In this document: one piece after another, positions 1-64,000 of the stretch
Numbering within the stretch: the first letter of the stretch is position 1
Layout of the letters: every line of letters begins with the position of its first letter
Source of the DNA: Roridomyces roridus
Taxonomy: Eukaryota; Basidiomycota; Agaricomycetes; Agaricales; Mycenaceae
Length of the DNA stretch: 64,000 nucleotides
Reading direction: 5' to 3'
NCBI GenBank assembly: GCA_029378245.1
Contig: JARKIF010000052.1
Coordinates: 124,001 to 188,000 of the forward strand
The notes under the pieces: generated by a model
The model's database searches: none
The model's input: the letters and a program-made list of their open reading frames with translations, nothing else
Told to the model about the DNA's origin: nothing
Translations under genes and position numbers: made by a program

Positions 1-2
1 AG

Positions 3-194
3 AGCAACAGACTGAAAAACCAGTATGAGCTCATGGAGCGTGTGCGTTTCCAGAGTAGGGCGATCTCGCGGTCTGAATCCTCCTGTGAGACTGAGGGCAT
101 CTCGGAGAGAGGATCGTACCCAGAGTCAAGAGATGATCCCAGTACAAGAGGGCTGTGGAGGGTAAGCTTCCGAATGGATCTGAAGGAGATATAG
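3..194 (+). CDS. Partial hypothetical exon entering from the left edge
   Basis: One frame is open from base 3 to a stop at 192-194. It gives a polar, Ser/Arg/Glu-rich peptide (around LKNQYELMERVRFQSRA) with no recognisable family. A strong donor (GTAAGC) sits at 162, so the exon may instead end at 161 and splice to something not identified. The 5' part lies outside the window. The call rests on open frame, composition and the donor only. Confidence 0.25.
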   Translation, partial: SNRLKNQYELMERVRFQSRAISRSESSCETEGISERGSYPESRDDPSTRGLWRVSFRMDLKEI

Positions 195-1044
195 CCAACG
201 CACTTGTCCCCGCGAGATGCCAGCAACCGAGAAAAAAGCTGAGGAAACGGAATCAGAGTGAGCTTGGCTGGATATCTCAATCCGTACGCCTCGCGACTGG
301 ATGCACTTGGGACGGCGTCCGAGTCTGTCGACATATGATGCCACGAGAGGAAAAGGGACAGCGGAGAAGGAAGGAGCGACTGTCGATGAGGAAGGTGGAC
401 AGGCAGCGGATCGCCATGCTTCGGAGGTGACAGACAATCAGAAATGTGTGCCCGGCAACGGGTTCGCGACGCGCGTAAGACGGTAGGCGATTGCTTCGTT
501 CGGCCGCCGTGTCATAGGGGTTACAACCCCAGGGAGGGAGCGCAGACCCTCGCAGACTTGACGATTCGACAATGGGAGCGCTGTCTGCACGCGACTGACT
601 CAGATTCGGAAGGGGCACGGTGAAAATTGAAATTGCCGCCGGAGGCGCAGGCCGCAGGCGCAGTGATCGGCGCCAAAATACCCGCGTGACGGCGGCAGTG
701 TGACATCCACTAGCGCCGATCGCAACTCTGAGCTTCGCAGCTTGAACTCCACACCCGGGGCCAGCGCTCTTCTCCTGGACGCCCATAGTTGATGTCTCGC
801 ACGAGTCGCATGGTGGGCTGGCCTCTTGATATACCCGCCGCCCTATGTAGGTCAAGACTCAAATCACGCCTGAGGTGCATCTACGTCGTCCACCAGGCTC
901 TTTCCTCCTGACGATAGCGCACACCAGACCCTCAAGGTGGGTGGGCGGCTTCTCTTGTTGGCAGGCTGAGAGCTTTCACGCTGAGATCGTGAGTTTAGGG
1001 CTTCTCCTAATTGAACCCAGATCGGGAAGGATTGTGCGGGGCCT
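195..1044. other. No supported gene
   Basis: Open frames exist on both strands here, the longest about 190 codons on the minus strand at 277-855. None shows a family motif, a sensible start or paired splice sites. The right part is probably the promoter region of the DUF7330-like gene. Confidence 0.4.
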
Positions 1045-1050
1045 TATAAA
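1045..1050 (+). promoter_or_regulatory. TATA box of the DUF7330-like gene
   Basis: TATAAA lies 39 nt ahead of the ATG at 1089, a normal spacing for basidiomycete TATA promoters. Confidence 0.6.
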
Positions 1051-1088
1051 AGCAGGGGCTCATTCATCTTCAGGGGTACTTAGTTACG

Positions 1089-2109
1089 ATGCCCAACAAC
1101 AAGCAAGACCAGAAAACCCTCCTCCCAACGACCGTCGAGGTACGATGGTGATTCATCCACACGGTTTCGGGACTCAGCCTTATTCGTAGATTTTGCCGAC
1201 GGGTCTGCCTCCTTACACCGAAACCGCCGAATTTGGCCCCAGTTCCGCTACTGCTATGGAGGACTGGCACCCCAACGCGCCACAGAACAACATCCTCATC
1301 GCACGGACCTTTGGTTCGGTAAAGAGCCGGTTCACCGTCGACCCAAACATCCACCCCCCGAGGTCGCTGCTCCGGGCCGTCTCGGCCTGGGAAAAGGAAG
1401 ATGGCAACTTCAAGACCGGCGACGCCGTCGAGCTGGATGTTGGATGGGGCCGGATCGACGCGGAGGTGTGCGTGTTGCCCGTCTCGGAGGGCGCGGTGTG
1501 TGAGCAGAATGGATATCCATGCTGTCCGAAGAAGAGGGGTGATCATCCTCCACCCTGTACCATAATGAGTCGGCTGTCTGTGCGCACGTTCATAGGGGAT
1601 GTGACGCTCAAGGTTGATGTCGTGGGTACTTTGCCCTTATTGCCATCCGTTCACTCATTCGTATCATATAATACTAGGGCAAGCTCAGTCCATGCACCCC
1701 ACGGCTGAATATCTATGTAATGACGGTGTGGGGGCAGGTCGCACTGTTTCTCCCGCGATCGTTCCACGGCCCGCTGGTAACCTCCTGCTCTGGCACCCCG
1801 CGCCTCTCCTCGACACTGGCACGCATGTCCACGCCCATCAAGGAGGTTGGCAGAGAAAAACGCTGGTTTGTCGGCGACGTGAGCGCATGGCGCGCAGGGT
1901 GTGAGCACGGCGACAATGTGACTGTGGGCTCGAGCTTTGGAAAGGTGTGGGTTGGCTATGAGGGCGAGGAGGAAGAGGCGAGAAGGGCGTTGCGTTGGGG
2001 CCCGGTGCAGTGGCTTGCCCATATAGTGCCCGCGGTCCTGACTCTCTGGTTTCTGCGTATCGTGCTTGCAATTCTTCTCTGGTTTATGCGCCTTGTACGC
2101 ATCATTTGA
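1089..2109 (+). CDS. DUF7330-like protein with C-terminal membrane anchor
   Basis: Three exons (1089-1139, 1190-1621, 1678-2109) joined by 50 and 56 nt GT..AG introns give about 304 aa. The start follows a TATA box by 39 nt. The N-terminus carries the Pro-Pro-Tyr segment (GLPPYTE) common in this basidiomycete family. A beta-rich core follows, with alternating blocks such as SRLSVRTFIGDVTLKVDV, then LFLPRSFHGPL and KRWFVGDV, ending in GKVWVGYE. These blocks match the pattern I know for DUF7330 proteins, whose function is unknown. The last 30 residues are strongly hydrophobic and form a probable tail anchor. A further small intron near 1490-1565 is possible, but the frame is open without it. 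Family assignment is from memory of the pattern. Confidence 0.6.
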
Positions 2110-2352
2110 AGCTCTGTCTTGTTCGCATACGGAATGTAATCACCAAGTTTTTGGTGTCGCTGGCAAAGTTCGACACCAATGCAGCTTGATTAAATTTCAA
2201 CGCAATGGAAGGAGCTTCGACCCAAAGTACTGATATTTTTCTCTGCTTCAACTCACGGATCGAGACTGGTGTACCTTATCTTATCAAGTTGTGCAACTTG
2301 TGACTGTGACTTGATCGCTTCTTGACTTCATTCCACGACCATCCGAGCACCG

Positions 2353-3888
2353 ATGTACAACGGTGCCAAGTTGCGGTCCTGTCCAGTGGCCGACGTCGAG
2401 GCTCAGATATCTTCCTTGCAGTCTCAACTAGTGCGCTTGCAGGCAGACCGGGCGAATATCCTCGGAAAACTCGCCGCGGTGGTGTATCCCGTCTTTTCCC
2501 TCCCGAACGAGGTTACCGCCGAAATATTTGACCAATACGTAGCGTGGTCACCGATTCAAGGATGCAGTCCCATGATTCTCGCAGCTGTCTGTTCGCTGTG
2601 GCGTGATGTAGCATTGTCTACGCCCCGCGTCTGGACCCGTCTCGATCCCGGCCACCACTTCAAGTACACACCCTTGGAAAGGGACGAAGAAGATGCCCGG
2701 GACACACGTCTTGTGGAACTGCTTCGCATGTGGCTTCCACGCGCAGGCGCACTATCTGTCGATATCCGAATTCGATTACCGGACGTGGATCGCCCAGCAT
2801 ACGCGGAGATCTTTCGTCTCTTGGCCGAGCACTCCGCACGATTCCGGGTTTTGGATCTCTTTGCTACTGATGGCATCGAGTTCCCAACTGGATGTCTGGG
2901 ACCGTTCCCCTCCCTCACCACAATATCCTTCTCGACCCATTACGACGAAATATCCATACCCTCGTTGCTCAATGCCCCGCAGCTACGGGAAGTATCATTC
3001 AGGGATTCTGAATTCCTCGGAAATTCCGAGTGGCAATCTTTATTGCCCTGGACTCAGCTCACCGTGCTCCGCGGTTTCCGGCAGGACATTCTCGCGTGGC
3101 TCCGGATTTTGGAACAGACGCCCAATCTCGAGCTCCTCGAGTTTGCGTGCGACGACGAGCTAGAGGAGACAATACAGACTCCACCTGTCCTTCTCCCCCG
3201 GCTTCACACCCTCATCTTGGGAGACGGAACCAGCCAAGAAATCCTTCCCTTCCTCAATCTCCCCGCCCTCCGCAAATTTCACTTGGATACGGTCATCGGC
3301 TTATGCCAAGGGATTGTGGAGAGCTTCGTGGAACGATCGGCATGCACCCCGGTTGACATGTATCTCTCCGTTGAAGATCTGGATGACATGGGTGCATTGC
3401 CTCGTTGTCTACAAGCCTCCCCGACCATTAAAAGCCTCGAAGTCAATTGTCGAAGACTCGCAGACGATGACACTTTCAGCGTCAAGGAATTGCTTGGTTT
3501 GATGCACGGCACCTCCGGGTCTCCCCTTCTCCCCGCGCTGTCGTCCTTGTCCATCAGCGACTGTCCAACACCTGTTCGTCTATCCTGGCTCGTTGATATG
3601 CTCGCATTCAGAACGGGTGCGGGGATCATGGTCCGATTGGAGTCGTTCAAGCTTTCCTTCTTCGAGAGGCATCGTGAAGCCCTGAATCGGGTCCAAGATC
3701 ATCAGAGCCTTGATGATGTCCGTGGTAAATTGCGTGAGATGTGCGCCGCAGGGCTCAAGGTCGATATCCAGCCCGCGGTGGATTGGCTCAATGTCGAGAT
3801 AAATGCGAAAACGGTGCGCTTGGTTGACTATCTTCTTCTTCTTTCAAATGCTGACTTGTTCCGTGAGATTGAACCGATCTGTCTCTGA
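2353..3888 (+). CDS. F-box protein with coiled coil and LRR-like C-terminus
   Basis: This is a single-exon gene of 511 aa. Residues about 14-45 form a short coiled coil (VEAQISSLQSQLVRLQADR). An F-box follows at about 46-95 (VFSLPNEVTAEIFDQYV, then AVCSLWRDVALSTPRVW), the layout of the very large F-box family of Agaricomycetes. The rest is a leucine-rich solenoid with repeated LPALRKFHL / LPRLHTLIL-like blocks, which should bind the substrate. By family knowledge it would act as the substrate adaptor of an SCF (Skp1-cullin-F-box) ubiquitin ligase; the target is unknown. The ATG at 2353 is the first in frame and gives the usual short leader before the coiled coil. No break is visible. A broken paralogue lies 2 kb downstream. 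Confidence 0.85.
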   Translation: MYNGAKLRSCPVADVEAQISSLQSQLVRLQADRANILGKLAAVVYPVFSLPNEVTAEIFDQYVAWSPIQGCSPMILAAVCSLWRDVALSTPRVWTRLDPGHHFKYTPLERDEEDARDTRLVELLRMWLPRAGALSVDIRIRLPDVDRPAYAEIFRLLAEHSARFRVLDLFATDGIEFPTGCLGPFPSLTTISFSTHYDEISIPSLLNAPQLREVSFRDSEFLGNSEWQSLLPWTQLTVLRGFRQDILAWLRILEQTPNLELLEFACDDELEETIQTPPVLLPRLHTLILGDGTSQEILPFLNLPALRKFHLDTVIGLCQGIVESFVERSACTPVDMYLSVEDLDDMGALPRCLQASPTIKSLEVNCRRLADDDTFSVKELLGLMHGTSGSPLLPALSSLSISDCPTPVRLSWLVDMLAFRTGAGIMVRLESFKLSFFERHREALNRVQDHQSLDDVRGKLREMCAAGLKVDIQPAVDWLNVEINAKTVRLVDYLLLLSNADLFREIEPICL

Positions 3889-5874
3889 GTCCTGGACTCC
3901 TGTTCGTCAAGTTCGCGTTCGGGATTACTTACACGGTCTGACAGTCCTAAGTACTTAGTTTAATTACTCTCCGCATCTCATGAAAGCTAGATACAAAATT
4001 TCCTGTGTCGGACCAATGACAGTGCTAGCGATAAATACCGCTCGCTGGTTGCAAGAAAGTCGCGGGAGATCAATGATGGCGCATCATGATGAGAGCAATC
4101 CGACTTGTCTTCACCCATCGACCTCCACATCCAGCTCGTCTCGCAGCCATGAAACGAAGAGACTCACCCGGCTTACTCGGTGCATCCTCTCAGCGACAAC
4201 AGCTCAAAGAACGCCTGACTGGCGGCAGTACGCTCTGGTAGCGAGGCGGAGTGTCTGGACTATGAGTGCTCAGCGCTCAGTGCGCAGGTTTGGATGTGTC
4301 CGGTCTGGTCTGAAACAGGTGCGTCAGGCTTGTCTTGTGCAAGACTGTTCCTTTACAGACGATTCCAGGCTTATGCGCCCGTCTGGTCATCGAGAATGGG
4401 AGCTCCGTATGCTCGGGAGATTCAAGGACGACACTGCCATTTTCCTCCTCGCAGTCGAGGGTTCAACGCCGAGCTCCTGTATATCTGCGTTGTGTGGCGT
4501 GCGTTCTCATGAGCTGAGATACAAGATCGGTGCCAGCGAGGTACGCTCCCACCAACTCTGGCGGCTTCGTCGGGACAGTGATATCGCTCCAGATCCGCAG
4601 CTGACGAGCCCACGACGCCTAGCTGGTCAAGACGTTGTACTATCTGGCTCGGGTATGCATCCCTATTACGGCCCGACATATGTCGATCTCACTCTCAGTA
4701 CAGTGATTCCACTTTTGGTTGCGCTGGTCTTGGTCCCTGCGCGTTCCATGCTCCCCAACGCGCCGCCATCTCTCTTGTTCGATGCTTGAGCCCATTGCAT
4801 TTGTGGGCCCACCGGTCGCAAGGTCTTTGTGGGGCGACCGTGGATTTCTCTCATTACACCGCCGTCCGTCGTGCTGCAAATCGCATTCACCCTCCCCAAT
4901 GCACTCCCTTTCCATCCCAAGACCCCCACTTCCGCCTTCACTTTGTGCTGCGCGTTTCAAGGAGAAGCCACCCGATCGTCGACGATTTCTGCTACCGCGT
5001 TTACCCATGTGGAAAGCGGACATTGCTGAGTCCAAGGGTGCGATATCGAGGCTCATCATGGGCGCCAATGCGAGCTTGGCTACTTTCAAGACTAGGAGCC
5101 CGCTTCCCTCCTCCTCCTCAAGAGCACCCTACCACCCTACCTACGACCTCTATATCCGTGCCAAGGGCATATTGCCTCGTTTGTGCGATCAAGTTCTTCA
5201 AGTCCGTCTGCAGTGCTTGTCGCCGAGGGACGCGCATGGGCGGGCCGCGGCCTCTCGTTGCCTCTCAAGCTCGAGACATGCGCGCGCGCAGTCGACCGCC
5301 CCCAACTATGGCGGCCTCCCTCATCTGTGCCTGGGTCCTTCTCGATCTAGGTTTTACGTAGGTTCCGCGTCGACTCGTTGAGGGCGGTGGTGGCTGAGGG
5401 TTAAGACTCTCGACTGATTGGGCGTACATGAGCAAAGCATCTCTGCCATACACGGCCTCTATCCATTCTTGCTCCGATCAATGCAAGAGCGAAGGTCGTC
5501 GACGCTGGCAGACTTGCTTATTGATGGTGGTCGATGGGTTAGGCCGGATTTGGGAGAGGCTTGGTCTCTTCTCCTCGATGGCGGGATGGATACAGCCATG
5601 CGCACGGCGGGACGCACCCGCGAGCCGGACCCGACGGTCACGGCCGTCGAGGCGTCTGTGGAGTGGGAGAATGTCTCGCCGCTGACATGCAGGCTCTGTT
5701 GACGCAGCTCGTCGGGGAGAGTCGTCGTTAGCGCCACTTGTCGCGGGTCCTTGGGTGGGTTATGTGCAGGGTCTCGACAAGTTCAACGGGGAGCGTGGAG
5801 GACCATGTAGCGATGCTTTCAGTCCATCTCTTGTGGACGGAATATATACGTCCGATACAGTAGTCTGCGCGTTA
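3889..5874. other. Intergenic, no supported gene
   Basis: Two long open frames (3980-4789 and 4719-5381, plus strand) overlap each other in different frames. They have arginine/serine-rich, low-information translations without domains or promoter signals. I regard them as chance frames in GC-rich DNA. Nothing else is recognised. Confidence 0.4.
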
Positions 5875-7346
5875 ATGTCATGTGTTCCCAATTTGGGCTG
5901 TGACTGTGTGACATCACGCGCCCTTTGTCTTCACCAGAACTCCTTCCAGGGCCTCCGTTCCCGCATAACCCAAATCGACGAGGAGATCGCTTCGCTCCAG
6001 TCACAGCTCGTCCATCTGCAGGACGATCGACAGAGCGCCATCGACCAGCTCGCGGCGGCGAGGATGGCAAAAACGATTCAGACCGCCATTCGACGTGCAG
6101 GCCCATTATCATCGCTAGTGTCTGCAAGCTATGGCGGAAGGTGGCGCTGTCGAATCCTGGCCTGTGGACTCGTTTCAACGATATGCACATTTCTGGCGCA
6201 CCACTGGACTGCCAAGTGTATTTGCTGCGGACGTTCATCTCTCGAGCTGGCCGACTCCCATTGAATCTTCGCCTTTCAAATAATCCCCAGGTCCCAGAGA
6301 TCCTCGGAGCGCACTTGGCACGGTGTAGAAGCTTGGAGCTCCACAAGTTTGGATTCGACGACATTGCCATTAATGCCACCGTACAACTCCCTCACCTCAC
6401 CAGCCTCTCCTTTTCAAGCATGGGCGGCTCGTACACTCCCGTCACTCTCCCTACTTTACTCGATGCACCGCGTTTGAGGGAGATTCGACTCGAGGGCATC
6501 TCCATTGCGGATTGGCGCACCTGCCTTCCCTTGAGTCAAATCACGACCCTCCGATTGCATCACCAAGAGTCTCTCCCCAAATGCCTGGACATGGTGCACC
6601 ACACACCAAATCTGGAGGTACTCGAGCTCGCTCACTACCGCACACCACTGCATATCATGGGACCTCCCCAGCCTCGCATTCTGGACCATCTACACAGTCT
6701 CCACCTTTACAACGCAACCAGTTTTACCATCATCCCCTTCCTCACTCTCCCGGCTCTGCGTAACCTGCGTATTGCCACGCCTTTCTACCCTTCCGATTTG
6801 AAGGATCTGATCGAGCGATCCAACTGCTCCCCCACAACCCTCTTCCTTTCTCCACAGCACCCGAATGATGTGGAGGAAATTAAATCCATCCTAGTTCCCC
6901 TGCCGACAGTTTCAAACCTCACATTGGGCTGTGAAGGCATGGGGCAAGAGGCTTTCGAGGAGTTACTCAAACTCCTTGGCTCATCCATCTGCCCTGCGCT
7001 GGTATCTCTCACCTTGCGCAGATGCACTTGCGACATCTATTTCGTGCCGCTCGCCGAGATGCTTCAATCTCTGGCTAACAAAGCCAACGGAGCCCGCCTT
7101 TCCTCGTTCAAACTCTCTTTCATTGAGGATCGGGAAGAGGAGGGTGTTCAATCGCACGATGAAGAGGAAGATGCCGCCGATAAAATCAATCGGTTGAGCC
7201 TGGCAGGGCTGGAGATTGATATCCAGTCGGATATTCGATCCGGCTGGTTCGCCAGGTCTGCCCCCATATCTATTCCTTTGAGCACCTGGTATGTCCTCGT
7301 CCTCCCTCGGCGCGATGTGCTTCGATTCTCATTCTTCACAGGTTGA
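5875..7346 (+). pseudogene. F-box/LRR-like gene with the F-box core deleted and frame shifted
   Basis: The N-terminal part (from ATG 5875) encodes the family coiled coil (IDEEIASLQSQLVHLQDDR) in one frame up to about 6065. The C-terminal part (from about 6095: IIIASVCKLWRKVALSNPGLW, then a leucine-rich solenoid to the stop at 7344-7346) continues in a different frame. The intact neighbour at 2353 has about 35 residues between these blocks, containing the LPNEV..EIF F-box helix. Here only about 30 nt lie between them and the F-box core is absent. No GT..AG pair repairs the join. Either this is a pseudogene, or the long frame from 5925 is translated as an F-box-less 473 aa protein with a foreign N-terminus. 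The solenoid itself has no stops. Confidence 0.65.
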
Positions 7347-7629
7347 TGTTGTGAAAAATTGGTCGGTCTGGACTCTGCTTCGTTCGAGTCCGTCAGACGA
7401 TTCTCATGCCCACTCTTAGGTTCGCTTTCTTGATGACACTTCGTTACTCTTCAACTCTCTTGTATGAAATCCCACTAGAATCATATCTGACTGTGCCTCG
7501 ATTTTCCTTGCCAACGAGCAGGTTGAGATTCGAGGACCTGCGAAACGAGACTGAACCGTGCGTCAAAAACTGACTTTCAAGGGAGATTGGGGGCGGGGTG
7601 AGAGTGCGCTAGCGCGCAGAGTGACGTCA
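7347..7629. other. Spacer between broken F-box gene and inverted-repeat arm
   Basis: Nothing recognised. Similarity to the intact kinase copy at 53.7-55.0 kb fades out near 7620-7630, which sets the outer edge of the left duplication arm. Confidence 0.5.
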
Positions 7630-8216
7630 CCCTGCTTTGGGTCGTACGATTCGCTTTCGGTGCCGAGGGTGACGGACTCGGGGGACATGTAGGAGGGACT
7701 GCCGCCGGCGGTCTTTGGGGAGGAGTCGATAGCCAGACCGAAGTCGGCGACGCGGATATCGGTTCCCTGTGGGCTGCATAGGATATTTTCGGGTTTAAGA
7801 TCACGGTGGGAGATGCCGCTTTCGTGAAAGAATCGTACGACGTCGAGCAGCGGAAGAAAAACGCAGCGGACGAGGGCATCATTTTGTTGAAAGGTGACCG
7901 CCGGCGGAGAGTTCGAGGACGACGAAAAGGTGGTTTTGGTAGCGAAACGATGGTATAGGGTGATAACATTTGGATGAACACTGCATCGGGTGTGAAGGGC
8001 GATTTCGCGCTCGTCGTGTGGGCACCCCTGAGCGGTTAGTGGTGAAACAGGTCCTAAACATTTAATGGCGTAAAAGGCAGGGGAGTCGGGCGGGGAGGAG
8101 AGGTCGAGGGCTTTATAAACAACTCCATAATTTCCGGCACCGAGGATTTCTGTAAGATGGAACCTGCCATCGTCGACGATTTGGTTTGTAAAGTCGGGGA
8201 GGGTGAAGCTAGACAT
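7563..8216 (-). pseudogene. Truncated, frame-scrambled Ran1-like Ser/Thr kinase
   Basis: This is the partner of the intact 439 aa kinase at 53698-55017. The first 95 or so residues match closely, including the glycine loop GAGNYGVVYK and the AIKCL lysine. A 1 nt deletion near 7946 (codons for the hinge strand) and a deletion of about 29 nt near 7890 then remove or scramble the hinge and alpha-D region. The frame returns for HRDLKPEN and VADFGLA. After the SPE motif the match ends at about residue 195 and unrelated residues lead to a stop at 7563. The hinge, the whole lower C-lobe and the tail are missing, so no active kinase is expected. Its promoter is still almost identical to that of the intact copy. 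Confidence 0.85.
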
Positions 8217-8678
8217 GGTGTAGGAAAAGCGGGTAAGAAAAGCAAGTTGAGAGCAGGAGCAAAAAGCGGTTGAAGATGTTATAGCAGAAGAGCAAGTCTA
8301 TGCAGGGTGGTGGAGAAGAACAAAAAGTGTGTTGATGAGACAAATGCCCCTGATGTCAACAAGAGCAAAGCTTCTACCTCTTCGATCGGCTGCTCGGAGC
8401 GCCTCTTCATGCGCGCCAAGTTTTGCCCGGAGACTTCTCCACGTCACCATTTCGCAGCGGTCGAGTTTAATAATAATATGGGGTGGGTCATATTGACTGA
8501 CAATCCAGATGAACCAGTTCGCACTGTCATTTGGCTTACTATCACTGAAGGTACAGTTCCCATACGATTTTAGGATCTCATGACAGCGAACTGGTTCGAT
8601 TGCGTTATTATTCCATGTTTGTTCTGGGCGGAACCGAGTCGTACATGGGCATTGCAATGGCGGCTGGAGGCAAACAGG

Positions 8679-8684
8679 TATAAA
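8679..8684 (+). promoter_or_regulatory. TATA box of left DUF6699 gene
   Basis: TATAAA lies 92 nt ahead of the proposed ATG at 8776 and is conserved in the right copy at 53230-53235. It lies between two divergently transcribed genes. Confidence 0.45.
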
Positions 8685-8775
8685 GGGTCTGTGCGCGTCC
8701 CATCTTTCTGTTCCCCACCTCACACCCCGAGCATCCTTCCATTCAAGCACCGGGTCCCATAACAGTCGGGGCACT

Positions 8776-9673
8776 ATGCCTATGAACGGTGAGGATCATT
8801 CATTTCAGGCAGCAGAGCAGGTACTTACGGCGGTCGGCGTCGGCAGAGAACGAAATGGTGGGATGGAGGACGTACAGTGCGCCCCGCAGGATGGACACGG
8901 ACACCCGACTCCCGATCCGACCCGCAGCCTCGGGCGCTTTCGAGGCCCTATCACGCTCTTCGAGTCTACCATCCCAGCGACGAGCACCGATGCCAAAGGG
9001 TGGTCCGTGCACACTCTCGTACAGCACCAGCAGATCAGATCGGTCGTACAATCAGGACCACACGGAGGCATCACACACGACACGAGCTGTAGACGCACCG
9101 ACACCGCCACATTTACTCCCATGCCCGCCAGAACGAGCGCTTAAATGCATACCTCTGCCACCGCAGGTCCCCGGAATAACGACCGTCTTGCTGCACCCTG
9201 CACTCGCAGCGGCTGGCCCTCATCTGCGCGGTGTGGACTTTGCGTCTTCGGCGGCCCAAATCCAGCGGGCTGTTGGACGACGAGTGTCAGATGAGCTCGC
9301 AACGCAGCCGGCACTCCCGTCACTCACCGTACTATCCCCACGACTGCCCTGGGCGATAACCGTCCACGGCCAATGGAGCTCATCGGGCAGAGTACTCCGC
9401 TGTGTGACTGTGTCGGACGTCTTGAGTGCTATTCATCGGGCGCTACTTCTCCTTGTCGACGAGGGACAGCTTGATACGGAGGTCGTTGGCCTTGGGATGA
9501 CGCAGAGCGGGGCCAAGTGCCCGAGAGGTGGCCATGGACGGGATGGGCTCCCGTTGACGTCAGGGTATGGCCAAGGGATGACAAGGCTGGATTTGCTGCA
9601 GGGTAAGACCAGCTTCCGGGGCCTTTCGCCGAGCGAGATGGGTTGCGATGTTTGGATTCTGGAAGTGGCATAG
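8776..9673 (+). CDS. DUF6699 domain protein (left copy)
   Basis: Proposed structure: exon 1 8776-8788 (Met-Pro-Met-Asn), a 58 nt intron 8789-8846, and exon 2 8847-9673; about 279 aa. The N-terminal 100 or so residues are basic and low complexity (MVGWRTYSAPRRMDT..). The C-terminal 160 residues show the pattern I know from DUF6699, an abundant basidiomycete family of unknown function: LHPALAAAGPHLRGVDF, LPSLTVLSPRLPWAITV, RCVTVSDVLSAIHRALLL and, near the end, TRLDLLQGKTSFRGLSP followed by CDVWILEV. The frame is identical and intact in both arms, which supports it over the opposite-strand frames. No enzymatic residues are recognised. It is divergently placed from the kinase. Confidence 0.65.
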
Positions 9674-10102
9674 TGACTGTGCTGTCTTTTTGTGGGTACG
9701 GGAACGGTAAGGATCGGACAGACAGCGTTGATAACTTGACTGTATTTGGATTATATCGTGTATTATTGGATAGTAGTAGTGAGCGGATCGGTGTCTTGAA
9801 TCAAGGCTTTTTTGGGGACGATGCTGTTGCGGTGATACCGTGGCATCCAAGGCAAATCCAGAGGTGGCCAGAGAGGGGATGGTTCTAGCAGAGAGCAGGG
9901 CAAGTTTCCAAGGTATTCCCAAGCACAGACGGTTCAGACGGCGAGAGATTGGAGAGAGAAAGCAATTGGAAAGCAACCTGCCAAATTCGGATGGGCGCAA
10001 CACGAACAAACACCCACCCTGTTACCGCGCGTCATCGAGGCTCTCTCTGCTCCTCGCTCTGATTCTGAAAACACTGACTGTCTCTCGCGTCCTCGATGCA
10101 CA

Positions 10103-12087
10103 ATGGCCTCTCGAAAATCTTTTGGCGCCTGCCGCGCCCGTCTCGCACTTGACATCAAAATCGCTCCTTGCTCTAGAAGAAGATACTCTTCAATTATCAA
10201 TATCCCGCGCGCGGACGTCTATCGTTTTGGTGCAGCAACCCAGCGCTCCACGCCTGTTTTCCGTGATCTCGAATGGACTATCAAGGCCAATGAAAGCTGG
10301 GCTGTCGTGGGCACTGGCTCGGGAGAAAAGTCCACCGTATTCGATGTGCGTGTTATGTGCGTCTATCCTCATCTAGCTTCCTGCATCCCACTAAACTGAT
10401 TCGCGTCTGGTACAGATGCTAATGGGTCACCTCCGTATTCATCCAGCACCTCCGCCTCCCGGGGGCCTGTACCCCTTCCTCTCCACGCCTGGAACGGACC
10501 CACAAAAATCGGTATCCATTGTCTCCTTTGCACATACCCGCGCCGTGGGTGGTGCTTTCTACGACTACACGGCACGCTATGGCGCCGTGCGAGAGGAGGA
10601 TCGCATTACACTTAGGGAAAGCATGTTTCCTGAAATGGTGCAAGACCTCAAATCGCAGACGCGCGTGAAGATTGAGGAAGAGAGGGAGGTGGACCACAAG
10701 CTCTTCGAGTATTTGGTGGATAAGATGGGGCTGGCACATCTCTTGGACTTGCCACGGATTGCGTTGAGTAACGGGCAGACGAGGAGGGCGAGGATACTCA
10801 AGGCGCTACTTGCCAAGCCGAGGTTGCTGCTCCTCGACGAGCCACTGAGTGCGTTTTGCTACTTTTCGTCTGCGACGCATTGCTGATTGTCCGTCTGCAG
10901 CCGGCCTGGATGTACAAAATCGAGCTACTGTGCTCGACGTGCTGCACGAGCTTCATAGCGCCAACGACCCGCATATCGTACTTGGGCTGCGGATGCATGA
11001 CCCCGTTCCGGAATGGATTACACACCTTGCGATCGTCAATGAGGGAATCGTCAAGACGGGCCCAAAGGACACGCTGAGGGAGTACCAGGCGCGCATTAAC
11101 GAGCAGGCAAAGGCAGCGCGGGATGAGCAACTCGTTTTGCGGAAAGAGGGCAAGCCGCTTGTGGAGCTGAAGAATGTCAGTGTCACGTATGGGCCTAGGA
11201 AGGTGCGGATTCAAGCTCTCTGTTGTTTCTATCTAACTTTTTTCTCTCCAGGTACTGAAGAATATTACATGGACAATCGCTGAGGGAGGGAGGTACCATC
11301 TGCAGGGATCTAACGGTTTGCCTCTTGCCCTTCCCTCGCCCGTCCCTTCTGACGTTACCCCGCAGGTTCTGGCAAGACGACCCTCCTTTCCCTCCTCACT
11401 GGCGACCATCCGCAATCATACACCCAGCTCGGACCAGAGCGGCACCTCCTCCTCTTTGGCAGTCCGCGATCCAAGATCGCTACCCCGACGCTGCACCAGA
11501 AGATTGGAGTCGTGACCCCCGAGCTGTTCGATGCCTTCCCGAGAAGGGCGCCAGGGATGACGGTGTGGGAGGTCGTGGGAACGGGCTGGGAGGGAGGGTT
11601 TGTCGGTAAGGGAATGCATGGGCTTGGGGCTGATACGGAGATGAGTGGAGAAGAGGAGGTGAAAAGACGCGCTGCCAGGGTCAGGGAGGTCATCACTGCA
11701 CTGGGGCCTACGGCTTGGCAGTCCGATGTTTCCTCCCATGCTTCTCCTGCTTCTTCTCTGGCAGACTACCTCACCCCGCTCGACTCTCTTTCGGCCTCCT
11801 TTGCGCAGCAGCGGTTCCGTGAGCTCCCCGTAGGCGCGCAGCGTATGGTTCTTCTCATGCGCGCTCTGGTAGCGCATCCACCCGTAGTGCTGCTGGATGA
11901 GGTGTGGAGTGGGATGGACGGGAGGATGGTTCGTGCTGCGAGGAGGTATTTGAGGAACGGTGGAGGTGTCAAGGCAGGGCAGGCGGTGGTGGTCATCACG
12001 CATTTGGAGGATGAGGTGCCGTGGGGAGAGGCAGATGGTGTTGAGAGGGTGCGGTTGGACGACGGGGTGTTGAGGAGCGTGGTGTAG
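10103..12087 (+). CDS. Twin-ATPase ABC protein, YDR061W/ModF-like (left copy)
   Basis: Five exons (10103-10345, 10416-10852, 10901-11202, 11252-11315, 11366-12087), all with GT..AG introns of 48-70 nt, encode about 590 aa. Two nucleotide-binding domains are present and no membrane segments. NBD1: P-loop VGTGSGEKST (the last Gly before Lys is Glu), signature LSNGQTRRARIL, Walker B RLLLLDEPLSA. NBD2: P-loop GSNGSGKTTLLSLL, degenerate signature around LPVGAQRMVLLMRAL, Walker B PPVVLLDEVWSGMDG. The architecture matches the soluble fungal ABC proteins related to yeast YDR061W and bacterial ModF. The Arg/Ser-rich first 40 residues could target mitochondria. Transport is unlikely without a membrane partner. 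A second, slightly diverged copy lies at 49828-51812. Confidence 0.8.
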
Positions 12088-12165
12088 ATGTGGAGCTAGA
12101 CTTGTGTTAGAGACCACTCCAAATTTGGAAAGACGCGTCAACAGATGACAACAAGGCCAACCTAA

Positions 12166-12755
<590 letters not shown>

Positions 12756-15106
12756 ACTCGCAGACAGTCTCTTGGTCTGGGAGAGGGTGAGTCGAATCAG
12801 TCCCTCATTGGAACCTCCCTGGCCCCCAACGCGCACAGACCACCTCACCCCTCTCCCCGCCGATGTATTCTTTCTTTCTCTGTATTCGCATTGTATGATA
12901 CGCGCCTCGACGATGGCAATGTCCACTTCTATCCCTACGCAATACATGCATTAATCCTGCTGATGTCCTGCTCGTCATCTCCACCCTCCCCGCCGTCGGC
13001 TCCGCTTGTCCAATGACTCGTTTGTTACTCGCTGCCGTGGCAGTGCCCAGCCCCTTCTCGAGCTCGTCCCCGTCGTTCTTCTCAGATATCCAAGGGTCGT
13101 GCTCGCTGGCAACGCGGCGTACGGACCACCCCTATCCCTGCTCTCGTCGCCGTGAGATATACTATTGACGGTGGCAGGTGCGATGCCACCATTTCTCTCA
13201 TCCCCCGCATGAGGTATCTTTGAGCTGTCGGCGCTGCCCTCCTCCTCGTTCCCTGTCCTTATATCCCCGCGCAGCTGCCCCATTCAACTCCATGCTGTCC
13301 GGGGCAGTGGCTGCGAGTGCGCCAGTCGACGCCGGGGCGCATCAAACGTATGTAAGCCCGCCGCCTAAATATGGTAAGATCAATTGATATGTTTGTAGGA
13401 CAAACACAGGCTTCTTCTCCACCCAAAACATTTTGTTCGAGCGCCTGGCCAGGGATCCACAGCAATAGGCACGTCAACTTCCAAACACATTCAACACCTT
13501 CGGGAGGGGGATTGCGAAGTCCCGACTCCCGACTAAGATCCGTGACGCCGTTGCGCACGGCTCCGACTGACCCGGACCACGTCGGTGCGTCAATGTGTCG
13601 GTCCCAGGTTGCTGCAGATCCGTTATCTCCCGTTGTATGGACGGGAACGGGAACGGGACGGATGGGAAATCCCTACTTTCGGTCTCGCTGATCGTTGAGT
13701 CGTTCCTGAGTCCAGAGTCCGTAATCCCATGCTATTCAATGTAGTGTGGTAGACTGAGGGGGGAACGCCGCCCACGTCCGGGAATCGCCAGTAACACAAG
13801 TGCTCATTTCATTTGCAGATTGGATTGATTCTTTAAATCGTGGTACATTTTCAGTTTCAGTTCGACGTTCATATACTCCAGATCTCCTGTAGACAAGTGA
13901 CAAAGCAGGCACTGGTTTAATGTAAGTAAATCGGCGCCGCCATTTTCTGTTCATACGTTCATTTCTGGTTTCAGATCGACGGCGAGGCCGGTCGGCGACT
14001 CTCAAAAGGTTTTTGCTTGTCAGTCATTTGGTGAAAATAATCATGGACTTCTGGTTGACTGTCTCTCGTTTCTGAATTGAACAATGACAGGCCCAGTACT
14101 CGGTGTTCGAAACACCTTCTTCGGTGCCGGTGAGCTCTCGCCGTGGATTAACAGCGGGAACCCGACATGTTGGTTGGTTGGTGATTTTCAGGTCAATGTG
14201 CAGTCCCGTCTTGGACGCCACAAACTAAACACAACTATTTGATGCAGGGCGGCATATCCAAGTTCGTCCTAGCGGCATGTCGAATTTCCTCTCTGTCGGT
14301 GAGTTCCCATCGCAAATGAATGCCAAGACATGCAAGTTCAGGTTTCATCCCGACGTCTCTTCCCGCCCAATGCGCCGGAAAACAGCGGGGCTTGTGCGAC
14401 GCTGTCGTGATTCGACTCTGGACCCTGCCCAGCGCCCTTGTACGTATTATCAGGTCCATATATAGCGCCTCTCATATTTTTATGACTGTCAAGCACTGGC
14501 AGCCACCGATGGTTCCGGCCGCTGATCTGTTGCGCCGAAGATTCAAGCAAGGGTTCAGTTCCTGCGCAATGGAAGTGAAAGCTGATACGCTGACGCGCCT
14601 CGACCTACCGTTTTCAAGCTCGCTGAAAGGATGTCGACTGAGCTGGAGACATCCATCTCCTAGCGATACGGTGATCCTTACAAAGATCCTATGCAGTGCA
14701 TTCCCGCCGTTTACGCAGTGAACCGCCTCGATGGAGTTGCAGCAACGAACAAGACACGGGAAGGAGCGATTGACGGGCTGGACCCAGGTCCCAGTTACCC
14801 AAAGTAAGCAAAATGGGGCGTCCGGCGGCGCAGACGGTCACTACTCCGATTGAACAAATCAACAGCCTCCATCCGGTTTCTGCGGCTGCCCTGGAACATT
14901 TTGACACAGACTATTACCGACAACATCGATGTCAATGCGTCGAATCTTGGTGCCACGGCCCGTTTTTCTATTGTACGTTTCAGGATATGGATTTACGGTG
15001 TACTCTGACCTGAGTCGGGGGCCCGGGGCATTTGCATCTGCTGTGTTGCTGTTTCATCGATTCATTTGCGGCCTGACCAAGCCGTCCTGACTCGACTTGA
15101 AGCCTC
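12756..15106. other. Diverged end of the duplication arm, then no supported gene
   Basis: From 12950 to 13410 there is patchy similarity to about 48330-48960, including the block at 13337-13410. No coding frame is conserved between the two. From 13411 to 15106 I see only short frames without family signatures. Confidence 0.45.
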
Positions 15107-15113
15107 TATAAAA
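15107..15113 (+). promoter_or_regulatory. TATA box of DyP1
   Basis: TATAAAA lies 48 nt ahead of the ATG at 15161. The surrounding context (CTCTATAAAAGCC) is shared with the DyP3 promoter. Confidence 0.65.
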
Positions 15114-15160
15114 GCCATGCTTAGGATGCCAAAGGACAATAGATCCCACCCTTTCCACCT

Positions 15161-17197
15161 ATGAAGATCAGCTCTACCTTCGCAAATCTTGTCCTCTGCG
15201 CTGTGGGGCTCCTGTCGGTTGCCCATGCCCAAGAGGCGCGTTCTCTACAGAAGAGGTCGACGTCACTCCTGATCAGTGAATATCTCTCTCGTTGTTCAAC
15301 CTTGCATGGCGACTGAGCGCGTTCAATCAGATCCTCCGGGGCTGCCGCAGCTGCCCACTGCCAATGCAGCGAAGGCCGCTTCTGCGTCGGCCGGTTTGAA
15401 CCTGACCGACATCCAGGGTGATATCGTGTAAGCCCCAGTTCCCCTTCACTCTGCTGGGCGAGTCCTGAATGTCAACAACAGAGTCGGGATGACCAAGAAG
15501 CAGGAGACGTTCACATTCTTCACCATCGTCGACGCACCGACATTCAAATCCAAACTGCGCTCCGAAATCCTGCCGCTCATTACCAACGCGCGCCAGATGC
15601 TCAAGAACGAGACACAGCCTGATACGCTCGTCAATATCGCGTTCTCGCAGAATGGCCTGACCACGTTGGGCATCACCGACAACCTGAATGACACTGCCTT
15701 CAAGAATGGTCAACTCAACAATTCTCAGGCTCTCGGTGACCCCGTCGGAACTCCTGACTGGCTCCCCGAATTTACTGCGGGGAATATTCACGGGGTGTTC
15801 CTATTTGCGTCGGATACGGTGGACAATGTCAATGCGACACTGGAGACTGTTACTTCCGCACTCGGGGCTAGCATCACACAAGTTTATTCTCTGCAGGCTG
15901 CCGTCCGCCCGGGCAACGAGGCGGGTCACGAGCGTGAGTCCTTTGGTATTTCCCACACTGGGTGGTACTTATACCTGACTCGCAGATTTCGGATTCTTGG
16001 ACGGTATTTCCAACCCGGCGATTCAAGGATTCGACGACACTCCTCTTCCCGGCCAGGCATCTGTCCCAGCGGGGGAGATTCTCCTCGGTGAACAGAACGA
16101 TAATGTGATTCGCCCAGACTGGGCCAAGGACGGCTCGTTCCTTGTCTTCCGCCAGCTTCAGCAGCTCGTGCCCGAGTTCAACAAGTATCTGACGGACAAC
16201 CCGATTCGCGAGCCCGCCCTGACGCCTGAGCAAGGCTCTGAGCTCCTTGGTGCGCGGATGGTGGGGCGCTGGAAGAGTGTGAGTGTGAATCCCAGTCATC
16301 TCTTCGTCGCTCACGAGTCTATAGGGAGCACCGGTCTTCTTGTCCCCGCTCGTCGACAATCCCGCCCTCGGAGCCAACAGCAGCGCCAATAACGATTTCA
16401 CATATGCCGCACCCAACAATGCGAGCCTGTAAGGGCAATACTTTCATTTCAAACACACATGATTCACCAGAATTCTAGATGCCCCTTCTCTGCGCACATC
16501 CGGAAGACCCGTCCTCGTGCTGACTTGGGTGCAGAGTCGAAGAACACCCATCACATCCTCCGGGGTGGCATCCCGTATGGACCGGAGGGTCAGTTTTGTC
16601 TTGATCCCAGTACTAGGAGGTCAATTGAACTGATCCATTTTTTCGTCAGTCACGACTGCTGAAGCATCGTCCAACACTTCTACGATCGAGCGTGGTCTTG
16701 CGTTTGGTTCGTTTTCGCTCAACTGTGCTTCAGCTTACACACTAATGACATTATCTATCTATTTAGTCGCATACCAGTCGAACATTGGGGCCGGCTTCCA
16801 GTTCTTGCAGCAGACTTGGGCCAATAACCCAAACTTGTAAGCTGATTCCCCGTTCATTTCACTTCTTCCCAGTCTAATTTATCACCCAATAGCTTCGTCA
16901 AGGGTACGACCGGATTTGACCCCATCATCGGTGAGCTTTTCTCTTCCGATCGAAAATCGAATGGTTTCTCATGCGATTTTCTTCCAGGTGCCAATCACGG
17001 CAATCCGCGTTGGACCGAGGGTAACCTCGACCCCACCATTCCTACGAGGAACTTCACTATTATAACTGGTCAGCTACTTGATACCTTGGAGCCTGTTATG
17101 AGTACTGACGTGTTGGATAGATTTCATCGTCTCGAGGGGAGGAGAGTACTTCTTCTCGCCGTCGCTCTCGGCGATTGCTAACAAGATCTCTGTTTGA
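15161..17197 (+). CDS. Dye-decolorizing peroxidase (DyP1), secreted
   Basis: Eleven exons: 15161-15275, 15331-15427, 15482-15933, 15986-16278, 16325-16428, 16479-16588, 16650-16706, 16767-16836, 16893-16930, 16988-17068, 17121-17197. They give about 500 aa. A signal peptide (residues 1-23) and a short propeptide with KR are followed by the mature enzyme. The family motif GFLDGISNP carries the catalytic distal Asp (GXXDG). CPFSAHIRKTRPR carries the heme-ligating His and ILRGGIPYG the distal Arg. The C-terminus ends SRGGEYFFSPSLSAI. By family knowledge it uses H2O2 to oxidise dyes and lignin model compounds in the extracellular space (EC 1.11.1.19). All key residues are present. It is one of three paralogues within 32 kb. 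Confidence 0.93.
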
Positions 17198-17757
17198 GTT
17201 GGTTCTTTCCTTTGGCTCATAATAATCAATAATGAGGACTGGGTATTTAAGTACTTGATCTCTACGTACTCTCTGTAGTTGGATAGGCTAATAGCTAGAG
17301 CTAGGCGGCTAGATTAATCCATTATCTATTTCCTTCATGGAACTTCACGAGGCTGAGATGGATCCGAGCCATATTTCCCTTCATTGGTTGTTGAACGGGA
17401 CGGTTAAGTATCGCCTCCGCTCCACTCCGGGTTGAAATATGTGATTTGATCACATGACCGCCGAAGATGCCGCGTATTTCGATCACCGCCAACTCGATAC
17501 ATGACGGAGCGAACTTTTCTCAAGTGTTAGCGTCTCCTTCTTGGCTTGGTGACGCGTCCTCGACTGGCTGGGTGACGCGTCGCACCCTCTTCGGGGCTAG
17601 TCGAAAAGTCGAGTCAGACGGTTTGATAGCCGTCCGGGACTCCGGGTGTCCATACATTCTTTTCTCCGTCAGTACCTCGGCCAGGACCGTCGGCCTCACC
17701 AGTTTCCACCAACCGTCTCCATCGACTCTCATTGAGCATCTTCGTGCAACCTCACTC
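17198..17757. other. Intergenic, promoter region of the ABCC gene
   Basis: No gene is supported. A 130-codon frame (17467-17856) runs through the proposed start of the exporter. Its upstream part has no family signal and is more likely leader sequence. Confidence 0.35.
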
Positions 17758-23487
<5,730 letters not shown>

Positions 23488-24408
23488 CTACTATAGGTTA
23501 GTTATTATTTGAACTACCTCCCAAGGCTCCCACGAGTATTCACTCGGCGGTGTTCAAAATACAGGGCGTGACGTGACGCGGGAACAATGCAGGGTTTAGG
23601 CGCTGCTCTTGCCATTTTAGGATTTCGGATGCATCGTAAAGCCCTTGTTGTGATTGGCAGATGCCGTCGCCGCGGCGATCAGCAAGTAAATGCCTCGCCC
23701 GCCGTTCTGATTTCAAACACTTGTGAGCATTCCATTTTTACTGCGTGCCCAGGCACGCTGTATTTCCAATTGCTTTCCTGTGATCTTGCACTCGAGTGTG
23801 TCTGATCTGTCCCCCACTTTCAACTTGAACACACGCCCGTTCTATTTCCATCGGTTTCGGCACCGTTCGCCTTGTAGAAAGAATGTGAGCACATATTGCC
23901 CGCATGGACTCTACTCCACAGAATTATGGCAACGCATCAGCTGTTAGGAAGGCCGCGACTCTTCGCGTGAATGTACCTTGACGGCAACTCCGACTTCCTG
24001 CTGGGATCAACGCAGTCTGATTCGGCCGTCGCTTGTTCTCTGCACTACCCACCGCAATGCTCGAGTCTGTTCATCGACGACTTCACTAGACATCTCCTGC
24101 AACGCCTTCCATTGAAAAATGACGCTATGAACACCCGCGCCGCACTAAGAATACAGCGCGGCCAAGAATCCAATCTGTCTCATTGGCTTCTTTATTCTAT
24201 TTCCAGTTCGTATTTCATTGGATTAGGCAATTATCTCTACCAACATATACCGCCCGTGTAACTGCCATCTCTCATGCACTGCCCTAGCTCTCACAGTGTA
24301 CTGCGTCGCGGCCACTTTTCTTTTCAACATGACGAGAATGCTCCAAACGCGCCAAGCCTATTGGTTTCGGCTCCGACACTTGTCTTTAGTGGCTTCGCAC
24401 AGGGAACG
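23488..24408. other. Intergenic, no supported gene
   Basis: Only short frames are present. The right end is the laccase promoter. Confidence 0.5.
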
Positions 24409-24415
24409 TATAAAA
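24409..24415 (+). promoter_or_regulatory. TATA box of the laccase-like gene
   Basis: TATAAAA lies 41 nt ahead of the ATG at 24456. Confidence 0.65.
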
Positions 24416-24455
24416 GAGAGACCCGGGGCGAACTAATGGCAAGCAACCCGACAAA

Positions 24456-27099
24456 ATGCAGTTACTTGCATCCCTGGTGCTCTTGGCTATCCTCAAAGCG
24501 CGCTCTGCGTCTGCGGCGGTGAGGGAATACACCCTCGACGTCGTCAACGCCCCCGTCGCTCCCGATGGCTTTACTCGAAGTGCGTTTGGACTGGCTTGAA
24601 AGAACGTTTGACTGACTGATGACCTGTGTAGTTGGCATCCTGGCTAATGGAACGTAAGCGCTAGGTTGACTTGTAGGCCAACGTTGGTGCTGACTCCAAT
24701 GCCCAGCTTCCCCGGTCCAGTCCTCACCGCTAACAAGGGCGACACGTTCAAGGTGACCTTCAACAATAAGCTCGTGAGTGGACTTGACTGCCGCTGCTTG
24801 AATTGAACTGACTTGCAACGCAGACGGATGGTTCGATGCGCCTGTCGACTGCCATCGTACGTTAGCTTCGCCTTGCTTTCCGTGTTGCAGTTGATGAATT
24901 TGAGCTCAGGACTTTGACGGTCTCCTGTCCGAAACTTCCTCCATCTACGACGAGGGATCGCCTTTTGTCACGTATGTATCCTCCGTATCGCGCCGCTCGG
25001 GGCTTACACAACTTGCAGCCAATGCCCCTTCGGTCCCGGCACGTCTTACACATACGGTCAGTGGGCTAGCTATGTTCACTTCATCATGAACTCATTTCTA
25101 TCATAGAGCTTCCGCTGTACGTCGACGACCAGGCATAGTTGGATCTGCGCTAACTCTCTTGAAGCGGCGACCAAACTGGGACCTCTTGGTATCACAGTTC
25201 TCTCAGTCTCCAGTACGCTGACGGGCTCCGGGGTGCGGTCGTCATCTATGGTTTGTGACTCTTTCGCTTGATCTCCCAGATGGACTGAACGAAACATAGA
25301 CCCGGAGGACCCACTCGCGCATTTGTATGATGTGGACGACGAGAGCACGGTGCGTGCCCTTCTTCTCTTCAGGCCCAATATATATTCAACCCGATCATGT
25401 AGATCATAACCGTGGGCGACTGGTGGCACAACACCTCCGTCTCGGGCTTGATTTCCTACAACGCGACCCAGATCATTCCGTGCGTTTCCCCCTTCCCTTC
25501 TTGACACCAATACTGATCCCAAGAAAAGCGTGCAAGACAGCGGTCTCGTCAACGGCAAGGGCCGCTTCGTCAACGGACCCGAAGTTCCGTACGCGGTGAC
25601 GACCGTCAAGACTGGGACCCGTTACCGGTTCCGTGTGATCAACAGTGAGTTTTTCGCGTCTCCTGATTCGTCTTGATGGACTAAATCAATGGCAGTCTCG
25701 GCCCGCTCGGACATCGCCTTCTCCATCGACAACCGTGCGTTTTTTCTTCTCTATCCACCGAGCAGATTGAATTGATGGGGTGTGGCATCAGATACCATGA
25801 CCGTGCGTGCCTCTCTCTCCTAATCTATAAATGTACCGACCTCGCGCCCAGATTATCGAAGCCGACGGCACTGAAACCGTACCCATGGAAGTCAATCTCA
25901 TTGATATCATGCCTGGCCAACGGTACTCCGTCATCGTGCGTCTCGTCTCTCTCTTCCTTCCTCTCTCTCAATGACTCACATGCGACACCAGGTCACCGCG
26001 AATCAAGCCGTAGGCAACTATTGGATCAGTGAGTTGCCTTGCCTGGGACTGTCTGAAGAGGGCTGACAGTGGATGAAGACGCCTTCCCCGATGGTGGTAA
26101 CCTGGCTTTCAACCTCGGGTTCAACGTGCGTCTTCCTCTGGATTTCTGTCCTTATATTGATCAAGCGATCCACAGCCGCTTCTCAGTCGCGGCATCCTGC
26201 GCTACGTGGGTGCCCCCGCCGTGGAACCTACGGCCCCGATGACAGGAGGCCCGACGGGTGCAGCTGCGAATGAGTTGCAGGAGCACTTGTTGACGCCCTT
26301 GATTGCTATGGCGGTGGGTGTTGCCGCGGCTCTTCTCATCTGATTCTGACTTGCTCGTCCTTGCAGGCCCCCGAGCCCGATTTCATCCTCAGCTTCCAGA
26401 CCTCCATGCCTGTCGGCGAAACTATCTGGCTCCTCAACGGAACGCAGTACCAGCCCCCGGTGGTTCCTACTCTGGTCAAAATCTTGGACGGAGCGAGCCA
26501 GCCCATCGATTTCAACAAGACCGAGAACACCTTCATTTTCCCTCAGAATAAAACGGTTGAAATCAACTTCTTGCCCGAGTGAGTCTTTGGTTCTTTTGGG
26601 AGATTTCCTTGTGCTGACGAGAGGTAGCCCGACCAACGAATTGCATCGTACGTCTCGAGTTTTCTTCCTCCGCTGATGCTTGACTGACGCAAACGCGCAG
26701 CCTTCCATTTGCACGGAAACAGGTTCTTCGTGGTGAAATCGAACGAGTCGGACATCATCAACACCGTCAACCCGATTAGGCGCGATGTCCGTACCCCATC
26801 CTTTCTTCCCTGTAACTTTAACTGACACTGCATCTAGGTCTCAGCCAAGGGCAACGGTGGGACCATTCTCCGGTTCACGACGGAGAAGCCCGGTCCCTGG
26901 TTCTTCCACTGTGAGCAACTAGACTGGCCTACCTAATCGAGTCTCACCCAACCTAGGTCACATTTTCTGGCACTTCTGGGCCGGCCTGGGATCTGTTATG
27001 GTCGCGTCCCCCGAGGGTACCCGTCAGCAGGTCCACCCCGACAAGGCGTGGGATGACTTGTGCCCGGCGTACAATGCTTTGCCCGTGGACCAGCAGTGA
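24456..27099 (+). CDS. Laccase-like multicopper oxidase with altered copper site
   Basis: A multi-exon gene (about 15 exons, introns about 50 nt) encoding roughly 510 aa with signal peptide [20 protein letters not shown]. Three cupredoxin domains are recognised by [66 protein letters not shown] and GPWFFHCHIFWH. Motif L3 (HPFHLHG, codons at 26644-26646 and 26701-26717) and L4 (HCH, with Cys split by an intron at 26910/26957) are intact, so the type-1 copper ligands are present (two His and Cys; axial Leu). Motif L1, normally HWHG, reads DFDG at 24909-24917. L2, normally HSH, reads HSS at 25193-25201. Three of the eight His of the trinuclear site are gone. The disulfide pair normally at YCDG and ISCDP is lost on both sides (Ala, Ala). 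The frame shows no decay. Normal oxygen reduction is doubtful. Confidence 0.88.
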
Positions 27100-27300
27100 T
27101 TTGCATCAATATGTTTCGAGGACCATGTACTTATTGTTGAGGATTGTGAAATTCAACCATATGTTTGAACTGTGACCATGTGACCGCCGAACTTGTCCCG
27201 CGGTTGAGTTTCTGTTCCTTATCAACCCGATCAGTGATCTCGCTTCCTCGAACAATGGGCCACTTCTTTGTCTGAACTCCAGCTTTGTCCTCACCGAACG

Positions 27301-27308
27301 TATAAAAA
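27301..27308 (+). promoter_or_regulatory. TATA box of the acidic hypothetical gene
   Basis: TATAAAAA lies 27 nt ahead of the first in-frame ATG (27335). That distance is very short, so a later ATG (27401) may be used. Confidence 0.45.
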
Positions 27309-27334
27309 GACATGCAGTCGTGCCACCACCATTC

Positions 27335-28626
27335 ATGCCCGCTACCACTCGCTCCGTCCCCATCCCATACACCGTCCCTCGCCGTGGAGCGTTGGCGGTG
27401 ATGACCCTCGACCCGGTCGCGTCACTAAGTTACCTGCCCGACGACCCTATGATTGCAGAGATGTGCGCAAAGCTGGTGAACAAAGACTATGTCGTCTACG
27501 TCACCGACGGGGTGCGTCCTACACCTGTCACTCACTCACAAACTCACTTTGACTTGCTCGTTCAGTACAATCAACCGTTCAATCCAAACCTCCCCGACCA
27601 GCTCCACATCGTCGAGTTCCTTGTTCACGGCCGCCCACCCGCCGTCGATGCGCTGTGCATCACCTCCTCGATGAACATTCCTATGTACAACGCCCACACG
27701 GACCCTCCATCGTGGTGGTCACACCCCAACTCCGAGCCGAGGCTGCCGCTCCAGTGCGCCTCGGTCCGCTCACCTGGAATCCCCTGGCCCGAGTGCTACC
27801 TCTCGCCATTCATCGCCACGCGTGTTCGGTGCCCCACGCTCATAAGCAACGACGTGCAAGACCCAATCACTCACTTTCTCGATATACCCGAGCAGCTGAG
27901 ACACGACGAGTGTATGCGCGAGGATGTCGCTTCGTGGAGGAGGAACCTGAGTCGGCGGGAGAACGAGCGGGAGGTTGAGGAGGATATCCGGCAGCGGCAC
28001 CTTCCCGAGCCCCTGTCCGACGTCGACCCGTGGGAGGAGGAGGAGGAGGAGGAGGATGAGAATTTTGCTTTGCCACGCGTCGGCTTGACTGAAGAAGATT
28101 TCGACTGGGGGTATCAAGGCCCGGTGCCGGTCTTCATGACTCTATACCGCAACGCCGATTCTCTGTACCACCCCGAGGCTATCCCACCCCTCCCCGCTTC
28201 ACCCACACTGGCAGTCACATTCCACCACGATCTCTCGCGCGTTCAGATGCTTCACAACCCACTCGAGTTTTTTGAGGAGGAGGACAAGATCAGAGAGTGC
28301 GTGCTTTTACTTTTTGCCTTCTCTGTCTTGTGGCTGACGTACGAATAGGATCGCGTCGGTCTGCCGTTTGCGCCAACAACATTGTGTCATCGAGAACGCC
28401 TACGATCTGGCGGAGCCCGAGCAGTCAGGTGAACCACGACTGGACCTCCTTCTTCGTTGTTCCTAATGATTTTGATGCAGATCCCCGCAAACCTCCGAGT
28501 CTGTATTTCGACGAAACCATTGGACGACTCAGGAAGAACGTGTTGCGGAATTTGAATTTGAATCTCCCGACTCTGCCCAAGATGTCGATGTTCTCGGCCC
28601 GGGGGAAGAGTGGGAGGAAAGACTAG
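27335..28626 (+). CDS. Hypothetical acidic protein
   Basis: Four exons: 27335-27510, 27566-28292, about 28349-28430 and about 28482-28626, with GT..AG introns, give about 375 aa. I do not recognise the family. The first third is mixed (LPDDPMIAEMCAKLVNKDYVVYVTDG, then LHIVEFLVHGRPPAVD). A Trp/Pro-rich segment (DPPSWWSHPNSEPRL) follows, then a strongly acidic run with about nine Glu near 28030, then a basic C-terminus (SARGKSGRKD). There is no signal peptide and no membrane segment, so it is likely intracellular. The start could be 27335 or 27401 because the TATA box is so close. It follows the laccase-like gene in the same direction with a 235 nt gap. Confidence 0.6.
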
Positions 28627-29521
28627 GCTCGTCGAGCCATGGTCGTTTTGTGAACATTGCAAGGGTTTTATGGGATCTAGATTACTTAGTATGTAGGGAT
28701 AATGAATTGCGATTTCTGGTGTTGATCCTGCGTTCGCTCATTGTGAACAAACATCGACTGCCACCATTTTTGTGACCTGCCCTGTGTACATCTCGGTCAT
28801 CATGTCTGGGCGGAAATCCGGAAGCTGGACAGTGAACCTGGCTTACATAAGTTATCTGGGCGATCGTAGATTCAAACCGTGTGAATCTGATGACCAGCGA
28901 TCAAATGTCAAGCTGTCACCAAAATATTCGCAGGCTCGGCTCGTATTTCAGCGATCACGTCGGGTTGTGAGAACCACTGAAAATTTAAATATACGCCTCC
29001 ACCAGACCGCACGAGTATCAGTCAACCCTCGTTTCACTGTGAGCGTTCGGAACACCGACATCCTCCTGGAGAGATCGGAACAAAGGACAAATATTGAACC
29101 AGAAGAATGGACACGGAGAACGGAAGCGTGTGCGTCACGCCTGCGTGATACATCATACTAGTGGTTGAAATTTGAATCCTGATACAAGTGTTGAAGTCTG
29201 AAATAAGAACCTGCCACCAAAGAATAGAACTGTGAATCTGAATTCGACTGAAATGCATTAAAAAGTGAGCCACGAGCGTCCCACAGCCGGAGTAAAAGTT
29301 GTATCAAGCACAGCAGGGCAAGTCGTTAGGCACAACCGCGAGTATACATATAGCTGAGCAATTTGAAGATTCGAACAGTCCGACAGATGAGCGGGATGGA
29401 GCGCATAGCCATAGAAATATTGCATGCATTACAATTGTTCTATTTTCAGTATCTATCTATGTAAAATGTCCGATATTCATTCCCTTGAAACCTCAAAAGA
29501 AAGTCCGAGCAACTACGTTCT
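28627..29521. other. Intergenic between convergent genes, no supported gene
   Basis: AT-richer sequence with only short frames. A 129-codon frame at 28772 has no recognisable feature. Confidence 0.45.
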
Positions 29522-31284
29522 TCAAACAGTGAACGTATTGGCGAGCGCAGAGAGCGACGGGGAGAAGAAGTACTCTCCGCCCCGGGATACCACGAAATCA
29601 GTGATGAGTGTGATGGTACGCGAAGGATCCGTCGGGTCGAGACCGCCTACGGTACGATTCGCTCCCTTGTTGGCGCCGATGATGGGATCAAAGCCAGTAT
29701 TCTGCTCGACGAATCTATGGAGATGGATGTTAGCTGACATTCCACGTGTGAGCCAGGTTGGTAACTCACCCGGTATTATCGGCCCAGAATCTCTGCAGGA
29801 ACTGGAATCCGTTTCCGATGCTCGATTGGTAGGACACGAATGCAAGACCACGCTCTGTGGAGGTCGTGTTGGAGGCCGCTTCGCTGTCGGAAACTGTTCC
29901 ACAAGTTATCATCCAAAGTTCAACCATGCAAACTCGAATGGACGTACCTTCAGGGCCGTACGGAATCCCACCGCGCAAGATATGACGGCCAGTGTTCTCC
30001 GGCAGTCCAAGATCAGCACGAGGACGTGTCTTGCGGATGTGAGCCGAGAAGGGGCACCGGCTCTGATCCGTGCTGCTCGAGGTACTTGATCCGTTCAGCG
30101 CGTAGGTAAAGTTGTTGTTCCGCGTCGGGTCCGCGCCGAGTGCCGGGTCGTCGGCAAGAGGACTCAAGAATACCGGGGCGCCCTAAAAAGAAAATAATTG
30201 AACTCGGAGCTCAAATCGAACCTTGATAAACTCACGCTCTTCCATCGACCGACCATCCGCGCACCGAGCAAATCCGAGCCCTGCTGGTCCGTAAACCCTG
30301 GTGCGCGAATCGGGTTGTCCGTCAAGAACTTGTTGAACTCAGGCACGAGCTGTTCTAGCTGGCGGAAGGCCAAGAATGAGCCACCGATAGCCCACGGGGG
30401 GCGCTGGGAGATGAACGGATCGCCCGTCTCGCCGACGATAATCTCGCCAGGGGGGACCGAGGCTTGGCCTGGGAGCGGCGAATCGTCGAAACCTTGGATC
30501 GCAGGGTTGGAAATGCCGTCGAGGAAACCAAAGTCTGTTGGTTGCATCAATGTCAGTATTCAACTAAATAGCATGGGACTCACGCTCGTGCCCCTGCTCG
30601 GCACCCGGCCGCGCCGCCGCCTGCAGAGTATATATCTGCGTGATACTATCCCCCAGCGCGGTCGTTACGGTATTCACCGTGCTCGCCACATTAGCATCCG
30701 TGTCCGACGCCAGCAAGAACACGCCGTGGATGCTGGTTCCAACGAACTGAGAAACCCAGTGGCCAGTGCCGGGGTCGCCGAGGTTGCCGGCATCAGCCAG
30801 CTGCCCGCCGGTAAACGCGCCGTCGCCGAGCGTATCACTAACGTTGAGCGCGCCGAGCCCAGTGTGCGAGAACGCTACGTTGACGAGGGTGTTGGGCTGC
30901 GTCGAGTTTTTGGTCATTTGCATCGCGGTGGTGATCAGGGGCAGAACGCCAGAGCGGAGTTTGGATTTGAATGATGGCGCATCCGCGATGCCGAAGAAGA
31001 GGAACGTCTCTCGATTCTTCGTCATGCCCGTTCTTTTTGAGATTCAGGACTTGGCAGTAAGGCAGAGTGAAGGGAACTTACACGATATCACCCTGGATGT
31101 CGGTCAGGTTCAACCCGACAGTGGCGGCGGCGGCTGTGGCGGCGCTTGCTGTGGGTAGCTTGGGCAGCCCAGGGGGACTGATGAGGAGCGACGACGTCCT
31201 CCGGGCCTCCAAATGCGCGTCATGAGCAGAGGCTAGCGTCACGGCGCAAACGATGAGACTGGCAAAGGAGGAAGTGAGCTTCAT
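29522..31284 (-). CDS. Dye-decolorizing peroxidase (DyP2), secreted
   Basis: The start at 31284 gives a signal peptide and short propeptide (MKLTSSFASLIVCAVTLASA). Exons then cover VNVAFSHTGLGAL, the GFLDGISNP motif (catalytic Asp), CPFSAHIRKTRPR (heme His), ILRGGIPYG (distal Arg) and the C-terminal SRGGEYFFSPSLSAL. The length is about 500 aa. Compared with DyP1 and DyP3 several introns are cleanly missing: the first one (ISPPGLP is continuous) and those in the last third (GLAFVSYQ, IIGANKG and LITDFVV are continuous). Activity should match DyP1: extracellular, H2O2-dependent oxidation of dyes and phenolics. A TATA-like box lies upstream at 31334-31340. Confidence 0.92.
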
Positions 31285-31333
31285 GGGGAGGTAGTGGGAC
31301 GTTGGTAATAAATTTCTGTCTGGGGCGCCCAGC

Positions 31334-31340
31334 TTTTATC
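31334..31340 (-). promoter_or_regulatory. TATA-like box of DyP2
   Basis: GATAAAA on the minus strand lies about 50 nt ahead of the ATG at 31284, the same spacing as for DyP1. Confidence 0.5.
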
Positions 31341-33444
31341 TGCCCTGCTGTGGTTACGGCGGCTTGGAAACTCCGCCTCTTACGAGAGCCAGTCAAAACC
31401 CGGGGTCCCCTGTGGTTGTTTGAACTCTACAAACAATGAATATATTCGCGTAAATGTGCCTTGCTATCTACCTCTCACACGGCCAACCTGACCCCGACGT
31501 ACGTCGAGGCAGTTCACTTCAAACTCATGACAGAACGCCCGCTTGACCTCTTTCATTTATATCCATGGAATAATCCGAGTCAGCCACAGGCACATTATCT
31601 TCGTTCAATTCAATTTTGAAGAGCCTAGAGGATGCAAAGTTCATACATAGCTTCAAACTTCAAGTTCAAAGTAGATAGCCTTGAACTTATTTTGAGAATT
31701 TTTGACTGATCGGCGATGTTGCAATCTTCGGGACCGACACCCCTGAGAACTGAAATCATAGAAATTACTTACGTCTGCTGTCTGGGACGCCGACATGAAA
31801 CTTCCAAGCAACTGCTTGGCTCTTGACACGAGGCTGCATATGCTTGTTGCCTTGCGGGAGAAATTCGCCGTGGCACAGAAACAATAGGGTGCGCCAAGCG
31901 GTCGTCCAAACTGCGCCGGGCTCGGTACCGCAGTTGATTGTTAATCAGCTCAGGGCAGGAGCGGCCATCAGCGGAGTGATCAATGACCAGATTTTAAGCT
32001 ACCCGTTCAATTGAATTGCGGTAAGCTCACGCGAGTTCACGCCATGAGGGCGGCGTTCTGTTCCCGTCTCTCTAAAGAACGCGCACACAAATTTCCGCAG
32101 TAACCTCTCGGTTCTGGTCGCTCAGAAGGGATTCAGTAACTTCGTTAATGCATCTGCCAACTTGCACGCGACGGACGTGACCGTGTGGACATTATGCGGG
32201 ACCCTGAGCAAGCCCTGAGTCCAGGAAATGAATGATTCAAATCTGCGGTTGACTTCGGCGGAGTCTTGCACATGAACCCAGTCAATCAAATCCCTAGTCG
32301 GCACGCTCATCCAACTCGATACGGATACCAGTCATAGACTTGAAGCTCGAAACGCAGTGGATGGAGTGGGCTGCCGGAGGTTGAACTCAGGCGCAGAAAC
32401 ACCAGAGAATATAATAGCATATGCGCCACCAGCTTATACTGGCATGGCCGATACTGGATAGCTGCAGTGAATCTTGGTCGACATTGTATGTGCATGGTCG
32501 GTCGTAAACTTGTCTTAGACGGTGTAAAAACAGGCAGGTTAAATTCATGAGCGCCATTGCTCTGCATCATCGCAGTTAGTACCCCATTGTTGAAATCAAA
32601 ACGAGACCAGCGGATTTTACGGCGCCTGAATCTGACAACAGTGAAGTAATCCCGTGAGCCGTTCAGATCGAATCACTCCAGAGTACATACACTATTGGCA
32701 GGTTGTTCCACATCAAAGTTCTCCAATCCCTCCGCCGAGTTATGAGTGATTTATAGCTCAGTACAACAAAGATGGAGGGCTTCCCAAGGAACGGCTTGAT
32801 CCAAAACCCGCTTCAAGAATGTATGCACCCATTCGAGCAACTTACACATATGGCTGCATGAACGAGAGTCGGAAGCAAAGACCCAAAGGAGTCAAACAGC
32901 TCCCAAATGCTGGGAAACAGCGATGGGGCATCCGACGACGTGTAGTTCTGTAGCACCGCCCTTCCCGATTGTGAACCACTGGAGCATACAGTTGATGACG
33001 ACGGAGAAAGAACGCAAACACGAGACGGCCAGCAGATCCGCTCCAATAGCCAGCACGATGATATATACGGTGGCATCCGTTCATCGGGCCCGTACAGCGC
33101 ACAGAGTCGTATCGTTGAAAGCACTAATTAAGACGACATCTTGTCAATCCGTCGTTCTGAGTAGTGAGTGCCTGGCGAGACCTGAACCGACTCCGAGATG
33201 TGGTTGCTGTCAGAAGTTGTCCAGGTGGGCTGCCACCCTAGCTAGCCTACCCTAGCATCGACCTCCCAGACTCAGAGACAGGCACCACAAGAGAGAAATG
33301 ACCCGAGATGATGACAAGATGATGAGGAGAAGAGCTGAGAGAGGCGGCCTAGTTGGTGATGGCGATGCTGTCACACAGTGACACACGCACCGCCTTCTAA
33401 GTCCTCATCCCGTACTTACCACCTCTTCGACGTTGCTTCGGCGT
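31341..33444. other. 2.1 kb with no supported gene
   Basis: Both strands show only frames of about 100 codons or less without motifs or paired splice signals. The right end precedes the MLKL-like gene. Confidence 0.45.
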
Positions 33445-36063
33445 ATGCCACTGAAGCATTCCAATGAAAGACTCAAGGACCGGTCATCTTGTAACGACTG
33501 GCTTTCAAATCTACAACTTCTGGTGGCGGCATTCAAATCTGCAAGCAGCTGCATTCCCGTCCCGTGTCTCCCCGCGATCTTTGAGGCCGTCTCTGCGGTC
33601 CTAGATGTCGTCGAGGTGTGCAATCCTCTCGCTTCTCTCATAATGCAAAGTCAAGACACCTAATCTGGCAGAAAGTCGGCAAAAACGACACGGATCTCAA
33701 ATATCTCGCAGAATCGGCTGTTAACATAGCCAAATTACTGTCGGAGGAGCTTCAAGCGTACTCGGATACCCCGGATTTCCGGCTTTTGGCTCTTTGCAAT
33801 GAGTTTATAAGGTAAATCATCCCGTCTTCAAGCCACCGGAATGAGCACTCCATTGCCGTCTAGCTATCTGGAGAAAGTGCAAATAGAGCTCCCCAAACGC
33901 AAATCGAAGCTCTGGTTCAAGAAATATCTCAAGGCAAAGAGCACGCGCGACGTCGTGGACGATTTTATTCGCCGCCTCTCTGATTTGAGATCGGACTTGA
34001 CGGTGAGCGGAGGTTTGTCTCTGCGTTTCTCCTTTGGAAGATGATCAGCTGGCAGCCGCGGTGGGGTCTCGTTTTCAGCTCGTTTCGACGGATAGGCGCG
34101 TCCAAGAGATTCAGGCCATACTTGCAGAAAAAGAGTCCGTTTCGCATCTCGAAGACATCGAGGAAGATGTCAGTCCGAGTGGCTTCAAGAGACAACTCAC
34201 AACTAAATGTCTCCAGATCCTCTCGTTCAAACCCAGCGAACTTTATCTGGACTTTGAGTCGGCGCATACCAGCATTGTGACACTTGGAAAGTCGACGGAG
34301 TCCGTTGTCAAGGTTCGCATGTGTGCGACCAAAGTTGGGGCCTCGAAGGGATTCACGGCGCGGGTGTACCACGGGGAGCACGCTTCTCAGGTGGGACCTT
34401 TGCTCCCTTTGCTCCGGGACGCCTTTTCATCCTATCGTTCCAGATGTGGAGACGCGACCTAGAGATGTTTTCCGCACATTTTCGGTGGGAAGGTTTCATT
34501 GCACGAATAATCATATCCTGATTCGTGTCCAGAATGCAAGGCATCGCCCAGATCTATGGCATGTGTAAATCCCCTCGTCTTCAGGCCCTCATCTTCCACG
34601 ATGGTGATCAACCCTCTTGAATCTTACTCTATTCCGGGGATTCATCTCACCTATCAGAGCTCGTTCCCATCGACATGTACGCATCTTCCCTCACGTCACC
34701 GGCCAGGAATGTGAATTTCGAACTTGAATTGGTTTGTTATTCTTGTACAGTATTCCAAGGCTCACGTGCACCTAGATCCTTCACTTCACGGTATGCGCCC
34801 ATCCTTGATCCTTTCGACATCATATTGACCCGCACAAGTCCGTCTTTTCCCATATTTCTGCGACCCTTGCAGTGGCCGACACGGACTATCGGGAGACCGT
34901 TGCCGATCTAGCCCTAATTTCACGATCGAATGGTTCCCTCGTTATTTCGCATCTGCCTTACCCCACCGACACCGGTGATGCAGATACATGTACGGTATGC
35001 CATTCAACTCAAAATGCAATGAAAGCCGCCCTGAATAAAGCACATCAGGAGAAGCAGTTTGGGGGCCCTGTGCACACTTGGTTCAGCTCCTGCGGGTGTC
35101 TAGCCAACGTGGGCCCAGGTTGGCAAAAAATAAAAGGTGCTGAGCACCTGCTCTCCTCAACGACGCCGGTATTCGCATTTTGTGAAACAATGGGAATCCT
35201 CTCACGTTACCGTTCCCTCTCGTTCAAAGACGAATTCCCGCGAGGGTTCAAACTCGGCTCCATATATCTGCGACGACCAGACGAGCGTGAGGTCGTCGCT
35301 ACTATTGCTGAAATACCCATATTTGATCCGGAAATCATCGTCGAGGACTGGGCGACGTTTGCTGGCGCCTCAGCAGAGGAATTAAACGAAGGGATCACGC
35401 GGTATGCTGCTTTTTTATTCGCTCCCCACTCACTGAAATCGTCCGGTGTTGAATCCAGATTTACTGTCGCTCTGAAATCAGACTCCACGGAGCCCGGATA
35501 TTTCCTCTCGATCTATAGCAGCGTCTACACTTCTGTCTTGGAACGAGAGACTCGCCGCGCCGGTTGGCTGGCTCAAGCTCATTCGGTGCTCAGCCATTCA
35601 GATGTATTTGAGAAGGGGTGGGGGTATCAAGACATGCTAATAGGTACTTTCTTTGACCCAGTGGGATTTTTCCTGACATCCATCCCCAGCGGAGCTTTTC
35701 TTCGTCAACCTCGATTGTGAGCTTGCTCCAGCCGACCTCAACTCGGATGAAATCGATCTCGACAAATTACCTCATGAAATCTACATATTCGTGGAGAATC
35801 TTCCGGTGGACAACCAAGGTCGCATCTCACAGCCCACTGTATTCTGGTCCACCGATCCCGATAGGATTGCCACGGATGGAATCCCGGGGCAGTTTAGATG
35901 GGAGGCGTCCTTTAGCGCGCATGGATCTGGTCGCGCGTGGGAGAGGCATCATTACGACGCGGTGCGGGCTGTTCAAGAAAAGGCCAGCGTGGAACCATCG
36001 ACGCTTTCTGGTTTCACCCTGCCCAGATATGAAGTTTCCTCATTTGATGCACCGACAAAGTAA
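33445..36063 (+). CDS. MLKL-like four-helix-bundle protein with kinase-like segment
   Basis: A multi-exon gene. The first exons (33445-33615, 33672-33811, then about 33865-34000) encode a helical domain of about 140 residues: LLVAAFKSASSCIPVPCLPA, then LAESAVNIAKLLSEELQ, then VDDFIRRLSDLRSDLT. This matches the N-terminal bundle that annotation calls MLKL_NTD in Agaricomycetes, related to the HeLo/MLKL membrane-active bundle. The middle reads FTARVYHGEHASQ, MWRRDLEMFS, IAQIYGMCKSPRLQ and IFHDELVP. That is the diverged kinase-like N-lobe and hinge seen with this bundle in mushrooms. No HRD or DFG motif is found later, so a pseudokinase or lost kinase fold is likely. The last 400 residues (DTDYRETVADLALISR to SSFDAPTK) are unrecognised. 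A role in allorecognition or regulated cell death is inference only. Confidence 0.6.
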
Positions 36064-38452
36064 ATTTAGTTTGTTTCCAGTTCAACTTTGTGATTCAGCG
36101 GAGTGTAGATGATGCCAGGGTATCCGGTTGAGAAGCCGGACAGAACTGTATAATTCATATGGGTAAGGCCGTCGCCGGCATTCAGGCAATCGATGATACC
36201 CTCCACCACTGATTGACCCACTTGCCCGAGAGCCACAATTCTGACTGAGTCCTCCCGTCATGCATGTTTTTTTTTCTGCAAAAGCCTTCACGGTTGAGTG
36301 TTTCGATCCCGGAAAATGAACCTCGATCATGGGCGCATACCTCAAGTAATTACTGAGCGAGGAGGGAATTAATATTGATCAATGAACAGTGTTTGCTTTC
36401 AAGACAGGGCGGCTTCACCTCGCGGTCGCCCTGGTAACTTTGTAAGGACACCTTCCGAATCCATCCGGGAGTCTAGACCAGGAGCTAATCTAAACTAATG
36501 CTCTCGTCTCAGCTCCCGCGCACCAACGGGTCCAACGTGCTAAATCCAATTCAAAGCACGAACCTTACAGGCGGGTGTTGATGCGCCACAGGGCGCGTGA
36601 ATCGATCAGTGAAACTCCTCCTAGCCAGGTGTAAAACTGGAGCGTTTGAAATTCATGTACATAATTGAATCGCAATTCAGAACGGGTGTCAAATTTGACT
36701 CCAATTTCCAATACACCAATCACATTCATGGGCCAGCTTCGGCATCATGCATGCAATGGTCGTTGGACACACCGCCCTCGCCAGGTTCATGAGTTTCCGG
36801 GTGGTTTGATCGCCTCGGTTTAGTGGGATCTAAATACAACAACCCATGCGAAAGCGACGGGCAATAGTCGCGTCCGATCCACCATCAACATCCCGACAAT
36901 TGCAATCGTTGATCCGCTTCGAGTATCAGTCTTGCGGAGTCGGGAGTGAAATCAGACTCCGTCACGGTGTCTTGCGACGCATGGGTACCCCGGTCTCCGA
37001 GGCCCCGCACCGACGGGTGACCATAACGGAGTAAATTGAATTGGATTGAGACTGAATTGTCGGGATGGCGGGATGAGCTCGGACGACAGATGCGCAACGC
37101 ATATGCACATGGACTGTCTGTTAGAACCCGGGGTACAGATACCCGGAATGAATAGTATCAGGGTATCATATATGTATGGCTTGTGGCTTGTCAGGATCTT
37201 CAGTAGTCCAGCGATGGAGGGTGCGGATTATTATATTCAACTTTGAATTTGATGAGGCCTCAGGTTTCGCAGCAAGCTCTCAAAACGAACTTCCTCCACT
37301 GACGGGACGCTGCCTGAGACGTGAACGTCGGAAGTAGCATACATAAGTAGCTGTCTCAGTCAAGGCGCAAGTCAGTCGGCGTAGGTGTAAGTACTTACTA
37401 TCACGATTACCAGTCGGGTCCAAGACGGGGCCAAATTTCCTGGCGTTTCTCCCTCGTAGTAAGAATCATGCATCGACCGACGTTCACGCCGTAGAATGTG
37501 TAAGATGGTGATTGCAATATTGAATAGACGCCGCAGGTTGTCGACTGTCGACTGTCGAGCGCCGCGATCCAGTAATTGATAAATTATAGCCCGAGAACGC
37601 CGTGGCTCGAGTTGGAGCTAGTTAGGCATTCAGGCGGCTGGCCTGGTCGGAGTTGGAGTTGGACCCAGTGCCGGAGAGTTCACACAAGCAGTTTGAGCGA
37701 AACCTTGACCCCGAATTATCCGACGTCCGTGAGGCTTTGAACAATTGAACGATATCCCGGGGGTACCGTACGACCTACTTAGATATTCGTGTCAAAGCTG
37801 ACATTCCAAGAGGAGTTCGAGCTGCGTTTCATTTTCGTATCGTATCGACAGACAGACAGACAGACAGAAGCAGATGATGGTCGATGAGTGGATGCACATC
37901 TGACGTCGACAAACCACTGACGGATCCTGCCCAGGGTCGTCTTCCCCTGTCTTCGCGTAGTGTACGCCACGGCGTGTCAGCACTGGTGATCATGAAACTC
38001 GAAATCCCACAACACCCTCGCAAGGTACAAGAAAAGAGATTTCAGTGTTTTACTAAATACAATACAACAAAAAATATACAACGATCGTTTGGTTTGGTTT
38101 TCGCGGCGAGCAAGCAAGCAGTCTAGGTAGGTAGTCCGTCCGTCGTGGGTGGTGAGGGCGCCCCTCCCTTTTGAGGCGAGATTAAAAGGAATTCTAGTAT
38201 ACGGATTGTATGGTAGATATTAAAAAATAAAATGTGGCGGCGGGAAGAAAAATGTATGTGCAAGGAGGAAAGACGAATTGTAGACAGAGAAGAAAGGAAG
38301 CAGTCAAGGAGAGACGTGAGTGGGTCGTATCAACAAGAAACCAATGCAAGGAGGGAGGGAGGGAGGGGAGGATGGACGGACGGACGGAAGGTGGATATGA
38401 ATACACACTCAAGACACAGTCCCAAGAGAGAAGCCCAAAGAAACCACAGCTC
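36064..38452. other. 2.4 kb with no supported gene; simple repeats
   Basis: No gene is seen. A (CAGA)n-like microsatellite lies at about 37850-37869. Near 38340-38400 there is a purine-rich GGAGGGA/GGAC stretch. Confidence 0.45.
37850..37869 (+). repeat. (CAGA)n microsatellite
   Basis: Five tandem CAGA units are visible directly. Confidence 0.8.
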
Positions 38453-39148
38453 CTAACACGCGACGACGCACTCGCTCAATCGTGAGGGAACACGACATGA
38501 GGAACGGGACGATGAGGAGGGCATGGTCGATCGCGGCCGCCCAACGGCGTGGATGCGGTTGAGCAGCGTGCGTGCGAGGAGACGTGCTCGGGCGTCAGAT
38601 GTGGGGTAGTGCCTCGCGTGGAAAGGCGTGGGGGCCTGTGCTACTACAGGAGCAGGAGCAAGCTCCTGGGTGGTGATTCGCTGGGCTGCGAGAACACGGG
38701 ACGCAGACGGCCCGGGTGCTGATGACGAGCCCGAGGCAGGGCCCGAGCAGTACGAGTAAGAGGTATATGAAGAGAGGGTGGATGATGGTGATACTGATGC
38801 GTTCGCCAGAGCTGCGAGAGACGCAGTGGGGCGTGGTGTACCCGCTGAGAATGAGGGTGCTCGCCTGCGACCTGTTGGTCGCTCATGCGTTGTGGACGAG
38901 ATGGTGAGGGGCGTCAAGGGCCGACCACGGGGTGGTGGCGGGGTGTTCTGGGGCTCGTCATCGTCTGCAAAGGGGTCGAAGCGGCGTGAGGGAAGAGGCA
39001 GCTCGCTGGGAGCGGGCAAAGGGAGGCGCAGACGGGGCTTGGCCGACGGGGTAGGCACTGTGTACGTATTCCACGACGAGGCGCGCAACGGGGCGGCCGA
39101 GTAGAGGGCGGCGGGCCAGGCGGGCTGGGTTTGGGTAAGGCAGGCCAT
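38453..39148 (-). CDS. Ser/Pro/Arg-rich hypothetical protein
   Basis: One exon of 231 aa, starting at the ATG at 39148 (MACLTQTQPAWPAAL). The composition is Ser, Pro, Ala and Arg rich, with FDPFADDDEPQN, PPPPRGRPLTPLT and long Ser runs (SSTLSSYTSYSY). It looks like an intrinsically disordered regulatory protein, perhaps with phosphorylation sites. No domain is recognised. The long frame and an AT-rich ATAAATA stretch about 40 nt upstream (39183-39189) are the only support. A chance frame in GC-rich DNA is possible. Confidence 0.4.
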   Translation of the reverse strand: MACLTQTQPAWPAALYSAAPLRASSWNTYTVPTPSAKPRLRLPLPAPSELPLPSRRFDPFADDDEPQNTPPPPRGRPLTPLTISSTTHERPTGRRRAPSFSAGTPRPTASLAALANASVSPSSTLSSYTSYSYCSGPASGSSSAPGPSASRVLAAQRITTQELAPAPVVAQAPTPFHARHYPTSDARARLLARTLLNRIHAVGRPRSTMPSSSSRSSCRVPSRLSECVVAC

Positions 39149-42100
39149 TGGAGATGGGAGTGGGAGGATGGCAGGCAATGGCTATTTATTTGGATGTGGA
39201 GTTAGCGTTTCCGATCAACAGCCACATGCTAAACCTCAGCCACAGCCCCAAATGGAAACAGATCTTACTTGCCGTCAAAACACTTTCGGATGAAATTGCG
39301 TTATGCCCACTGCCCAGCCCACATTTCACTCCGCCTATTGTCCCCTCTCCGCTCAGCCCCGTCCCATCCACCTGCGAATCCTCAAGTTCTCCGGAGACTG
39401 GGCAGTGCGTCGGACAGCGACGGCGGGCATGGTGATCTCCGCTATCTGCTAGTCAGTGGTCGCCATCACACCGTCCCGCCGCGATTGGCCAGATGTTCTA
39501 TTGTCCATTCCATTCCCCCCGCCCAAAATAGTGTTAATACTATCTGCCTGGATTTGTGTACGGCCTTACTAGACCCGACCACGCCGATGCACTGCAGCTG
39601 CCTTCACGGATGGACCTAGCCCCAGCGAAGAATCATCCGGATCTTGCTACTGAGTCTTCCCCCCGAGGCCTTGCTGGCCGGCCAACAATAGCTGGCTTCG
39701 TCCGGTTCCTTTGGACCCCGGTGTCATTGTTTCTGTCCTGTCCCTTGTTCTCCCAACGACTCCCGCGCTCTATGCTCTATGCATGACACTTTGTATTATC
39801 CCGCCCATTGTAATCTTATCCCCCACAACCAGCCATTGTCATCTAAATCGTCGACTCCTTGTTGTCCGACATTGTCCGCCCAATGAAATTATGAAGCTGC
39901 ACCACTCTAACTCCCCTGGATGGCTCGCACGTCGAAGCGTCAGGTCAAAGATCCTTGCGCCGCGGCGCACCGGTGCCGAACTGGAATTAGAAATGCACCG
40001 GTACGTATACGAGGCGTTCGTTCTATCTCTCAGTCGAGCAACTAATTGCTTGCTGTCGGTGGGCTCTCTCTCTCTCTCTCCGCTATAATCAAACCCGGAT
40101 TTCTTCCTTCACAGTGGTGGAGAGCGCGACGTCGTCGTGTGCCAGTGGAGCCGTCCTCCTTTGATTCGCGTATGTGCTTTCCTTTCGAGTGTCTGATTTG
40201 ATGCGCACTCAATCAACTCCAAGGCACGAAATGGCTCGAAAATCAGCGGCGGAGAAAGCCAAGTACGACGTCATTTCCCTTTCCATCGATCGTCCGCGCA
40301 GGTCGCGACATTGCGCACGCTCAGGGCCCAGACTCGTCCATGCATGCCGGTTGTCTGCAGTCTGCAGAGCACTGCCCGTCGGCGCGCCCTGTCGCGCTCA
40401 GGGTCTTGCCGCGGGAAAGCAAACATACAGAAAGAAAGAAAGCTGTAAAAATGAATTCAAACGCTGGAATCAATGGTAGCACTTGGGAGGAGGCCCATCC
40501 ATCTATCTGCGCTCGTACAATTCATCATTGAATAAAATCTGCATGATACTTATGATGAAGAAGACCCCACGATGATAATCTCAGACTGAGACTGAGACTG
40601 AGACATCAGAAGAGTCATAGCTGTACTGCTGCGAGATTGAGACTCACATTTCACATCAAAGAGAATGTCTCACCCTGGCGAGGCGAGCTTTGGCTCCTAT
40701 GTAGGTGGCGGATCCGACACCGCATTTCCTTTCCTTTCCTTTCAAATGCCCGCCCCTAAGAAAAGAAAGATGGAAAGTCAAATTGCGATCGGTTCGACCT
40801 TGATTCAGATTCCACAGCCCAGCAGTCAGGTCATATCCACGGCCACCCACAGCCTCGCTCCCATACCCTCCGCCGGAAAACCTCCTCCAGCAACAGAAGC
40901 CAGAACCCGATCGTCGACCTGCACCGCACTGCGGGGTTTAACACACTAAGGTCTCACCGAAGGTCCGAATCCGGATGCCCGACAGACAGGATGCCGGCAG
41001 GGCGGGAGGATCGGGAATCTGACGTCGGGAAGATAAGAAAAAGATAAGATGGAAGCGTAGATTAGATCCCGGGAAACGGAACGGAAAGACGGCCCGGGAC
41101 TCATGACGAAAATGGAAACAAGGAAATGGACCGAATCGTGAATAAGGATTGGATCGCCTTGGATCGCATGTGAATTCCCGGGTACAGGTTCAGATGGAGT
41201 ACAAGAAATTAGAATGAATCGAACAAGCAACGAACAAGACACAAAGTCGAGGTCAATTGTGTGACAGTGTCGAGGTCAATTGTGTCAACAAGGGCCAAGG
41301 CAACCCCTGTTTATACATGTTCAGTTGGTGTTCGAGCGGCGCACGGAAAGAAGGGGCTTGAAATGCGAGAAAAAGAGACAAGTACCCGCCGCGGCTCAGA
41401 TGAATGTATCTGGTCATTTGATGAAGACCGAGACAGCGAGCGGGATGAAGATGTACTCTGATAACATTGAAATGCAGGGCAGAGAAATGGAGTGCATGAG
41501 AAAACGGTGCTCACCCCATCCAGAACAAGGTGACATAGCACTTTTATTGTTCTGATCCACGAGGACGCCGTAAGCGCAAAGCGCATATGTCTTGGAACTT
41601 TATCCTGTGAAGTGCACCAAGATGAAAGCCACGAGTGCGAAAGCAGAACAAGGATTCGCACCTCGTGCACGCAGCATTGACAACCGCGCCCCGACACTTG
41701 TGCGGAATTCAGCCGAAACTGGCGTCCGCGTTGTATTTCACTTCGAGATACGCATCGAGCAGGCAGTTCCAATTGACTTCGAACATCTTGTCGTACAGGG
41801 CACGAACCAAAAAAAAAATTCACCAGATTCCACGCCAATGCCGGTGAGGAATCGAACCCCGGGCTGTGGTGATTCACCGCCGCTTGCTACAGACCCAGGA
41901 GGCTAAAAGCAACATACCTTTTATTTTCATCCAATTGCAGGCTCCGTCGTGTCTTGTTACCATTCAGTCAGTCCTTGTATTTCGTAGGATACAAGGACTC
42001 ATTCCGGCGGAGATTCAGGGTTCATGGTTGCTGAGCGCTTATTGTACGAAAAAAATCCAAAACGAAGCAATAGAACATACGCACATCGAAAAGGGAAGTC

Positions 42101-44479
42101 GGCGAGATGGAACAACATGTTTCGAGGGGACTCGAACCCACGCGGAACTTGAAGGGCACTATAGGGTCTTGCTCCATCGCCGCCCTCAGTCCTTGTATTA
42201 TTTCATGCCTGCGAAAGTATGTCGCCTATAGGGAGGTAAACCCATTTGTGTGACGTGGTTCCAGGTGGAACAAAAACCGAAAAAGAAAATCAGACATAGC
42301 GATGCTTTGAGGGGGGATCGAAGCTCGGCGGGTCGAAATGAACGACTATAGCGAGACTACGGCAACGACCCAGGTTACCACGACCCACCAAAGTAACAGG
42401 AATGACTGATTTCAGAACACCAACCCACTGGAGACTCAGTGGCGGAACCGATAAGGCGAGTTGTTGAGTAGGCGAGCTGAGTATACCGAATTCCAATGAC
42501 ACTTCCGCTCCTTGACTGAGAATATCATCAATACAACGCCTTTGACCTCAGATGAGAATTTTACATTCTGATGATACGCCGGCGCCGCAAGTACTTGACT
42601 ACGAGAAAAAGATATACATTAGCTCGGTGAGACCGTATCAAGATGCGGTTGGTTTCAACTCACCGTTACAAGCGACCCTCGCAATTCCCATTGTCGATGC
42701 TTCCGCCTGAAACCCGCGGCAGCCCAACGGCAAGACAACCAATAGGGATTTACATTGTGCGGTACTTGAACGAATGAATGAGTATCTACCTAGGCTGGGG
42801 CGCAATCGGTTGCGCAGTCCATTCAATTTATTTGGTATGCATTAATTTAGCGCCCGGTTTGCCCGTTAGATGAATGCAGTTGGTTGTCGTTATGCAGGCT
42901 GCGCAGCGAGCGATAGCGAGATGCGGAGCGCTGTTAGCCAGTAGCGGGAATTCAATCCCTGAGACTGTGGCAAGGAGGTTACGCAGGTTGAATGCTTGGT
43001 TTCGGATAGGATAGTATACGCGGCCGAGTAATCCGAAATACAGTAGTGAGAGGTGAGGAGGATGAGCTGATTTCTCGGCTTCGCTGCTGAAAAAGGCGGC
43101 GGATAGAGCATTCCAAATTAGCAGAGTAACGAGTCCCGATTTGATCATGGTGCAGTTCGAATTCGACTTCTGGTAGAACACAAGCAAGATAAATGCGGCG
43201 GCTCGGCACGGTGGCACCCGAGCCGACGACAGAAGTAAGGACGGCCCAGATCAGATTTCCCAGAACAAGTAAGTGGCATCAGAAACCAAAAAAGTATCAG
43301 AGCGGCCGAGACTGATGTGGCAGAAGACAAGCCGGGTTTGTTTGTTCATGTGTCCAACAGCGCTTGTTATGCGCCACCATGATCCAACCATGATCGAGCT
43401 CCAGTCGCGCTCTTCGAAAATTCTGGACAACGGACTACTTATCATACCATCCGGAGTCAAAATGTCTGCAATCAACTCTGAATCATCGACGGGATTTCTC
43501 TAAACTACTATATTGAAGCTCTGTGGGTGAAGATCAATCAAACTCGCTCGACCTTATTGTGCAAATCCCCCTCGCTTGGATCCCCACCTGGAAGCGAAAT
43601 CTGAAACGGAAACGGTGTTTGAAGACTCCAGTCTGTCAAGATCTGCATACTGTCTGGTCTCGACTCTCACGCGCCGTCACAGCGGAGTCGACGGTCTATT
43701 GTTTTGGGTCGACGCGTTTCGCTAGCTTGCCGCGAAACAACAATACGCGGGCGGAGCTTCTCAGTGGTTGCCCGCAGGCCGACCCGGGCTTCATCCTACC
43801 GTCCCGACAACGCGTGGCTGATCCGTATATGCCATCTCACGGCTACATGCGCACCCATGCGTACTCAAACGGCCGAGACCTCCAGGTCCCAGCCTGACAC
43901 CTGGCTTCCCCGGCCCTCGTCGACGCGGATCAAAGATTGTCAGGATGGTGAACGCAGATCGTCACCAGTCGCTGCCGCATGGTATTTGGTCCGTAGCAGG
44001 GAATACGCTGGAATACGTCGGAATTGGCACGGTCAACGGATCTGTGGGGTCTCAAGCACGCAACCAGAGACAACCAGATAATCAAGCACGGAGCGCCATC
44101 ATGATTATCCTCCCCGCGGGGCCCGACACCAACATACATTATCTGACGACGGTAAAAACGGTACCACTGATGCGCCACAGGGCGCTACATATCGTTGATG
44201 CGGGTTGAAATTTAATTAAGATTAAAACCGTCTCAATCCCCACCACAGATCCCAATCCGTTGAGCCCTCGTGCGGCCGTGACATATGCATCTTGCTCCTC
44301 GCTGGTACCGACGGTGCGATACTTCTGTGGACACAGTACACTCCGGCGACGAGCTTGAAGCGCACCAAATTCCGGTTGGGAGCCACGGCGTTCTTGAGTT
44401 CAAGCTGTCGATTACTGTCGTCGACTCGTTATAATTACCACTCGCCGTCACGACGCGGCGCTCGACACAACCTGCGGCG
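39149..44479. other. 5.3 kb gene-poor region
   Basis: No gene is supported. Microsatellites are present: (TC)n at about 40063-40080, a GAGACT run at about 40581-40605 and CCTTT units at about 40727-40743. Two minus-strand stretches near 41845 and 42130 contain TTCGA cores like a tRNA T-loop but no complete cloverleaf. Confidence 0.4.
40063..40080 (+). repeat. (TC)n microsatellite
   Basis: Uninterrupted TC dinucleotides are visible directly. Confidence 0.75.
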
Positions 44480-44484
44480 TCTTG

Positions 44485-44600
44485 AGTTTAATTGATCCCG
44501 ATATGATTGCCGCGGATGGACTACCGGGGCAGTTGAAATGGGAAGTGTCGAGCCAGCGACGCTTTCTGGTTTCAATCCCGGCACCCTGCCCAATGCGAGG
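44485..44600 (+). pseudogene. Relic of the MLKL-like gene 3' end
   Basis: The stretch resembles 35845-36035 near the end of the intact gene. DPDMIAADGLPGQLKWEV here matches DPDRIATDGIPGQFRWEA there, followed by a shared ACGCTTTCTGGTTTCA string. About 80 nt between the two blocks are deleted. Similarity continues weakly into the 3' flank (GTTTGCAGTTCAAC). No upstream part of the gene is present. Confidence 0.6.
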
Positions 44601-44775
44601 TGTCCTCCTTATATAGCTTGTTTGCAGTTCAACGTTCAACCTTGAAAACCTTCTAATTTAGCGGAACCTATACGACGACAGACAATTGTGGGATTAATCC
44701 AGGTGCCTAGCCTATTCAACCTCAGGGAATACATAGTCCTTGTTGCTCATTCTAAACCAAAGGGACGGTGGCACC

Positions 44776-46778
44776 TCAAGTGGAGAGTGTAGTAGCAATC
44801 GCCGAAAGCGGAGGCGAGAAAAAGTACTCTCCACCCCTCGAGATGACGAAATCTATGCGTTACCATCGTCAGTATACATAATGGGAAGGATTCAAGGACA
44901 CAGCTTACCGTTCACGAGGGTGAAGTTCCTCGTAGGGTTGATGGGATCGAGGTTACCCTCAGTCCAACGCGCAGCACCGTGGTTGGCACCTGGAAGCGAT
45001 GAGATGTCATTTAATTCTCGTTGGAAAAAGAAGGCTAACCGACGACGGGATCGAATCCGGTGTTATTCTTGACGAAGCTGTTCATGATGAATATGGAGGA
45101 AACGAAACGAAAGGGACGACTTACAAGTTGGGGTTATTCATCCAGGTCTGCTGCAAGAACTGGAAGCCAGTCACAATGTTCGACTGGTATGCGGCTTTAT
45201 AGATGCATCAGCTGACAAGTGGAGAGAACAAGCTTGAGAGCGAAAACGAACTGAACGCCATGCCACGCTCGATGGTAGTTTTATTTGACGCTGCCTCGGC
45301 AGCCGTGACTGGCGAAAGAATGGATCAGTTTGACTGGTCTTCGCTGCGCGATGAGAACCCACCCTCTGGGCCATAGGGAATGCTACCACGAAGGATGTGA
45401 TGGGTGTTCTTCGATTCGGCGCCCAGGTCGGCACGAGGACGGTTCTTGCGGATGTGTGCAGAGAAGGGGCATCTAATCGCGGTGAATCACGTGTGCTTGG
45501 GGTTGAAACTATCGCGCTTACAGGGTCGCATTGTTGGGTGCGGTATATGTGAAATCGTTATTCGCACTGCTGTTGGCTCCGAGCGCCGGATCGTCGGCGA
45601 GCGGGGAAAGGAAGACTGGTGCGCCCTAGAGGAAGTTGATTCGTGAGCAACTAATAAATGGCTGGGATCAACACTCACGCTCGGCCAGCGTCCAATCATC
45701 CGCGCACCGAGAAGGTCAGCACCTTCCTGAACCGTAAGACCGGACTCGACAATCGGGTTGTCCGTCAGATATTTGTCGAACTCGGGTACGAGTTGCTCGA
45801 GCTGGCGGAAGACAAAGAACGAGCCGTCCTTGGCCCAGGCCGGACGAGTCATGGTATCGTTCACTTCACCGAGGAGAATCTCTCCCGTTGGGACGGATGC
45901 CTGGCCAGGGAGCGGGTTGTCGTCAAAGCCTTGAATCGCCGGGTTGGAAATCCCGTCCAAGTATCCGAAATCTGGCGTTCAAATGTTAACATTCCTCTGT
46001 AATGTATGAGAAGTGGGGAAGTACTCACGCTCGTGGCCAACCTGGTTGCCCGGGCGGGCTAGAGCCACCAGTGTATAAACTTGTGTGAAGCTGGTTCCAA
46101 GCGCGGCAGCCACGTTTGCCAGCGACGCATTGACGCTGGTCTGCGTGTCCGATGCTAACAGGAACACCCCGTGAATGGTTCCCGTAGTGAACTGAGGTAC
46201 CCAATTCGTGGTTCCAGGATCCCCGAGAGTTTGAGCATTGGCGAGTTGGCCCGACTGGAACGCAGTGTCATTGAGGTTGTCGGTGATACCCAATGCGGTC
46301 AGGCCAGTCTGTGAGAACGCAATATTGACGAGCGTATCAGGCTGTGTCTCATTCGCGAGCATCTGTTCAGCGTTGGTAATGAGTGGCAGAATGTCGGAGC
46401 GAAGTTTGGATTTGAATGTGGTTGCGTCGGCAATGGAGAAGAAGACGAAGGTCTCGAAAAGCTTGCTCATGCCCACCCTTTTTTATGGCATTCAGGATTC
46501 GGGAGCAAGGTAGAGTGAAGGGGAGCTTACACAATATCGCCTTGAATATTAGTCAAGTTCAAGCCGGCTGCTGCAGCTGCTTCTTTAGCTGCTTCGGCAG
46601 TGGGCAACTTGGGCAGCCCCGGCGGATCTAGTCGAACGGGATCAGCCACCAGGCAAGAACAACCAGAGATATATTCACTGATCAGGATTGAGGTCGTCTT
46701 CTTTTGCTGGCCATGAACGGCAGTCGCCAGCCCGAGAGCGCAGACGAGGAGACTCGCAAAGGTGGAGGTGATCTTCAT
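44776..46778 (-). CDS. Dye-decolorizing peroxidase (DyP3), secreted
   Basis: The start at 46778 gives a signal peptide (MKITSTFASLLVCALGLATA). The first intron lies in the same place as in DyP1 and still resembles it. Exons encode LVNIAFSQTGLTALG, HFGYLDGISNP (catalytic Asp), CPFSAHIRKNRPRADLG (heme His), ILRGSIPYG (distal Arg) and the C-terminal SRGGEYFFSPPLSAI. The length is about 500 aa. It is closest to DyP1 in sequence and exon structure, which suggests a recent duplication. All catalytic residues are present, so it should be an active extracellular peroxidase. The stop TGA lies at 44776-44778, just after a relic of the MLKL-like gene on the other strand. Confidence 0.9.
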
Positions 46779-46823
46779 CTATTGAGAGAGTAGGATCTAT
46801 GGTCCAATCCTATCTCAGCAGGC

Positions 46824-46830
46824 TTTTATA
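46824..46830 (-). promoter_or_regulatory. TATA box of DyP3
   Basis: TATAAAA on the minus strand lies 45 nt ahead of the ATG, in the same CTCTATAAAAGCC context as DyP1. Confidence 0.65.
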
Positions 46831-48329
46831 GAGCCTTGGACAATGGAGATTCGGAACGGCTTTGTCTGCGCCGCCGAGGCTTGCGACAGTTGCTTACATT
46901 AGGTCCCGCGGTTCGCCGATGGTCGCCTATGCTTGTGGCTGCAGCTCCATGCAGCTGCGTGAACGCCGGTATACACTACATGGCTCATTTTAGTCAGGAT
47001 CGACCTATTTGAACATGCGATTCATACCAGCTGGCAGCAGTTCAGAAGTCACTTTCACCACCTGGACATATATCGAGTCATCGACATCCTTTCAGCGAAC
47101 GAGTTTGAAGAACCAGAAGTCGAGGAGCTCCCAGAGTGGAAAGAACCGAATCTTCCCCTGAATTGTAGGGGCGATAGCTCAGCAACGCCTCGGGCTAATT
47201 GGGTACAGTCATAAAAATAATTGGGTACAGTCATAAAAATATGGCAATACGTACAGGCGGGTAGTTCAGAGTCAACTCACGACAGCGTCTCCGAGGTTCC
47301 TCCATTTTTCAGGGCGTAAACGGGGTTGGCGGCAAGGGTCAGAATGAAACTCGGGGTCTCAATTCCTTTCAGCTACAAGACGGCAGGACCGAGAATGAAT
47401 GTATAAATCTACCTGCCGCGAGGACAAAGTTGCATAAGCCCTCGCGAGGATCTGGCGTCATAGAGCTCTGTTCAGTTGCGACGACCGCCACATTATCGAG
47501 GATGGGCGAGGTGCACTTGACAAATTTTCAACCATTCCGAATTTCCGGTGTGAATCGACGGCCAGGACTCACCGGCACCGAGCGGCCATGGTTCTCAAAA
47601 TATAACGAACGAAAACAGAATGGTTGACCTGGCGGTGTTCAATTGAGGAGTAGGTAAGCCGGCCAACTAGAAATTTACCATCGTTCCAACCCTGTGAATC
47701 AAGGGCACGACCGGCTTAGCGGTATCCAGTTGAGCAGCCGCGGATGGTCAACCGGGACTCTATAATTATTCAATGAATGCATTGTCCAATGAGGGAAACT
47801 TCAAACCCCAGAGATGTAGTTCAGTGCCCACGCGACGTCCATCTGAAACCGGCAGCTAAAATGTACGTGGTCGATTGAATTGTTGAAGCACTGCCAGTGC
47901 AGCTGCGCGAGCGAAGCATCGTAGGAAAAACTCGTTGGACAAGCCCTTGAGGGAACATCTCGAATGTTCATGCTCAGCTGAAACTGCAGATGTACAATTC
48001 TCCAAATGAACACTTGAGTTGTTCAAGGACGTTGACCCTCAGGCTGTTCTACGAAATTGAGTATTACGGCGTTGAACAAGCGAGACGGGGATCTACCTGG
48101 GTCTCAACCCCCAACTATTCAACGGATCTGTCGCCGCCTGACAGATTATGAGCAGGACAAGAGCGGCGCCCAACGGGCTCGGGCGGTCGACGTGCCCGAG
48201 CTGCCGTGGATGACGGCCCCAATGGATGACTGGGCAGTTATCAAGTATCTTTGTGAGGCGCGTGTGGATGTATGCGTGCGGAGTTGGGGACCGACGTGGA
48301 TGTTGCTTGTGGATGGAGAAGGCAAAGAG
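46831..48329. other. Intergenic, no supported gene
   Basis: Contains a short direct repeat at about 47197-47241. No coding evidence is seen. Confidence 0.45.
47197..47241 (+). repeat. Two tandem copies of a 22 bp unit
   Basis: AATTGGGTACAGTCATAAAA(AT) occurs twice in a row without change. Confidence 0.85.
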
Positions 48330-49164
48330 TCTTATGTTTGTCGAACAAATATAGCAATGATCTTCCATATTTGGACGGCGGGCTTACATACGCTTGATGC
48401 GCCCCGCCGTATGGCGGCGCTGAACCACAGACTAGATAGCGCTGAGGGAAAAAGCGGGGGTGGCAGAGGTACATGCACAGCTCACGATGAGGACCGCGGC
48501 GTCGGCGGCACAGAGACGCTTCACGCCGGTGAGAAGGGAAATAGTAATACTTGGTCTCGCAGCCCACTCCGTACTTAACCTCCTTACAGAACAGAACTCA
48601 GCTCACTGGCCGCGAGCAGAAGCGGAGATGGATCTCGTCCGCACGCGGCGCGGCCATCGAGGGCGGCCGCTGGATGTCTCAGAACAGCGATGGCAGACGA
48701 AGGGCGGTGCGCAAGACGACGAGGAGAGATACAAGAGGGATAGTCGGCATCGCATTCGCCCCGTCGCCACCCACCAGGCAGCGACGCTGGGTGCGAAGTC
48801 AAAGAGCGTAGGGCGCGTCTGTGCCTAGCGTTACCAGCGAGGACAGAAAAACGACGCGACGGCCTAGGCATTGCCAAAAGCAGCGAGAAACAGAGGAGTC
48901 ATTGGAGCAGCGGAGCAGCGGAGCCGGCGACGGGGAGGGCGACGACGAGCAGGACATCGGCAGGATTAATGCATATATTGCGTAGGGATAGAAGTGGACA
49001 TGGCCATCGTCGAGGCGCGTATCATACAATGCGAATACAGAGAAACAAAGAATACATCGGCCGGCAGAGGGGTTAGGTGGTCTGTGCGCGTTGGGGGTCA
49101 GGGAGGTTCCAATGAGGGACTGATTCGACTCACCCTCTCCCAGACCAAGAGACTGCCTGCGAGT

Positions 49165-49754
<590 letters not shown>

Positions 49755-49827
49755 TTAGGTTGGCCTTGTTGTCACTTGTTGACGCGTCTTTCCAAATTTG
49801 GAGTGGTCTCTATACACAAGTCCACGT

Positions 49828-51812
49828 CTACACCACGCTCCTCAACACCCCGTTGTCCAACCGCACCCTCTCAACACCATCTGCCTCATCCCACGGCACC
49901 TCATCCTCCAAATGCGTGATGACCACTACCGCCTGCTCCGCCTTGACACCTCCACCGTTCCTCAAGTACCTCCTCGCAGCACGAACCATCCGACCGTCCA
50001 TTCCACTCCAGACCTCATCCAGCAGCACTACGGGTGGATGCGCTATCAGAGCGCGCATGAGAAGAACCATACGCTGCGCGCCTACGGGGAGGTCACGGAA
50101 CCGCTGCTGCGCAAAGGAGGCCGAAAGAGAGTCGAGCGGGGCGGGGTAGGCTGCTGGCGAAGACGCAGGAGAAGCGGGCGGGGAAACAAGAGCGTCTGAA
50201 TCCCACGCCGTAGGCCCCAGTGCAGTGATGACCTCCCTGACCCTGGCAGCGCGTCTTTTCACCTCCTCATCTCCACTCATCTCCGTATCAGCCCCAAGCC
50301 CATGCAATCCCTTACTGACAAACCCTCCCTCCCAGCCCGTTCCCACGACCTCCCACACCGTCATCCCTGGCGCCCTTCTCGGGAAGGCATCGAACAGCTC
50401 GGGGGTCACGACTCCAATCTTCTGGTGCAGCGTCGGGGTAGCGATCTTGGATCGCGGACTGCCAAAGAGGAGGAGGTGCCGCTCTGGTCCGAGCTGGGTG
50501 TATGATTGCGGATGGTCGCCTGTGAGGAGGGAAAGGAGGGTCGTCTTGCCAGAACCTGCGGGGTAACGTCAGAAGGGACAGGCGAGGGAAGTGCAAGAGG
50601 CAAACCGTTAGATCCCTGGAGATGGTACCTCCCTCCTTGAGCGATTGTCCAAGTGATGTTCTTCAGTACCTGCAGAAGGACATTAGATACGAGAAACGAC
50701 AAAGAGAATACACACCTTCCTAGGCCCGTACGTGACACTGACATTCTTCAGCTCCACAAGCGGCTTTCCCTGTTCCCGCAAAACGAGTTGCTCATCCCGC
50801 GCTGCCTTGGCCTGCTCGTTAATGCGCGCCTGGTACTCCCTCAGCGAGTCCTTTGGGCCTGTCTTGACGATTCCCTCATTGACGATCACAAGATGCGTGA
50901 TCCATTGCGGAACGGGGTCATGCATCCGCAGCCCAAGGACGATATGCGGGTCGTTGACGCTATGAAGCTCGTGGAGGACGTCGAGCACAGTGGCTCGATT
51001 CTGTACATCCAGGCCGGCTGTAAACAGACAATCGGCAGTCCGCCGGAGACGAAAAGTAGGACGCACTCAGTGGCTCGTCGAGGAGAAGCAACCTCGGCTT
51101 GGCAAGTAGTGCCTTTAGTATCCTTGCCCTCCTCGTCTGCCCATTGCTTAATGCAATCCGTGGCAAGTCCAAGAGATGCGCCAGCCCCATCTTATCCACC
51201 AAATACTCGAAGAGCTTGTAGTCCACCTCCCTCTCTTCCTCAATCTTCACGCGCGTCTGCGATTTGAGGTCTTGCACCATCTCAGGAAACATGCTTTCCC
51301 TAAGTGTAATGCGATCTTCCTCTCGCACGGCGCCATAGCGTGCCGTGTAGTCGTAGAAAGCACCGCCCACGGCACGGCTATGTGCAAAGGAGACAATGGA
51401 TACCGATTTTTGTGGGTCCGTTCCAGCCGAGGAGAGGAAGGGGTAGAGGCCTCCGGGAGGCGGAGGTGCTGGATGAATACGGAGGTGACCCATTAGCATC
51501 TGTGCCAAACGCGAATCAGTTTAGTGGGATGCAGGAAGCCAGATGAGGATAGACGCACACAGCACGCACATCGAATACGGCGGACTTTTCTCCCGAGCCA
51601 GTGCCCACGACGGCCCAGCTTTCGTTTGCCCTGATAGTCCATTCGAGATTACGGAAAACGGGCGTGGAGCGCTGGGTTGCTGCACCAAAACGATAGACGT
51701 CCGCGCGCGGGATATTGATAATTGAAGAGTATCTTCTTCTAGAGCAAGGAGCGATTTTGATGTCAAGTGCGAGACGGGCGCGGCAGGCGCCAAAAGATTT
51801 TCGAGAGGCCAT
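49828..51812 (-). CDS. Twin-ATPase ABC protein, YDR061W/ModF-like (right copy)
   Basis: The mirrored five-exon gene starts at 51812 and is open throughout. It keeps the same two NBDs. In NBD1 the P-loop reads VGTGSGEKSA: the Gly-to-Glu change is shared with the left copy, and the Ser/Thr after Lys-Ser is Ala here. Signature LSNGQTRRARIL and Walker B RLLLLDEPLSA are conserved, and NBD2 P-loop and Walker B are conserved. A linker before the NBD2 signature differs by several residues and two extra codons (SPPASPASSPAAYPAPL). NBD2 therefore probably carries the ATPase activity. Both copies appear usable. Confidence 0.8.
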
Positions 51813-52240
51813 TGTGCATCGAGGACGCGAGAGACAGTCAGTGTTTTCAGAATCAGAGCGAGGAGCAGAGAGAGCCTCGATGACGCGCGGTAACAGGGTG
51901 GGTGTTTGTTCGTGTTGCGCCCATCCGAATTTGGCAGGTTGCTTTCCAATTGCTTTCTCTCTCCAATCTCTCGCCGTCTGAACCGTCTGTGCTTGGGAAT
52001 ACCTTGGAAACTTGCCCTGCTCTCTGCTAGAACCATCCCCTCTCTGGCCACCTCTGGATTTGCCTTGGATGCCACGGTATCACCGCAACAGCATCGTCCC
52101 CAAAAAAGCCTTGATTCAAGACACCGATCCGCTCACTACTACTATCCAATAATACACGATATAATCCAAATACAGTCAAGTTATCAACGCTGTCTGTCCG
52201 ATCCTTACCGTTCCCGTACCCACAAAAGACAGCACAGTCA

Positions 52241-53138
52241 CTATGCCACTTCCAGAATCCAAACATCGCAACCCATCTCGCTCGGCGAAAGGCCCCGGAA
52301 GCTGGTCTTACCCTGCAGCAAATCCAGCCTTGTCATCCCTTGGCCATACCCTGACGTCAACGGGAGCCCATCCCGTCCATGGCCACCTCTCGGGCACTTG
52401 GCCCCGCTCTGCGTCATCCCAAGGCCAACGACCTCCGTATCAAGCTGTCCCTCGTCGACAAGGAGAAGTAGCGCCCGATGAATAGCACTCAAGACGTCCG
52501 ACACAGTCACACAGCGGAGTACTCTGCCCGATGAGCTCCATTGGCCGTGGACGGTTATCGCCCAGGGCAGTCGTGGGGATAGTACGGTGAGTGACGGGAG
52601 TGCCGGCTGCGTTGCGAGCTCATCTGACACTCGTCGTCCAACAGCCCGCTGGATTTGGGCCGCCGAAGACGCAAAGTCCACACCGCGCAGATGAGGGCCA
52701 GCCGCTGCGAGTGCAGGGTGCAGCAAGACGGTCGTTATTCCGGGGACCTGCGGTGGCAGAGGTATGCATTTAAGCGCTCGTTCTGGCGGGCATGGGAGTA
52801 AATGTGGCGGTGTCGGTGCGTCTACAGCTCGTGTCGTGTGTGATGCCTCCGTGTGGTCCTGATTGTACGACCGATCTGATCTGCTGGTGCTGTACGAGAG
52901 TGTGCACGGACCACCCTTTGGCATCGGTGCTCGTCGCTGGGATGGTAGACTCGAAGAGCGTGATAGGGCCTCGAAAGCGCCCGAGGCTGCGGGTCGGATC
53001 GGGAGTCGGGTGTCCGTGTCCATCCTGCGGGGCGCACTGTACGTCCTCCATCCCACCATTTCGTTCTCTGCCGACGCCGACCGCCGTAAGTACCTGCTCT
53101 GCTGCCTGAAATGAATGATCCTCACCGTTCATAGGCAT
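52241..53138 (-). CDS. DUF6699 domain protein (right copy)
   Basis: Mirror of the left gene: exon 1 53126-53138, intron 53068-53125, exon 2 52241-53067. The translation is identical to the left copy over the whole long frame, which points to very recent duplication or conversion. The domain pattern (LPWAITV, VTVSDVLSAIH, LLQGKTSFRGLS) is as described for the left copy. The function of the family is unknown. Confidence 0.65.
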
Positions 53139-53229
53139 AGTGCCCCGACTGTTATGGGACCCGGTGCTTGAATGGAAGGATGCTCGGGGTGTGAGGTGGG
53201 GAACAGAAAGATGGGACGCGCACAGACCC

Positions 53230-53235
53230 TTTATA
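53230..53235 (-). promoter_or_regulatory. TATA box of right DUF6699 gene
   Basis: Mirror of 8679-8684. Confidence 0.45.
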
Positions 53236-53697
53236 CCTGTTTGCCTCCAGCCGCCATTGCAATGCCCATGTACGACTCGGTTCCGCCCAGAACAAACATG
53301 GAATAATAACGCAATCGAACCAGTTCGCTGTCATGAGATCCTAAAATCGTATGGGAACTGTACCTTCAGTGATAGTAAGCCAAATGACAGTGCGAACTGG
53401 TTCATCTGGATTGTCAGTCAATATGACCCACCCCATATTATTATTAAACTCGACCGCTGCGAAATGGTGACGTGGAGAAGTCTCCGGGCAAAACTTGGCG
53501 CGCATGAAGAGGCGCTCCGAGCAGCCGATCGAAGAGGTAGAAGCTTTGCTCTTGTTGACATCAGGGGCATTTGTCTCATCAACACACTTTTTGTTCTTCT
53601 CCACCACCCTGCATAGACTTGCTCTTCTGCTATAACATCTTCAACCGCTTTTTGCTCCTGCTCTCAACTTGCTTTTCTTACCCGCTTTTCCTACACC

Positions 53698-55017
53698 ATG
53701 TCTAGCTTCACCCTCCCCGACTTTACAAACCAAATCGTCGACGATGGCAGGTTCCATCTTACAGAAATCCTCGGTGCCGGAAATTATGGAGTTGTTTATA
53801 AAGCCCTCGACCTCTCCTCCCCGCCCGACTCCCCTGCCTTTTACGCCATTAAATGTTTAGGACCTGTTTCACCACTAACCGCTCAGGGGTGCCCACACGA
53901 CGAGCGCGAAATCGCCCTTCACTCCCGCTGCAGTGCTCATCCAAATGTTATCACCCTATACCATCGTTTCTGCTACCAAAACCACCTTTTCGTCGTTCTC
54001 GAGCTCTCCGCCGGCGGGCACCTTTTTGACGCCGTGTCGGCCGGCACCTTTCACCAAAACGATTCCCTCGTCCGCAGCGTTTTCCTTCAGCTGATCGACG
54101 TCGTCCGATTTTTTCACGAAAGCGGCATCTCCCACCGCGATCTGAAACCCGAAAACATCCTCTGCAGCGCACAGGGCACCGACATCCGCGTCGCTGACTT
54201 CGGTCTGGCTGTCGACTCCTCCTCCTCCTCCTCCCCACCCCCAAAGTCCGCCGGCGGCAGTCCCTCCTACATGTCCCCCGAGTCCGTCACCCTCGGCTCC
54301 GAAAGCGAATCGTACGACCCAAAGCAGAGTGACGTCTGGGCGCTCTGCGTCATCTTGCTCAATATGATGTCGGGTTTATACCCCTGGCGAAGGGCCCACG
54401 ACTCCGACGCGGGGTTCAACGCGTTCCTCACTGATGCAGATTATTTGCGGAGTACCTTTCCCATCTCCGACCAACTCAACGAGCTCCTCGAGCGTTGTTT
54501 TCGTCCCGTCCCTCGCACGCGTCCCACCCTCCTCCAACTACGTACTGAATTCGTTGCGCTTGAGAAGCTGTTCGCCACCACGGACGACGCAGTGCCGATT
54601 ATACCCCAACCACTGCCCCTGGCTGCGTGCCACTCGACGCCATTATCGTCTTGTGTCTCGTTCAACTTTACCGATTATGCACCCTCGTCATCGTCGTCGT
54701 CACGGCCCTCCACCCTCGCGACGTCGCTGTCCTTTGAACCGAGCATGTTCCAGGGCGAAAGTCAATTTCATTCACGGCCGACGTTGGTATCCTCGCCCCG
54801 ATACAGTGGCCTTCCACTCCCGGCCCCTCGTTGGCAGGATACCATTGCGCGCCTACGAGCGAGCGAGCCCTGCGTTCCGCTCGTGTGCACGCCGGCGCTG
54901 ACGGTGCCAACCAAAGTGAAGACGAAGAATCCGATTAAGCGGTTGTTACGGTGGTTGAAGAAGACGAGGAGAGGGAGCGTTGTTTATCCATGCACCGAGT
55001 ATTCGTCTAACCCATAA
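53698..55017 (+). CDS. Ran1/Sks1-like Ser/Thr protein kinase, intact
   Basis: Single exon, 439 aa. The kinase domain covers residues about 15-285: glycine loop GAGNYGVVYK, AIKCL (catalytic Lys), VVLELSAGGHLFDAV (hinge), HRDLKPENIL (catalytic loop), VADFGLA (DFG), GGSPSYMSPE (activation loop end) and DVWALCVILLNMMSGLYPW. The pattern and N-terminus resemble the fungal Ran1/Vhs1/Sks1/Ksp1 kinases linked to nutrient and meiosis control; this placement is inference. The C-terminal 150 residues are Ser/Pro-rich, ending in a basic cluster (KNPIKRLLRWLKKTRRGS). It is divergent from the DUF6699 gene over a shared promoter region. The left-arm copy is a pseudogene. Confidence 0.88.
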   Translation: MSSFTLPDFTNQIVDDGRFHLTEILGAGNYGVVYKALDLSSPPDSPAFYAIKCLGPVSPLTAQGCPHDEREIALHSRCSAHPNVITLYHRFCYQNHLFVVLELSAGGHLFDAVSAGTFHQNDSLVRSVFLQLIDVVRFFHESGISHRDLKPENILCSAQGTDIRVADFGLAVDSSSSSSPPPKSAGGSPSYMSPESVTLGSESESYDPKQSDVWALCVILLNMMSGLYPWRRAHDSDAGFNAFLTDADYLRSTFPISDQLNELLERCFRPVPRTRPTLLQLRTEFVALEKLFATTDDAVPIIPQPLPLAACHSTPLSSCVSFNFTDYAPSSSSSSRPSTLATSLSFEPSMFQGESQFHSRPTLVSSPRYSGLPLPAPRWQDTIARLRASEPCVPLVCTPALTVPTKVKTKNPIKRLLRWLKKTRRGSVVYPCTEYSSNP

Positions 55018-55416
55018 TTATCTTCCTATCTATTACTGCTTTGTCTCATTTTCATATATGTACTCGTGGACTTGTAGTTGTATAACAATCATTTATACAG
55101 GGTATCGACTGCCATTCACTCCAAAGTCCAAACCATCCCTACCCCAGCGTAGACTCAACCAAAAAATCCGGCTTCACGGTGATGGCAAGCCTAGGCGAGC
55201 CAACGCAAAAGCCAGTGTTTGTATAACAGATCTCCGTGGAACATGCAATCTGTATAATAGTATTTATAGGGTCGGCATCGAAAAAAAAAACACTTCCGGT
55301 CTGAAGATCCAGATTCCCATTACCCATCCTCGATTCGAACGAGAGGAGCCTTGATGCCCGGGTCTACTTACTCGGGGACTTGCATTGCGATAATATCATT
55401 AAGGAGTATCCACTGT
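55018..55416 (-). repeat. Isolated T-arm-like element with T-run
   Basis: On the minus strand a hairpin with loop TTCGAAT (55333-55339) is followed 44 nt later by a run of ten T (55281-55290). The same layout is found in the tandem array at 57.8-58.8 kb. The rest of this stretch shows no gene. Confidence 0.5.
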
Positions 55417-57413
55417 TCACGCCAAAGTCCAAACCATCCCTACAATCATACTCCCCAGCACCGCACTGGCCCCAACCAATAAATCCATCGCCCCACGCCC
55501 GGCATTGGTATTGGTATTACTGCTTCCACCGGCACTCTTCCCCACCCCTGAACTCCCCGTCGGTGGAACGGGAACCAACACTGGCGGCGCCCTAGGTGTA
55601 AAGACGGCCGACGGACTGGGTATACAAGATTTGACAGCAGCAGCCACGCCGTTGTACCCTGCGTTCGTGTTCACAGTCGCGTTGCCGTTGAACCCGCAGG
55701 CGGCGGGAATGCGTTGGCTCTGTTCGTAGTATTGGGTGAATACGTAGGAGAGCTTGATTGCTGTAAACGGGTTGGTTTGACTTGAAATGGGCAAGCAGAC
55801 AACGCACTGGGATCACACATCCCGATATCTCCGTACACACCCGCCGCTCCGTCGGCCGAGATATCGGCGCACGACCCGCCGTTCTGGATCAGCAATCCAC
55901 ACGCAATGCCCGTAAGGTCTCCGACGATGTCCGTATAATCCGGCGTCGAGGGTGTAAACACACAGCTCAGCGCGTTCGCGAGACAGCCACATGCCGCGTC
56001 GTCAGGCGTCGGTGGGAGTGTGTTGGACACGGGCCACGACGAGGGCGTCGCTTGTGGGCATGCAGAGGGTTGGACATTGCTCACAGAAGTCTTGGTTGGC
56101 GTCTTGACAAACGTGACCGCGTTGTACTGTGCCGCGAGGTTGTCAAACTCGGTTGTGGTGACAAAACTGGAGTTGTCGGAAGAGGGCGTCATGAGTCCAA
56201 AGTTCTTGCCTTTGCTTGTGTCCGGGAAGTAGCTGAAGGCAAGGCCGCCTGACCAGACGTCGGTCATATTAGAACTGGGGGTTGGTTTGAAACAGGACAA
56301 TGATGTCAAGTCAAGTTGGACGCACTCGAACATGACGGGCACTTCTGTCCACACACGTGGATTGGGATTGCAGTTTTCGCTGCCGAATTCTGAGAAATAT
56401 GCAGCAATGTCATAGTTGGCAAATCGGGCGTTGAGGTTATTGAATGTTGTGACTGTGTCGTTGCCACACCACTCGCTGTCGGAGGGATTAGTTGCGCAGT
56501 ATTAGAGAGATATACAAGCACGCACTAATTGTTGAGCCCATACAGGTCGAGTGAAGCAGTCGCAGAGTCTGCCGAACGATCGCAAGCCAAATAATCCGCA
56601 GTATTGTCGACAAAATCGGCACCACCGTCAATGGCAGCATAGGCCACCAGAGAGGAGGACGATATCGAGTTCCTGGACACTTGAAATCAATCTCTTCACA
56701 TAAGACAAGAAACTCACAAGTAGGCCCTGATATCTCTAGCGGCCGCCATAATAAAGGGTGCAGACTGTGTTGCATCCGACTTGATAACTTCGTTGCCAAT
56801 GTTGTACGCCAGAACGTTGTCGTATTTTTCAAAGGTGTCGATGGTTCTGAGATACTTGAAAACGGGTCACAAGCCGTTCGCAAAATGAATGTGAAAGCAA
56901 ACCTGGTCGAGACCGTTTGTTCCCCAGGCAGGCTGGGTTGTATCAATCGAGCCATTGAGTGGTAGGGTCAAGTCAAGGCTATATCTCGACATTGAAGTTC
57001 AGTCGTTTGAGCAGAGTGAGAGGAAACAAACATGACATAGATCCCAGCATCGCTCAAAGTGCTCATACACGAGTCATGATCCAGCGATGAGTTGGCAAAG
57101 TACGACCGAATGGCGTTGATTCCCAGCTTTTGGAAGAACTCGACGTCTCGCGTGCATGAAGGCCCATCCGCGAGGTTGTCCACGACTGAGAAATGAGAAA
57201 ATGAGAACTAGGCCAGTGCCAGAGGATTAAACCCTTACAACTGGTCCCTGGGACGACGGGATGCTGAGTCTGGTAAGCGACCCCCTTGATGAAGAACCTA
57301 TCGCCGTCCTCCGTATACAGGTACTTGCCGGTGCGCGAGACCTTGGGAAGCGCCGTAACCGCTGCGGAGGCAAGTAGCAGTAGTGGCACCGCGAGTCTCA
57401 GAAGGCTGAACAT
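55417..57413 (-). CDS. GH72 1,3-beta-glucanosyltransferase with X8/CBM43, GPI-anchored
   Basis: Start at ATG 57413 (MFSLLRLAVPLLLLASAAVTA, a signal peptide). Several exons encode about 540 aa. The GH72 catalytic domain shows IKGVAYQ, INAIRSYFANSSLDHDSCM, NIGNEVI (acid/base Glu) and YFSEFG (nucleophile Glu). It is followed by a Cys-rich X8/CBM43 domain (ACGCLANALSCVF, IACGLLIQNGGSCADIS, YGDIGMCDPS). A Ser/Thr/Pro-rich stretch and a hydrophobic end (GASAVLGSMIVGMVWTLA) form a GPI-anchor signal. The family (Gas1/Gel) elongates and branches beta-1,3-glucan at the cell surface. Both catalytic Glu are present, so an active wall-remodelling enzyme is expected. Confidence 0.9.
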
Positions 57414-57783
57414 CGCCAGCGGGAGAGGGAGGTCGATGGCTTTAAGAAGGCCCTGCAAATGTCAGGAAAACGCGGGCAGACGATCCCGAATCTTGACGGG
57501 CATCAAATTTCTCATTCAATTTCCGTCAGACTGTAGAGATAAGGAGATATTCTCGGAATGAAAGGTATTGAAATCCCGCCGGCGAGTCAGGGAACCTGTT
57601 ATTAACCAATACAGCCGTGGACCAGAGTTAGTCCAAATCATGATGGCCAGAGAGTCGGGATGCCCTCATGGCCGATGTGCTCGCTTGTGCTCGCCGTTCG
57701 TAGCGGAAGATACCCGGTGTCGAAAGCGCCTAAAGTTGAAGCAAGAGGCAGAGTTGTAAAAATGCCTGTAAGATGCAGGCAAT

Positions 57784-58800
57784 CAGCAGGCTCGAGATCG
57801 AAAAAAAATCGCCGGTTTGTATCTGCGAATTACCCATCCTCGATTCGAACGAAGAGCTTTGAACTAGACAGTTCAGACTCGGATACACGGAACTGAGCGC
57901 TTGCAGCCAGCTTCAGTATTAACTGCCAGGGTACGGCCTAGAATTATTTGAGCAAGACGGGAGACTTCTGAAAAGCCTCGCTCTCACCTCTGAATAGGCT
58001 CCTGAAGATGCAACGCCCAGAACGCCAGCAAGCATTTCACTGTGCGGGTTGCCAAAAAAACTATCGGTTTGTCCTCATATTACCCGTCCTCGATTCGAAC
58101 GAGGAGCTTTGAACTAGACACAGTCCAGACTCGGATACACGGAACTGAGCGGTAGCAGCCAGCTTCAGTATTACATAGCTCCCAGGATACGACCTGGAAT
58201 TATTTGAGCAAGACGTGAGACTTGCGGAAAGCCTCGCTCTCACCTCCCTGAATAGGTTCCTGCAGATGCACAACGCCCAGAACGCCAGCAAGCATTTCAC
58301 TGTGCGGGTTGCCAAAAAAAACTATCGGTTTGTCCTCATATTACCCGTCCTCGATTCGAACGAGGAGCTTTGAACTAGACACAGTCAAGACTCGGATACA
58401 CGGAACTGAGCGGTAGCAGCCAGCTTCAGTATTACATAGCTCCCAGGATACGACCTGGAATTATTTGAGCAAGACGTGAGACTTGCGGAAAGCCTCGCTC
58501 TCACCTCCCAGAATAGGCTCCTGCAGATGCACACCGCCCAGAACGCCAGCAAGCATTTCACTGCGCGATTTGCCAAAAAAAAGGAGTGGATTAGTACCCT
58601 CTTATTACCCGTTCTCGATTCGAACGAGGAGGAGCTTTGTCATGACGCAATCAATATTCACGGGAGCAGTAGCCAGCCAGTGCTACCTGTAGGCTGCCAG
58701 GGCACGACCTGGAATTATTTGAGCTGCGACAACACGAGAGGCTTGCGGAAAGACTTGCTCACAATCAGAACAGGCTTTTACGGATGATGAACGCCCAGAA
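57784..58800 (-). repeat. Tandem array of four ~260 bp tRNA-like units
   Basis: Four head-to-tail units can be lined up by the palindromic TCCTCGATTCGAACGAGGA block (TTCGAA at 57844, 58094, 58355, 58621; spacing 250, 261, 266). Each unit has, on the minus strand, a T-arm-like stem-loop with loop TTCGAAT, then 34-39 nt later a run of 7-8 T. Three units also carry GCTCAGTTCC about 50 nt before the T-arm, like a tRNA A box. In unit 1 a 6 bp stem (TGAACT/AGTTCA) lies between them. The acceptor stem does not pair. These are probably tRNA-derived sequences with Pol III-type promoter and terminator signals. Confidence 0.65.
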
Positions 58801-59779
58801 CGCCGGAGAGAGCAGCCCACTGTGCGAGTCCACGCCTTCTGAATCTCCGAGTGCACGCCTAATACCGTACCATTCCCGGGCCCTGCGTCTTCCACAGCCC
58901 GATCGTCCGCGGGGGACCTGCAACGTAGTAACAGTTCAGAGCCGGCGTAATCCTCGGGTAGCGCGAGCTACTAGTCCTCGGCGCGGACTGAGCACACCTG
59001 TTCCTGGCTTAAAAGATACCGACCGTCCAGAGAGCCCCGTTGCCTGGCAGCTCACGTTCCGAGTCGAGTACCGTAACGATTTGCAATAAGTACCTACCCT
59101 GACTCCCAGTCGGACCTGCCACCAGGTAGAAGAAGAGGTAGTTCCATGGATTCAAAGCCCGTCCAGATTCCAGAGAATCACAGCCAGAACAATCCCATAG
59201 AGCCAGAGCATCGGAAGAAGAACAGATTTCACTCCAAAGTTATTCCAAGGTGCTGCTGCGGCGCTAGGATGCCGTCTTCGAACGGCCATATACGCCCGCT
59301 CACAGACTCCGGATTCACGATGATGACCGTACGTCTGTGGAAGAGGATTGTCGCCCGTTCAAGGAAAAGCCGAAGGACAGAGGCCCAGAACATGGAGCAC
59401 AAGAAGACGCCGCCGGCCGGGCCCATGATGACGACCCTGGGGGGACAAGGACGCACAAGCATCCACCTCGTGAAGTGTAAACGCTGGGAAGTACATCCGA
59501 TTCCGAGGTGCGCAGCATTTCAAGCATGAGAGAGAGAAAACAAGCCCGCCATCACAAGTCGACGTCATAAAAAAGCGATTGCAGACACGTAAAGACAGGA
59601 AAATAGAGAATGTACTGTAAATAGGGCAGGTAGGCGTAGCAAATGTACGTCTGGGGGTAGGTAGGCAGGGTAGATCCTTGGTCCATGGCAGCATAATTAA
59701 GAAAAAGTACTCATCCCCATACACACAACAGCTTGATCATACTACAAAACAGTGCACAAAAGCCGAGGCAAGGCAGTGT
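58801..59779. other. No firmly supported gene; possible exons on minus strand
   Basis: Minus-strand frames around 59130-59460 encode hydrophobic stretches (GPAGGVFLCSMFWASVLRL, and further on NPWNYLFFYLVAGPTG). They could be exons of a small membrane protein, but I could not build a consistent start, splice set or family match. Confidence 0.25.
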
Positions 59780-61556
59780 TCAGAGTACAAAGGCTGCGAT
59801 GGCGCCAAAGGCAGCGAGGGCAGCGGCGCTACCGACCTGGACGCGCGAGGCGGCGCCAGTCTTGGCCGGGGCGTTGGCAGAGGAAGAACCTGAGCTTGTC
59901 GGGGCGCCGATGGAATTGGAGGCGGTACCCTTGAAGAAAGGAAACGGGTTAGTATGATGGGGAGAAGGGCGCGAGGATGATAAGAGAGAGGGTGGAAAGA
60001 AAGAAGAGATGCCGCTACACAGGGGTCGAAGGTCTGACAGAGCCTCGGTGCGCAAGCCCTAAGAGCAGCTCGTGGGCTGGAAGAGAACGCTCGTGTCTCC
60101 ATCTCAGACGAGACACGCATGGGGAACCCTCGACATATCCCAGCCGACGTTAACGATGCTAGACATCTTTGTCATCACGAAGACACGCTGGCAGCGCCCA
60201 CACATAATCCCGCCAGCGCAAGACCGGCTGTGTGCAGTGCTCTTCCCCGACAAGGCACCCCCTACGCGTCTCGAGTGACTGTCACCTGGCCCTCGCATCG
60301 CGGGTCTTGACGATCACTGGAGCGGGGATATCCCCCGCTCGCGCCAACGCGTAAGGACAAGGAGCACCACAGGGAGGTCAGGACAAGGCCGAGATCGACG
60401 GGCTTTGTCACCTCATCCCTGGAGCCACGCCCATCATCTCCCCGTGTCTCCCAATGGCACATGGTGACGAAAGAAAACTAGCCAACTCACCTTCGAAACA
60501 GTCGCACTACCGGTGTCCGTCGGCGTTGCAGCAGCAAGCGGGTAGCCGGATGCCAGAGGCTTGATCTCGAATGGGTCCGACACGGCGAAGATCTGGCAAG
60601 GTGGTAAGTCAAATCTCATCGTAAACCGAGGCGGAGGGTGCGAAGGAGCGTGAAGGGAGGGGACGGCGGGGTAGTGACGACTGGAAGGGAAAGGCAAGCA
60701 AGAGACGCAGACGTACATCAGACGCATTGTTGATATTGGTCAAGACGATGGTGTAGCCAGTGCCGACGGGTTGCGTCTGGAGGTTGGCACCGATACCCTG
60801 AGCGCAGTTGAAGTTCTGCTCGACTGCGATCCTATGACATGCTCGTGAGAAACGGTAAAAAGGAGGGAGGCAATAGACGCACAACGGGGTGATGGCGGTC
60901 TCGAGCGCGACGTTCGTGTTGTTGATCCACACGGTGAATTGAGCAGCCGTCGAGTCAGCCTCGCCACAGGTCCAGATGAGGTTGTTGGGCTGGCCCTGGA
61001 CTGCAAGAGAGAGTTAGCGAGAGATCGGAAAGGAGGACAAGAAGGGAGGCAGGGGCGCCGGCCGGAGCATACGCGCAGCTACTGCGCTTTGCCAGCCATG
61101 GGGAAGACATCGTCGGGGAGTATGCAGGAGCATGCAAAGATAGCATAAGCGCCCGAAATGCAGCCACGAGGGCGGGAGGGCATCGTATAGCCACTGACGC
61201 CACGAGAAGAAACTTTTCTCGGTAGGCGCCCTCGAGAAAGTACAAGGATGACGACCACTCGGGGACGAAGACTGTCCACGTCGAGCTCCGAAGTAAGGCC
61301 GTCGACACGAAGAGCGGCCGCAAGACATTCGCAGTGTGTCAGCCAGGAGAGGCATGCCACGACGTCTGCGAGCCCCGACCGTCACAGAGAAGGCCACAGG
61401 AGGGCAGAAAGAGGTAGAATGGGGGGACTCACGCCACCATAGGTTGTCACCACCGGGGACGAGGATCTTGAGGCCGTGGGCGGAGAAGTCGGCAGAGGCG
61501 GAGCCAACGAGGGAGGTGAGAGCGACGGCGAGGGTAGCAAAGGTGTAGGATAGCAT
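59780..61556 (-). CDS. GPI-anchored Kre9/Knh1-like cell-wall protein with long introns
   Basis: Five exons encode about 200 aa: 61556 to about 61432; about 61000-60895; about 60835-60723; about 60598-60492; 59929-59780. A signal peptide (MLSYTFATLAVALTSLVGSASA) is followed by LKILVPGGDNLWW, QGQPNNLIWTCGEADSTAAQFTVWINN and GYTIVLTNINNASD. This is the beta-sandwich pattern of the Kre9/Knh1-type N-terminal domain in small basidiomycete GPI proteins. The Ser/Thr-rich tail ends in a hydrophobic GPI signal (SAAALAAFGAIAAFVL). Introns 1 and 4 are about 430 and 560 nt, ten times the local norm, yet have normal branch points (CTAAC; TACTAAC at about 59951-59957). It likely resides in the wall or outer membrane. 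Confidence 0.7.
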
Positions 61557-61754
61557 TTTTGAGGAGGAGAGGGAGGGGATTGGGGAGACGAGGAAAAAGA
61601 AGACGACAAGGCCGTTCGGGCTTAGTTTGCCGGCCGAGGTGTCATGTGCCACCCGAGGTTGCTGTCGCCCATTTCACATTTACGACGCCGACGACGAGTG
61701 CGTGGCAAATTCATATCAAGATGTGCATTAAATTCTTGCTAGACGTCCTGAATC

Positions 61755-62265
61755 ATGTCTGAAGCAGCTGAGCCCAAGAGCGACGACCTGCTGAACACCG
61801 TGCAAACTGCCCTCACCCGATACCTGACCTCCTCCCCGCTCTACGACCTCCTCCTGTCTACGCTAGAGCTCGTATCCGCCTCCCCCGACCGTGTGACCCT
61901 CAAGCTCATCGTCCTCCCTGTCCACGTCAACTCCAAAGCAGGTAAATGAACACAATACCAATTGAGCTCAATTGCGCTATAACAAACAAATGCAAGTCCT
62001 GCACGGCTCCCTCTCAGCCTCCCTCGTCGACCTCGTCGCAGGACTCGCCATCACCGCCGCCGGCAGCCCAAAGACCGGCCTCTCCACAGATCTACATGTC
62101 TCCTTTGCCGGCGCCGCAAAGGAGGGCGACACTCTCTGGATCGACGGCTTTGCGGAGCGCGTGGGGGCGACTTTGGCGTACACGCGTGTGCGGATTGAGA
62201 AGGAGACGCAGAACGGAGGGAGGGCGCTCGTTGCGACGGGCAGCCATACCAAGTATGTAAAATGA
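61755..62265 (+). CDS. Hotdog-fold acyl-CoA thioesterase (THEM2/ACOT13-like)
   Basis: Two exons (61755-61940 and about 61995-62265) joined by a GT..AG intron give about 152 aa. The second exon holds the PaaI/THEM2-type hotdog core: LHGSLSASLVDLVAGLAI (the central helix; family members often have HGG..A..D), TGLSTDLHVSFAGAAKEGDTL and RVGATLAYTRVRI, ending in GSHTKYVK. Here Gly-Gly becomes Gly-Ser, while the Asp of LVDLVAG is in the catalytic position. It should hydrolyse acyl-CoA in cytosol or mitochondria. It is divergent from the GPI-protein gene, with 198 nt between the two starts. Confidence 0.85.
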
Positions 62266-62659
62266 AGTAGGTGCCAGTCTTTGGCTTTTGTGTGGAGGCT
62301 GATTTTTCGTAAGGTTCTGGAGCTATATGTATGAACTTCAGTAGCATCAAGACTGAAAGACTCAGAGTCCCGCCGAGTCAGTGCATTCACTTTCGGCTCG
62401 TTCCCGTTCACTCCGGGATCGAGACCATACATGAAGGCAATTGGCGTTCTTTTGTGGAACCAATGCGCGACTCGATTCATCTTGAGGCTCTGATGCCCTT
62501 CTTTTACAGGATAATAAGGACACCGATGGACACGCTGGTCTGTGTACATACTTTCAAGTTCCCGCAGGTCATTCGTTCGATTCGAGACTCCCCGGTATGC
62601 AAAGGAAGGTGTAAGGCCATATTTTTGCACAACAAACGGAGTTGTTTCTTAGATAATCC

Positions 62660-62685
62660 ACACACACACACTCTCTCTCTCTCTT
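62660..62685 (+). repeat. (CA)n/(CT)n microsatellite
   Basis: CACACACA followed directly by CTCTCTCT. Confidence 0.8.
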
Positions 62686-62828
62686 AGCTGTTGATGCATG
62701 GAGTGTGCCCCCAAGTCTATGATTTCACGCCGAGTTCCTCTTCGAGACTGGTCATGGACATGCAACCATTTTATTTCTACCACTCTGGTACGGGATCCAG
62801 CTTTGTTACTTCACCCCGGCTCCAGTAT

Positions 62829-62992
62829 GTAGCCCAATTCATGTGTGCACTGTGAAAGGAAGTGTGCAGCGGACTTCTAACGTTCAACTTCAAACCGTCT
62901 GAGTTGTGTACTCGTTCGATTCGGGTGCTACCCTTGGCAGTGCGACGGAAAATTGTTGTTCCCTTTTTTTCGAATTTTTCACGGTCCGCGTG
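62829..62992 (+). repeat. Direct repeat, copy 1
   Basis: Resembles 63845-64000 over about 160 nt. Both copies contain CTCGTTCGATTCGGGT, a T-arm-like core, followed by a run of T (CCCTTTTTTT) about 45 nt later. Confidence 0.8.
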
Positions 62993-63844
62993 TGGTCCGC
63001 GTCCTCCTGCTCCTCACTCGGCGGAGGTCTGCCGACATGCCGCGTGCAGAGTTGAGGAGGAACTCAAGTACAGATGTGAAAAGGACCCCTGGCAATGCCA
63101 ACGGAACTTTGATCAGGAAATTCCAGGATTTGGGAGCTTTTTGTCCGGACATCAAAATTTTCCCACGCTTTCCGAGGTGTGCAAAACGACTTTCTCGCCA
63201 AACCGAGCAACTTTTAAAGAAAATTGCTCAAGAATTTGCCCAAAATTTGTCCGGACATGCGATCAAAGTTCGTTCGGCATTGCCAGGGGTCCTATGTGAA
63301 ACCAACGTCCAAATGAAACCCCCTCACTGCTACACAGCCATCGAGATATAGGTGCGCTGCCAGCGGACCTGTCACCTCGCGGCAAGTGTAACGTTCTCCT
63401 TCGATTCGAGGCGGAACATATCCACCAAGTGGACCCCCTTTTTTCGCTGTCTGCTTGACTGCCTTGTTTCTCTTGTCGCTCTTGAGTCGCTCTCAAGAAT
63501 GCGTAGAAACAGTGTTGGATTTCAAGTCCGAGGGGACAATTTAATAGCAGGGAACCCGTCGCAAACGCGCGAGGGTCATGAATTCGAGCCGAGCCTTATA
63601 TACTGTACAAAAGGGCTTATGTAACTAACTACGGAGCCTGCGCCGCAGCCTTCAAGAGAAATCTATGGAGAAACCACGGAGAAACACGGTCACTTAAATA
63701 TTATCTAGATCAACTGCGGCGCGCGCAGCTTGTACCTCCAACAAACAGAACACGCCGAATTCGTAAACAAGGCTTGGAGCTCCCGAACCCCGCTGGTACG
63801 TGACCCAGCTTTTTTGAACAGCGAGCTGCGAAACTTACTCACTG

Positions 63845-64000
63845 TAGGCCAATTCATCTCTCCCCTGTGGAGGAAGCATGCAGCAGACTTCAAAGCTTCA
63901 ACTTCAAACCATCTCAGTTATGTACTCGTTCGATTCGGGTACTACCCTTGGTATTGGGCGGAGATGGTTGTTCCCTTTTTTTCGAACTCTTTACGGCCCG
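63845..64000 (+). repeat. Direct repeat, copy 2 (runs off the window)
   Basis: Second copy of the element at 62829-62992, with roughly 80% identity judged by eye. It continues to the window edge. Confidence 0.8.

Follow-up and report, generated by a model that had tools for sequence, protein, structure and literature searches.

Laccases that lack part of the trinuclear copper site have been described in shiitake and in Amylostereum areolatum. The shiitake proteins Lcc9, Lcc13, and Lcc14 are reported to have no His-Trp-His in motif L1 and to carry Gln for the L2 His while keeping the type-1 ligands, and a different affinity for type-2/type-3 (T2/T3) copper was suggested for them (PMC4573974). 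Shiitake Lcc8 is described with the same L1 and L2 losses, again with the type-1 ligands kept (PMC6947313). Both Lcc8 and Lcc9 were cloned and are not marked 'perfectio sensu stricto' in the text covered here (PMC3683064). In A. areolatum, the L1 His are described as missing from AaLac10 and AaLac12 (PMC7700495). The first-pass annotation left it open whether such a protein had been described before; as regards the loss of copper His, it is already in print (PMC4573974, PMC6947313, PMC7700495).

At the protein level, Lcc13 was purified from the medium and sequenced N-terminally, which gave the predicted N-terminus of a secreted protein (PMC4573974). Lcc13 was also recovered from a partially purified, ABTS-oxidising fraction (P2-2); the same purification yielded Lcc6, in fraction P2-1 (PMC10130320). 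Because P2-2 was only partially purified and Lcc6 was present in P2-1, the ABTS activity may be due to contamination. Lcc16, Lcc17, and the heterodimer POXA3 are assigned to subfamily 2 (PMC3129051).

Within the literature covered, the motif oddity is in print only as a remark in gene-family surveys. A search for a laccase with DFDG returned one paper, which seems unrelated from its title, and no carboxylate-bearing or His-poor multicopper-oxidase cluster was recognised from titles and abstract openings, most subscription journals being outside the scope of both searches. The literature covered offered no metal content, spectrum, or activity measured on a pure clade member. To this we add how broad the group is, that it has a single origin on a tree, that its Asp and Arg are near-invariant, and that the copper change is separate from the loss of a Cys pair, together with a tie between a DFDG sequence and the secreted shiitake protein from the ABTS-active fraction.

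Gene model and copper-site motifs

The DNA analysed, called the window, is a stretch of 64,000 nucleotides from Roridomyces roridus (contig C450, 124001-188000, of a 90.8 Mb assembly). The assembly seems to hold two haplotypes in part, as it contains pairs of loci that are 98-99% alike. Spliced alignment placed a laccase-fold gene in the window (Table 1), and its product matches the deposited R. roridus protein P0001 letter for letter. The 21 introns measure 46-57 bp each and have GT and AG borders; exon 16 starts at 26079. The first-pass annotation noted normal splice sites but counted about 15 exons. It also recognised the DFDG motif but placed it at 24909-24917, and position 24909 falls on the final base of the AG acceptor. 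The protein has a hydrophobic N-terminal start that is probably a signal peptide, and the protein is probably secreted.

Table 1. Features of the laccase-fold gene, in window coordinates
Feature	Position	Strand	Remarks
Laccase-fold gene	24456..27099	+	22 exons, 524 aa plus stop; spliced alignment
Candidate TATA box TATAAAAG	24409..24416	+	~40 bp 5' of the ATG; read from sequence
53-bp intron adjoining DFDG	24857..24909	+	position and phase common to 11/12 canonical HWHG loci of this genome that were compared
L1, Asp-Phe-Asp-Gly for His-Trp-His-Gly	24910..24921	+	protein 83-86; opens exon 5; aligns with HWHG of the laccase structure 9gly
L2, His-Ser-Ser for His-Ser-His	25193..25201	+	protein 129-131
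YADG	25214..25225	+	Ala at the C117 position
NISARSD, exons 11/12	25641..25712	+	Ala at the C205 position; Arg at substrate-pocket position 206
L3, HPFHLHG, exons 19/20	26644-26647 + 26701-26717	+	all three His present; Asn after HLHG
L4, HCHIFWH, exons 21/22	26907-26910 + 26957-26973	+	type-1 Cys and His and both type-3 His present; D of HCHID replaced by F

The laccase fold, proposed from the sequence in the first pass, held up in the structural model: the predicted structure has three cupredoxin domains (pLDDT 93.7) and reaches a Foldseek TM-score of 0.89 against solved laccases. The reading of the motifs was also correct. L2 is HSS, L3 and L4 are intact, and five of the eight His of the trinuclear cluster are present, three having gone with DFD in L1 and HSS in L2; on this feature the protein departs from laccases sensu stricto. 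The type-1 copper ligands H424, C478, and H483 are all in place. The second L1 Asp, Asp85, stands at a type-3 ligand position. After HLHG, where the window protein has Asn, canonical laccases have His. Ligand and pocket positions such as 64, H109, C117, C205, 206, H398, and H458 follow the Trametes versicolor laccase numbering.

An inverted duplication of 5.5 kb (95.6% identity) occupies 7623-13053 and 48861-54336 of the window, with its centre near 31 kb. Protein kinase and DUF6699 matches lie in or overlap its arms, and the laccase-like gene lies between them. Three DyP-type peroxidase matches are found around the laccase-like gene (15251-17180, 30225-31182, and 44793-46703); the outer two are inverted copies (77%) that are symmetric about the ~31 kb centre, and the third is at the centre. 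Contig C35, of the other haplotype, has three DyP matches in the same order. A genomic link between the DFDG gene and DyP was considered and rejected: among the five other loci of this type, one (L015) is 31 kb from a DyP match and four have none on the contig or one more than 1 Mb away. A small tandem array of direct repeats (period ~250 bp, 85-92% identity) lies at 57801-58631.

Copies, relatives, and origin of the DFDG group

A DNA search of the same genome recovered L014, the other haplotype of the gene (97.8% identity when gaps are left out), along with paralogues at 72-77%. DFDG-type sequences occupy six loci (window/L014, L015, L016/L018, L017, L019, and L053). L1 reads DFDG at each except L017, where it is DFEG, and L2 reads HSQ or HSS. 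In L017 and L053, Thr replaces the type-2 His of L3 (HPFTLHG), so that H398 is lost too at two of the six. Among 20 loci cut from the genome, which are part of the laccase-like matches, 19 carry HWHG and one (L053) DFDG; the 19 include several haplotype pairs, and the L069 model has a stop, so the number of canonical genes is below 19. One locus, L070 (G000:C13:713500-719000), encodes a laccase with full HWH and HSH that has no C117-C205 Cys pair and is a member of the Lcc16/Lcc17 clade. The L014 allele (G000:C35:1533614-1536313) carries a 52-nt, T-rich, intron-like insertion in exon 18, a length that is not a multiple of three. If the part from the first GT through the last inserted base were excised, four surplus bases would remain; the insertion may mark a broken allele or be an unusual, very young intron.

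Spliced alignments showed that L015, L017, and L053 share 20, 21, and 15 of the window gene's 21 introns. Apart from the intron before L1, the canonical loci share few introns with it (0-4 of 21 per locus), so the gene structure of the DFDG group is largely its own. We then have dN/dS, estimated by the Nei-Gojobori method, for three sets of pairs: 0.15-0.27 for the 21 pairs among L013-L019, 0.05-0.12 for the seven pairs that involve L053, at a dS close to saturation, and 0.04-0.14 for eight pairs of canonical laccases of the same genome. The first pass had favoured selection over decay, and the values for all 28 pairs of DFDG-type copies (0.05-0.27) agree with it. They show purifying selection on these copies, and dN/dS somewhat above that of the eight canonical pairs suggests that it is slightly relaxed.

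To describe conservation we used 159 relatives, the best 120 of 1529 matches to the window protein and 39 new ones from the best 120 of 1482 matches to a divergent member; they are the nearest relatives by construction. L1 reads [DNS][FLY][DE]G in all of the best 120 of 1529 matches, and HWHG in none of those. Among the 159 listed, position 66 is Asp in 155 and Glu in three of 158 readable rows, and position 64 is D (103), N (48), S (5), or G (2). H109 is present in 151/156, and position 111 is mostly Q (124) or E (21), with others. The His of L3 are kept almost throughout (H395 159/159, H398 154/159, H400 157/159), as are the residues of L4 (H452, C453, and H454 155/157 each, H458 157/157, axial Leu 156/157). 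Arg occupies position 206 in 158/158 readable listed relatives. The whole set of H109, H395, H398, H400, H452, C453, H454, H458, and Asp or Glu at 66 is present in 142/159. In the other 17 it is broken, by gaps or doubtful gene models in some and by apparent substitutions in others (H109 to Tyr or Arg, H398 to Thr or Arg).

The listed relatives come from many Agaricales, from Vararia minispora (Russulales) and Ramaria rubella (Gomphales), and from Heterobasidion, Stereum, and Amylostereum, likewise Russulales. Within the Agaricomycetes, the DFDG clade spans Agaricales, Russulales, and Gomphales. There is also a link to shiitake: the lcc13 primers given in PMC10130320 encode RNLNQN and LRYKGA, and two of the 279 proteins compared contain both peptides, P0044 from L. 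raphanica and P0086 from L. edodes. These two are DFDG proteins, and the shiitake one, P0086, has HSQ at L2.

We built a tree of 51 chosen proteins with the motif columns removed and with a distant multicopper oxidase, L001, as the only outgroup. Rows were admitted at alignment lengths of 490-580 and identities under 70% or 68%. Six others were hand-picked, and P0077 was omitted; AaLac10, AaLac12, and a sequence that is certainly Lcc13 are outside the tree. A clade conserving the DFDG-type motif had been proposed as a check in the first pass, and in this tree all 28 Asp-bearing rows, including P0032 (Lcc8), fall into one clade with support 100/97. The tree has one change at position 66 (His to Asp) and one at C117, on different branches. 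Most simply, then, the DFDG clade would have a single origin from a canonical laccase.

The Lcc16/Lcc17 clade bears on the Cys pair. It was found with L070 as the query (best 120 of 4092 matches), and HWHG is present in 111/120 and HSH in 108/120 of the matches listed; the other rows are mostly gaps or odd gene models, with a few single-residue variants (HWQG, HWYG, HAH, HCH). None of the 120 listed rows has Cys at 117 or 205. As sister of the DFDG clade, it received an SH-aLRT of 90 in a quick tree, was unresolved in a careful tree, and was not rejected by the AU test (p 0.51). The exchanges of the DFDG group relative to it are D77 to mostly E, H402 to mostly N, M, or Q, D456 to mostly F, and Y/F206 to R. 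The first pass had seen correctly that both Cys of the window protein are replaced by Ala, and had taken this matched loss as a mark of selection rather than decay. As a mark of selection together with the copper change it is rejected, because the Lcc16/Lcc17 clade is without the pair and yet keeps its copper His: the pair is also absent from full-copper laccases, so its absence says nothing on the copper change. Since the Cys change occurred once, on another branch than the change from His to Asp, the pair may even be a gain elsewhere and not a loss. The ferroxidases Mco1 and Fet3 are also described as lacking the L2 Cys (PMC7700495).

A rebuilt pocket and its possible function

The simplest reading of the conserved residues would be a metal-binding pocket with a carboxylate ligand, without type-2 copper, and fed by the type-1 site. 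We favor, with a probability of about 0.48, a copper protein of laccase fold that is probably secreted, whose type-1 copper would feed a rebuilt trinuclear pocket and which would still be active as an extracellular oxidoreductase. The sequences show a carboxylate (Asp85) at one type-3 position of the pocket, mostly Gln or Glu (here Ser) at another, and Asp, Asn, Ser, or Gly in place of one of the two type-2 ligands. The type-2 copper would be lost, because position 64 is D, N, S, or G and H398 is gone as well in L017 and L053. The remaining site (Asp85, His129, and His479 on one side, His429 and His477 on the other) may still bind one or two metal ions and still take electrons from the type-1 copper, the Cys-His bridge being kept in the sequence. 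Such an oxidoreductase would probably be slower than laccase and would act on other substrates; its place of action may be the advancing edge of the mycelium, as may also be true of shiitake Lcc13. An Arg that is invariant in the substrate pocket points to such other substrates, possibly acidic or anionic donors; ABTS is anionic. That a type-2-free Asp site of this kind (Asp, His, His and His, His, Gln/Ser), fed by type-1 copper, still activates oxygen or peroxide seems to us unlikely. Against an active oxidoreductase we count the 52-nt insertion of L014, the 17 of 159 rows with a broken ligand set, and the slightly raised dN/dS. H452 and H454, moreover, may be kept for the type-1 site only.

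With three of eight trinuclear ligands gone, a type-2 site left with one His or none, and type-1 ligands that are near invariant, the protein could instead be a secreted type-1 copper protein that does not reduce oxygen and serves as an electron shuttle or as a metal binder or buffer. In a pure type-1 electron carrier, however, drift of the other pocket residues would be expected, and H109, H398, H400, and the Asp are mostly kept, beyond what such a carrier should need. Lcc13, moreover, was recovered from a fraction with ABTS activity, albeit one only partially purified. We regard this reading, which the first pass had raised, as possible but doubtful.

Heterodimeric basidiomycete laccases exist, POXA3 with its small protein among them. 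The DFDG proteins might likewise be silent laccase-fold subunits or decoys that bind or regulate active laccases or other wall proteins: POXA3, the heterodimer, is placed in subfamily 2 (PMC3129051), and many canonical laccases co-exist with them in this genome (the 19 of 20 loci with HWHG, some of them haplotype pairs). We consider this improbable, as no evidence of complexes was found and the residues of the metal pocket would then be free to drift, which most do not. That DFDG reflects decay of a paralogue, an error in sequencing, or an overlooked HWHG exon is scarcely credible, and for the whole clade as good as refuted: the frame-shifting insertion of L014 (unless unusually spliced) and the mildly raised dN/dS face an open 22-exon frame under purifying selection, no alternative exon was seen in the 53-bp intron before DFDG, and the motif recurs in the other haplotype, in five other loci, and in 158/158 readable listed relatives.

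An all-His trinuclear cluster is held essential to multicopper oxidases, and here a clade of mushroom proteins has swapped part of it for a near-invariant Asp, with the electron entry site and most of the pocket left in place. A shiitake member is a secreted protein with strong expression at the advancing mycelium. Either a rebuilt site can still carry out oxygen chemistry, or the laccase look-alikes that mushrooms secrete serve some other purpose. Should the type-2-free Asp site activate oxygen or peroxide after all, it would stand as a functional substitute for the all-His cluster, and metals other than copper would be possible in it. There is also a warning in these sequences: some mushroom genes filed as laccase may not be laccases.

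Comparison with described systems

FtsP/SufI is a bacterial protein with the multicopper-oxidase fold that has lost its copper sites. Like the window protein it has the fold without a complete trinuclear cluster, but the profile match between them is weak and far below the cut-off, and the window protein differs in keeping the type-1 ligands and five trinuclear-site His. With canonical basidiomycete laccases (PDB 9gly, 1kya) it shares the three cupredoxin domains, the type-1 site, L3, and L4, but three of the eight cluster His and positions 206 and 456 are replaced. The Coprinopsis cinerea Lcc16/Lcc17 clade, the nearest canonical clade in the quick tree, has the same domains and is likewise without the C117-C205 pair. 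Unlike the window protein, it has the prevailing HWHG and HSH counted above, Tyr or Phe at 206 in 108/120 listed rows, and HCHID.

The closest likeness is to the His-poor members of subfamily 2 (Lcc8, Lcc9, Lcc13, Lcc14, AaLac10, and AaLac12), a group into which the window protein fits with its L1 HWH replaced and its type-1 ligands intact. AaLac10 and AaLac12 are also described as missing the L1 His pair, with Val for the L2 Cys and a B4-B5 loop without Cys and Asp/Glu, a further likeness to the window protein (PMC7700495); as known from the match lists, their L1 reads NFDG (P0090, P0274) and not DFDG. The shiitake proteins Lcc8, Lcc9, Lcc13, and Lcc14 are described, like the window protein, as having no HWH in L1, the second L2 His replaced, and the type-1 ligands kept, and Lcc9, Lcc13, and Lcc14 as having Asn for the His after L3 as well. 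The window protein, at ~60% identity to Lcc8, differs from these shiitake members in carrying Ser in L2 where they carry Gln.
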